NCBI GenBank assembly: GCA_963855995.1
Contig: OY979717.1
Location: 9,174,001 to 9,238,000, forward strand
Reading direction: 5' to 3'
DNA from: Muricea muricata
Lineage: Eukaryota > Cnidaria > Anthozoa > Malacalcyonacea > Plexauridae
Length of the DNA: 64,000 bases
Within the stretch, counting starts at the first letter, position 1, and each line of letters begins with the position of its first letter. A model generated the notes under the pieces. That model was not told where the DNA came from. It saw only the letters and a list, made by a program, of their open reading frames with translations, and did no database searches. Below are positions 1 through 64,000 of this stretch, in pieces. The translations under genes were made by a program, and so were the position numbers.

Positions 1-77
1 TATAAACGTTTTATTGAGCAACGCGAAAACGCATTAAAAGGTAGAAGTAATTCCAAACAAGATAAGTATTAAAGTGC

Positions 78-566
78 CTATGAAACGAAATTTTCTCCGA
101 CAATTTTCTTATTGTATTGAAAAGATCAGTTAAAATCACTGTATAACTTCTTTGATAGAATTTTTGTAACTGCCTTACTTTTCGAGTTATTCAATTTTAT
201 TTAATTTGAAAATGACACAACCAGTGACGTCATACTGCATGATCACTTTTCAAAAAAGCTGAATTAATTTAAAAAGTTCTCAAGATATAACACCTAAATA
301 CCCAGGTCTGGATGTTGAACATAGCCTACACACATGTAAGTGTAGTTTTAGTTATTTTCCACTATTATATGCTACAAAATAAGCAATCTAACAGTCGCTC
401 ATTATGCAGTATGACGTCACTGGTTGTGTCATTTTCAAATCAAATAAAATTGAATATCTCGAAAAGTAAGGCAGTTACAAAAATTCTATCAAAGAAGTTA
501 TACAGTGATTTTAACTGATCTTTCCAATGCAATAAGAAAGTTTTCGGAGAAAATTTCGTTTCATAG
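78..566. repeat. Fold-back (MITE-like) inverted repeat
   Basis: Two arms of about 165 bp, 78-242 and 402-566, are inverted copies of each other with a few mismatches and a loop of about 160 bp. The arms begin and end with CTATGAAACGAAATTTT and its complement. The inner end of each arm carries the CRE-like palindrome TGACGTCA. No coding potential is seen. I could not find a clean target duplication, so the outer limits are approximate; weak similarity between the flanks may extend it to about 52-600. Confidence 0.75.
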
Positions 567-1710
567 TTTTTATCAAATCTTTCTTATTTTGTTGTGTAGT
601 TCTAAAACAAGAAGAGAAAGCATCGGTAAGTATATTTTCTAGACAGTATGATTCATTTCGAGCTGCAAAGACAGCTTCAAGAGTTGCTTTCGTTTCAGAT
701 GAGCGGGAACGCCTGGTAGACAGCGGTAGTAATATAAATTATCTAACTATGAAGGTAGCCAAAATACACTAGTCAATTCCGAATGAAGACAAAATTTTGA
801 TGTTGAAAAAAAAACTATTTTGATTTTGCATTCTTTTTCAAGCACGTGCACGCACATGGTTAAAAAACAGTGCGAAATTAAAATGATACTTTTATGTTTT
901 CAAGAGGTCGAGGTCAATATCTCTGGATCATGCAATGACCCCCTTCCACATACATGCAGTTTTAGGCAAACTACCACAGAACCTCGCCCCCAAAAGACGC
1001 TAAAGTTTGCCATCGGTGGTTATAGATCTAATTTAGTGCTAGGTATTTTTACAATTAGAAAATTTGTTTACAATTTGACATATTTAGTGAGGAGTCCCGT
1101 GCTATTATGCCTTCAATATGTTAGCATATAAGGGGTCGTCAACAAAATATGTGACTTTCCCCCTTGCTGTTTACTAGAAGGGCTGTATAATATGGCGGAG
1201 CGCAGGAATATTGGTCCCAGGAAAGTTTTGAAGGATGGTGGAAAAAGAAAAATGATAAAGCTTTAAAATTTGAAATATGAGTACATCTTCCGCACACACA
1301 CTCAATATGCTATGAAACAAATACTTAAACCTTATGACAGCGAGAAGTTGAATGATAGGGATGTATGTACGTCATGTATGATCAAGGAAAAGGTCGCTTT
1401 TTGCAAGCGCATATCAAGACATTGAGAGTAGGACATTCTATTTTCTTATACATCTTGTTAGTGGTATTAAGATTTTTAAAAATGAACGGTTTTTAGGCGT
1501 TTACTCGTAAAATATTTGTCAGTGGTAACTAGCTACACACATCCCCATCCTTGCCGTACGTACTTTGTGAACGACACTTAATTTATGTGTGAGTGAGCGA
1601 TCGTTGAGATTATGTTTCTTGCTATGTGTTAACTTGGTTTTAGTGGAACAGTTGAATTAGGGATCACTACTAAGTATACGTAGGTAACTTTATTCTAACT
1701 ATGTATATAG

Positions 1711-2802
1711 CCTGGGAGTCATTTGGTATGTATACCGTGCAACAAGTGGTTTGAGAACGCACACAACTTCCGAGAACATGTTAAAAGTCGCAAGCATCAA
1801 CGTAATTTGTTGGAAGCTAAAACGTGTGGCAAAAAGTCAAAAAAATCTGCCAGAATTGACAAGCAAGACGAGGCGGTTGTTCAAAAGAAAGCAATGAAGC
1901 AAGGTCTATGATGAATTTTTGTTTATTTGTAGGGTCAATATAAAACTCTTGACCACCTTATTAACTAAAAATTGTTAAATTTAGGCTTGGTTTACCCAAT
2001 GTGTATGAGATAATACATAATTATTTTGTGTTTGAGGTTTTGCGTTTGTTAGCGACCGTATTATTCAAAGTTGTTAAAACCTCAATGTGCCTTTTGTTTT
2101 TTTACCACCAGCTATTTCGGCCAGTGCTGTCCAAGTGAACAGTTTTCCAGATATGTCTGCGGTTTCTGAAGGAGATTTAAATGTTCCTGTATTTTCTGAT
2201 GCATTTCTGCATTATAACAAAAGTAAGTACTCCACAATATACGCCCATGTCGTATACTAGCTGAAAGTTAGTAGGACGGCCTTTACTGCAAGAACTTCAA
2301 AGAAGTCTAAAAAACAAACTACACCATAATTAAGTTCTACTTATATTTTTAGCTAATTCGTGGGCTGCTGGAGATCGATGATTGGAAAGGTGGCATGCCC
2401 CTACTTACCGGATTTCCGCAGTCGATGAAATCATTTGACCATTACTAAAGCTATTCCTCACCTTTCATAGGTCGAGAGTCTGAACTGCGGAAACTTCGCA
2501 AGGCGACAACAGAACTCGAAGAACAAAATGCAATTCTGAGCAAACATATTGACAATTTAAACTCTGCAACTGGCAAATTAGAAAAAGAGAAAACCGAATC
2601 CGAAGAAGGCATAAAAATCCTGGAACCATTTTTGAGCGTTTTTCATGAGTTGTTGTCACGGCGTTTTACCAATTCTGGACTTCTGGACGCAGATATCAAA
2701 TTAACAGAGTCGAATATCAGCGAGTTCTTGGTGCAATTATGTGATAGTAAAGCAATTGTGAAACTTAAGAGAGTGTTGAATGAATTGGATTATCCCAAGT
2801 AA
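1711..2802 (+). CDS. HMG20-like coiled-coil protein with a C2H2 zinc finger (3' part)
   Basis: Three exons join in frame: 1711-1903, 2112-2222 and 2471-2802, ending in TAA at 2800-2802. The first codes a U1-type C2H2 zinc finger (CIPC, then H and H of a REHVKSRKHQ stretch) followed by a lysine-rich linker. The second and third code NVPVFSDAFLHYNK, then ESELRKLRK and EEQNAILSKHID. These match by pattern the region just after the HMG box and the coiled coil of HMG20A/HMG20B (iBRAF/BRAF35), which in vertebrates binds the LSD1-CoREST repressor complex. No HMG box is visible in the window. The true start is not known: an ATG at 1192 opens a short basic peptide (MAERRNIGPRK) that could be a first exon, but I found no convincing donor joining it to 1711. 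The donor at 1904 (GTCTAT) is weak. The assignment of the C-terminal half is firm; the gene's full architecture is not. Confidence 0.7.
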
Positions 2803-4343
2803 GTTTTCTTTTTGAGAAATATAATCATGTCATGTTTAATCAAGCGCCAAAGGCCAACAGATGGTCGGATATAAACCTGTTTTAGTGGCTCCAGTTTTTT
2901 ATGTGTTGTATTTCGCAGCAAACTATATAAAGTAGAAAGAAATGAAATCTAATTTGTTTGAATGTCGTCAGGAGTGACACAAATATGATGTGTTTCTGGT
3001 TTCGTTTCCTTCCAAATAATGATCATTTTGCCTTGATATATGAACATTTCAAAAAGCATTGCAACATTCGCCTACTGTATGTATTTTGAATTACCACCTT
3101 TATCTGCTCTATATAGTAAGCCCCCATTCTTTCTTTAGAAAGCACCTGATTAATGCAACAGATTGTGATTAATTTGAATTGCGACTACTTCAAAGGGTCT
3201 ACTTATTTTATACACCCCGTAAAATACCGTAAAATACGCTACATTTCGACATCGGCGACGACCATTGTCGATGATTGCTTCCAAGTAAAGTCCTTGAAAA
3301 CATTTCATTTGAGAATCAGGTTTAACAAAACCGTTTTCCACTTCAACTGTATCGTAGCGAAACATATATAGCGTATTATACATTGTGTCAATTTCATTAG
3401 TTCCGAAAGAATAACACACACTACGTTTCCCTACGGTACGGTTAAGGTGAAAGTCGCCCTATTGGCGACACTATGGTACTCGAAATAGAAGCATGATAAT
3501 GCAATAAATATTAAGAAAAAATATAGACCTAGAAAACAATTAACCCTTCTTTTCATTTTTAGTTGTTTAAACAAAAAGTCTTGATTATGATCCAGTGTCA
3601 TAAAGGAGGAGTTCATGTATCCCAATTAAAAAGCTAACAGAATTAATTTACACTTACATAGTTGGTACATATTGAGAAGTTGGATTATTCATATGACTTC
3701 TGGGCCCGGTTGATCAAAAGTGATTACAATGCATTAGCAAACCATCCAAATTCTTTTGAACCTAGAAAAACAATTATATATGAAACAAATATTTATTCCA
3801 TACAACTCACAAGTTCGATGACATAAAAAAAATGTAAGAGTGTTTTTTTTTTAATTTGACTAAACTTTGCTAAACTCCTTTGATACAACCGCCTCCAGGC
3901 TCAATTTTGCCATTCACTATTACAGTAAGATTTTTATAAACATATGCCTGTATTTTCTCATTTAAAAAGTTTTGTTCCATATTCCTTTTGCTTTTTCCGT
4001 TTTTCTTTGGAGGGGAGAGGGTAAAGAACAGAAGAGAAAGAAAAGAGAGATTATATAGAAACTCGTTATATAACTTGACTTGGTGTTTACCTGCACTCAT
4101 ATACTCAACAGTAGAAATCCGCATCTATAGTTAGGGACTATTCATATGCCTCGGTGAGTTCCCCTCGCTCCGAGACTATAAATGATAATTTACGTACGAG
4201 ACAACCAATTTAAGGATTATGTTAACCAAACTATTTTAACAGTGCAGCATCCATATTATTATATAGATATCCATACTTAGTAGAATCATACTAGTATACT
4301 AATATCGTATAGTATACTATATACGATCGCGTTGTGAATCTCA

Positions 4344-4660
4344 CTGGGGTCGGTTATACGAAAGAAGATTAGCGCTACCTACCGGACAGGGAATTTTTTA
4401 AAACTATCCAAACATGTTCAGTAACTGGTAAAATAGAAAATGTGAAAAAATCCATATTTTAGGTTTATTTTTGTTTTTTTAGCCCTCGCCCCCCCCCTCC
4501 CACCGCCCCATCAATGTTGAATAGTTTGAAAGAGGAATCACTCAACATTGATTTGAGGGGAGGGGGGTCTTTTGTGTTTGAATACTATCGCTAAGTTAAA
4601 TTAGAAAATTTTCTCAACAATTTTGTTCAAGATTGTACCTTTCGTACAACCGGCCCCTGG
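4344..4660. mobile_element. Non-autonomous TIR element (GGGGCCGGTTGTACGAAAG type)
   Basis: The left end reads CTGGGGTCGGTTATACGAAA and the right end, reversed, CAGGGGCCGGTTGTACGAAA. About 320 bp lie between, with no coding sequence. A second small inverted repeat is nested inside at 4481-4568. Target duplication not resolved. Confidence 0.6.
4481..4568. repeat. Small C-rich/G-rich hairpin repeat, copy 1
   Basis: A C-rich run followed by ATCAATGTTGA pairs with TCAACATTGAT followed by a G-rich run, giving a hairpin of about 90 bp. A diverged relative of the same design lies at 36391-36511, so this looks like a dispersed family. It interrupts the element at 4344-4660. Confidence 0.55.
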
Positions 4661-5020
4661 TCGATTGAGCGTGCAGGCTTTACAAATCACTTTGGGTTAC
4701 TCTTCTATGACACGCATAATGTATTCACGAAATAAGAACAACCAATCAAATTCGTCGTTTTTATAACAATGACGAATCAACTATTACGTGTCATGGAAAC
4801 ATAACCCAACTTTGATAGTTCCTCCCCCTCCCCAAATTGTTTGCTTCAAGAAGAAGCGTGAGTTATTTCAACACATCTTCTTATCTCGTTTCGGTAAACG
4901 GGGTCATGAGAACAGCTCATATAATAAGGTATGCTTCTCAGACGAGCGCTCTCTTCAGCCAGGCCAATGTATTGTAACCTGTGAGCCATTGCAGGCATAT
5001 GAGCTAGTCTGAGTCAATAA

Positions 5021-5450
5021 CAGTGTTGCCAACTGTAATTTTGTACAAATCCCAAGTAAGCTCCCTAAAAATCCCGAGATTTTCTTGAATATCCCGAAAT
5101 TCTTACTTTCGTTATCATGTTCCCAGTCTAAGGCCTCAGGCCTCTTATTGTGTGCTCTTTGCCTCTCGCTTTTGCTTTTGCTTTTGAGAGCCTTCCAAAA
5201 CGAAATTTTGTTAATATGCAGGTCAATAGGAGAGCTTAAGTACGAGCGCATGAGATGTCTATTTTACTACAAAGTTTGTTAACTAGCTAATTTAACCAAA
5301 AATTTGATTAGCAAGTGTAGAACTTGGAGTTCTGAAAAATCCCAAAAAAAATCCCGAGATTAAGTTTTTAAAATAAAAATTCAAAAAACATCCCAACTGA
5401 CTTAAAAAATCCGGAGATGTCGGGATAAAATCCCAGACTTGGCAACACTG
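5021..5450. mobile_element. hAT-like MITE with CAGTGTTGCCAA ends
   Basis: The left end starts CAGTGTTGCCAACTGTAA and the right end, reversed, CAGTGTTGCCAAGTCTGG. The ends are followed by repeated ATCCCGAGATT-like motifs. It is 430 bp with no reading frame of its own. CAG...CTG ends suit hAT elements, but the flanks do not give a perfect 8-bp duplication. Confidence 0.65.
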
Positions 5451-5980
5451 GACTCTCAACGACTAAATTTCTCATTCCAGTATACGATAAGTTCAATGAA
5501 TGCGCAGGGGACTGGGTGGTACTTTGTAAAGGCCCGGATGTATATTTTGAGTAAAATATTTTTCGCGCGCATTTATAATAATGGCCGCCGTTGGACTGGC
5601 AAAAAATTTATGATAGTTTTTATTTACCATAATAACTGTTTCTGAATAACTATTTAGGACTATTATGCCTCAGACATGTAAGTAATTCTCAACCATTTTT
5701 TCACATAATGAATGCACTTCCAAGGTGTCAATAAACGTCTTTTTCTTAATTTAAATGCACGAGTGCATATTGTTGAGTTTTGGTTGGTTCATGGTTTCTT
5801 GTCACGTTATAAAATATTATTACCCCCTGTGTTTACTATGTGTTTCGTATGTCTTTCCTGCAGTAATTACTGATCTAAATAATGTAGTTAAGTACACTTA
5901 TTTTGATACAGGGATAGAATTATGGATTGCTATCAATGACCCTGTTTAATTGAGAACTGTGGCTTTCTGAAGCTTTCAAA

Positions 5981-8900
5981 ATGAGCAAGGAAGCACAAAG
6001 TGTGCCCATAGTAACTTTAGCTGGTGTTGCTAATATTGGTGAATGTAAGTATCTCTATATGCACTTAATAAATATGATAGACTACGTTGCAGTCCGGGCA
6101 TTAGAAGAGTGCTGAAAATATTTCACTAATTCATTTGCTCAAGTTTAGGAGTTCCTCTGATCAATAGACAAAATTGGTTAATGTCTGTGTATACCAAACT
6201 ATTATATTAGCTTGCAGCAGCATAACAGAGAACAAAAGTAACAACGCATTTAGAACTATGGACAGAAGACAATAACTTGTATTCATCATTTGTATGCCTG
6301 GTTACTTTTGTCCTAATTTACTCTTCTGGAGCTGGTTGTTTAAAGCTAGGTTAATGCTAACCCTGGGTTAAAATTTATCCCAGTGTTTTAGTTTGTGTAT
6401 TTCTGCATGTCTGTTTACTTTGAAACTTCAAAGAAGAAAACTGTTATTGACCTAGACAAGATTTCTGAAGAAATATTTTTTAATTCGTAAACAAACTGTT
6501 GAAAAATTTGCTTTGAATTTCAAGTTAAACCAGGGTTAAGTTAACCGGCTTTTGAACAACCGGCCCCTGCAAACCAGAAAAATGGTATCCAACCATGTGA
6601 ATAATCTGAAGATGAGAAATGGCTGACAACAGTGTAAACAAATGTTAACTGATTGTGTCTGTTCCTCAAAATTGTGAAAAAGTTGCTTAACTTCATCTTC
6701 TAATTAATCAGAATGCTGATCTTATTTGCATTCTGAATGCTCTGTACGGTCAATAAACAGGAACTTGTGAACATTTTAACAAACGTTTTAAAATTTGAGG
6801 AACTGCCAAACTTTTGTTTGTGGAACACAACATAAAAATACTATAGCAGTTACCAGACTTACTGTAAGTGCATATGCCAGGATGTTTGTGCAAGCAATGA
6901 TGTATGATTTCGTAAAATTCATAGGTTTTAAATTATATGGCGAAAGTATTGCGAACGGTCTTGCCTTGTGAAAGTTCAAGCCAATTTACATGGTACAACA
7001 AGTTGCATGTGATACCTAAGCCCTGGGCAAACGAGGAAACATTGTTGTGAAAACAAAATTTGGCTTCCTGAAAAGCAAAAATGTTTCCAAACAAATTCTG
7101 AAACATTTTTGTTGTGGAAAAATGTTGCCTAGTTTGGCAGTTTGCTCGCTTGTTTCCAATGTTACAAGCATGAGATACATTGATTTCTCACTTAAGCATG
7201 CATCATATAAGAAAAAAAAGATGATTTGTGTCAGCCAATGTTTTTCACAAAAATGTTTCCTTCTTTGCCCATACTTGGAAACATGAAAAAACATTAATAG
7301 GAAACAATATTTCTGCAATATTGTTTCCTGGTTTTTCTGGACTTTATTTTAGCATATGTAATTGAGTAAAGACAAGTAAAGGTGCTACATTTCACATTTT
7401 ATTTGTTGCTATTAAACAAAAGTAATACCGTTCGTTACCAGTCATTTTCCTGTGTCAGAATGACAATCTCATGCAGCATGTCACATCATTTCCATGAGGT
7501 TGAGGACTGGCCCCTTCACTTTATTAATTTTGCAAAATAAAGGATTCATTTGCAATTAATTAATACAGCTACCCCCAAAGCAGTTGTTTTATTATGAAGG
7601 CAATTAGCTTTTAATCAAGGTTCATGAGATGCAATGTTCTCAGCAATGTTTGAATAAAACCAATACTATTAATTAAGGCTTAGTTAAAACAAATATATAA
7701 TTAATTCAGAGAGTAGTTTTGGCTATACATGTAGAACCTTGCTTCCATAATTTGTTAATAGAACTTTTTTTGTTACACAAACATTATAAGGAGGCTTAAA
7801 ACGGTAAAATATAATAACTAAATTATAACAGATTGTGTAATACCAGAAAAAATTTTAAGATCAAAAGTGGGCACTAGCTGAAATCAGTTTTTGGTAATTT
7901 TAATTAGCTGTGTTACTGGAGACATGACATCAGTTTCTGTACCTTGATATTCTGTGACCAAGGAGAAGTTGGTTAACAAGTAACATCCTGGTTGAAGGGG
8001 CCATGTATTTTGCAAATTACAAGATACAATTAATTAAATACTACTAATATCATATATAATTAATATCAGATACAATTAACAAGCCTTGGAATAGCACCGG
8101 ACATCGGACATTTGTCCGGCTGAAAATTTAAAAATTCAGTTTTGTCCGACACGACTTTTGATCTGCCGGACATTTTGTCAGGTGGAATATTTTTATTGCC
8201 ACAAGAATTAAATTTTCCAAGCTCTCTCTAGTTTTCTTCCACTGGAATATGATGCAGGAGACAAGTTTTGAAAACTTCCTCGGCTCCGCTCGTTGTTCCA
8301 GCGAGTCTCGTTGCCTTGCATCTCAAATTCACTTGTTTTACTCATATTCATAACTGGAATATTATGTCTGAAAATTTTGTCCAGCACATCGAAGAAGTTG
8401 CCGGACAAAGTGTCCTTCAGCTGAAAATATTTATTTCAAAGCTTGATTAATGTCATAACTATTAATATTGTAAGTTTATTCAACATTAGTAGCGGTACTT
8501 AACAATTTGTCGTAAGTAGATAATTACATAGTTTTATGTTATCTGCCAATATGATAAAATGTTGTGATCTTGTCCATTAACGTAGCAAGCCCGACGATTT
8601 ATTCCCACTATGTAAATATTTTTGTGTTTGTTGACTGTGCACACAACTATTTGTAAACATTTCTAAAGAAATGAATAATTATAATGATTTAAAATTACAT
8701 AGCAGGACTAAATCATCGGGTTGGGTATGCCACTGGTCTTGTCTCTCATGAGTCAAAGTGTGTGAAGTTATTGAGATTAACACAATATTGATGATGAAAT
8801 AAAGGATTTGTTAGAGTTTGTTTTACTAAATGAGCCTCTTGCTAAGCCCTGGTACTGGTTAGACTATCTTATGTTTTTAAATGTAATCTTTCAGTTTTAT

Positions 8901-11900
8901 CTGAGTTACCTCTACCAAAGAAGTCAAAGAAAGAAGTAATCAGTTTGTTTCCTAGTAACAAGACTAGTGCAGATGCATGGAAAATTATTCAAAAACATGA
9001 TGTTAAACTGGCTGCACAGTTGGCTAATGTTCTTAGTCAAGTTAACACAAATCACCTGTAAGTTGTGCCTCTTAACACGTAATTTTGTTATTATTACATT
9101 TTACTATTCTTTTTTACCAAATGTCTCTTAAACATTCCTATTTAGAAAGTTAAAGGAAGGAGTTATAGATGATGCAAATATTGGTGCACAAAGTACAGAT
9201 CCACAATTAATGACTTTACTAGCTCAAAATATTTCTCATGTACTGCAAGGTAAATGCTTTATAGAATTCTGGTTTATTTTGGTAGGATATTTAAGAAAAG
9301 AAATTGAAAATTACATTTATTTTCCAAACACATTGTTTTGTATAGAGATAATAATGAATTAAATCAAACATAGGTGCATGGAAATAACAGATTTATTATG
9401 CTCCAAGCACCAATGTATTTTTCTGTTTATTATATAAACTATAGTGTCTTTTACTGATATAAAATATCCAGAAGCTATGATTGATGATTGTTTGTAAAGC
9501 AATAATTTTTACATGTAAAATAATCATAACTATCTCACATGTGAGGTTATCAGTTTTATCAGTCCTCAAAATTCCTATAAAGCACTATACTTTATAATAA
9601 AAATTATTAATAGAAACCCTCCCCCAACCAAGCCATGTACGTTATCCCACTTTGTGCTAGCTGTTGCCAACATTTTGTCAGTGTGGTTGAAAACAATTGA
9701 GCATATCAGTGTTGTATGTTGAGTGTAGGCAGTACATTATTTCATGGCTAGTGAATTTCGTGTATATTATTTGTTACTCAGGCCAGTCCTTCCAGCAGTC
9801 TGATTTCTCTATAAATTCCATGATGGCAAATCCTGCAAATCTTCCACTAATGAATGGCTTGGCTGGATCACATGAACAACAATTTGCTTTGTCACAGCAA
9901 AGTAGTGGCCCTACATGTGGTTACCAAGCTCAGATGAATACACCCGGTCAGGAATTTTCACCATTAAAGACAAGAAGGATGCGGACCAATTCAGCAACGC
10001 CACAGCAAAGTACGTAGTTTCCAATAAATATACATGGTATTTTTGCATTATATGATTGTGTGTGAACATGCCCTTGTGCATGTGAACATATAAGGATAGA
10101 TAATGCATTACTGTCTAAAAATTATTCTAAAGTTGTTGTACTTACTGTACATATGTCTTCACTTCACTGCCTGAAAATATAAAGTAACTGTTTAGTCGTG
10201 GGCCTGAAGAGAGCCTTTGCTTGAAACATTAAATTTTACTTTATCATTTGAGGTGGTGAAAAAACCTACAGTTAGTATACTGTAATATTTGTGTACTATA
10301 ATAATAACTGCACTACCTTCACTGACAATATAGTGTCAGTTTTTCAGTTGTTTTTTTTTTTTACTTTAAATTCTTGTTTGTTCAAAGGTGTTCCTTCCAG
10401 TGTAAACAACAGGAATCAAATGGCCACACCCGTTCAAGAGTTTTCTCCACTTAAGACCAGAGGAATGAGAAGCGATTTACAAACATCGTTATCTGGCCAT
10501 AATAGACAACCACAAGGTGATATCATTTATTGTTTGATTATTTGTTGTAGTAAAAACTTGTCTGTCCTATACAATAAGATTCTTCAGCTGTTTCTCTAAT
10601 AGTTAATCATTTTTTGTTTATCTTCAATGTTTTCCAATCAGAAATTTAATTGTTTTTGATTACATTTTTGTGCGTAACACGCTGTTTTTTATGATTTTTT
10701 AGAAAGTGCATTTGCCCAGCAAACGTTTGTGAATGAATATGAAATTTCAAATGTTCAAAGAAATTTAAATAATTTACAAGAATTTCATGAGAATAAACCT
10801 AAATCAGACAAGCTGGCAGAAATGCCAAAGAATGGATATTTTGCTTCAAGTGGGCAAAAACTGGAACGATCAAGAACTGAACTGATGAATCAGATGAAGG
10901 ATGTTCCTGATGATGTTTTACTATCCGAACCTTCAGAAACGTCAGAAAAGCATTCCCATGCTTCGAAAAAACACAAAAAAGTTAAGAAACATAAATTACA
11001 TGTGAGTGATGATAGTTGTACAGAAGAACAAGAATCTAATGGTATTCATATTCAACCCAGTGCTGTTACAACTGACAATATCGCCGTGATGGACTCAAGT
11101 GAAAATTCCTCACTTAAAGTGGTACCCAAGATTATTTTGTCAAGAAATGCAGAAGATTGCAATAAATTTATCGTTAAAGAAAAGCCAACAAATTCCGATA
11201 ATAGTCTTAAAAGAAGAAGGTCTATTGAAGACAGTAGTCCAATGTTGCATGATAATAAAAGATCGAAAAGTGGACAGGAAATAGATGACGGTATGCCTGT
11301 ACTGCTGGTTCCGTCGATCCCAATTAAACTTGATAGACGTTTATCAGTGCATTTGGAAGATGCCTATGGTGAGTACAAACCTTCAATTATTTTTCATGCG
11401 TTTAATGCCTTGTAGGAAATTAACGATGCACTAAATTAACGCGAAATAAATTAAAGCGAGATTTAATTAACGCGGATTGCTTCTAGGTCTTTTAAAACAT
11501 GATTATATTAACGCAAATCTGGTCTCCTTGGTTGAAAAATTAATTGAATTAAGGCGAAACGGAAAAAGGTTTAATTTTAACTGCCGCGGGTACAATGGTA
11601 ATTCAAAACGAAAGAACAACAACAACATCGTTGTCTCGAGCGGGGTTTGAACTCTTATCTTCGGGTTTTTAGACCGCCGATCTACCAGTTGAACTATCGA
11701 GCCAACTGGGATTCGTAGCGAGTCTTATCCAATGTAAGTGCATGAGATATTTTCGTGACGCCTTGACTCTTGTCTTTGAGGATGCGCAGTGTTTGAATTC
11801 TATTTCAGAACAATCCTCAGAAAGGAAAAAGTAGATTCATAATAATATTATTCATATTGTTAGTTTGTCATATCTCTGAGGATAGTTCTGAAGTAGTATC

Positions 11901-14900
11901 AATATAGTAGTTTAGGCAAATGTATATATTAAAATACATACAGCTTTGCAAACGGGGCGTTGTGAACTGAAATAAGAGGAACATTGATGTTTTTAGTTCA
12001 TGTTAAGATGTTGTGTTTTGATATTAAAAGGGTGTCGTATAAAAGAAATCAAGATCTTTTTAATTAATGATAAATAAAAATTAGTAAATTACACATAATT
12101 AATTTAACGCAAATTTTTAAAATCCACATTGATAAAGTGTATCGTTAATTTCTTGTAGTAAGGTATTTAAGAGTAACTAGAGTAAATGACGTAGCGTATG
12201 TAGATACAGTAGAACTCAATATGGTCTTTTTTGACCAGGATATGAGTTTTGCAACTTACCAATACCGCATGTAGGTTTCTGACCGTTCACATCCAAGTAT
12301 TAGTACGTACGTCACCAGGATAAGCACGTTAAGTCAAAATTGCATTTCACTGAAGTTGCAAGGAAAGTTACAACGTGTAACAACGCCTTTAAAATTTTCT
12401 TATTTTTTATTGCAGATTATCGTCAATCAACGTCGTTCAAAAGATTTTCTGAAAATATGGAACAAATGTTTGAGTTTGATGAACAATGTGATATCAGTAG
12501 CTCTATTGATCATGGTAAATACATTACACTAGATAAACTAGATGCTAGAATAAGTCCCTAACTTTTAAAGGCGCTTGACATGCCGGCTTAAAATTTAAAA
12601 CTCGAAAATTTTGAAAACTCCTGAATAGTGCAATAAGTGTTAAACGCATGTAGTTTGGTATAATTAAAATCAGTTATTGTGGTTCTGAAAAGCGAGAGAT
12701 TGGGAATCAGCAATTTTGAATATCTACAGGTTCTACTGTCGCTTTTTTCTAGCTTTTCTCCAATTATTCCTTGAATTTGACCTTTATAAGGTTGGCATGA
12801 TGTTTTGCTTAGTTTACAATGTGAGTTCATTTTTTAGAGTCTCAAGACGTTGATGCAGAATTCCTTCTAACCAGAACTGCGTTGTCAGAGATGTGTACAG
12901 AAACAGCCAAACTAAAGTCAATGAAAGTTCTTTCAAAGGTATAGTCACTGTAGCTTACTGTCAGGCCTTCTCCCGTGGTGACTGGATCGGTTTGAATTGA
13001 CGGAGAAGGCCAAGCAAAATTCAACGACTTGATTTTATTGTGTAACTAGACTTCCCAGTACATGTATTTAAACAAAATACAAGAACATCCATGTCTATAT
13101 GTAGAATACAAGGATACAGGATGGGCAGAAACAGTGTCAGATGGCAAATTTGTGAATTTTGCTAGGCCTTTTCGCTTCCCACAGCCTGAATCAAATTTGT
13201 GAACCTGCAAACCTTGTCAAAATGACACCCAACAATAGTTACTTAGGCAGAAGCGAAACGGCCGAGAAACTAGGTTATATGTATTTCACTAAGTTTTATT
13301 TGTTGAATTGAAGTGCTGGTGCCTAATTTACAATTTGCCGCTTCACCCACTGGAAACATTGATGTAATATTTTCTATTTCTCGATTTTTAAAGGTTGACG
13401 AAAATGACTTATCGAGGTTGATCATTATCATGAAAAGACATATTAAAGATAGCGTTAAATTGCAGTTGTCATCCTGTCAGGTACGTTGTTGTTGTCGTTA
13501 CAAAATTTTAAGCTGTTTAGAAATCATCCGGGACGGGGGGGGGGTAATATCTATGACGACATAGTTCACTCGAATAAGCTAAACTCCAGTTGCCTTAGTT
13601 TCAGGGTTGTTCGGTATAAGACATTTACAGTATCAGTATATGGAAATTATTGCAATATACTGATATTATCGGTTCATCGACTTTTTAGCTTTGCTGCCTT
13701 TGCAATTAGATAAGAAATTCCATCAACGTGAATATCGATAAAAGTTGACGATTTTTGAAAAGTCATAATACTGTTTTTACCAATTTAACAATACGCCTTC
13801 ACACTGAAATGAAACAAAATCGTTGATACAAATTGCTGTATCGACATAATGCTGATTTCACTATACCGAAATTTCTGTCGGTTTTTCTCAAAAGTCATAC
13901 AAATATACCGAGGTTGAATTCAACACCCCGGCGCTGCATGGCCGAACATATCTACTTACAGTTAATGAAAACGCGCTCCTAGACCAAGAACCAATTTATG
14001 GCTCAAGTTACAAATTGTCTTTCTTGATTTGAAGATAACATGAGTTGCGTAAAATCTATTTATTTAGGATGACGACGAGGAACAAAGGATGTGGAAAGGT
14101 TTCTACATGGAACGTATTTTACGTTCATTTGATGCAGCTTTGTTAGTACTTCATATTATGACTGCTCCAAATATGCCTAAGAAAGTCTATATGGAAGAAA
14201 TTATCGAACTCATTGTGTCTTTAATCAGATTCAATTTACAACATAATATTTTTCCTGAATACGATCCACTGTATAAAGTCGAGCCAGATTCAAAAGGTAA
14301 ATGTAAAAGATTTTATTTATTCATACTACACATATAGTTTCTCCTTCATAATGAAATTAGGAATTTTAGCACGATTTGTGAAAGATTGGACGAACGGACG
14401 AGTGAGCGCAGCGAACAACAAGTGCATAATAAAAATCAGTCATTTGTTTATGCTGTACATATAGAGATTAGTTTGACACTGGAAGCCTGTCGAAGGTAAA
14501 CATTGTCGAAACAAAATATTGAAGTCTCAAAACAGATTATACCGTTTATTTCTTTGTTATTTGGCCTAAATAGTTAGTTCTTTCCGTTTAATGTTTTTCC
14601 CTCGAAAAACTTTTCTTCTTTTTGACATAAAAGCCAAATAACCCTTTCGCACCTTCCCCCGAACACGGCGGCCATGTGAGCAAAATGACAATGCGATTTT
14701 CTTTACTAGTGAAAGAAACCATATAGCCAATCAAACTGCTTATACGATAATTTTTCACTAGTGAAAACAACCTCGTTCCCAGGGCTATTTTAAAATAGCC
14801 CTGGGAACGAGGTTGTAGTGAAAAAAAAACATCGTACGGCCAATGAAAAATTCTTGTTCACTTCTCCATAGTGACAATACGATTTTTATCTCACCCGTTT

Positions 14901-17900
14901 ACCTCGCGTAAATCTCCATATGTGTGGCATGATTTTTTATATTCATAACCCTGTCAAGCAACAAAAATCCTGAGTTTCTCCGTGTGACCCGGATTCCTCT
15001 CACAGAAAAAGTTACAAGAGATGTTGGGAGATTTTAATTAGACACAAAATAATAGGTACACCGAAAATTTTAAAAATTTGCGTTTTGACTATTATACAAT
15101 TTAGTCATCTTCAAAAAAATGCGACATACTTTAAAAAGCGAAATATTGGGATGTATACAGATGTATATTAATATAGTTAAGATCTGTTAGTATCGTACAG
15201 GCCAGCACGCATTTACAACTTTGTTTTGATTTCATAGATTCTGCTATTATTTCCACCAAAGCGAAACGTGCAAGATCTACAAGTAAAGGGAAAATATTCG
15301 TAGACTTGTACAATAGTATTTGTACTGCAGTGTCGCTCTTGGGAGATCTCATGGAAATTGAACGACTGACAGACACGATTGTGCTACAGGTAATATTTTG
15401 GACAGATCATATGTATGTATTATGTTTGTGTATTAAATCCCTCAGTGTCGGCTGTACAAAAACTGCAAACTGCGATACTTTAATGCTTCTTACAATAACC
15501 AGTGAATTCATTGTTTAACCTGGATTTAACTACTCATGTACGTATCTATTACTGGGTAGCTTTTAAGCATTTTTGCAACGGTTGCAGTGCAGGAGTCGTT
15601 GTCTGATAGATAGCGCTATCTGCTTTTCGTACTATTCATGTCGGCATTGCCCAGTGTTTTGCTAATCTACGTATACTATTATCTTTTTCTTTTTGCTTCA
15701 GATATCTAGTGTCGGGACGTCTCCATTTTTTGTGGAAAATGTTAGCGAGTTACAACATAGCGCCCTTAAACTTGTACGAACGGTAAGCTATATTTCTTTC
15801 ATTTTATAGGAATCTTTTCTATTTTCTGACTGCCACGTTGGAAAAATCTAGTAAACATTTCTGCCTTTATAGGTAATGTTGTTTCAGGTCATCAAGAGTG
15901 ATCACTGCAGCGACGTTTATTATTCCTTAAAATTGTATCTTATTTTTCCCTTCAGACATTCCGAAAGTATGTAAAGCACAGGGAGCTTATTTTGGAGGAC
16001 ATCTTTGCTTCGCTGGCAAGATTGCCTTCGAGTAAAAGGAATTTACGGAGTTATTGGTAAGTTGTGTGCATATGTATGTAGCTGCGATATTTTAGATGTC
16101 ATAAACGCAAATCACTTTTTATCGTACAATATACAGGTCTTCAATCTTTAGCTTTCTTGCTCGCCCATTGCAAACACAGTAAAACGTGGTTGGAGACAAG
16201 ATCTTTGCAAACGGGGAAAGCCTCTCCACTCAGGTGTTTAGATCATGATACCGGTTTGTAATGACCGGACATAATGCAGAGTGATTTTAATGCATTGAGA
16301 ATGCCACTAGTTTTGCCTAACCGTATTTCAATCCATCAAGCTATCTCGTAAGAAAAAGTGCGGCATGGACGGCATTTTGTAGTATTTTCGCTTCTCCTGT
16401 AGCGCTTATTTGAGGGAGGCGTTCATTCAAGGAAATGCGTATCTACTGTGGACTTTTTTGCGAATGACAGAATCGTTTTGTTAGATATTGCCGACATATA
16501 GATAGGCCTCTCTACCGTCAACTTGTCGAAATATAACTCTTGTAGTGCGTGCCTGGCACCTGTTCACTCTAACTTCGACGACTATACTTACTCTAATGCA
16601 TGATATTGTATATATTTCCTCAGTATATTGTTGGTTGCATGTTATAATATGATGTCACAACTTGACTCAGTTGCTTGTACAGTAGTCCGTAACCTATTTC
16701 ACTCTATCTGATACAGCATTGAAGGAGATGACTATATCCAGATGGTTACTGCATTAGTTCTACAACTCATTCAATGTTCTGTGAAAATTGAAAAGAAATC
16801 CTCGGTTATTGTAGCAGAGGAAGTTTCACCTGAAATACTCAAAGTAAGAAATAAAGAAAACAATATTGCTGTGTTTATGCTTGTTTGATCCATGTAAAAC
16901 ATTTATTTTTATAATTGTATTGTGTATTATATTAACTGTTAATTTTCCTTCCCCTATCTTTTTTGTACAAATAAAGACAAGATTTTTCGTGTTATTGTAA
17001 TACGATTCTCAGCGACGTTTTCTTGTTTTTTAGATGGATAGAGAACTTGAGATTATTGGCTCCTATGAAAGTGCATTGCGTACTGCTCAGAACTTCCTGT
17101 CGATGTTTTTGAATAAGTAAGTGCAAGCGTTAGCAAGTATGCAATGTAAGGTACAAAACGAGAGAACCAGGAAAAAAGTTGAGGGACAAGTGAACTTTAA
17201 AAAACCCGTGTAAGAGCAAGACATTTTCGAAACACAGACCCAATATGTTCATGTTGTGTTCAAATTTTCCATGTGTTCATTTCTCTCATGCACTGAGAAG
17301 CCATAAGTTATTAGTTTTTTCAAAAGAAAAGTAAAAGGTCAATATTCATATGTAATTTCTTTTGATTTTTTCAGTAGAGTGTCCATTTTACAATTTTTTA
17401 CTTCTTGTATAACCTGTAGATGTAACACAGTTGGAAAAGATGAAGAAGATTACCGTCCTCTCTTTGAAAATTTCTTGCAAGATTTGTTGGTTACTTTGAA
17501 TAAAAATGACTGGCCTGCATCTGAGGCTTTGCTTACATTGCTAGGAAGATTACTTGTAAGTATAAGTATGACAACTAAACGTAGAGTGTACCTCTTAAAA
17601 GAACTTTGCAAATTTCTTGAAAATCAGTAAAGTTTTTCTGAAATGTACCTCATAATTGGATAGTCATTAAGTGCCCAACGTTTTTTCACTATCGTATGAC
17701 TTTGTATTCCTGTTTTGTGTCTAAAACCACAAATAAATTTGACATATAGCTCGTTGATTGTAAAATTCTAGGATAGCTGTGTATGTATCCAAACTTTGTT
17801 TGCAGGGCTATATACAAGTTTGCGTAAGGTGACTGTGTATTTATTTACTCGTGAATTGGGTCTTGCTATAAAATAGGTGATGACATTTGGCAATCGTTCC

Positions 17901-20900
17901 AACGATATGGGTTTGCGTGTTGCCTCGTTGGACTATCTTGGTGTGGTGGCCGCCCATCTTCGTCGAAATTCAATGCTAAACAAAGAACATGAGCAAGAAG
18001 ACCTCTTAGCCATTATATCAGAGGTAAATATTGTATCTCTTTGTGTCGTTTAATCACCTGGAAGAAATAATGATATTTTTAGAAAGTGTTACAAGCGAAA
18101 GTTTCAACACTGAATCGTCCTTTGGAGTAATATACGTTTACTTAATAACTTATGTAAATAACGAATTAGCCATTTCCTAATCTAGGCCGCAAAGCATGCA
18201 TGGATTTTTTGGAGAGACAGTGCGTTAGAGAGAACTAGTTCTGAAACAGAACGAAACAACTAGGACCACTTTCGTCGTCCATCCTAACAATCCGTAAAAT
18301 CTTTGCGGTTCTTAATGGACCATTCCCCAATTAGACAATCTTTTAAATTCGAAAACAATTTTAGAACAGTTGGAAAGAGCTTCCTAAATTTAGTGAAATT
18401 GGGAAGTTTAGTTGAAAATTATTGTAAAATGTGGAAAATATAGCCCTTTAAAGTTCACCTGATCCGAACGTTGTATCCCAATAAAATTATTGTCTCCAAT
18501 AAAATACTGGGATTGTTAGGGTTAGGGTTGGGGTTTGGGTCAGGGTTATTTTATATGCATGAAATGACAATTCCAGTAACTATTGGAATTATCAAACGAT
18601 GCATGTAACCAGTAATTTTATTGGGATACAACGTTCGGATCGGTTGTAAAGTTTGCGAATTTTGTATACTTTTGTATTACGCGGGAAAAAGCGTTACCAC
18701 ATTTCCACATAATGGTAACGCTTTTCCTTGGAAACGACAGTCGGAAACAACTGGCTTTTGTTTGGTTATTAACGATATTTACTGAAGCATTAAACGCCAA
18801 CGGCGTATCAAACCTAGACCATGTTAGTGCAACTTTTTGCTGCCGTAATGGCATTAAGATACAGACGATTCTAAATCTAATTTCAACAAAGCTGCGACGA
18901 TCACTCGCTCTCACATTGCCGATTTTATTATTCGAAGTTTTACTTTTTAATTTTACAACCCCTAACCCTGATCCTAACAATCCTAATAATTGTTATGGGG
19001 CTGCAACGTGCGGATTTGGTGTTCAGAATGTTCATTGCATGTTCCAGATAACTGGTGACGAAGTAGTAGAACGGGAAGAAATAATTGAATTGGTAAGATA
19101 TCTTTCCTCTACTATACTTCATGTATTCAACGTAATTTACATGCAAGCAAACAACCTAACAAAGATACCTTAATCTGTGTAGGACGAAGCTGGGTTTAAA
19201 ATTGAGCAGACTTTACAGAAATATTTATTAAAATATTTCCACGTGAAAGAAAAGAACGATCCCGCATTATTGGTAAGTTCAGTGGCCTCTTTATATGTAC
19301 TGGATTGTAAAATTTTAATAACCCTGAAAATGTTTGCAATTTGGCTGTGCAAAATTTCCACGTTAAGAACGAAGGTCTGGCGGTAGTAGCCAGAGAGGCT
19401 ACTACTCTACTACTAACTGCTTTAAATTGTGTAAAAAAAATTAGAAGCTACTTGTACAAAACAATTTAACAATATGAAGGATCAGTAAGTCATGTGTGAA
19501 TAAATTCGAATAACAAATGTCAGTAGCTAGCAATGAATTATGTAATAAATCTCATTGTGGCTATGATGGTACTTCTAGTCCAACTAAGTGAGAGTAGTCA
19601 GCATTGCCGCCTTTATTAAATTTTCTTAAACTGAGGAAGTCTAGGTGTTGTCGAGACTGATTTGTCGCAACCAGTGTACTGAGTGTACGGAGAAGCTGTT
19701 CTTCATCATGGGGGGGGGGGGGGGGGGTAATAATGTTGAATAATAGAGAATAACCAGTTGCTCGATCTAACTCAGGATTTTATGAATTGCCAGGCCGTGT
19801 AAAATCTCTCTTACGTGGGTTGTTCTATCCATACTTCAAACAACCTGCCCTGGTTTCTTTTGTTTAATGAGTTGTACTCGGTCAAATGTTTTGAAATTCG
19901 TTTTCAGTTAGCCAAGAAATTTTACTTATGTCAGTGGATACGTGATAATCAAACGGAATTGGAGAAAGCATATAAAGCGACGGTACCAAATGGAAATGAC
20001 AATGATCTGCAACTAACCGACATTGGAAGTGATGATGTATCATCTTTAGAAGAGAAGAAGACATTTCTGTTTTCTCTTATTGATGAAGATTGGTCTAAAC
20101 TCAGGTTTATGTGAAGAAATGTTGTCTATTACATTAATCAATGTTCATTGTGTTACTATTCATGTGCTGTAAAACAGCATTTTTAAAAAAGGGCAAATTT
20201 ATATTCTTAATCATAGAATGCCAATAGAAAACTTTATTTTTCGTTCAAATGCAGGATTCCAAGTGGTTTTCTGGATTACGAGAAGGCGAATTTGGTGTCG
20301 AAATATTTGTCGTCCAAACGATTATTTCTCAAAAGTTTTGATGTCTATCTTCAACAGGTAAAAGAAACGTACTAAGTAATTTCCGTTCATTCTACACCAC
20401 CGAGTGCGTAGGCAGGAGCTGAGAATCTTTTATGATTAGAAAATCTTTCATGTGATTTGAAACGATACTTATTCTCCCTCTCTACCTTCCCCTCGTTAAC
20501 ATTTTTGGTACATGCTAAGGTGACGTTCTACCCTTTACTATTTTAGATATTAAGAGTTCTTAACGAGACAGCAGTAGCTATAAGAACGAAAGCAATGAAA
20601 GCTTTATCATCGATTGTTGCTGTAGATCCGAGCATATTAGCAAGGGTAAGTTCGTGTTTTAGGTTAGTTCAAAACTGCTTCTCATTTGACATCACAATGT
20701 TGCATTTTTGTGGAGCAAGTGCCTACTGTGCCTGAAATTCAGTTGCCTAATAAGGCCTATTAAAGTAAATTTTCTAATTTCCTAAATGTGTTCTTTCACG
20801 AAGAATCTACCGTTGTTTGTATCCAGATTTAACAGATACATTTTAATAAATGTAATGTATGAAGTGATTTTAACATGATTTTTTACACAAGTGATTTTGA

Positions 20901-23900
20901 TATTTTGCTTCTCCAGGAAGACATGCAAAAAGGAGTTCATGGACGATTTATGGATCAATCTACAAGTGTTCGAGAGGCAGCTGTTGAGTTAGTTGGTCGT
21001 TTTATTTTAAACAAACCTGAATTGACTCATCAGTATTATGAAATGATTATGGAAAGGATTTTGGTAAGTCTGTGAAGATTTTGCTTGGCATGTACTAAGC
21101 TTTTCAACATTGTCGTTACTTTAGCTGGAGATCTTGATACAGAAATTTGATAGATTTGATAATGTAAATCGACTTTTTGGATTTAAAGGCTTTAATTTGC
21201 AGATTACCAGTGTTTGTATTGTTCTTGAGCCCGTGTGGTATGGTGTTTAGTGTTTCAATAAATTGTATGTATAAATTGTATAGGATACTGGTGTCAGTGT
21301 ACGAAAGAGGGTGATAAAAATATTAAAAGACATATGTATTGCCCAACCAGACTTTCCCAAAATAACAGAAATATGTGTGAAAATGATCCGTCGAATACAT
21401 GATGCAGATGGCATAAAGGTGAGATGATCAATGTATAAATTTTTACTGCCCGTGAATGAGAAGCTGGACGCATTGCAAAGTTTACAGCCTATGAAAACAA
21501 TATTAAAATATATGGAAAGTTGGTGTACTTAATTAAGCAGTTCGATCACGGTTGTTTAATTACGTCACAGGATAATATTAAACAAATGATGCGACGTAAT
21601 TGAAAAACACATGTTAGCTGGGCGATCTGTGGTTGCTATAACACTGGAATTTGTATTAGCTTGCTTATAAGATTGGGGAATTATATTGTCCATTTTGTAT
21701 ATTAAACAATGATTGAATGATGTGAGGAATTGAGTGTACCGAAAAGGAGGGCGGATGTACATTTTACCACAACGCATTGCGATCATTTTCAGTCGTTTTT
21801 GCTTGATGCTCGCAGTGCACTCTGGTATAATGTACATGCGGCCATCTTTTTCGCTACGGTCAATTATTAAGGTAGAGGTTTGTGTTATCTGCCGAAGACA
21901 AAGACTTAGCCTGATAACACATTTTTATCGGACTCGGAATAAACTCTTACCTTTTAAACAAGACGGAAGCTACTAAAAATGGAACAACCATTTGTATTTT
22001 CCCGCATGTCATGATGTCAAAGCAGCACGATGTAGAGCCGTATAAGTGTTTTCAGTATACGAACAAAATTATATCGTTTACGTGTTTTCAATATTCTATG
22101 GTAATGTCATAACTCCAAATTTGGGCAAACACTAAACGGATATGACGATTTCATCCATCGCTCTTAACCAATCAAAACGTTTGAATTATTTTCAATAAAT
22201 AATATTAAAATGTAATGTATGTAATATTCTCTGTGTATTATGCTTGTACATTCTGTTCTAATTAATCCTGCTAACAACCATTGTATTAGTCAGACACAGT
22301 TCAAAGGGGATCATCTCTATAATTTGCTATTGTATTAGCGTATATTGTATATTGTAGCGTATTAGCGCATAATTATCATTTGCTATTCTATTAGCGTAAT
22401 TTATTTGCTATTCTATTAGCGTAATCTATTAGCGTAATCTAGCAGCGTAATCTATTAGGGTAAATTTTGCTATTCTATTAGCGTAATCTATTAGCGTATT
22501 AAGGGCATCATCTCTATCATTTGCTATTGTATTTGCGTATATCCTATATTGTAGCGTATTAGCGCATATTGTATTATCATTTGCTATTCTATTAGCGTAA
22601 TTTATAACATTGTATATTTTAAATGCTCATGTAATTAGACCTGAAAAGCCCTTAGGGGAGGATCTAAATAAATTTTGTATTGTATTGTATTGTATTTTAG
22701 TAATTACCTTCACAATAATCAGGAATTTATTTATGTTTTACCCTTTTGTTCTACTAGGAACTTGTAACCAAAGTATTCCATCAGATGTGGTTTATTCCTG
22801 TGGAGAAGAGCAAAATGCAGCAACAAGATATTCTTCTGAAACGAGCAACCAATATTGCTGACGTGGTATGATTTTGGTCACAATTTTGGGGGCTGTCTAT
22901 ATGATCCTGCTTTCTCGGGATGAGATGGAAGGGGATGATGATTTTGATGTATTATGTAGTAAGGATATCATACATCAAGATCATATCTTCTGTCGGGAGT
23001 GCTGGACCATATGGAAACACTCCCTTGCTGCGATTTACGGTGCAATTTTCTCCTTTTGAAAGATGTGAGAAAGTCGATGAGTTACAAATTTTCCAGTTTA
23101 TGATATTCCACTCCGTAGTCCACTCTCTATAACGTCCTCTAATAGGGAAAATGGCAGTTAAAATCGCGCCTGTAAACGGCCCTTTACAATTTTTGCTGTG
23201 ATTTTCACACTGATGTACATAGCTGAGGTGATAGCGAAATGGTATTAAGATTGTAGCGTGATTACACTGATGATTTCAAAGAATGGCACTTTAAATGCAA
23301 GTGTAAATAGGCCTTAGGAACTACACTGCCGGCAAACTTCAAGGGCGTTCAAGTCTAGCTTAATACAGCAGCTTGATCTTTTTTCCATTTTTTAGGTTAC
23401 AGCATTTGGAGAATCTGGATGTGAATTAATACAGCAGTTGTTAGAAAATGTATGTATATCATCACGTGAACTAGTATGGTCATTTCCAAAATAAGCTAAC
23501 AGGTTTAGGAATTTAAAAAAGCACGAGATTATCGTGGTATTACATTACACCGTATTCAGATAAACTACTACTATCACGAGCTGTTGCTTTACTTATGGTC
23601 AGTCTGCTCAGTCACAAATTGCGTCACTTTGACGAGTTTTGTTACTCTTCAAGAGTTTACAAGTTCATAATGGACTATTTGATTGATCATAAAACAATGG
23701 TTTTTAGTCGAGTCGGGGCTATGACGTAGGTTAGGGCTGAACTTAATTCCTGAGTTCTTTGAGATCTCCCCTATATTAGAGTTTCGGTACGAACTCCGCC
23801 CCGTTGAAATTTTTACACCTATGCTATATTTATATGTAATTTCAGTTGATTAAGAATGAGGACGATTCGGATCAACTAACGGCTGGAGCTAAGCAAGTTC

Positions 23901-26900
23901 TTGAAGCATGTTCACAAATTGTAGATTGTTTAGTGGACAGATTGTTAACTATTGAAGAAAAAGTTGTTGGTAAGTCATAAATATTGACATAAAACTTGTG
24001 TTCTTTTGGGTTCATCTTACTGTGCTCTTAGTAACGATAATAAGTATTCGTCTCTTCAAAGATTTTACACAAGCTATTTTCGGTGACATGGAAAACAATT
24101 TCTTTTACAATTTCAGAGCAATCAGGTGGAAAAGCTACAAATAGTCATCGTTTGATTGGATGTTTGACAACGTTGTATTTGATGAGTAAATTTAAACCTT
24201 CAATGTTGGTTCGTCATGCGGCTACACTTCAACCATATCTGAGTACTAAATGCAATGTGAGTATAGTGTTTATCATATGCATATATTTTACCACTAGTTT
24301 TGTTATCAAGATATCGAAACCATTGCTATAGTGATAATCAATGAGTAAGTAGGTTTAGCTTGCAAGAATATTTGACTTTTTTATAATTTTTCAATTTGGT
24401 GATTGTTGAATGTTTATTTGATTATGTATTTATCGTATACTCTAGAGCCAGGGTGATCATCTTATTTTACATTATGTTGCTCGTATTCTGGAGTTAGTTG
24501 TTCCTTTAATTGAACATCCTGGTGAAGCGTTCTTGGCGGGTATGGAGGAAGATCTTATGATGTTGATTATTAAACAAGGACAGACGGTAAGTAAAAAATA
24601 ACACTGGGTTTATTTACAAATATTTCCTCAAAACGTTTCACATTTTGTTTATTTCTTAGGTTGTACAAAGTTGCATAGCTTGTCTTGCTGCCATTGTGAA
24701 TAAAGTGACACATAATCACAAGTTGGTGAAAGATTGTTTCCAGAGATACTTCGGTATGTGTAGCTTATTGATATTTATAAGTCTGGTTCACATTGTTGTA
24801 TTTATCAACGATTTTCTTTTCTTGACTTACGTCATAGACTGGTTGTACGGGGGGGGGGGTCTAAAAATGTTGAAGTGGGTTTTAAGGGGCAAGAGAAAGA
24901 GCGGGAGTATATTTAGAATACCCCGCCAGTCCAAAATATATTTCAATTCGCTACGGACACTGGCTACATCATAGATACTATAACCCCAATTCTAAACCTA
25001 ATTCTAACCCTAACCCGACCCTAACCCTAGCCCAAATGGATAACTAGCTACCTGGCTGCGTGGATACATAGCTACGTGGATACAGTTATATGAGTATGGG
25101 GATACACAAAACACGGGGGTAGCAAGATCACTGTGACACCGGTTGGTATCACACAACAACAAAAAAATTAAATTAATATTAGTTTATGTAGCTACACTAT
25201 GCATGGTACTTATACTGTAGCCAGTAGCCATTTGCTACACAGCGTCTTCTCACCTGCGGGGTATTCTAAAGTTATGCCAAAGGGTGTAACTGCAGTATTG
25301 TGCTATGAGACTATAACAAGGATTTGGCTGGGGGGGGGGGAGAGGGGCACTTTAGATTTAAGTCATGAAGGTTTTTGGACTAACCAAATTGGCTGTGAAA
25401 TGAACGCAACATCTCAAAGTATAAACCACCCTTGAAATTAAACATTTCCCAGTCTTTTGTATGTTAGCCGTTCTCCTATGTTGCAATCCTAGAGATGGGA
25501 GAAAAATTGTTATTAATGCCGTGTGGTTTAACTATTCTATCCTATGGTATCTCAATAATAAGTATAAATAGTATAATAATGAATATATGATTATGTTTTT
25601 CATAGTACTGTATGTATTATTTTTTTTAATCTTATGATAGGGTTTTTAATTCGAGTGCGGAACGAACTAATCCAGAATCCATCATCGACGATACAAAAAT
25701 CTAACCGTCCGTTACTGCAAAGATCCTTGTTTACGTTAGGGCTACTTTGTAAACATTTTGATTTTGAGAATGATCTCAAGCCTCAAAATAATGTAAGTAT
25801 ACTCAGGTAATCGAGATGTATAGCTGTAGAAAAGCTACAGATGTTAACATTTCGTATGTCTTAACAAGAAAACGTGTTAAGGCTGCTGGTAACATTAAGA
25901 AATACTGCATTGTTTGATTTTCCAAACGTTAGTAAAAGCTATAATCTAGAGTGCTGCGATTCATAATGAGTTTCTGAATGAATTTGGGAATCTATCTTAT
26001 GATTTATTGTAGAACAATTTGCCTCCAGAGTGATTAAAAACATTTTAATTTTTCCTTATATCATAAAGCAGGATTCCATTTCACGTCAAGTCTATACAAT
26101 CTTCATTTTCTTCGCCAAAAATTCGGATGAAGAGATTTCGCAAAAGGCAATTGTTGGTCTTGGTAGGTGTTGATAAATTTTAACAATCCAATATTTTGGA
26201 ATACATATCTTATTAAATTTAGTTCGTCATTAGGACATTAGCCGATTGAAAATTAGATAAGCCGCTCGAGATTTTTATCCGGTTGTAGCCATAGAAATAA
26301 TAGACATGTGTATTATTTCTATGATTGTAGCCCACGAAATCTATGCAGGGAAACGAAAAGATTAAATATTGTATTAGAAGTCCGCCAGAAAATATGAACT
26401 TATGTATTGGTAGAAAATTAAGCGAGAATGACTAGCGTGCCTTCATTCTGAAAGCGAGTAATCAATTGCTTTAGTTGAATCAGTGATAAAAATTTTTTTA
26501 ACCATTTTGTTAAAAAATACTACAAATTGTATAATACTATACAAACATATGTGCATGCACGTTAAATTACAAAATGTTTTTTTTTCAGGATTTTTTTGCA
26601 TTCGCTATCCTAAATTTCTACTGGAAGAAGGTGCTCGTGAATTATATCAGAGAATTTTACTGCCTACGAATGCGTCAGTAAGATTAAAATTTCAGGTAAA
26701 ATTCTGCTCTAAAATTTTGTATCTTAGTGATCATACGAATTTAAATTTTTAAAGGATTTTCACATTTAGTTAATTGTTCTTTAATTGTTCTGAATTCATG
26801 TTGAACTTATTTGCATTACATTTATTTAAATTACTTTTTGATTTTTAAAGTTAAGCACGCTAATACTGTAAGACGTCTGTATCTATCATGTTTATTCCTA

Positions 26901-29900
26901 TCTTTCTAATTTGACATAACTTGCTCCTAAAGTGAACGGCGTTTGTCTTATACGATGTTTAGGATGTGAGTTACAATGCAGATACTCCATTCTGTGTTGT
27001 CTAGGTTTTGAAAAATCTCCAACAACATTTGCTTGAAGAGGAGAATGCTGCGAATGTCCGAGACTCTGACTGTAAGTACACATATATTAGGACTCGTCAC
27101 TCAATCAAACGAGCATCAAAGTGAGTTGAAAAGCGCAAATTTGGCGAGAGCATTCCGCGACTACTACTGTCAAACCAAGATGTGAACAATTGGTGTATAC
27201 TGGTCATGCAAGAAGAGTTCACGCATGAAAATTATTGAGAGTTTCAGTATGGTACTCAGTCATTGCGACATAAGAATACATTGGAAGTTATTATTTTATT
27301 ATTACTATTATTTACCGTAATCTTCTTTAAAAACAACGGTAGCCCTCAGCAAAGACTCTATTTTCCAAAGGACTGTTGCACAATACTTATACACAAAAAA
27401 CAATGCAATTTAGGATATTACACGTCACGTAAAGTAAGAAATAAGCCGAGATCTGTCCCAAAGCAAGGTTATGTGCCTTATTAGCCGCGTTTGAACTGGT
27501 ATCTCATGGTTTGCGATGATTTAGAACTCATGGGCACCCTCAGTTGAACAGGTCTTGTGAATTCATTTTTAATGTTTATTGAAAAAAAATTTCCTGTGTA
27601 GGGAAGGAGAAGGCGAACAAGGAGAACCTTAAAAATCTTGGCGATACTTATTCTGGGTAAGCCGTTCATATGCTATCCTGTCAAAAGAGAACTATCACAA
27701 TAAAATCGTTGTATAGTAGATATTACTGTATTTACTAAACTGATTGATTATTTTAAATGAAAATATTGATGGGTTTGGCGTCTCTCTGGTGAAATTGCAC
27801 ACACAACGGTGTTACTGCCTGGAAATATGATATTACTTAAAAGGAAAACCTTGTAAAGGAGGAAATTAATCGTAAAAAGTCAGTGCAGTATTATCGTAAA
27901 TTTCTCTTTATAGAACAACGAGTGAAATCATGCAGTTGTATTTAAAACAAGTGCTGGAGACATTTTTACATCCTCAATCTACGATCAGACTGTCAGCTCT
28001 AACTGCTGTGAATATGATTTTACGACAAGGATTGGTTCATCCTGTTCAGGTAATTATAAATAACATTGAACTTGTTAATATTGCCATATATAGTAACTCT
28101 ACCACAAGCTTCCCGTGTCTAAATAGAGAGTAGGCTGGAGTTTTACACTGTGGAGTTTGATTTTGCAATAGAACGATGAAAACGTTTTTGTTGATTTATT
28201 GTCCGAACAACAACCGTTAACGGGTTTTTATCTTATTTGGATAAGGCAAAATGTATACAAAACCATACAAAACCATAAACAATCTGAATATTCAAAATAT
28301 TGGGTTTCGCGCACGGATGCGCAGTTCTTTGATTCCAGTTCCAATTTCTGTCATATTTTTGATCGGATTAAAGTGCGAACGTGAAGCATGAAGATCTAAC
28401 CAAATGTTCGCATTTACGGTGTTAATTAGTTCTGTACATTAATGATGTAATGCTGGGAAATTTTCAGAATTCTGTGGATAGTAAAATGGAAAATAGATAA
28501 CGCTCACTCAAATTACCCGTTTACCAACTGAGAACGTGTTCAAAAGTTAAAATTGGAGCAAAAAAATATAAAAGATGCCTGATTCTCTTTAATGAACACC
28601 AGTCGAAGATTGTTTGCATTGTTCGTTCTATATTCCATGACTGGTGCTCTCTATCGCACCCCTCAGCCCTCCCCCAACAGTCAATATTTGCTTTGTCTTC
28701 TCGATCTGGGAATGACCAATAGAAGGAGAGGTCATATTCAAACGACGAGAAAAACAAGCAACGCCATCGTTCCTTTCTTGCTTACCTCTATATATTAAAT
28801 GTCATTATGAATATTATTCACTAAGCGCATCGTTTTCGTACAGTGTGTTTCGTATCTTATTGCTATTGGTACGGATAATGAACAAGGAGTAAGAACCAAA
28901 GCAGCTCAAAGTCTGGAGGAAATTGACAGCAAACATCCAGGGTTTGTACAGGTAATGCTGTAGATATTTTTTACGTTAAGTTTACTCTTTTGTTGGAAAT
29001 GCTAGATGCGCGACCAGGATTCGTAATAAAGTTTCTGAAACGTCCGTGTTTAAATAAATTTTATGATCAGAGATCGTTTCAGAAACATTTTTACTCTTAC
29101 AAGTACACATGTAATTTGATCACGGAATAAATCCTGCGAGATTTGATGGGCTTTGAAATTTTTATTGACTATCTTTGATGGGCCACCAAAATTATTGAAA
29201 AAATATATCCAGCACACCCTTGTAGATACTTTGACTGGTCCCTAAGAACAATTATGGTGAACCTACCTTCAACTTATGTATGCTATGGGTGTTAAGAATA
29301 AGAACAGTAAATCCGTGATGGCAACAGGACTGGCGTCGTTGTTGTCAAATGCTCTAAACTGGGCTAGGGGTGTCAAGTCGTTTTTATTTGTTTTATCTAG
29401 ATGAAAGCGCTTGCAGGGGTTAAAATGTCCTTTGATCTACAAAAAGTTCTTCACAAGGTATACCATTGACCATAGCTGCTTGAGTAAGAGCAGACAGGAA
29501 TTTTTTACTCTTATTCTTTTCATTCATGCATTTTTCTTAAATAGGATGAATTGTATGTTCGTGGTTTTCGAGACGAAAACACAAGTCTTTTGAGTCACCT
29601 TTATCTGATTCTTCGTTCAAATCGTCAACACAGACGATCTTTCTTGTTATCGTTACTGAGAATGGTCGATGACGAAAAGGTGTTTAAAATTTTGTCTTTT
29701 AACAATATTTCAAAGTTCTATATAGTCAAATTTCTGCTTTTACGTATTCTCTTATTTATGCTTTGTCCAGCATGCTTCGAGAGATTATTACACATGCTTA
29801 AAGTGGTCAACCGGGTTGTCTTAAATTTGTATCAAATACCCCCAGATGAATACTTAATTATCTGCGTTCCTCTGTTTTAATCGAAGTTTTCGAAGTATTT

Positions 29901-32900
29901 TTTCTCACATAATCGGTGACTCGAACAATTAATCTAGAGCTAATTAGTTCTATTTTCATGTAGATTTGCGTAATAAACAACAATACAAGTTTAGTTTTAG
30001 GAAAACCCGAAGCACTAATAAAGATCCAAGATTACGGATCAATCATTACTTGGTGTTTCTACAAGACTAAACTATTAAACTAGCGCTTGGTTTTAACGTA
30101 ATGTCTGAGTTTGCATATGTGATTGCACACAGTTTCTGTATAAGTCGCCTATGATTTTCATCGTGCTTATTTAGTTCCAGTTACATAGTTGCTAGAAATA
30201 GGTTGTGCATGTCTGACATTGGAAAAGTTTGATTTTAGGCTGTATGTGCTCATGTGATTTCATCCAAGAACCTTGCTTGAATTTAATTGTTTAAATTTTT
30301 TCAGAAAAATGGCTTGGATATATTGCTTTTTGTTGTGGACACTATCGCGTATTTCCCGTTTTCTACGTTGGAAGAACCTTTATTTATAATACACAATATC
30401 GATTCGAAACTATCGTTCACTGGCATGAATATACTTCAAACATTCCAACAGGTGTGAAAATAGTTTTATTTTATTGTCACAAGTACGCAGTACAGTAAAT
30501 CATCGTCTGTAAGAAGACTAGGAAAAGCAAGGAATTTAATTCAATGATGTGATTGTGTGATTTTAGGCTCTTACTCCAGTGCAAACAGAGAATGAAGAAG
30601 AAAAATATGAGGTGGAAGACAATGCTGAGAAAATAATCGGTAGGTTTAATCGAGGACTATTTTAGTGTTTTAATGTCAGGATTTTTTATCACGAGTGTTT
30701 GTTCACGTTACCAGAATGATCAAATTGTCTGTCAACATGGTGTTTTATACCTTGATCTGGAAACAAAAAGAAATTGTGATTGAACACGTACACCTTGCAG
30801 ATTAAACTCAAGCTCTACATAACCATTACCACTGTGTATCACATAGATAAAAATATCACACATATTTTACCAATATATACCAAATTATCTGACTGCTTTT
30901 CACTAACCCTTGTCGAATTATGCATTCTTGGTGGAATTGCTGCTAATAGCTATTCACGCTTTTCTTTTAGAACGATTACCAACTGATTTGAAAGCACTCG
31001 AAAGTTGCTGGAAATCATGGCAAAACTGTATGCTCTTGCTTCACTTACGACAACATCTGAAGGAAACCTACAACTTACATGACAGGTAAAACTTCTTTAT
31101 CAAGCCTTTGAATTCACCCTGTAGCCTTCAACTGTTGATCAGGTGCACGAATTTAGTGTTTCTCTGGATACTCCCGACTCCTCCCAGAGCGAATGTTGAC
31201 AATGTGGTAGAGGATAAGTATCTAACACATCTTTCACTGTAGTTGCATATAAATCCTGTCATTGCATGTAAAGTGGATCAGTTCACTCTCCATCGCTTGT
31301 GATTAAAATTGTTAAATGGAAGCTGCTTTCCAAGTGACAGCGTTCCTTTTACTTGCCAATTTTCCGATTTGAGATCTGACAACTGCAGCGACTACAAAAA
31401 TCGCCGAAGCAAAAAAAACCTCGCGACTGTGATGCAACCAATCGCTCGCATAAAGCCCCCTCTACAGTATGCAACGACTATTTATTGCCCAAATTATTTC
31501 AATGTACATGTGGTAAACATCGAATTGATATTTTTGCAGCAAATGTCGAAAATATTCACCTTCAGAGCCAAGTAAAGCATACGACAAAGGAATAACAAGA
31601 AAACCAGGTGTTAAGTTTTATCCTGATCAACCAGTTTCTTGTCTTGAGTCGGGATGTATATTGCCTTCCAGAGAGGAACTTGTCCAGCAATATTTGGAGG
31701 TAATTATTGTTTTCTTTTTAGACATAATAGTAAAACCCAGGGGTATTTTCCTGTGCGTAAACGTGTACTGCACTGCAAATTCACCCAGAATTTTACATGA
31801 AACTTTAGCGTGTAAACATAAATTTAAATTTACTAAACATGCACATCCATATATTGGCTGTTTTATGGCTGTAGGATGGTTTTACTCAATACTTCAATAT
31901 CGGACAACGCTTGGTAGTCAACTTCACACATATTGCCGCTTTGTGCCTTGTGGAAGTTAGCAAATTTTGGTAAATTGTATAACGTGCTACCCAACGCAAG
32001 GTCAATATCTATGAGAAATAATTGAGATAACTGCGTTTTCCTTTTCGAGTTGACCACAAAGTGATAGATGTATCACGTGACTAGAACGCACCCATATCGT
32101 AGTTTGAGTGGGTAGATGCCATGTGTCAGCAACACCCACAGCAACAGTTTTTCCAGAACCAACATCGCCTGTTTTTATAGTCAGGTGCCTAACATTGTGT
32201 AATAGCAGGGTATAAGATAATTCCTTTTCACTTTTTATTATATTTTTTCTAACAACGTATTTCTTTCTAGTTTAAAGCGATGATCATGAATTTGGACAAG
32301 TCAGAAGATGATAGCGACCATGATTCTACTGGTCGAGAAAGTCCACCTGGTGAAGCTGGTGGAGATAATTGCCAGGTAATTTGCATTTATGTTTTATCTT
32401 TTATCCACGCTTTGTTACGGTACACATGCAAACGTAATTAACGACTGGATTATCTCTTTTTTAGGATGCAGTTCTAAAACGACCCGCAAAACCTCGAAAA
32501 ACTCCCAGTAGAAAAACTCCAACAAGTAGCAAGGCAAGACCAAAGCCGAGATCGAAGAAAAAGCGCAAAAGAATATCCTTTCAGTACAAACATAACCATG
32601 CATGATGTTTTACAGCTGCGGCAATAGAAGCGTTCCGAAAATATTTGACCAATCATTTGCAAGAGATTAGCAGTTACTGTGTTCAGTTCCTCCTGTGATT
32701 CCTTAAATTTTGAAGAGTTCGTTAAAATGTTCACAATTTCCTTGAATCTTGTAAGGAATGTTTTCAAAATTTTGAGGAATTGATCTGAGGAACTAAATTG
32801 GTTAATTATTGTCGGAACGCTTCTATTGCCACGACTGTGAAGCCTTGTTCTCATTAGGGAATATCATAACTCGTGCCATTAGATTTGCAATAGTTCTGAA

Positions 32901-33165
32901 AAAGCATTAAGAAGGCAAGTCAAATGTTTATTTGGGTTAGTATTCAAACGTCAACATCATTATATCTACACAACATGCATTTTTCAATTTCCCTCCTTTT
33001 TCATCTCAAGAAGCAAGAAAATTCATCCTGACCAGGCATTGCTGTGTTTTGTTTCTTTTGAGTTTTTCGTAGTTTTTCCTTAACGCAGTTTACATGAACT
33101 TTGATTCCAGTGATGTGTCTGACGACGATTTTGTTTCAGAAGGTGCACCATATATTCCAAGATAA
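5981..33165 (+). CDS. NIPBL: Nipped-B-like cohesin loader (NIPBL/Scc2), complete gene
   Basis: NIPBL/Scc2, with MAU2/Scc4, loads the cohesin ring onto chromatin and stimulates its ATPase during loop extrusion. Exons, all in frame with GT-AG sites: 5981-6044, 8895-9057, 9146-9249, 9782-10009, 10388-10516, 10703-11368, 12416-12514, 12838-12938, 13394-13480, 14068-14296, 15238-15389, 15702-15782, 15956-16056, 16717-16843, 17034-17116, 17420-17555, 17877-18023, 19048-19092, 19183-19272, 19908-20104, 20255-20357, 20547-20645, 20917-21063, 21284-21418, 22758-22865, 23396-23449, 23846-23969, 24117-24256, 24446-24586, 24660-24753, 25641-25792, 26072-26162, 26589-26695, 27005-27071, 27602-27656, 27914-28049, 28844-28951, 29401-29457, 29545-29679, 30305-30451, 30567-30639, 30971-31085, 31540-31699, 32271-32375, then either 32465-32605 (stop) or 32465-32583 joined to 33111-33165. 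The product is 1,940 or 1,951 residues against about 2,800 in human; the missing length is in the disordered N-terminal half. The N-terminus (VPIVTLAGVANIG, then FLSELPLPKK) matches the MAU2-binding end. Exon 6 has a basic KKHKKVKKHK nuclear-localisation-like run. The HEAT core is strongly conserved, for example STSVREAAVELVGRF, SVRKRVIKILKDICI and SNRQHRRSFLLSLL. Identity is certain; the last exon is the only doubtful junction. Confidence 0.96.
6329..6569. mobile_element. TIR element in NIPBL intron 1 (GGTTGTTYAAAGC type)
   Basis: The left end reads CTGGTTGTTTAAAGCTAGGT followed by TAATGCTAACCCTGGGTTAAA. The right end, reversed, reads CAGGGGCCGGTTGTTCAAAA followed by GCCGGTTAACTTAACCCTGG. 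About 240 bp, no coding sequence. The right terminus shares GGGGCCGGTTGT with the element at 4344-4660, so the two are probably related. Confidence 0.65.
7016..7340. repeat. Dispersed repeat rich in GGAAACA/TGTTTCC
   Basis: The left end carries GGGCAAACGAGGAAACATTG. The segment then has many GTTTCC/GGAAAC motifs in both orientations and ends in AATATTGTTTCCTGG. It looks like a diverged inverted-repeat element inside NIPBL intron 1. Borders are approximate; no coding sequence. Confidence 0.45.
8090..8450. repeat. Repeat with multiple TTGTCCGG/CCGGACA motifs
   Basis: CCGGACA or its complement occurs several times near both ends (8098, 8110, 8167 and 8401 regions), next to repeated GCTGAAAATTT-type blocks. 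It lies in NIPBL intron 1, is non-coding, and probably belongs to a dispersed family. No target duplication found. Confidence 0.4.
11410..12158. mobile_element. 737-bp TIR element with TTGTAG target duplication
   Basis: The element proper is 11416-12152. Its left end is GAAATTAACGATGCACT and its right end, reversed, GAAATTAACGATACACT. It is flanked by perfect 6-bp direct repeats TTGTAG at 11410-11415 and 12153-12158. Subterminal AATTAACGC motifs recur near both ends. It has no transposase frame but contains a tRNA-like sequence on the minus strand (11633-11703). It sits in NIPBL intron 6 and starts about 47 bp after the splice donor. Confidence 0.8.
11633..11703 (-). tRNA. tRNA-like sequence, degenerate, inside a TIR element
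   Basis: Read on the minus strand, GGCTCGA at the 5' end pairs with TCGAGAC at the 3' end (six of seven pairs). TAGTTCAACTGG resembles an A box and AGTTCAAACCC a B box. The anticodon arm (CGGTCT...ACCCG) and the T stem pair poorly, so a working tRNA is unlikely. A tRNA-derived SINE fragment or tRNA pseudogene captured by the element is the better reading. I do not assign an amino acid. Confidence 0.45.
14767..14816. repeat. Perfect 50-bp palindrome
   Basis: The 50 bases are exactly self-complementary around a TTTTAAAA centre at 14791/14792, with CCTCGTTCCCAGGGCTATTT on each arm. CTCGTTCCCAGGG is also found in the spacers of the giant element at 47247 and 51692. The palindrome looks like two abutting transposon ends in head-to-head order. 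Surrounding sequence (about 14690-14880) keeps weak inverted similarity, with ACTAGTGAAA and CCATAGTGAC near the two sides. It lies in NIPBL intron 10. Confidence 0.8.
18471..18641. mobile_element. 171-bp MITE with telomere-like core
   Basis: Terminal inverted repeats of about 29 bp: GATCCGAACGTTGTATCCCA continuing with ATAAAATTA at each end, nearly perfect. The middle has TTAGGGTTAGGG-like sequence at about 18515-18547, which recalls a telomere repeat but is short and imperfect. A degenerate relative seems to lie at about 18950-19015. In NIPBL intron 17; no coding sequence. Confidence 0.75.
22325..22610. repeat. Minisatellite of CTATTAGCGTAAT-type units
   Basis: Imperfect tandem copies of GCTATTCTATTAGCGTAAT and shorter versions CTATTAGCGTA run through most of NIPBL intron 24 upstream of the exon at 22758. 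A short TTGTA array follows at about 22675-22697. No coding sequence. Confidence 0.7.
32612..32839. mobile_element. Short TIR element at the NIPBL 3' end
   Basis: GGCAATAGAAGCGTTCCGA occurs at the left (from 32620) and inverted at the right (to 32831), within inverted ends of about 37 bp. The element starts about 7 bp after the possible stop codon at 32603-32605, so it lies either in the last intron or in the 3' UTR of NIPBL. No target duplication resolved. Confidence 0.65.
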
Positions 33166-33825
33166 TTCAATTGTTCAAATGTAATTTTTAATTATTCACA
33201 AATGTAAATATCTTAGACCAAACTTCTTTTTGTTCATATTTATACATTCAGATTGTACAAAGCAATATTTTATTGTAAATACTATATGTTCTACATCAAG
33301 ACAATTTCTACGTTAAGACAATGTGATTTAACTGGTTGACTTTTAGATTTGAAAAAAACAATCACTCTTGAATATTTCAAAGCGTTGCGATTGCATTACA
33401 GTTGAATATTGTTAGAAGTTATGCATGACTATAGCTGGGTTTTATTCAGGTTATACGTTTAACACTTGGTGTTCAACTCCATATGGGAAAAACGGTTATC
33501 GGATCAAGTTGATTATTTGCTCGCTTTCACTAGGCATAAGGTGGCAGTATGCATCGTTTGAGGTCATAACATTGCGTTTCGACACACTGTCGATCTTCAG
33601 ATATTATGATTTCTTCAGATGTATGGTTGCCCTTGCCTGAGTACCAGGCTTCATCCGCGAGAAGACGACCAGTTAAAACAACAAACAATAACATTTTGTA
33701 TTTATAATTGCCGTATGTTAGAAAAAATGTTAAAGAAATAAACGTTAATTTTGTGGTTTTGACTTCATAGTGTATCATATATAATACTCCTTCACACAAT
33801 TCGTTTACAACAGGCTTTATTTCTT
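33166..33825. other. Intergenic DNA after NIPBL
   Basis: AT-rich sequence with no exon I can support. No canonical AATAAA was seen close to the proposed NIPBL stop codons. Short open frames here do not resemble known proteins. Confidence 0.4.
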
Positions 33826-34398
33826 TTCGTGACTAGGGTTACGCAATATTTCGATATTTTGATTTATCGTGATATTTCCAATCGCGATTGTCGTATCGAA
33901 GCTAAAAGCTTGAGTGACGACTTATCGAAATTATCGTCATGTTCGATGACTATCGTGATATTGCTTAGAAATATGTATATAGCTTGCAGAATCCTAAACA
34001 AGTTGAAAGCATCTTTGCATTCCAGCAACAAATATACCCTCAAAAAGTGTATAAGCAAGACATCGACTATTGTAAATGTTTTTCGTAGTACCGCATGTTC
34101 ATAATTTAGTTTTCCTTCCACAAAACATGGAATAAAATTGAACAGTACACGTTATATTACAACAGTTACGAACAGTAAATATTAGAGAAGAAAAAGCCTT
34201 CATATTACTTTAATCTGTTGTTGATTTGTCTTTAATAAGATTATATACAAGTTTATATATGCTTTGATATTAATTGTAGTTGAAAAATATGGTCATTTCT
34301 TGTATTACATTAATCGCGATATTATCGATTATCGCGATATTTTACATGACAATAATCGTGAGTTGATTTTTTAAATATCGCCCAACCCTATTCGTGAC
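33826..34398. mobile_element. hAT-like MITE with 8-bp target duplication
   Basis: The element proper is 33834-34390 (557 bp). It begins TAGGGTTACGCAATATTTCG and ends, reversed, TAGGGTTGGGCGATATTTAA. It is flanked by perfect direct repeats TTCGTGAC at 33826-33833 and 34391-34398. The interior is full of ATCGCGATAT and ATCGATTATCG-type palindromic motifs. An 8-bp duplication with TA...TA ends suits a hAT-derived MITE. No transposase frame. Confidence 0.85.
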
Positions 34399-34674
34399 AC
34401 CCACATGAGAAAAAACCTGGTTAGTTCCCAAGCAAAAAAGTTATCAAATGCCAAGATCGGTACCAAGAAAACGCGTGATTTGTGATTACATCTTTTATTA
34501 AATTTTATTGCAGCCAAAATTTTGAAATTTCGTATCAACAAACAAAACGGCTGCCATCTTAAGGAAGAGTACAAAAAATTGCCTATAAAAATAAATCGAT
34601 AAGCAGAAGATAATCCCATCACCCGTTTTCTTGGCAATTTTTTTGCTTAGGAACTTTTCTAGTGGTAATGTATC

Positions 34675-36201
34675 TACACTGCGACCCACGATATTAGTTT
34701 TATAAAATATTTATGCCGTACGTATTCAAAATGAGCATTGCTATTCATTAAAACTTGCGAACATCAAAACAAAGTTGTGAGCAGATCTTTACGATATTGA
34801 TATTTGATGTTAGTCTCATGACTGAAAATATATGGCGCTGTTCCATATTTCAGGTGGCCACGCTATTAGTTTTAAAAATATGGTAACACGATAAGACATC
34901 GTTTTTAACTTAATTGGAAGTGGAAACGACATTCTTTAACCAAAGCAGCATAGGTAATAGCAAGAGAATGTTTTAGTTAGAAAATAAACGAACTTGGTGT
35001 GATAGTTGAAGGGTTTTTTCAAGAATACGTGGAACGGCGGAAAAGAGGGATTCTGGACTTCTAAAATAGATAAGAATGGGAGGTATTAGGCTTTTAAAGG
35101 AGAACTGTTCGTAAATTATCATGATCAACGTCTATCAACATTCTGAGAAAGTTTGCTTAGCCATATATATCTTCAAAACGATGGATTCCTGGTACGCAAT
35201 GATAATTTTAAAAGTACCTCCACTGGTGTTGTGGAATAAACGTTTGGAACTGGATTGAGGCAAAAAAATGCTTGAAAGCACAACAAGTCGAGACAGACAA
35301 GTCGAGATCAACATGATAATGCCCTAATGCTGGGAAAAGAAACTTCTGATGAAAGGTTTTAGGTACCTGCCAAAGAAGTGGTAGAACGATCATTTAGATC
35401 CGTACACACATGTCTTCATATGTGCCTAAATGTGCAAAAGACCTCTGATCGCTATTTCTGCTGTTACCAACAGAACTCGTTTACTTTACCACTTTTTTGT
35501 TGACTCCTTAGCCTCGCCTGTCACATACCATCATTGAATATCAATAATCTAACCCATGCATGCATTTCCCAAGCTTTATCATGCTGATTTCGTCTGCCCG
35601 TCAAAAAGACAAACTTCCGTTGTGCTCTCAAGCATTTTTTTGCCTCAATCCAGTTCCAAACGTTTATTCCACAGCACCAGTGGAGGTACGTTTAGAATTA
35701 TTATTGCTTACCAGGAATCCATTGTTTTGAAGATATATGGCAAAGCAAACTTTCTCAAAATGTTGACATACGTTGATCATGATAATTTACGAACAATTCT
35801 CCTTCAAACGCCTAATACCTCCCATTCTTATCCATTTTAGAAGTTCAGAATCCCTCTTTTCCGCCGTTTCACGTATTCTTTGAAAAATCCTTCAGCTATG
35901 ACACCAAGTTCGTTTATTTCCAACTCAAACATTCTCTTGTTGTTACCCATGCTGTTTTTGGTTAAAGAATGTCGTTTCCACTTCCAATTAAGTTAAAAAC
36001 GACGTCTTATCCTGTTATCATATTTTGAAAACTAATAGCATGGTATATTTTCAGTCATGTGACTAACATCAAATATCAACATCGTAAAGATCTTCTCACA
36101 ACTTTGTTTTGATGTTCGTAAGTTTTAATGAGTAGCAATGCTCATTTTGAATACGTACGGCATAAATATCTTATAAAACTAATATCGTGGGTCGCAGTGT
36201 A
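34675..36201. mobile_element. 1.5-kb fold-back element with arms of about 600-660 bp
   Basis: The left arm (34675 to about 35300-35340) and right arm (about 35560-35600 to 36201) are inverted copies starting at TACACTGCGACCCACGATAT. The arms differ by scattered substitutions and small indels; for example the left arm has about 20 extra bases near 34833-34860. The loop of about 250-300 bp has no recognisable frame. The termini look sharp, but no target duplication could be fixed. Open frames on both arms are mirror images and are not taken as genes. Confidence 0.8.
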
Positions 36202-36390
36202 TATGTCTTACAAATAAATCACAAACCAGGTGTTTTCTAGATGGGTAACATGGAAAAGTATTTCTAGCTACTATTTGACCTAATTGCCCACGCGGTTATA
36301 ATTAATCGGGACAGTCCTAGCAGTGTGGGATTGCAAATAAGATAATATAAAAATCACCTGAAAAGTATGATCTTGCATGCACTAAATTAT

Positions 36391-36511
36391 TCCTTCTCCC
36401 TCCCTTTACCCCACCTATCAATGTTGATTGTAAAGTGTTTTTCCCTCAAAAAGATTTCACTATATTTGTGAATGTTTGATAGCAACATTGAAAGGTGAGG
36501 AGAGGGGGGGC
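36391..36511. repeat. Small C-rich/G-rich hairpin repeat, copy 2
   Basis: CCCCACCTATCAATGTTG pairs with CAACATTGAAAGGTGAGG, with C-rich and G-rich outer ends. It shares the ATCAATGTTGA/CAACATTGA design with 4481-4568, so the two are members of one family. Confidence 0.55.
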
Positions 36512-36832
36512 GATCTATTTAGCGAGAATTTCCACTTTATTATGTAAAACAACTATTTTTTGTTTGTCCCTAACAAATTGTTCCATGATTTTAGGGCGAA
36601 AGCGAGTATTTTTCGTTGCATCTGCGTTGTAGATGAAGCCCGTATCTAATCTTATACCTGGACATGCCAACTAAGTGCAATCACACACCCGCCAACTGCT
36701 TAATTTTCTAGGCTTCTTACAAATTGATGTGGACCAAATTTAGCTTGAAGTACTTCAACTTCAGTTTGAGTAGTAAATAAATTACATAATGGTGCTAACA
36801 TTGATAATAAATTACATGATGGTGCCATCATA

Positions 36833-38897
36833 TGCCAATCCATAGATATAGGAGACCTAGATTGCTGACTCGGCCCAGCAGGCGTGGCAATTTTTTAAAA
36901 TTCAAAATGGCGGCTCAACCGGGCAAAAATCATAGAGCGGTATAGGGAAAAACCATGTTTTTTGCATTTTACGTCGTCCTACGGCTTCCGATCCCGTTCC
37001 AACACATTATTTTGGAAAGAGCTAACCGGTGCGAAGGTTTTGAATGTATATTTGTTATAATTAGTACATTTTGCAATTTTTATTTTACATTTTTACAACT
37101 GGGCAAAGGTGGGTAAAGATCAAAAGCGTGCGAACCTGTCGGCCTGGTTTCATTTCCTGTGAATTTCTTCGGTCTTTTACGAGATTTTCCAACGTAACGA
37201 GATATATATCTAGTTATTCTAAGATCTAGTACTGTTTATTTTGTTCTTTCATCGTTTTTTTCGACCAAACTACAGTATTTTCATCTGAAATTTCTGCTGT
37301 GGCATTGCATTCCAAAAATATCTGAATATTTTCCAGTATATATTATGGATAATAAAATATCTATTGTTTTTTAACTACCCATGTATAAGCATGCCCAAAT
37401 ATTGTCCAGCATATACCCATGAACAATAAAACATCTATTGTTTTTCCTACTATCCATGGTATAACTGCAAGGTCCTTCCATAAGTATTAAGTCTATATAA
37501 TATTGTACATTTGTACACCATATATCCTTCATATAAAAAGAATAGTTTAAGACAATAAATCATATAAAAAGTATACTTTAAGACAATAAAATAATAAAGC
37601 TTTCGATAGCATAAAAACAACTTGTTTTGTAAATACTGTAATGACAACAAAATGTAGTTTTGAGTTTGTTGGCTACATATAATAGCATAATATAAAACTA
37701 TTTACAGCTTTAATTATGCAAAGAATGTTAGACCAAATAAGATCTTGTTTTGAACATCATGCGACAATTCTGTCAAAGACTTTTGTTCACATTAGTGAAC
37801 CAATATTACATCTTTCCCTTAAGTTTGCACTATTTTAACTTCTCATAAGCCATCCCAGCATGTAACAAATTGGATAACAGCAATGAAATGGGCAGACTGG
37901 ATGTCAACTAAATATTCAGTCTGGCATGCATGAGAAACACTTTATACCTAACAACTTCATTAATATTACAGGAGGGCAAGTAATAGACCAATTTGAAAAA
38001 GATGCCATCCCATCTATTTTTGATTATCCTTTCCACCTTGCTAAGACCATGAACACATTGATATTGTCTTGTCAGAGGTTTTACTCAAACTTTGTTTTGG
38101 CAAAGGAAATCCATCCCAGAGGCCAAAGCTGAATAGCTTTAATCTTTTTGGCAATTACTGACAAATCTATATGGCCTGGACTGTAAAAAATCAATCAGGT
38201 GTCTTGGGGAGGGAACTAAGATACTTTAACAATTTAATGCATAGCTATACTATACACAAATTAGTTAGTTACTTCAAATTAATCCATTGAAAACTTTTTC
38301 TGGCATTAGCTCTCACTAAAAACCTGATTGTTTCATCACTTTTCACAGTCTAGGCCATATGGACTTGAGATTCCGTGACACATCTGCAGCAGCAAGGTCA
38401 TAGTAAACAAAGCATCAGAGTTTTCAAACCAGCAGACTAGTAGACCAGATAAATCAAGCAAAATAGGTTGAAACTTCACAATATTATTCCCTGTTTTATG
38501 TTCCAAACGAGATCCTTAAGAAAAAAAGTACCCAAAGAACCCAAACCTTTATTTTCTGCAACAAATTGTCTCGAACATTTCGAACAGCTCAACCGACCAA
38601 ATGCTATGATCTTCAGAAAACGTTTCGCGATCGATTATTTCTACTTTAATGAACTTAAATTGTACAAATATACATTCAAAACCTTCGCATCGGTTAGCTC
38701 TTTCCAAAATAATGTGTTATGACGGGATCAGAAGCTGTAGGACGACGTAAAATGCAAAAAACATGGTTTTTCCCTATGCCACTCTATGATTTTTGCCCGG
38801 TTGAGCCGCCATTTTGAATGCTCATAGTTGCCACGCGCGTGCGTTATGAATTCTGCTACAGTCAGCAATCTAGGTCTCCTATATCTATGTGCCAATC
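36833..38897. mobile_element. 2.05-kb TIR element with 8-bp target duplication
   Basis: The element proper is 36841-38889 (2,049 bp). Both ends start CATAGATATAGGAGACCTAG, and the inverted repeats run about 220 bp (to about 37065, and from about 38670). Perfect direct repeats TGCCAATC flank it at 36833-36840 and 38890-38897. Inside are only short unrecognised frames (37926-38132 and 38468-38722) and a partial tandem duplication around 37334-37450 containing ATCTATTGTTTTT. It looks non-autonomous. Its right end is only about 50 bp from the giant element. Confidence 0.85.
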
Positions 38898-38954
38898 TCA
38901 CCAACTCACTAACCCTCGAGGCTCGAGCCCGCATTGTTTGTGTACAGTGCAGTG

Positions 38955-39079
38955 GGCATGTACTTTATCTTATGCGACTGGAATGGATCCGCGTTACAAT
39001 TCTATGACATATAGGCGCCAGTCCACATAGGTCAATAAACGATGTATTTATAAATACCATAACCAATATACACACTATA
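38955..39079. repeat. Left terminal unique segment of the giant element
   Basis: This 125-bp segment (terminal repeat, then GACTGGAATGGATCCGCG and downstream unique DNA ending ACCAATATACACAC) is repeated inverted at 56265-56389 with only a few differences. Confidence 0.8.
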
Positions 39080-42000
39080 GGTTCTATAGGTACTATTATT
39101 ATAGGTTTTATAGGTACTATAGGTTTTATAGGTACTATAGGTTTTATAGGTACTATAGGTACTATAGGTTTTATAGGTGCTATAGGTTTTATAGGTTTTA
39201 TAGGTTTTATAGGTGCTATAGGTTTTATAGGTACTATAGGTTTTATAGGTACTATAGGTTTTATAGGTACTATAGGTTTTATAGGTACTATAGGTTTTAT
39301 AGGTTCTATAGGTTTTATAGGTACTATAGGTTTTATAGGTTCTATAGGTTTTATAGGTACTATAGGTTTTATAGGTACTATAGGTTTTATAGGTGCTATA
39401 GGTTTTATAGGTGCTATAGGTTTTATAGGTACTATAGGTTTTATAGGTACTATAGGTTTTATAGGTACTATAGGTTTTATAGGTACTATAGGTTTTATAG
39501 GTTCTATAGGTTTTATAGGTACTATAGGTTTTATAGGTACTATAGGTTTTATAGGTGCTATAGGTTTTATAGGTACTATAGGTTTTATAGGTGCTACAGG
39601 TACTATAGGTTTTATAGGTACTATAGGTTTTATAGGTGCTATAGGTTTTATAGGTACTATAGGTTTTATAGGTACTATAGATTTTATAGGTACTATAGGT
39701 TTTATAGGTGCCATAGGTTTTATAGGTAGTATAGGTACTATAGGTGCTATAGCTTTTATAGGTGCTACAGGTACTATAGGTTTTATAGGTACTATAGGTA
39801 CTATAGGTACTATAGGTTTTATAGGTACTATAGGTACTATAGGTTTTATAGGTAGTATAGGTACTATAGGTACTATAGGTTTTATAGGTACTATAGGTAC
39901 TATAGGTACTATAGGTTTTATAGGTACTATAGGTACTATAGGTTTTATAGGTACTATAGGTACTATAGGTACTATAGGTTTTATAGGTACTATAGGTACT
40001 ATAGGTTTTATAGGTACTATAGGTACTATAGGTTTTATAGGTACTATAGGTTTTATAGGTACTATAGGTTTTATAGGTACTATAGGTTTTATAGGTACTA
40101 TAGGTTTTATAGGTGCTATAGGTTTTATAGGTGCTATAGGTTTTTAGGTGCTATAGGTTTTATAGGTGCTATAGGTTTTATAGGTACTATAGGTTTTATA
40201 GGTACTATAGGTACTATAGGTTTTATAGGTACTATAGGTTTTATAGGTACTATAGGTTTTATAGGTGCTATAGGTTTTATAGGTGCTATAGGTTTTATAG
40301 GTACTATAGGTTTTATAGGTACTATAGGTACTATAGGTTTTATAGGTACTGCTATAGGTTTTATAGGTACTATAGGTACTATAGGTTTTATAGGTACTAT
40401 AGGTTTTATAGGTACTATAGGTTTTATAGGTGCCATAGGTTTTATAGGTAGTATAGGTACTATAGGTGCTATAGGTTTTATAGGTGCTACAGGTACTATA
40501 GGTTTTATAGGTACTATAGGTACTATAGGTACTATAGGTTTTATAGGTACTATAGGTACTATAGGTTTTATAGGTAGTATAGGTACTATAGGTACTATAG
40601 GTTTTATAGGTACTATAGGTACTATAGGTACTATAGGTTTTATAGGTACTATAGGTACTATAGGTTTTATAGGTACTATAGGTACTATAGGTTTTATAGG
40701 TACTATAGGTACTATAGGTTTTATAGGTACTATAGGTACTATAGGTTTTATAGGTACTATAGGTTTTATAGGTACTATAGGTTTTATAGGTACTATAGGT
40801 TTTATAGGTACTATAGGTTTTATAGGTACTATAGGTTTTATAGGTACTATAGGTACTATAGGTTTTATAGGTGCTATAGGTTTTATAGGTTTTATAGGTG
40901 CTATAGGTTTTATAGGTACTATAGGTTTTATAGGTACTATAGGTTTTATAGGTACTATAGGTTTTATAGGTACTATAGGTTTTATAGGTTCTATAGGTTT
41001 TATAGGTACTATAGGTTTTATAGGTTCTATAGGTTTTATAGGTACTATAGGTTTTATAGGTACTATAGGTTTTATAGGTGCTATAGGTTTTATAGGTTTT
41101 ATAGGTGCTATAGGTTTTATAGGTACTATAGGTTTTATAGGTACTATAGGTTTTATAGGTACTATAGGTTTTATAGGTACTATAGGTTTTATAGGTTCTA
41201 TAGGTTTTATAGGTACTATAGGTTTTATAGGTACTATAGGTTTTATAGGTGCTATAGGTTTTATAGGTACTATAGGTACTATAGGTTTTATAGGTACTAT
41301 AGGTTTTATAGGTACTATAGGTTTTATAGGTGCTATAGGTTTTATAGGTACTATAGGTTTTATAGGTACTATAGATTTTATAGGTACTATAGGTTTTATA
41401 GGTGCCATAGGTTTTATAGGTAGTATAGGTACTATAGGTGCTATAGGTTTTATAGGTGCTACAGGTACTATAGGTTTTATAGGTACTATAGGTACTATAG
41501 GTACTATAGGTTTTATAGGTACTATAGGTACTATAGGTTTTATAGGTAGTATAGGTACTATAGGTACTATAGGTTTTATAGGTACTATAGGTACTATAGG
41601 TACTATAGGTTTTATAGGTACTATAGGTACTATAGGTTTTATAGGTACTATAGGTACTATAGGTTTTATAGGTACTATAGGTACTATAGGTTTTATAGGT
41701 ACTATAGGTACTATAGGTTTTATAGGTACTATAGGTTTTATAGGTACTATAGGTTTTATAGGTACTATAGGTTTTATAGGTACTATAGGTTTTATAGGTG
41801 CTATAGGTTTTATAGGTGCTATAGGTTTTTAGGTGCTATAGGTTTTATAGGTGCTATAGGTTTTATAGGTACTATAGGTTTTATAGGTACTATAGGTTTT
41901 ATAGGTACTATAGGTTTTATAGGTACTATAGGTTTTATAGGTGCTATAGGTTTTATAGGTGCTATAGGTTTTATAGGTACTATAGGTTTTATAGGTACTA

Positions 42001-45000
42001 TAGGTACTATAGGTTTTATAGGTACTGCTATAGGTTTTATAGGTACTATAGGTTTTATAGGTACTATAGGTTTTATAGGTACTATAGGTTTTATAGGTGC
42101 CATAGGTTTTATAGGTAGTATAGGTACTATAGGTGCTATAGGTTTTATAGGTGCTACAGGTACTATAGGTTTTATAGGTACTATAGGTACTATAGGTTTT
42201 ATAGGTACTATAGGTACTATAGGTTTTATAGGTAGTATAGGTACTATAGGTACTATAGGTTTTATAGGTTTTATAGGTACTATAGGTACTATAGGTACTA
42301 TAGGTTTTATAGGTACTATAGGTACTATAGGTTTTATAGGTACTATAGGTACTATAGGTTTTATAGGTACTATAGGTACTATAGGTTTTATAGGTACTAT
42401 AGGTACTATAGGTTTTATAGGTACTATAGGTTTTATAGGTACTATAGGTTTTATAGGTACTATAGGTTTTATAGGTACTATAGGTTTTATAGGTGCTATA
42501 GGTTTTATAGGTGCTATAGGTTTTATAGGTGCTATAGGTTTTATAGGTGCTATAGGTTTTATAGGTACTATAGGTTTTATAGGTACTATAGGTACTATAG
42601 GTTTTATAGGTACTATAGGTTTTATAGGTGCCATAGGTTTTATAGGTAGTATAGGTACTATAGGTGCTATAGGTTTTATAGGTGCTACAGGTACTATAGG
42701 TTTTATAGGTACTATAGGTACTATAGGTACTATAGGTTTTATAGGTACTATAGGTACTATAGGTTTTATAGGTAGTATAGGTACTATAGGTACTATAGGT
42801 TTTATAGGTACTATAGGTACTATAGGTTTTATAGGTACTATAGGTTTTATAGGTACTATAGGTACTATAGGTACTATAGGTTTTATAGGTACTATAGGTA
42901 CTATAGGTTTTATAGGTACTATAGGTACTATAGGTTTTATAGGTACTATAGGTTTTATAGGTACTATAGGTTTTATAGGTACTATAGGTTTTATAGGTAC
43001 TATAGGTTTTATAGGTGCTATAGGTTTTATAGGTGCTATAGGTTTTATAGGTGCTATAGGTTTTATAGGTGCTATAGGTTTTATAGGTACTATAGGTTTT
43101 ATAGGTACTATAGGTACTATAGGTTTTATAGGTACTATAGGTTTTATAGGTACTATAGGTTTTATAGGTGCTATAGGTTTTATAGGTGCTATAGGTTTTA
43201 TAGGTACTATAGGTTTTATAGGTACTATAGGTACTATAGGTTTTATAGGTACTATAGGTACTATAGGTTTTATAGGTACTATAGGTACTATAGGTTTTAT
43301 AGGTACTATAGGTACTATAGGTTTTATAGGTACTATAGGTTTTATAGGTACTATAGGTTTTATAGGTACTATAGGTTTTATAGGTACTATAGGTTTTATA
43401 GGTACTATAGGTTTTATAGGTACTATAGGTACTATAGGTTTTATAGGTGCTATAGGTTTTATAGGTTTTATAGGTGCTATAGGTTTTATAGGTACTATAG
43501 GTTTTATAGGTACTATAGGTTTTATAGGTACTATAGGTTTTATAGGTACTATAGGTTTTATAGGTTCTATAGGTTTTATAGGTACTATAGGTTTTATAGG
43601 TTCTATAGGTTTTATAGGTACTATAGGTTTTATAGGTACTATAGGTTTTATAGGTGCTATAGGTTTTATAGGTTTTATAGGTGCTATAGGTTTTATAGGT
43701 ACTATAGGTTTTATAGGTACTATAGGTTTTATAGGTACTATAGGTTTTATAGGTACTATAGGTTTTATAGGTTCTATAGGTTTTATAGGTACTATAGGTT
43801 TTATAGGTACTATAGGTTTTATAGGTGCTATAGGTTTTATAGGTACTATAGGTACTATAGGTTTTATAGGTACTATAGGTTTTATAGGTACTATAGGTTT
43901 TATAGGTGCTATAGGTTTTATAGGTACTATAGGTTTTATAGGTACTATAGATTTTATAGGTACTATAGGTTTTATAGGTGCCATAGGTTTTATAGGTAGT
44001 ATAGGTACTATAGGTGCTATAGGTTTTATAGGTGCTACAGGTACTATAGGTTTTATAGGTACTATAGGTACTATAGGTACTATAGGTTTTATAGGTACTA
44101 TAGGTACTATAGGTTTTATAGGTAGTATAGGTACTATAGGTACTATAGGTTTTATAGGTACTATAGGTACTATAGGTACTATAGGTTTTATAGGTACTAT
44201 AGGTACTATAGGTTTTATAGGTACTATAGGTACTATAGGTTTTATAGGTACTATAGGTACTATAGGTTTTATAGGTACTATAGGTACTATAGGTTTTATA
44301 GGTACTATAGGTTTTATAGGTACTATAGGTTTTATAGGTACTATAGGTTTTATAGGTACTATAGGTTTTATAGGTGCTATAGGTTTTATAGGTGCTATAG
44401 GTTTTTAGGTGCTACAGGTTTTATAGGTGCTATAGGTTTTATAGGTACTATAGGTTTTATAGGTACTATAGGTTTTATAGGTACTATAGGTTTTATAGGT
44501 ACTATAGGTTTTATAGGTGCTATAGGTTTTATAGGTGCTATAGGTTTTATAGGTACTATAGGTTTTATAGGTACTATAGGTACTATAGGTTTTATAGGTA
44601 CTGCTATAGGTTTTATAGGTACTATAGGTTTTATAGGTACTATAGGTTTTATAGGTACTATAGGTTTTATAGGTGCCATAGGTTTTATAGGTAGTATAGG
44701 TACTATAGGTGCTATAGGTTTTATAGGTGCTACAGGTACTATAGGTTTTATAGGTACTATAGGTACTATAGGTACTATAGGTTTTATAGGTACTATAGGT
44801 ACTATAGGTTTTATAGGTAGTATAGGTACTATAGGTACTATAGGTTTTATAGGTTTTATAGGTACTATAGGTACTATAGGTACTATAGGTTTTATAGGTA
44901 CTATAGGTACTATAGGTTTTATAGGTACTATAGGTACTATAGGTTTTATAGGTACTATAGGTACTATAGGTTTTATAGGTACTATAGGTACTATAGGTTT

Positions 45001-47151
45001 TATAGGTACTATAGGTTTTATAGGTACTATAGGTTTTATAGGTACTATAGGTTTTATAGGTACTATAGGTTTTATAGGTGCTATAGGTTTTATAGGTGCT
45101 ATAGGTTTTATAGGTGCTATAGGTTTTATAGGTGCTATAGGTTTTATAGGTACTATAGGTTTTATAGGTACTATAGGTACTATAGGTTTTATAGGTACTA
45201 TAGGTTTTATAGGTGCCATAGGTTTTATAGGTAGTATAGGTACTATAGGTGCTATAGGTTTTATAGGTGCTACAGGTACTATAGGTTTTATAGGTACTAT
45301 AGGTACTATAGGTACTATAGGTTTTATAGGTACTATAGGTACTATAGGTTTTATAGGTAGTATAGGTACTATAGGTACTATAGGTTTTATAGGTACTATA
45401 GGTACTATAGGTTTTATAGGTACTATAGGTTTTATAGGTACTATAGGTACTATAGGTACTATAGGTTTTATAGGTACTATAGGTACTATAGGTTTTATAG
45501 GTACTATAGGTACTATAGGTTTTATAGGTACTATAGGTTTTATAGGTACTATAGGTTTTATAGGTACTATAGGTTTTATAGGTACTATAGGTTTTATAGG
45601 TGCTATAGGTTTTATAGGTGCTATAGGTTTTATAGGTGCTATAGGTTTTATAGGTGCTATAGGTTTTATAGGTACTATAGGTTTTATAGGTACTATAGGT
45701 ACTATAGGTTTTATAGGTACTATAGGTTTTATAGGTACTATAGGTTTTATAGGTGCTATAGGTTTTATAGGTGCTATAGGTTTTATAGGTACTATAGGTT
45801 TTATAGGTACTATAGGTACTATAGGTTTTATAGGTACTGCTATAGGTTTTATAGGTACTATAGGTACTATAGGTTTTATAGGTACTATAGGTTTTATAGG
45901 TACTATAGGTTTTATAGGTGCCATAGGTTTTATAGGTAGTATAGGTACTATAGGTGCTATAGGTTTTATAGGTGCTACAGGTACTATAGGTTTTATAGGT
46001 ACTATAGGTACTATAGGTACTATAGGTACTATAGGTTTTATAGGTACTATAGGTACTATAGGTTTTATAGGTAGTATAGGTACTATAGGTACTATAGGTT
46101 TTATAGGTACTATAGGTACTATAGGTACTATAGGTTTTATAGGTACTATAGGTACTATAGGTTTTATAGGTACTATAGGTACTATAGGTACTATAGGTTT
46201 TATAGGTACTATAGGTACTATAGGTTTTATAGGTACTATAGGTACTATAGGTTTTATAGGTACTATAGGTTTTATAGGTACTATAGGTTTTATAGGTACT
46301 ATAGGTTTTATAGGTACTATAGGTTTTATAGGTGCTATAGGTTTTATAGGTGCTATAGGTTTTTTAGGTGCTATAGGTTTTATAGGTGCTATAGGTTTTA
46401 TAGGTACTATAGGTTTTATAGGTACTATAGGTACTATAGGTTTTATAGGTACTATAGGTTTTATAGGTACTATAGGTTTTATAGGTGCTATAGGTTTTAT
46501 AGGTGCTATAGGTTTTATAGGTACTATAGGTTTTATAGGTACTATAGGTACTATAGGTTTTATAGGTACTGCTATAGGTTTTATAGGTACTATAGGTTTT
46601 ATAGGTACTATAGGTGCTATAGGTTTTATAGGTACTATAGGTACTATAGGTTTTATAGGTACTATAGGTACTATAGGTTTTATAGGTACTATAGGTACTA
46701 TAGGTTTTATAGGTACTATAGGTACTATAGGTTTTATAGGTACTATAGGTGCTATAGGTTTTATAGGTACTATAGGTGCTATAGGTTTTATAGGTACTAT
46801 AGGTACTATAGGTTTTATAGGTACTATAGGTACTATAGGTTTTATAGGTACTATAGGTACTATAGGTTTTATAGGTACTATAGGTTTTATAGGTACTATG
46901 GGTTTTATAGGTACTATAGGTACTATAGGTTTTATAGGTACTATGGGTTTTATAGGTACTATAGGTACTATAGGTTTTATAGGTACTATAGGTTTTATAG
47001 GTACTATAGGTTTTTTAGGTACTATAGGTACTATAGGTTTTATAGGTACTATAGGTTTTATAGGTACTATAGGTTTTATAGGTACTATAGGTCTTATAGG
47101 TGCTATAGGTTTTATTGGTACTCTAGGTACTATTGGAACAATAGGTTTTAT
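39080..47151. repeat. Left 9-bp satellite array, about 8.1 kb
   Basis: Roughly 900 uninterrupted 9-bp units of the form GGTNNTATA: mainly GGTTTTATA, GGTACTATA and GGTGCTATA, with minor GGTTCTATA, GGTAGTATA, GGTGCTACA and GGTGCCATA. The minor forms show higher-order structure: GGTGCCATA, followed by GGTTTTATAGGTAGTATA, occurs nine times (about 39708, 40429, 41401, 42096, 42628, 43978, 44672, 45212 and 45918). An 8-bp unit GGTTTTTA recurs at about 40139, 41822 and 44399, and a 12-bp unit GGTACTGCTATA five times. Because 9 is a multiple of 3, two of three frames on each strand stay open; those frames are a by-product. Confidence 0.95.
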
Positions 47152-47340
47152 AGCCAATATATTTGCTAAGTAGGTTAAGGTATTTGTTAAATAGGTTATT
47201 CCCCACTGATCAATACGCATACAGTCAACCTAGATCAATTAGTCTGCCTCGTTCCCAGAAAAGGCCCTGGGGGCGAGGATGGTATACAATCAATTTATGG
47301 TAATAAGTCAGGTAATAAGTTGTATAGCTTGCTATAAACA
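47152..47340. other. Left unique spacer between array and internal terminal repeat
   Basis: About 190 bp of non-repetitive DNA, mirrored at 51627-51816 with a handful of substitutions. It contains the imperfect hairpin CCTCGTTCCCAG...CCTGGGGGCGAGG at 47247-47278, related to the palindrome at 14767-14816. Confidence 0.7.
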
Positions 47341-47383
47341 GGGTATGTACTTCATCTTATAGGACTGGAATGGATCCGTGTGA
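47341..47383 (+). repeat. Internal copy of the giant element's terminal repeat (left)
   Basis: GGTATGTACTTCATCTTATA followed by GGACTGGAATGGATCCGTG closely matches the outer terminus at 38955 (same orientation). The mirrored internal copy is at 51587-51626. Four copies of this motif therefore exist in the element. Confidence 0.85.
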
Positions 47384-47433
47384 CCAGTGCTAATATATAC
47401 AGTAGTGATATCTGTTTAGTAGTTATTGCCGTT

Positions 47434-47757
47434 ATGGCGTCATTCCTGTTATTGGTGTTATTGCCGTTACTGGTGTTAATGGCGTTATTGGCGTTATTGC
47501 TGTTATTGGCGTTGTTGCCGTTATTGGTGTTGTTAGTGTTGTTGCCGTTATTGCTGTTATTGGTGTTATTGCCGTTATTAGTGTTATTAGTGTTATTGCT
47601 GTTATTGCCGTTATTGCTGTTATTGCCGTTCTTGGTGTTATTAGAGTTATTGCCGTTCTCGCTGTTATTGGCGTTATTGCTGTTATTGGTGTTATTGCCG
47701 TTATTAGCGTTATTGCTGTTATTGGTGTTATTGCCGTTATTAGCGTTATTGCTGTTC
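47434..47757. repeat. Left TTATTGCCG-type minisatellite (9-bp register)
   Basis: Tandem 9-bp units TTATTGCCG, TTATTGGTG, TTATTGCTG and TTATTGGCG, about 324 bp. The mirrored array is 51248-51537. Its open frame (poly-Leu/Val) is a by-product of the 9-bp register and is not called as a gene. Confidence 0.85.
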
Positions 47758-47918
47758 GAAATTTTCCGTGTTTACATCGAGTTATATCAACACGGCTCTT
47801 AGCCAATCAGTGTTCAGGATTTACAAATGCTATATTATAAAATTGTACAACGGGCTTGTAAATAAAATTGTATTGAGTCGAATTGCTCATTTGTTTTTAC
47901 TGTACGACGGGCTTCAAG

Positions 47919-48098
47919 ATGCTTCACTACATGTTTGTGCTGTCACAACTAATTACTCTTACTAAGGGAGTGTATATTGATGAAAAGGCCGAGAATATCC
48001 TGCATCAATTGCTCGCAGAATATGAAAAGAATCCTGCTGATGGTAAATACGATAACATCATATTAACTTCGAAAAGTTTTTATTTGGTGCCCGATTAG
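47919..48098 (+). pseudogene. N-terminal piece of the left transposase gene, out of frame
   Basis: An open frame from ATG 47919 ends KSFYLVPD then TAG. The next frame, read from upstream of ATG 48118, continues ISHFTLPLMCPIHNVQLVCK. Placed together, LPD followed by a hydrophobic stretch and LVCKEW resembles an F-box. The TAG and frame change occur at the same place in the right arm (stop at 50916-50918), so the break predates the present arms, or it is a short intron or a programmed frameshift. The F-box reading is inference from a short motif. Confidence 0.45.
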
Positions 48099-48117
48099 TC
48101 ATTTTACACTACCATTA

Positions 48118-50004
48118 ATGTGTCCCATCCATAATGTGCAACTAGTTTGTAAAGAATGGCAATCCGTGCTTTCTAAAGAAAATTATTTAAATCCACGTAT
48201 GGTATATGATACTGGTGGAAATGTTGTATTCATTCAGAGATATTACGAATGTGCTTCGTCTGGAAGTTCAACGTGGCTGAAACACACCTTTCTTTCAGCA
48301 TCAAAATCCATTATGGATGCTATTCCACGAAATTTGGCAAATAAGCTCCCAATTATTTTACATTACAAAAGTGCATTGACACATGACCTGCTTGATAATC
48401 TCTGGACAAGCATTGAAATAGGACAAAATTTTGTTAAAATTACCGAGCGCTTGGCATCGTTAAACTACCGCAATTTTCAGCGAAGAAAGTTAATTCTTGG
48501 AGAGCATACTAGTAATGCAGCTGACCTACAGTCGTTTTATGGAAATGTCTTATATTCTTTTCTTAGTAACGATAAACTGATGCACATATTCCTATGCCAT
48601 TATGAAGAAACTAAACACATTTTTCATGCTGAAATGCAGAAGTTGACTGGCACCGTAATGTCATTTGACCACACTTTTAAAGTCAGCAAGCATATCGGAA
48701 TTGTAAGAAATGACAATTCTTTTGTTAAACAATTTGATGGATGTTTTTTCGGGATGAATGGATATGGCGAGGTGGTTGCATGGCGTTTGACAAAGACAAC
48801 GGGTTTTAAGGAAATAGAAGACTTATTGTTTGACTTAAAAGAACGAATGCTAAACAGCGGCATTAATTTGGAAGTTATAATTCTCGACGACTGTTGTAAA
48901 ATGCGCAATAGCTATCAAAACGTTTTCGGCGGTAACGTAAAAATTAAACTTGATCTTTTTCACGCGTGTCAACGCGTTATACAAACATTAGATCATGATG
49001 GAATAAAAAATCAATTTTCAAGAGAGTTCGGTTTGATATTTAGAGTGGATGGTGACGTTGGCGAAGAAAGAGAAATGACCACACCAGAACCTGAAGTAAT
49101 AATTGCAAATCTTGAGCAACTCCTTTGTCGTTGGCAAGGTCAACTCAATGCAAAAACGCTGAAATCGGTTGATGACCTTAGAAGGCACATAAATAAAGGA
49201 TGCTTGTCAGGAATTTTGCCGGGGGAGGGAACAGAAAAAAATGAGCGTTTACACCGACATTTGCGAAAGTCGCTGTTGGTTGGAGCTAATACAATTTCCC
49301 CTGAACTAGCTATTGCATGCCTCACATTAGCATTATACGTATGGAATAACAGGAAAAAAAGTGTCAAACACATAAAAAATCAGAGAGTTGTACCTATTAT
49401 TCCAGCTGAATATTCAGAAGATATTTCTAATAACTGCGCTTCTTCAACAGCCCTGCCGTTCAAAGTGAACAATGACGCGTCCAAAGAAATTCCACCACCT
49501 TTTGCAGATAAAACCAAGGAAAGACTTGCCATGGGACCAACTGAACAAGATGCTGATCAGTGTGGTAACACCTTTCTGCACGTTACTGTTCTTGATGACT
49601 TGCTTAACAGCTCAACTGTGATGTATATCATCGAAAGAACTTTGCAACTGTACGAGACTGTTCAAAAGATAAACAATCAATGTGCAATACGTAGCTTGAA
49701 TCTCCTTGACTTTCCCTTATTATCAGGTTTTAAAGAGCACGCCTCTCTAATACGATGCTCTGACTACGACAATATAAATAATTTAGATGTAGACAAATTT
49801 GCATCAGTTGAGGAGGGCAAAAACAAAGAAACCCTAAAAAGAAACTTAAACTCTTTCAATTTGGATGTGGATACTGTGATCGGAGATGGTAATTGCTGTT
49901 TTCACAGTATTGCGCTCCAGCTGCACAAGTTATTTCCATTCTCAACAGAAGAGCTCTGCGATACTGATGACTCCGCGTATATATATATATATGTATACGT
50001 ATAA
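48118..50004 (+). CDS. DDE-type transposase with truncated C-terminal OTU domain
   Basis: 628-residue frame. Candidate catalytic residues of an RNase H-like transposase: Asp184 in SFDHTFK, Asp257 or Asp258 in IILDDCCKMR, followed by KLDLFHACQRV, which resembles the D...H signature of MULE-like enzymes, and Glu377 in GTEKNERLHRHL. Residues 586-612 (TVIGDGNCCFHSIALQL) match the catalytic Asp/Cys block of OTU cysteine proteases, with Cys593 the likely nucleophile. The OTU domain stops after about 40 residues, where the frame runs into a TA microsatellite (49977-49996), so its catalytic His is absent. Residues 1-294 are duplicated inverted in the right arm. Probably the element's own mobility protein, now truncated. 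No introns needed. The transposase call rests on motifs alone. Confidence 0.75.
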   Translation: MCPIHNVQLVCKEWQSVLSKENYLNPRMVYDTGGNVVFIQRYYECASSGSSTWLKHTFLSASKSIMDAIPRNLANKLPIILHYKSALTHDLLDNLWTSIEIGQNFVKITERLASLNYRNFQRRKLILGEHTSNAADLQSFYGNVLYSFLSNDKLMHIFLCHYEETKHIFHAEMQKLTGTVMSFDHTFKVSKHIGIVRNDNSFVKQFDGCFFGMNGYGEVVAWRLTKTTGFKEIEDLLFDLKERMLNSGINLEVIILDDCCKMRNSYQNVFGGNVKIKLDLFHACQRVIQTLDHDGIKNQFSREFGLIFRVDGDVGEEREMTTPEPEVIIANLEQLLCRWQGQLNAKTLKSVDDLRRHINKGCLSGILPGEGTEKNERLHRHLRKSLLVGANTISPELAIACLTLALYVWNNRKKSVKHIKNQRVVPIIPAEYSEDISNNCASSTALPFKVNNDASKEIPPPFADKTKERLAMGPTEQDADQCGNTFLHVTVLDDLLNSSTVMYIIERTLQLYETVQKINNQCAIRSLNLLDFPLLSGFKEHASLIRCSDYDNINNLDVDKFASVEEGKNKETLKRNLNSFNLDVDTVIGDGNCCFHSIALQLHKLFPFSTEELCDTDDSAYIYIYVYV

Positions 50005-50017
50005 GCATCCAAATTGA
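48997..50017. other. Single-copy centre of the giant palindrome
   Basis: This 1,021-bp segment has no inverted partner. It holds the second half of the transposase frame and the start of the OTU domain. TTCAATTTGGATG at 49855-49867 reappears inverted at 50006-50018, exactly where the right arm begins, so the right arm joins to this 13-bp block. Next to it is an AT microsatellite with GTATACGTATA. This looks like a deletion or template-switch junction. Confidence 0.75.
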
Positions 50018-50896
50018 ATGATCTAATGTTTGTATAACGCGTTGACACGCGTGAAAAAGATCAAGTTTAATTTTTACGTTACCGCCGAAAACGTTTTGAT
50101 AGCTATTGCGCATTTTACAACAGTCGTCGAGAATTATAACTTCCAAATTAATGCCGCTGTTTAGCATTCGTTCTTTTAAGTCAAACAATAAGTCTTCTAT
50201 TTCCTTAAAACCCGTTGTCTTTGTCAAACGCCATGCAACCACCTCGCCATATCCATTCATCCCGAAAAAACATCCATCAAATTGTTTAACAAAAGAATTG
50301 TCATTTCTTACAATTCCGATATGCTTGCTGACTTTAAAAGTGTGGTCAAATGACATTACGGTGCCAGTCAACTTCTGCATTTCAGCATGAAAAATGTGTT
50401 TAGTTTCTTCATAATGGCATAGGAATATGTGCATCAGTTTATCGTTACTAGGAAAAGAATATAAGACATTTCCATAAAACGACTGTAGGTCAGCTGCATT
50501 ACTAGTATGCTCTCCAAGAATTAACTTTCTTCGCTGAAAATTGCGGTAGTTTAACGATGCCAAGCGCTCGGTAATTTTAACAAAATTTTGTCCTATTTCA
50601 ATGCTTGTCCAGAGATTATCAAGCAGGTCATGTGTCAATGCACTTTTGTAATGTAAAATAATTGGGAGCTTATTTGCCAAATTTCGTGGAATAGCATCCA
50701 TAATGGATTTTGATGCTGAAAGAAAGGTGTGTTTCAGCCACGTTGAACTTCCAGACGAAGCACATTCGTAATATCTCTGAATGAATACAACATTTCCACC
50801 AGTATCATATACCATACGTGGATTTAAATAATTTTCTTTAGAAAGCACGGATTGCCATTCTTTACAAACTAGTTGCACATTATGGATGGGACACAT
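50018..50896 (-). pseudogene. Right-arm copy of the transposase, 5' part only
   Basis: From ATG at 50896 it matches residues 1-293 of the left copy almost exactly; one difference, Leu149 to Pro, is visible in the translations. Asp184 and Asp257/258 are kept, but the frame leaves the transposase sequence after QTLDH and runs into unrelated codons to 49856, so Glu377 and the OTU domain are lost. It cannot be a functional transposase. Confidence 0.8.
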
Positions 50897-50915
50897 TAAT
50901 GGTAGTGTAAAATGA

Positions 50916-51095
50916 CTAATCGGGCAGCAAATAAAAACTTTTCGAAGTTAATATGATGTTATCGTATTTACCATCAGCAGGATTCTTTTCATATTCTGCG
51001 AGCAATTGATGCAGGATATTCTCGGCTTTTTCATCAATATACACTCCCTTAGTAAGAGTAATTAGTTGTGACAGCACAAGCATGTAGTGAAGCAT
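50916..51095 (-). pseudogene. Right-arm copy of the transposase N-terminal piece
   Basis: Mirror of 47919-48098, ending KSFYLLPD then a stop, with the same frame change before the ATG at 50896. It reads LLPD where the left copy reads LVPD. It supports a shared, older frame break or an unrecognised splice or frameshift. Confidence 0.5.
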
Positions 51096-51247
51096 CTTGA
51101 AGCCCGTCGTACAGTAAAAACAAATGAGCAATTCGACTCAATACAATTTTATTTACAAGCCCGTTGTACAATTTTATAATATAGCATTTGTAAATCCTGA
51201 ACACTGATTGGCTAAGAGCCGTGTTGATATAACTCGATGTAAACACG

Positions 51248-51537
51248 GAAAATTTCGAACAGCAATAACGCTAATAACGGCAATAACACCAATAACAGCA
51301 ATAACGCCAATAACAGCGAGAACGGCAATAACTCTAATAACACCAAGAACGGCAATAACAGCAATAACGGCAATAACAGCAATAACACTAATAACGGCAA
51401 TAACAGCAATAACGGCAACAACACTAACAACACTAACAACACCAATAACGGCAACAACGCCAATAACAGCAATAACGCCAATAACGCCATTAACACCAGT
51501 AACGGCAATAACACCAATAACAGGAATGACGCCATAA
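51248..51537. repeat. Right TTATTGCCG-type minisatellite (inverted)
   Basis: Reverse-complement partner of 47434-47757, reading CGGCAATAA and variants on the plus strand. It is about 35 bp shorter and has a different unit order. Confidence 0.85.
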
Positions 51538-51586
51538 CGGCAATAACTACTAAACAGATATCACTACTGTATATATTAGCACTGGT

Positions 51587-51626
51587 CACACGGATCCATT
51601 CCAGTCCCATAAGATGAGGTACATAC
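51587..51626 (-). repeat. Internal copy of the terminal repeat (right)
   Basis: Read on the minus strand: GTATGTACCTCATCTTATGG followed by GACTGGAATGGATCCGTG. It mirrors 47341-47383 and matches the outer terminus at 56389. Confidence 0.85.
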
Positions 51627-51816
51627 ACTGTTTATAGCAAGGTATACAACTTATTACCTGACTTATTACCATAAATTGATTGTATACCATCCTCGCCCCC
51701 AGGGCCTTTTCTGGGAACGAGGCAGACTAATTGATCTAGGTTGACTGTATGCGTATTGATCAGTGGGGAATAACCTATTTAACAAATACCTTAACCTATT
51801 TAGCTAATATATTGGC
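51627..51816. other. Right unique spacer between internal terminal repeat and array
   Basis: Mirror of 47152-47340, including the CTCGCCCCCAGGG...CCCAGAACGAGG-like hairpin at about 51692-51723. No coding sequence. Confidence 0.7.
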
Positions 51817-54800
51817 TATAAAACCTATTGTTCCAATAGTACCAAGAGTACCAATAAAACCTATAGCACCTATAAGACCTATACTACCTGTAAAACCTAT
51901 AGTACCTATAAAACCTATAGTACCTATAAAACCTATAGTACCTATAAAACCTATAGTACCTATAAAACCTATAGTACCTATAAAACCTATAGTACCTATA
52001 AAACCTACAGTACCTATAGTACCTATAAAACCTATAGTACCTATAAAACCTATAGTACCTATAAAACCTATAGTACCTAAAAAACCTACAGTACCTATAA
52101 AACCTATAGTACGTATAAAACCTACAGTACCTATAGTACCTATAAAACCTAGAGTACCTATAAAACCTATAGTACCTATAAAACCTATAGTACTTATAAA
52201 ACCTATAGTACCTATAAAACCTATAGTACTTATAAAACCTATAGTACCTATAAAACCTATAGTACCTATAAAACCTATAATACCTATAGTACCTATAAAA
52301 CCTATAAAACCTATAGTACCTATAAAACCTATAGTACCTATAAAACCTATAGTACCTATAAAACCTATAGTACCTATAAAACCTATAGTACCTATAGTAC
52401 CTATAAAACCTATAGTACATATAGAACCTACAGTACCTATAGAACCTATAAAACCTATAGTACCTATAAAACCTACAGTACCTATAAAACCTATAGTACC
52501 TGTAGCACCTATAAAACCTATAGCACCTATAAAACCTATAGTACCTATACTACCTATAAAACCTATAGCACCTATAAAACCTATAGTACCTATGAAACCT
52601 ATAGTACCTATAAAACCTATAGTACCTATAAAACCTATAGTACCTATAAAACCTATAGTACCTATAGTACCTATAAAACCTATAGTACCTATAAAACCTA
52701 TAGTACCTATAGTACCTATAAAACCTATAGTACCTATAGTACCTATAGTACCTATAGTACCTATAGTACCTATAGTACCTATAAAACCTATAGTACCTAT
52801 AGAACCTATAGTACCTATAGAACCTATAAAACCTATAGTACCTATAAAACCTATAGTACCTGTAGCACCTATAAAACCTATAGCACCTATAGTACCTATA
52901 CTACCTATAAAACCTATAGCACCTATAAAACCTATAGTACCTATAAAACCTATAGTACCTATAAAACCTATAGTACCTATAAAACCTATAGTACCTATAA
53001 AACCTATAGTACCTATAGTACCTATAAAACCTATACTACCTATAAAACCTATAGCACCTATAGTACCTATACTACCTATAAAACCTATACTACCTATAAA
53101 ACCTATAGCACCTATAGTACCTATACTACCTATAAAACCTATAGCACCTATAAAACCTATAGTACCTATAAAACCTATAGTACCTATAAAACCTATAGTA
53201 CCTATAAAACCTATAGTACCTGTAGCACCTATAAAACCTATACTACCTATAAAACCTATAGCACCTATAGTACCTATACTACCTATAAAACCTATAGCAC
53301 CTATAAAACCTACAGTACCTATAAAACCTATAGTACCTATAAAACCTATAGTACCTATAAAACCTATAGTACCTATAAAACCTATAGTACCTGTAGCACC
53401 TATAAAACCTATACTACCTATAAAACCTATAGCACCTATAAAACCTATAGTACCTATAAAACCTATAGTACCTATAAAACCTATAGTACCTTATAAAACC
53501 TGTAGTACCTATAGTACCTATAAAACCTATAGTACCTATAAAACCTATAGTACCTATAAAACCTATAGTACCTATAGTACCTATAAAACCTATAGTACCT
53601 ATAAAACCTATAGTACCTATAAAACCTATAGTACCTATAAAACCTATAGCACCTATAAAACCTATAGCACCTATAAAACCTATAGTACCTATAAAACCTA
53701 TAGTACCTATAAAACCTATAGTACCTATAAAACCTATAGTACCTTATAAAACCTGTAGTACCTATAGTACCTATAAAACCTATAGCACCTATAAAACCTA
53801 TAGCACCTATAAAACCTATAGCACCTATAAAACCTATAGTACCTATAAAACCTATAATACCTATAAAACCTATAGCACCTATAAAACCTATAGTACCTAT
53901 AGTACCTAAAAAACCTTTAAAACCTATAGAACCTATAAAACCTATAGTACCTATAGTACCTATAAAACCTATAGTACCTATAGTACCTATAGTACCTATA
54001 GTACCTATAGTACCTATAGTACCTATAAAACCTATAGTACCTATAGAACCTATAGTACCTATAAAACCTATAAAACCTATAGTACCTATAAAACCTATAG
54101 TACCTGTAGCACCTATAAAACCTATAGCACCTATAGTACCTATACTACCTATAAAACCTATAGCACCTATAAAACCTATAGTACCTATAAAACCTATAGT
54201 ACCTATAAAACCTATAGTACCTATAAAACCTATAGTACCTATAAAACCTATAGTACCTATAGTACCTATAAAACCTATACTACCTATAAAACCTATAGCA
54301 CCTATAGTACCTATACTACCTATAAAACCTATACTACCTATAAAACCTATAGCACCTATAGTACCTATACTACCTATAAAACCTATAGCACCTATAAAAC
54401 CTATAGTACCTATAAAACCTATAGTACCTATAAAACCTATAGTACCTATAAAACCTATAGTACCTGTAGCACCTATAAAACCTATACTACCTATAAAACC
54501 TATAGCACCTATAGTACCTATACTACCTATAAAACCTATAGCACCTATAAAACCTACAGTACCTATAAAACCAATAGTACCTATAAAACCTATAGTACCT
54601 ATAAAACCTATAGTACCTATAAAACCTATAGTACCTGTAGCACCTATAAAACCTATACTACCTATAAAACCTATAGCACCTATAAAACCTATAGTACCTA
54701 TAAAACCTATAGTACCTATAAAACCTATAGTACCTTATAAAACCTGTAGTACCTATAGTACCTATAAAACCTATAGTACCTATAAAACCTATAGTACCTA

Positions 54801-56264
54801 TAAAACCTATAGTACCTATAGTACCTATAAAACCTATAGTACCTATAAAACCTATAGTACCTATAAAACCTATAGTACCTATAGTACCTATAAAACCTAT
54901 AGCACCTATAAAACCTATAGCACCTATAAAACCTATAGTACCTATAAAACCTATAGTACCTATAAAACCTATAGTACTTATAAAACCTATAGTACCTTAT
55001 AAAACCTGTAGTACCTATAGTACCTATAAAACCTATAGCACCTATAAAACCTATAGCACCTATAAAACCTATAGCACCTATAAAACCTATAGTACCTATA
55101 AAACCTATAATACCTATAAAACCTATAGCACCTATAAAACCTATAGTACCTATAGTACCTAAAAAACCTTTAAAACCTATAGAACCTATAAAACCTATAG
55201 TACCTATAAAACCTATAGTACCTATAAAACCTATAGTACCTATAGTACCTATAAAACCTATAGCACCTATAAAACCTATAGCACCTATAAAACCTATAGC
55301 ACCTATAAAACCTATAATACCTATAAAACCTATAGCACCTATAAAACCTATAGTACCTATAGTATCTAAAAAACCTTTAAAACCTATAGAACCTATAAAA
55401 CCTATAGTACCTATAAAACCTATAGTACCTATAAAACCTATAGTACCTATAGTACCTATAAAACCTATAGCACCTATAAAACCTATAGCACCTATAAAAC
55501 CTATAGCACCTATAAAACCTATAGTACCTATAAAACCTATAGTACCTATAAAACCTATAGCACCTATAAAACCTATAATACCTATAAAACCTATAGCACC
55601 TATAAAACCTATAGTACCTATAGTACCTAAAAAACCTTTAAAACCTATAGAACCTATAAAACCTATAGTACCTATAAAACCTATAGTACCTTATAAAACC
55701 TGTAGTACCTATAGTACCTATAAAACCTATAGTACCTACAAAACCTATAGTACCTATAGTACCTATAAAACCTATAGCACCTATAAAACCTATAGCACCT
55801 ATAAAACCTATAGCACCTATAAAACCTATAGTACCTATAAAACCTATAGTACCTATAAAACCTATAGTACCTATAAAACCTATAGTACCTATAAAACCTA
55901 TAGCACCTATAAAACCTATAGTACCTATAAAACCTATAGTACCTATAAAACCTATAGTACCTATAAAACCTATAGTACCTATAAAACCTATAGTACCTGT
56001 AGCACCTATAAAACCTATACTACCTATAAAACCTATAGCACCTATAAAACCTATAGTACCTATAGTACCTATAAAACCTATAGTACCTATAAAACCTATA
56101 GTACCTATCAAACCTATAATACCTATAGAACCTATAAAACCTATAGTACCTATAAAACCTATAGCACCTATAAAACCTATAGTACCTATAGTACCTATAA
56201 AACCTATAGTATCTATAAAACCTATAGTACCTATAAAACCTATAATAATAGTACCTATGGAACC
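51817..56264. repeat. Right 9-bp satellite array, about 4.4 kb (inverted)
   Basis: Roughly 490 units reading TATAAAACC, TATAGTACC and TATAGCACC on the plus strand. It shares GTACCTGTAGCACC and CACCTATAGTACCTATACTA blocks with the left array but lacks the GGTGCCATA marker. It has its own markers: a 10-bp unit ACCTTATAAA before ACCTGTAGTACC at five places (about 53490, 53741, 54732, 54993 and 55690), and CCTAAAAAACCTTTAAAACC at four places (about 53906, 55159, 55366 and 55627). The two arrays have therefore been reshuffled separately. Confidence 0.95.
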
Positions 56265-56389
56265 TATAGTGTGTATATTGGTTATGGTATTTATAGATAC
56301 ATCGTTTATTGACCTATGTGGACTGGCGCCTATATGTCATGGAATTGTAACGCGGATCCATTCCAGTCGCATAAGATAAAGTACATACC
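56265..56389. repeat. Right terminal unique segment of the giant element
   Basis: Inverted partner of 38955-39079, ending in CATAAGATAAAGTACATACC at 56389 before the GTGCAGTG duplication. Confidence 0.8.
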
Positions 56390-56561
56390 GTGCAGTGCAT
56401 GTGCGCTGAAATCCTGAAATCTCTGAAATCGTAGCGGATAATCTTGTGGAAAGAAAATGAAAATGTAGTCATAAAAACTTGTAAATTTTGTTAGAGTCCA
56501 CTTGCTTTTACCGCAGTTACATTTAACAAGTCGTTCGCGAAGTTCGTGGTAGAAAAACGAA

Positions 56562-59500
56562 ATGTTTTGGTGCAATTTTGGTCGCCGTACTCAGTTAATA
56601 CATTTTGTAGGAGCATCATTACGGCATTGCAGCAATACCTCAACGGCTATATCTGATAAGAAGCTTTACATCAAAAACGTTTTCAAGGATAACCCCTCTG
56701 CAAAGTATTACCTGCTTACGTTTGTCGCTGTTACTGCTGGTACAACATACTATGTTTATAACAATCAAGAAAAGAAGAAATTTGTATTAAACGTGCTTCC
56801 ACCTGCCCCAAATCACCACACAGTTTCATGCGATGGTGAAATTGATAAACTAAAGGCCTTGCTTGAAAAGAGGCCGTTTCATCAATTGCAAATATCTGGT
56901 CCCCCAGGCTCAGGAAAGACACAGATAGCTAGACTTCTGGCGGAACATTTAAATAAAACCCGAAAAGATAGTTTTCTTTTTAAAATCTGGCCAAAGGATG
57001 AGGTCACCAGCACTTTGTGTGCGCAGAGCAAGGAAACACTACTAGTGAGTTTAAAACGACTAGCTAGTAAATTAGGCTGCGAACAAGATGAAGTGAAGTT
57101 GGAAGGGCACGGGTTAGAGCGAGAACTTGACATATTCAGTCAAGTTGTCAAAGAGAAGTTAAAAAAGAAGCAATGTTGGATATTGGTTGTTGAAAATAAT
57201 GAGGAAAGCTTATCATTGAAAAAATGGTTACCAGATACTGACTGGGGGAATGGCTATGTCATTCATGCTGTCAATTCTCAGACTGTTAGTTCAGAATATG
57301 AAAGTCAGTATTCTAGTGAGAACCAGTAAGTATTGCTTCACATTTTTATATTCTAATTCTCTTGATCTTTTTCAGTAGCTCACTTTCAAAACAGTATAGC
57401 ATGACTCATATGAAATCTCTGACCCTTCACCTCAGGCATATCGGTGTTATTCACCTTGTGAGTCAAATTTAGGGCTGTTTACACTAGAGAAAATTTTCCA
57501 TGCAGAGTGATTTTTTTGAGAAAATTTCACTCTGTATGGAAAACTCAGTTTAGTGGATAACAGCCTTAAATTTCAAGTAAGCGATCCTGAAATGCCCCTA
57601 GGTGAGGGGTTGGGAGTTTCAAATGACTTGCGCATAATGTATAATATGACTATACCTCCTACAGTATGTGTATAACTATCCCAATCAAACTAGCACTACC
57701 AGTGTTGTTTGTGCAGTATAACACACAAGGGTGATTCTAACATGTGTGACTGGAGAATCACCCAAAAACTATTGCATGTATATAAAAACTTTTACTTAAC
57801 TGCAAAACCTTGAATGATGGACAGCCTGTTTCATTTGGGCAGTGAAAGACTATTTGGTTTTGTGTTCTATGTGTACTAGCCCACTTTGTAATTATGTTTT
57901 TTATTTGCAAGGAACTAACTTTCCTCTAGGTTAAGGTTGATCCCAAAATATTTAGCAATAGATAATTAATAGTGGTATCAGGGAGGAGTGAGTATGCTTA
58001 AGCAAAACTAATAATCTGCAAATTAAAAATCTTTACCATTTACCAAATCCACACTATTTCCATGTTTTTTGAAGAAATTCCATGGTGTCCTTATGTGCCC
58101 CATATAAAATATGTGCCCTATGTAAGAAAAAGTAACTCCATTATCTGTAGGACACAACTGCTAATTAAATCTGAAATTTGTTATATTTTCAGTACCCACC
58201 CGGGCAAAAAAACAAAATTTATCCAAAATCTGTCCAAAATTATTGGCTTAAATCGGTCATCCCATGATCCCTATTCACCCCCATTAGTTTCTTTTTGAAT
58301 AATATTTCATTTAGTGTCAGTGAAGATAATAAATTGATTATCAAAAATATAATAATTATAGATGCAGATGTAGAATACTAGTACATGCATCATATGATTT
58401 GGCTTAAACACTGGTTAGACTCTCAGTGTCTCAAAATAATTGACAAGGGAGTGTGGCCTTTTGATCAACATCGTTCTTGTGTTGCATACTTAGTATGGTT
58501 CTCTCTTTACATACAGTATTGTATTGAAATAGTTATTTCATAATGTTGAATGTCATTCACTATGCACTGGTAAGTTGTATTTTAGTACTAATATTAATTA
58601 AAGATTTTGCTTTTAGAATGAGTAACGTTGCTGGACAGATCTTCTCTTGCATTACAGCCCAAAGTAATGATGATTCAGAAGGTCAGAGGGAACCACCAGA
58701 AAGCCTTTTAAATCTGCTCCAATATAATCCATTATCAGTTGCATGTGCTGCTATTTATTACAATCATCAAGTTCAACAAATTAAAAACTACAACCATGAT
58801 AATTTGTATGCCGATATTTTTGAGGCTGTGAAACAAATGCAAAAAATGGATCCAGATCTAAACCAGCTACAGACTATTCAGACTAGTTCAATAACATTGG
58901 CCACTAAAGCACTAGGAGAACGTTCTCCTGAACTCCTTCACGTTTTTGACTTCCTGGGCTCATGCAGTGTTAACAACCCTATTCCTGTGTTTCTTTTTTC
59001 ACACCATCTCAAAACTCCTGAATACCATGTACAAATGAAGCCAAAAGAATCTTTAGAAGAAATTACAGCTAGTGAAGACACTGGCTTATCAGTGAATGCA
59101 ACATTGGAACAGGAACACAATCTATGGTCTTTTCGTGGCATAGTTGATCGTACAGTGAAGATTTACGAAAGAATCAAACTTGAGGTGGATGCTATCAAAG
59201 GTTTGTTTGGTTATGGCGAAACTGCTGTTGGAACTCATTCAAAACCAACATCAGATGGTCTGGAGGTAATTCGATCTTGTCCCTTGTTCATCATATCACA
59301 TGAACCAATGGCAGGTAAGTTAAGACTTTGCTTACAGTGTATTGTCATCTTAAGTAGTACAGTAACCACAGGTTATCTATTCATGGCAGTCAGGCACTAG
59401 TAACGTACAGTAGTTGTTTACAATTTTCCTGGACTACTGGACTCGCACGTTGAAGAATTTTGTTGTACAGTCTATTATGTAAACAAAGTATAATATAGTA

Positions 59501-61008
59501 ACTATGATGTAACCCAGGGTTTCAATTAAAAAAGATTTAGAAATCTTTGTATCTGGGAGTTTCCCTTTGTTATAAACAGAACCGATGTACAGAACGTACT
59601 ATATACCGTCATTAATGAGAGTGTGAATATCGGAGAATGCGATATTAGGTTTATCAACTAAACTACTTTGCCTAGTTGCACCGCGTTTCACGTTGTATCT
59701 CAAATATAAGCACTAGGGTCTCAAACAAGCATATCAATATTTATTTCCGTACCTTGTCGTACATTGTAATGCTGTTCACTCAATTGCATATAGATTTCTC
59801 TTAATTTGTAATTACATCCTTTTCAAGGTATCGAAGTTGTTACAGTTCATCCTATAGTACATAAAGTTTTTCGTCAAGTATTTGTGAATGTCACAATCCC
59901 GTTACTGGAACAGCAACACTTGGTCCTTGCTGAGAGAAAGCATCAACATAAATCATATTTTGGTCGTTTGCGACGCTTTCATCCCCAATCATCGATTACA
60001 GAATATCGCAGAGACTTAGGGGATGTAGCATCATTGAGAGATGTCGATGAGAAAAATTTGGTTTCAGAGAAATTAAAGTCTTGTGTTAATGTTGTTCTTG
60101 CTGGTACAGATGCGAACGTGGCTGGTGTTCAAACTCAGAACCCGCAGCATACCATTGCTCATTTGCAAGAACATTTGAGTCGTGTGGTGAATTCTCTCAG
60201 CAACCACTATAATATTGCTGGTGGCGATAGCAATGTTCTGGTTGCTAGGACTATGTTGCTACCTCATCTTGAAGCATTGCTCCAAGAAAGATGTTTAACA
60301 GCTGCAAGTAAAGCACAACTGTATCGCACAATGTCAAACATTCATTCTGAAGTGTTTGGTGATCATGCTACCGCTATGCGACTTTTGAACATGGCTTATG
60401 CAGTGACCAAGGAACGTTATGGCGAAGAGAGTCTGGAGATAGCAGGAATAATAACTGAACAAGCTGAACTATGTAGCACAAGAGAGAAACTTGATCAAAG
60501 TAAAATATTATTAGAACGTGCAATAGAGATCTACCAGAAAAACATCAAAATTTCTCAATCCAACAAGCAACCATTTCAGTATGGCAAAGCCCTCGTTGCT
60601 TTGGGTGTAACGTGTGGTAGCCTTGGTGAAGCCAGTCGCTCTAAAGATCTGTTGGAGAAAGGCTTAATGGAGTTACAAAATGCAGCTCCCGACAACCCTC
60701 ATGCTAAAGAGAGCAAATGGTTTGCTGCTGAAATCAGTACTGCAGTCACAAATCTTGGTCATGCTTATCTCTCGTTGGGTCAAATCAGTCAGGGCCAGAA
60801 ATTGTTAGAACTGGCCTTGATTGGTCATCAGAATATACATGGTGATGCACATGATGAAGTTATTCGCACTCTCACTACATTGAGTATTGCTCATGCTATG
60901 CAAGGGAACAGTCAGGAGAGCAAGAGATTGAGAAATGAAGCTGGCAAAATTAGGAAGAAGTTAGACAAGAAAGCACCACTGTTTTTACATTCGTCAAGTT
61001 TTTCTTGA
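56562..61008 (+). CDS. STAND-like P-loop NTPase with TPR repeats, probable mitochondrial membrane protein
   Basis: Three exons join in frame: 56562-57325, 58617-59314 and 59828-61008 (stop TGA 61006-61008), giving 880 residues. Residues 1-30 are Arg/Ser-rich without acidic residues, like a mitochondrial presequence. Residues 47-66 form one hydrophobic segment. A Walker A motif GPPGSGKT is at 113-120, and a Walker B-like strand CWILVVEN at about 205-212 lacks the usual second acidic residue. The third exon has TPR-like helical pairs, for example ALVALGVTCGSLGEASRSKD and AVTNLGHAYLSLGQISQGQK. P-loop plus TPR is the layout of STAND-class signalling NTPases (nephrocystin-3-like or NB-ARC/TPR types). 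I do not recognise a named orthologue. An AATAAA follows at about 61049. The start codon is 164 bp from the giant element's target site. Confidence 0.85.
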
Positions 61009-61046
61009 TGTTCTGAAATTCCTTATTTTGCTGTTGTTGTTGTTAA

Positions 61047-61053
61047 AAATAAA
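61047..61053 (+). promoter_or_regulatory. Polyadenylation signal of the NTPase/TPR gene
   Basis: AAAATAAATG about 40 bp after the stop codon contains the canonical AATAAA hexamer in the expected orientation. Confidence 0.55.
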
Positions 61054-62568
61054 TGTTGCTATGTAAGATGCTACAATGTTGTTAAAAATCGCTAGTCATT
61101 AACAGCATTTGATAAGATCCTAATACAAATCACGTGATAACAAATTAACTAAGAAAATATTATTTGATTGGAGGTTTTTCAATTTCAACCTCTATATAAA
61201 ATAATTGAAAATTTGGGGACTTATACTAAAATATCATGTCTGTTTTACGAAGGTGGTAAATTGGGGGGGGGGGGATCACGTTTTACAGCGGGGAAAAAGC
61301 AATTTCACAATCACGTCTTTTTTTTAAGCTACATTCCAGTTTGTCTATTGATCTATATCTTCTTCCTTTAGATAAAGTTCTTATCTTTTCTATTTTTCAA
61401 TATGTGTAATCCTTCAATATGTATCGATCTTCGAAAGGCCTCGAAGATATTTCTACTCTTTGAACAATCGAGACACAGTTCACAAGACTGACGTCTATTA
61501 TTCTAATGTAACCGAGCATTTTTATTGAGAATGACGCCTCACTGGCGTAGAACCAGTCACATTTCACGGCACAAAATCAGGAATGTCAACAAACAGATAT
61601 TGACAAATCACGCCTTACGAAAGCACTCTACCACCCTCTTATAGTAGGCTAGCTAAGGTAAGGAGGGTGCCTGGACGTGACGCTATTTATCCACTATATT
61701 TTATGTGACATGACGTACCTCAAAGCAAAATGAACAAAAACAAGATGGCAGGATTGGCAGACAAAAAATCTTCACTTTTATTACAAGGGCCGATACCAGT
61801 TAGGCCATCATCAAGTTCACTGGTAAATTGTGTTTAGTTGTTAGTCCACATAATCAGTTTAATCAAGTACTATGTATTTTTCATACAGTATTGTATGTAC
61901 AATATTTAGCATAAAATTTATACTAGATACAGTACATACTATATAAAAACGGAAACGAGTTAGTCCTCTGATGCTAGTGATGCTACTACTTCGCTGCTGT
62001 TCAAATACAAATCAAATATGTCGCCAAGTTTTTGGAAGGGTCTAATATGTGACTTTGCCATAATGAGGTCGATCTGACATTGAGAAAGAAGGGTAAACGA
62101 GGTTTACAGGTAGATTTTGTGAGGTACTCTAGAAACCATGGTGCATTCCATGCACAAAAGTTCGGAGATCTCCGGCGTGGAGTTTCAAAAATCATAGTAT
62201 AATTTATAGCGTACAATCACGAATCTTCGGCATGAACTTTACACAGAATGCACCCTGGTCTGGAAATCATTAATACATACCAGATAGTTCAATTCTTGAA
62301 ACTGTATTTACCTGCCCTCACTGAAGGACATGAATTGCTATTGCAACTGATAATTTTTTTATCTGTTTTTCTGTCTGAACGTTAAAATTACAATGAACGT
62401 ATCATTCTTGGCTGAGCCCGTTAAGTGACTTTGTTTTATTCATCCTTTGGGTACATAAAGATTGAGTGCCATTTGTATGCCTGATGTATGATTTACTAAA
62501 GGTGCGAATAAACTCCAGTTCTATAGTTCTACAAATGATTATTCTTGTGATGTATATTTATTTTTCAG
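61054..62568. other. Intergenic DNA between the NTPase gene and the right-edge exons
   Basis: No exon is supported. It has a run of about 13 G at 61263 and AT-rich sequence. Part of this may be an upstream intron of the gene whose exons start at 62569. Confidence 0.4.
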
Positions 62569-62938
62569 CCCAAAGGATCCTCAACTGCTGGAAACAAATC
62601 ATCAACACCTTTTAATCCAGACAATTACAATTCATTTCCTGTTAAAGTCCCCACGTAGGTAGCAAGTCTGGATTATGCATAGCATATGAAGAATATTTGT
62701 GATGAATATACACAATAGTATTTCTTCGTGCTTTAAGTGTGAGCACTATTTGTCATGATTTGTCAAGCAACTCAGTAACTACCTACTGTATTCTAAACAG
62801 AAGCAGTCACCCCCTGGAAATATGCTGTTTTACATTACAAACTCAGTTTTTTACAATTTACATTACAGAGATAGTACAAAGAAACGTCATTCAATCATGA
62901 AATTCAATACAAAAGTTGATGTATCCGCTATCAGGAAG
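62569..62938 (+). CDS. Two internal exons of an unidentified gene (partial)
   Basis: 62569-62654 (acceptor TTTTTCAG, donor GTAGGT) and 62869-62938 (acceptor CATTACAG, donor GTAATG) join in frame. They code a Ser/Pro/Asn-rich stretch (PKGSSTAGNKSSTPFNPDNY) followed by KKRHSIMKFNTKVDVSAIRK, a basic segment with an RxS phosphorylation-like site. Good splice sites and phase agreement support real exons. I do not recognise the family; the start and the end lie outside what I can trace. Confidence 0.5.
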
Positions 62939-63414
62939 GTAATGTACAATTTTCCATAAGTTTGGTTCGAACATATAAGGTCAAGAGGATGTTTATCACT
63001 GAATAATGGATGTAATAATACAGAATGCTAAAAAAGTTGTGATTTGGGCTACTTTTTTCAAGCAATTAAAGGCTGCTTTCCAGTTACCCATTTTTTACAC
63101 TTACCTTAAGTGCACACAATTCTTCTTAGTATATAGTTCTTATTTACAAATAGAATCACTAAAGAATATAGTACCTCATAGCAAATGCTAACTTCACTCC
63201 ATCAACGCATGTGTTCATTTTAAATGTGATATTGAAGTTGATTTAGATTTTAAGCACGTAAAAATCCCCAAACTGGAAAAGAACCTTATTGCTAGAAAAG
63301 TCATTGTGACCACGATAATTTCAAGAAGTTGAATATGTCTCAACATGTTGACAAAATTATTTCCTTTGCCTAATTTCCAGTCCCCTGTTGACCCAGTACC
63401 CTTGGTTTTTTCAT

Positions 63415-63633
63415 GTGTTGACCAGTAGCGGATCCAGGGTACGTCAAAATAAATTATAGCAGCTCAATTTTAAATTCAAAATAACTTTATAACAATGTCA
63501 TAGGTTGTGAATTTCAAAAGAGTAAAATCTAACCAATGAAGTTGCTTTGAAGGTATTTTAAAATGTAAATATATCCTAGAATGAGCTGTGGTAATTTATT
63601 TTGACTTACGCTAGATCCGCCACTGGTGTTGAC
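63415..63633. mobile_element. 203-bp hAT-like MITE with 8-bp target duplication
   Basis: The element proper is 63423-63625. It begins CAGTAGCGGATCCAGGGTAC and ends, reversed, CAGTGGCGGATCTAGCGTAA, followed by a shared GTCAAAATAAATTA. It is flanked by perfect direct repeats GTGTTGAC at 63415-63422 and 63626-63633. CAGTGGCGGATC ends with an 8-bp duplication are typical of hAT-derived MITEs. Confidence 0.9.
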
Positions 63634-64000
63634 CTTGCGCACTTGGTATTGCTGATCTCTATAAAAACACTCAAGTGCTTGGGGACGAGGCTGGCTGCTT
63701 TCCCATCTCAACAACCGCTGTCTAGCTGAAGAGATAGCAGAGAAAGGAAGATAAATAATTTCATATCATAAAATGACGGCATTTTTTATGCTTTGAAGTC
63801 ATCAACAATTTGTCTTGTATGTAGTCACCACCACAATTTTATGTTTCTTTGATCAGATCAGTCTGACTGTTTAAATGCTGGTAAGCACATTTGAAGATGG
63901 GTAGCTGAGGAATGTGAGGTTTTCAGCCACAGTTTCTGAAGTAAAAAGAACTTACATTAGCAGTTGCACCTTCAAGTAAAATTGAACTTTTTTCTTGACT

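Follow-up and report, generated by a model that had tools for sequence, protein, structure and literature searches.

A member of a recently moving family of mirror-image DNA transposons occupies positions 38955 to 56389 of the window (the whole 64,000-nucleotide stretch of Muricea muricata DNA that was analyzed). The unit is 17,435 bp in length, is bounded by two copies of GTGCAGTG, and very probably belongs to the foldback class of cut-and-paste DNA transposons, being palindromic and non-autonomous. A preceding sequence-only reading had proposed one inserted 17.4-kb unit with matching termini and a perfect 8-bp duplication, and these limits were confirmed.

Structure of the element

The element starts at 38955 with GGCATGTACTTTATCTTATGCGACTGG, and the last base of the inverted partner of this sequence is 56389. 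Features were placed by comparison of the two duplication copies, a 37-bp terminus pattern with a genome count of exact outer ends, and Tandem Repeats Finder (TRF), as follows:

38947..38954, left target-site duplication, GTGCAGTG (compared with right copy)
38955..38991, + strand, outer (A-type) left terminus (37-bp pattern; genome count)
38992..39073, + strand, left subterminal stretch with approximately 90% similarity to D-type element ends (D-type elements are without an A-type terminus)
39074..47153, + strand, left satellite array, 18-bp unit ACTATAGGTTTTATAGGT, 8,080 bp (TRF)
47154..47341, + strand, left spacer, common to two D-type loci (L104 and L105)
47342..47378, + strand, inner (B-type) left terminus (37-bp pattern)
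47422..47756, + strand, left second minisatellite, 9 bp, GTTATTGCT type (TRF)
48118..50004, + strand, transposase open frame, 628 amino acids (aa)
49978..50005, AT-rich filler at the palindrome center (junction 25-mer, 49993 to 50017)
50006..50896, - strand, mirrored transposase gene copy with an internal deletion, codons 1 to 294 left
51263..51547, - strand, right second 9-bp minisatellite (TRF)
51591..51627, - strand, inner (B-type) right terminus (37-bp pattern)
51628..51817, - strand, right spacer, inverted partner of the left spacer
51818..56244, - strand, right satellite array, 4,427 bp, inverted ACTATAGGTTTTATAGGT unit, lacking colinearity with its left counterpart (TRF)
56245..56352, - strand, right subterminal stretch, inverted partner of the left one
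56353..56389, - strand, outer (A-type) right terminus (37-bp pattern; genome count)
56390..56397, right target-site duplication, GTGCAGTG (compared with left copy)

With up to three mismatches allowed, the 37-bp terminus pattern matched four times in the window and never in 100 shuffles. These matches were the two outer ends and the inner pair at 47342 to 47378 (+) and 51591 to 51627 (-), the latter pair being absent from the sequence-only reading. Around the center, the left 1,518 bp (47479 to 48996) recurred inverted at 50018 to 51535 with 96% complementarity. The transposase gene expected at the center was present, but it was mirrored, truncated within the OTU domain, and interrupted by stops in A-type copies.

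The arrays held 12.5 kb of satellite in total, in opposite orientations in the two arms, in agreement with the approximately 12.5 kb of 9-bp satellite first described (the TRF unit of 18 bp being 2 × 9). The symmetry attributed to them was not upheld: the arrays were unequal in length, and only 0.1% of right-array 150-mers were present in the left array. The motif TATAGGT or its complement occurred 860 times in the left array, 441 times in the right array, and once elsewhere in the window.

Family members in the host genome

A complete listing of exact A-type ends across the 453-Mb host assembly yielded 46 ends, comprising 21 facing forward-reverse pairs with spacings of 7.2 to 35.0 kb and 4 single ends. 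The other copies with the same termini that had been proposed as a check were thus found, and 8-bp duplications were perfect in 17 of the 19 pairs read, with one mismatch in another pair and no match in the last. Perfect duplications differed in sequence from pair to pair. The flanks of the closest sister of the window element, C4:12.49M, were mismatched (4 of 8). Divergence between the transposase gene copies was 0 to 0.40% within elements (10 pairs) and 0 to 1.12% between elements (median, 0.48%), so that the ranges overlapped; at C3:9.17M and C2:7.78M, the element's own partner gene was not the sole nearest sequence.

Empty sites reading a single GTGCAGTG, which had also been proposed as a check, did not emerge from two joined-flank searches, with no match across the junction among the candidates scored (40 of 160 and 40 of 752); the best crossing match of the second search, at C5:3.2M, extended only 7 bases past the junction. 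Evidence of insertion therefore comes solely from the target duplication. In 18 of 24 flanks, the 500 bp closest to the element had a higher CpG ratio than more distant sequence (paired flanks of an element being non-independent), which is only a hint. A promoter preference was considered and dropped, since the YY1-like motif near the window insertion sits in a dispersed repeat.

Satellite array turnover

Arm lengths of A-type elements, taken as distances between termini (with full arm readings for the window element and C4:12.49M and partial readings for the others), ranged from 0.67 to 26.4 kb, an approximately 40-fold spread, around a core with a median length of 5.07 kb (19 of 21 pairs measurable). 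Left and right lengths varied independently (correlation, 0.02). The arrays turn over rapidly, lengthening or shortening at the sites to which the elements carry them. In the one sister pair compared, the window element and C4:12.49M, the arrays were unequal in length, partly through block repetition. The right array of the window element shared 70.5%/42.8% of 100-mers with the opposite-side array of its sister and 8.6%/6.8% with the same-side array, and outer-arm differences numbered 2/555 crosswise and 10/555 on the same side. Between these sisters, the core has flipped with respect to the arms.

Array units differed by type (TATAGGT type in A, GTTTGTAGTGTTGTTGGC in B, CGTTGTTGGTGTTTCTAG in C, and GTTATTGCT in inner B), and all of these arrays lay inside the terminus with periods of 9, 18, or multiples of 9; the best-scoring period of the L058 array was 99. 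A constant period with differing units could indicate that the satellite is functional cargo, with the 9-bp arrays acting as a loading platform of many weak putative transposase binding sites, so that selection would keep the period of 9 even where the sequence is replaced. Secondary transposase binding sites described in the terminal inverted repeat (TIR) repeats of Galileo (PMC4079207, PMC3573991) would be compatible with such a role. We regard it as possible but doubtful: arms range down to 0.67 kb, arrays differ between the two sister copies compared, slippage and unequal exchange account for array variation without a function, and the array beside a relative at C2:54.83M has a period different from the 9-based ones.

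Related elements and satellite without A-type termini

Elsewhere in the genome, B-type termini bounded separate elements of 12 to 60 kb, with perfect duplications in all three simple pairs read and in two composites (including a 9-bp target duplication in the C14 composite), and six B-type pairs contained their own transposase frame. These elements raise the alternative that transposition works through the inner B ends, with a nested B element mobilizing an A shell whose ends are passengers. In the four A elements whose inner ends were read, the window element included, the inner B ends were flanked by mirror-image spacer without a duplication; the target duplications sit at the A ends, making this alternative very unlikely.

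The same satellite was present at three loci without an A or B terminus in the DNA read (ends only for the third locus), and exact 35-mer matches to it numbered 3,670 genome-wide, counted with overlaps. Both results would be compatible with a satellite that spread alone or by segmental duplication, the transposon having inserted into existing arrays. Of 15 A ends read, 14 had satellite units over 82 to 91% of the 1.5 kb just inside and the fifteenth over 20%, whereas none occurred in the outer 1.5 kb at any of the 13 ends counted. Satellite orientation was also opposed within each of the three loci, and L104 carried two inverted arms with a distinct end, GGGTTACAATTC (L105 was incomplete on one side). 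Independent spread is accordingly very unlikely. The sequence-only reading had named independent occurrence of termini and satellite as grounds against a single unit; the three loci bear this out in part, with satellite but no such terminus in the DNA read there. The D-type loci suggest that the outer 36 bp may differ in history from the satellite arms and from the inner B ends, in which case the "one element" would be a mosaic.

A single founder palindrome

The junction 25-mer at the palindrome center occurred at 21 loci genome-wide (20 exact and 1 with two mismatches), corresponding to 20 of the 21 A pairs and the single end C9:10.78M. The common junction therefore points to a single founder palindrome that multiplied as a whole. 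The founder is a half-element (A terminus, satellite, spacer, B terminus, minisatellite, and transposase gene, in that order) fused to an inverted copy of itself, the join lying within the transposase gene and being bridged by a short AT-rich filler. Palindromes are a known class of artifact and long arrays are hard to assemble, but an inverted duplication made in amplification or assembly is extremely improbable given an identical junction at 21 loci in elements unlike in flanks, lengths, and target duplications. That a transposon moves satellite DNA, as first suggested, is supported by the target duplications together with this shared junction.

Transposase

The 628-aa protein of the window element comprised a weak DUF6729-like start, a DDE core (D184/D257/E376), and an OTU domain cut at codon 620. 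Mutator-like elements (MULEs) are characterized by a DDE triad in which the second D is followed by a [C/D]xxH motif, and D184 (DHTFK), D257, D279xxH282, and E376 were invariant in all six aligned proteins. At least one stop was present in each of the 33 scored A-type matches reaching the N-terminal part of the gene. Stop-free, full-length 832-aa frames were found at two larger composites, C3:44.7M and C14:7.29M; one composite copy was 36 kb (sampled in 11 short stretches). A shorter product of the 628-aa frame could be active.

The Pfam MULE domain (PF10551) was not matched by the window protein, L007, L064, or L110 to L112, and none of 103 PF10551 matches in the genome fell at A- or B-type transposase places (150 of 269 candidates scored). 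An IS256 match was weak and confined to L064 (E value, 3e-4; 19.8 bits against a cutoff of 150), with none in the four others scanned. Of three same-genome MULE-bearing frames used for HH comparison, one pair gave the best E value (0.012), and the other two did not exceed shuffled or reversed controls. No match to a THAP domain or P-element transposase, a PHD finger, or a KDZ transposase domain was found in the six proteins. The KDZ domain is the hallmark of Zisupton/KDZ elements, to which the OTU and CXC-like domains found here are a resemblance only. PDB sequence searches returned no significant match (best E value, 0.21, to an OTU protein; 0.029 in another search), and a single-sequence AlphaFold model (pLDDT, 31) was too low in confidence to show an RNase H-like fold either way. 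Relatives were confirmed neither in viral contigs (single-protein and alignment searches) nor in prokaryote genomes. These results suggest a transposase group that the searched profile libraries see only through its OTU domain.

Proposed mechanism and significance

For the non-autonomous foldback transposon proposed here, transposase would be supplied in trans by full-length copies, either the two composites, whose 832-aa frames are intact, or B-type elements that have open frames of their own, and the 36-bp termini would serve as its recognition sites. The palindrome may have arisen by end-to-end fusion or by template switching in a broken element, and arm-arm recombination with unequal exchange would drive the flips, homogenization, and array growth. 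Each transposition would thus plant another pair of satellite arrays at a fresh location.

The origin of satellites and their spread through genomes to many loci are still debated and have often been deduced from ancient remnants. The results suggest a cut-and-paste unit carrying multikilobase inverted arrays, and approximately 20 close sister copies with one founder junction and unequal arms would make it possible to measure, in one genome, how arrays grow and shrink, how arms are exchanged, and how cores flip. They also provide a lead to the transposase group described above. More speculatively, an undescribed, putative DDE-OTU transposase group might mobilize a satellite-armed superfamily (types A, B, C, and D), in which retention of the 9-bp period while the repeats are replaced would make the arrays a working part (a platform for transposase loading or synapsis) and the elements a standing generator writing new satellites into new sites.

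Comparison with known systems

The architecture is that of foldback elements, which have long been known, on a giant scale. The suggestion that such an element was without precedent was not supported, since published foldback elements carry tandem repeats within their inverted arms, some of them together with a transposase gene; the differences lie in scale and in details. As in those elements, long inverted arms held short tandem repeats, and repeat number was unequal between arms and copies. The target duplications (8 bp in 17 of the 19 A pairs read and 9 bp at the C14 composite) lay within the 7 to 10 bp of foldback elements, and 8 bp lies within the 8 to 11 bp of Mutator/MULE elements, although an 8-bp duplication is unspecific and occurs in other superfamilies. 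FB/FB-NOF of Drosophila melanogaster (with NOF central in some FB copies) and sea urchin TU (15-bp repeats and 8-bp duplications) also have long inverted arms of short tandem repeats; both are much smaller than the window element and are likened to it by structure.

Tm1, a Mutator/foldback element of root-knot nematodes, is described with inverted arms consisting mostly of a 13- to 15-bp tandem repeat, repeat numbers unequal between ends and copies, 9-bp target duplications, and a transposase encoded by one element type (PMC3169594). The window family resembles that account in its repeat-filled arms, variable repeat number, target duplications, and transposase and differs from it in 9/18-bp repeats, kilobase arms, a mirrored gene, 8-bp duplications, and an OTU-domain protein without a MULE match. 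For Galileo (Drosophila, P superfamily), the accounts describe arm growth by tandem-repeat expansion, by recruitment of part of the transposase gene, and by uptake of a further transposon, which is then included in each arm (PMC4168063, PMC3573991); the anatomy of the window element would fit all three routes. The longest D. willistoni copy reported there is 9.0 kb with TIRs of 4.2/4.7 kb, and the repeats are approximately 140 to 210 bp (PMC4168063, PMC3573991), whereas the window element is 17,435 bp long and its family has 9/18-bp repeats and encodes proteins without THAP or P-type matches.

Tetris, a foldback element of D. virilis with 8- to 10-bp duplications and a proposed Mutator link, has TIR tandem repeats that also form satellite arrays; its repeats are approximately 220 bp, its TIRs are at most 1,735 bp, and that account gives it no apparent coding capacity (PMC4079207). 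The window family shares tandem repeats within TIRs and a similar duplication but has a transposase gene, 9/18-bp repeats, and kilobase arms. The MULE-related Rehavkus group, compared by description, has an internal minisatellite as here, with a 9-bp duplication, TIRs of 26 to 400 bp, and a PHD finger (PMC6446971), which was not matched in the window-family proteins. Teratorn, a giant herpesvirus-piggyBac fusion, is described as having an additional set of terminal repeats, located internally where its long inverted repeats are bounded (PMC6431247), a likeness to the inner termini here in otherwise unrelated content. Among foldback elements, the window element is unusual in its size, its single palindromic founder, and its DDE-OTU transposase without a Pfam MULE match.

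Structure of the window element

Re-reading of the sequence, with TRF-type repeat and terminus-pattern checks, bore out every position that the sequence-only reading had given for the termini, target duplication, and satellite arrays of one inserted unit. The element spans 17,435 bp (38955 to 56389) and is flanked on both sides by GTGCAGTG. Its satellite arrays measure 8,080 bp on the left versus 4,427 bp on the right, and in both the repeat unit is 18 bp, a pair of 9-mers. That reading had overlooked the mirrored state of the transposase center, which is an inverted repeat of the gene, and an inner pair of related termini:

47342-47378, inner terminus with its own 9-bp minisatellite
51591-51627, inner terminus with its own 9-bp minisatellite

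Approximately 170 bp downstream of the element begins an open frame with AAA/STAND-type NTPase matches (the best just below the cutoff), followed by a TPR frame (window positions 56562 to 61005); the insertion may affect the promoter of the NTPase-type frame. The first ~85 bases of the left-flank query (38805 to 38890) are a dispersed repeat, and 38 other scored places match it at 92 to 100% identity. Outside the element, at 22322 to 22605, lies a separate short tandem array with periods of 13, 25, and 60 bp.

Copies in the host genome and their founder

Further copies with the same termini, which the sequence-only reading had suggested seeking, were found in the host assembly (453 Mb, 74 contigs), where the exact 30-bp end of the window element's family (A-type) occurred 46 times, as 21 forward-reverse pairs plus 4 unpaired ends. 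Target duplications were assessed in 19 of these pairs, leaving out the flanks of C13:8.80M and C16:2.30M. Perfect 8-bp duplications, each different, were found in 17; the duplication at C3:9.17M had one mismatch, and the flanks of C4:12.49M were mismatched at 4 of 8 positions. The inner terminus (B-type, TTCATCTTATGGG) also formed 12 pairs outside A-type elements, spaced 12 to 60 kb apart by coordinates. Two are larger composite elements (L007, L008, and L084 to L097):

G000:C3:44708677-44744578, B-type composite, 36 kb, 8-bp target duplication CTATGGGT
C14:7270928-7314198, B-type composite, 43 kb, 9-bp target duplication CACTTGTCC

All three of the ten noncomposite B-type pairs that were read at both ends had perfect 8-bp duplications, and a further element type (C-type, C2:3.65M) had one mismatch in its 8-bp duplication.

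In flanks of A-, B-, and C-type ends (L034 to L063), the CpG observed/expected ratio was 0.99 within 300 bp of the end and 0.66 at greater distance, against 0.78 for the remainder of the window. In 18 of 24 flanks, the innermost 500 bp had a higher ratio than the more distant sequence; a preference for inserting into unmethylated DNA is possible. One B-type insertion (G000:C2:43147819) lies at the edge of a dispersed repeat with 752 candidate places, of which 40 were scored; the scored left-flank matches end within 2 bases of the insertion, overlapping matches at C5:3.2M excepted. This position could be target choice or chance.

Used as a protein query, the window frame yielded at least 76 matches, many in facing pairs, among 70 scored of 170 candidates. 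Nine copies were walked along the full-length gene. Four shared one junction (gene to nucleotide 1860, a filler that is ~28 bp and AT-rich in the window, and then reverse complement from nucleotide 1750), and five ended earlier at changes or a failed anchor. The junction 25-mer was present at 21 loci, exactly in 20 and with two mismatches in 1. Each of 20 of the 21 A-type pairs contained it once, and the remaining occurrence was at C9:10.78M, a locus with only one exact A-type end; a genome-wide search did not find it in the C2:51.4M pair or in either composite. The same junction at 21 loci therefore shows that one palindrome was amplified and excludes independent chimeras. A 23-base gap relative to both composites was present in 24 of 25 A-type gene starts, with C3:55.3M as the exception (27 were tried; two at C14:5.85M were dropped on a failed anchor).

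Transposase genes

With a related transposase at C2:54.83M as the query, both composites matched without a stop, and at least one stop was found in all 33 A-type matches starting at or before query residue 59 (55 of 192 candidates scored); given these stops, the mirrored copies look nonautonomous. The composites held the only stop-free full-length A-type frames among scored matches.

The composite frame (832 amino acids) had a DUF6729 match just under the cutoff and an OTU match over it; the C2:54.83M relative (818 amino acids, 41 to 42% identical) had both matches. More distant frames, 31 to 41% identical to this relative over matched stretches, were found within 6 of the 12 B-type pairs (C1:34.4M, C2:59.9M, C4:8.9M, C6:14.0M, C3:55.8M, and C3:17.98M; 23 to 60 kb), with open frames of 771 to 1,012 amino acids. 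These six pairs are a larger family of giant transposons in the same genome. L110, the one frame of these six that was read, had otubain-, CXC-, and OTU-like matches, all under the cutoff. Two additional frames differed: L111 had an OTU match over the cutoff, and L112 had no Pfam match. D184, D257, DxxH, and E376 were common to six proteins, none of which matched the Pfam MULE model; L064, the C2:54.83M relative, alone had a weak IS256 match. Based on motif and duplication length, we call the transposase MULE-like and do not assign it to MULE.

Composites and probable mosaic origin

The C3 composite carries a single half element (A-type end, satellite, inner B-type end, and full-length gene) inside a B-type element. 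Beyond the A-type end, ~17 kb extends to the right B-type end, and the stretches sampled are nonsatellite until the far end. By eye, an exon-like frame was recognized within this interval (L092), and a LINE endonuclease-like frame was recognized on the opposite side of the gene (L086). Gene capture is a possible source of the cargo.

Three further loci share the satellite (C1:39.3M, 60.5M, and 65.07M); the DNA read there, which for the third comprised 0.8 kb at each end, contained no A- or B-type terminus closer than 16 mismatches in 36. Of these satellite-armed loci lacking the A-type terminus (D-type), two (L104 and L105) contain the A-type spacer between array and inner terminus, and L104 also carries a pair of inverted arms that starts with GGGTTACAATTC, ~90% like the A-type subterminal stretch. 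In the likely order of events, D-type arms would have acquired a B-like end, a gene-bearing B-type unit would have ended up inside, the half element would then have been mirrored within the gene, and the mirrored form would have been amplified.

Divergence and turnover of the arms

Divergence across 30 gene segments of 417 codons, among them those of the composites, was 0 to 0.40% within elements (10 pairs) and a median of 0.48% between elements (range, 0 to 1.12%). Arm length from terminus to inner terminus ranged from 0.67 to 26.4 kb in 19 of the 21 A-type pairs, with a left-right correlation of 0.02. The core between inner termini had a median length of 5.07 kb, with long cores at C3:57.8M and C10.

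The window's closest sister, C4:12.49M, has the same arm truncated at codon 294. With genes aligned, the window right array matched the sister's left array at 70.5% and 42.8% of 100-mers and the window left array matched its right array at 32.2% and 39.5%, versus 5.6 to 8.6% for same-side arrays. Over the outer 555 aligned arm positions, there were 2 and 2 differences crosswise versus 10 and 10 same-side; at inner arm positions, this contrast was absent (3 to 5 differences). The crosswise matches indicate that one of the two sisters carries its core in inverted orientation relative to its arms; recombination between inverted arms would yield such an inversion. The window's arm stretches measured 8.1 kb (left) and 4.6 kb (right), versus 2.0 and 6.0 kb for their crosswise partners, and one window array block occurred five times, once partially, in the sister.

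Array units were TATAGGT-type in A, GTTTGTAGTGTTGTTGGC in B, CGTTGTTGGTGTTTCTAG in C, and GTTATTGCT-type at the inner B termini; these sequences are unlike, yet in every case the period is 9, 18, or another multiple of 9. On one side of the C2:54.83M relative lies a tandem array with a different period (100 to 110 bp).

Comparison with known systems

Among titles and the beginnings of abstracts, with most subscription papers outside this coverage, no transposon whose arms were comparable in size and kind was found. Foldback elements are a long-known structural class, and two reports describe growth of Galileo arms by repeat expansion, recruitment of coding sequence, and uptake of another transposon (PMC4168063, PMC3573991); as described there, these three routes fit the anatomy of A-type elements. 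Tm1 offers a precedent for short repeats in arms (PMC3169594) and Tetris offers one for the link to satellites (PMC4079207).
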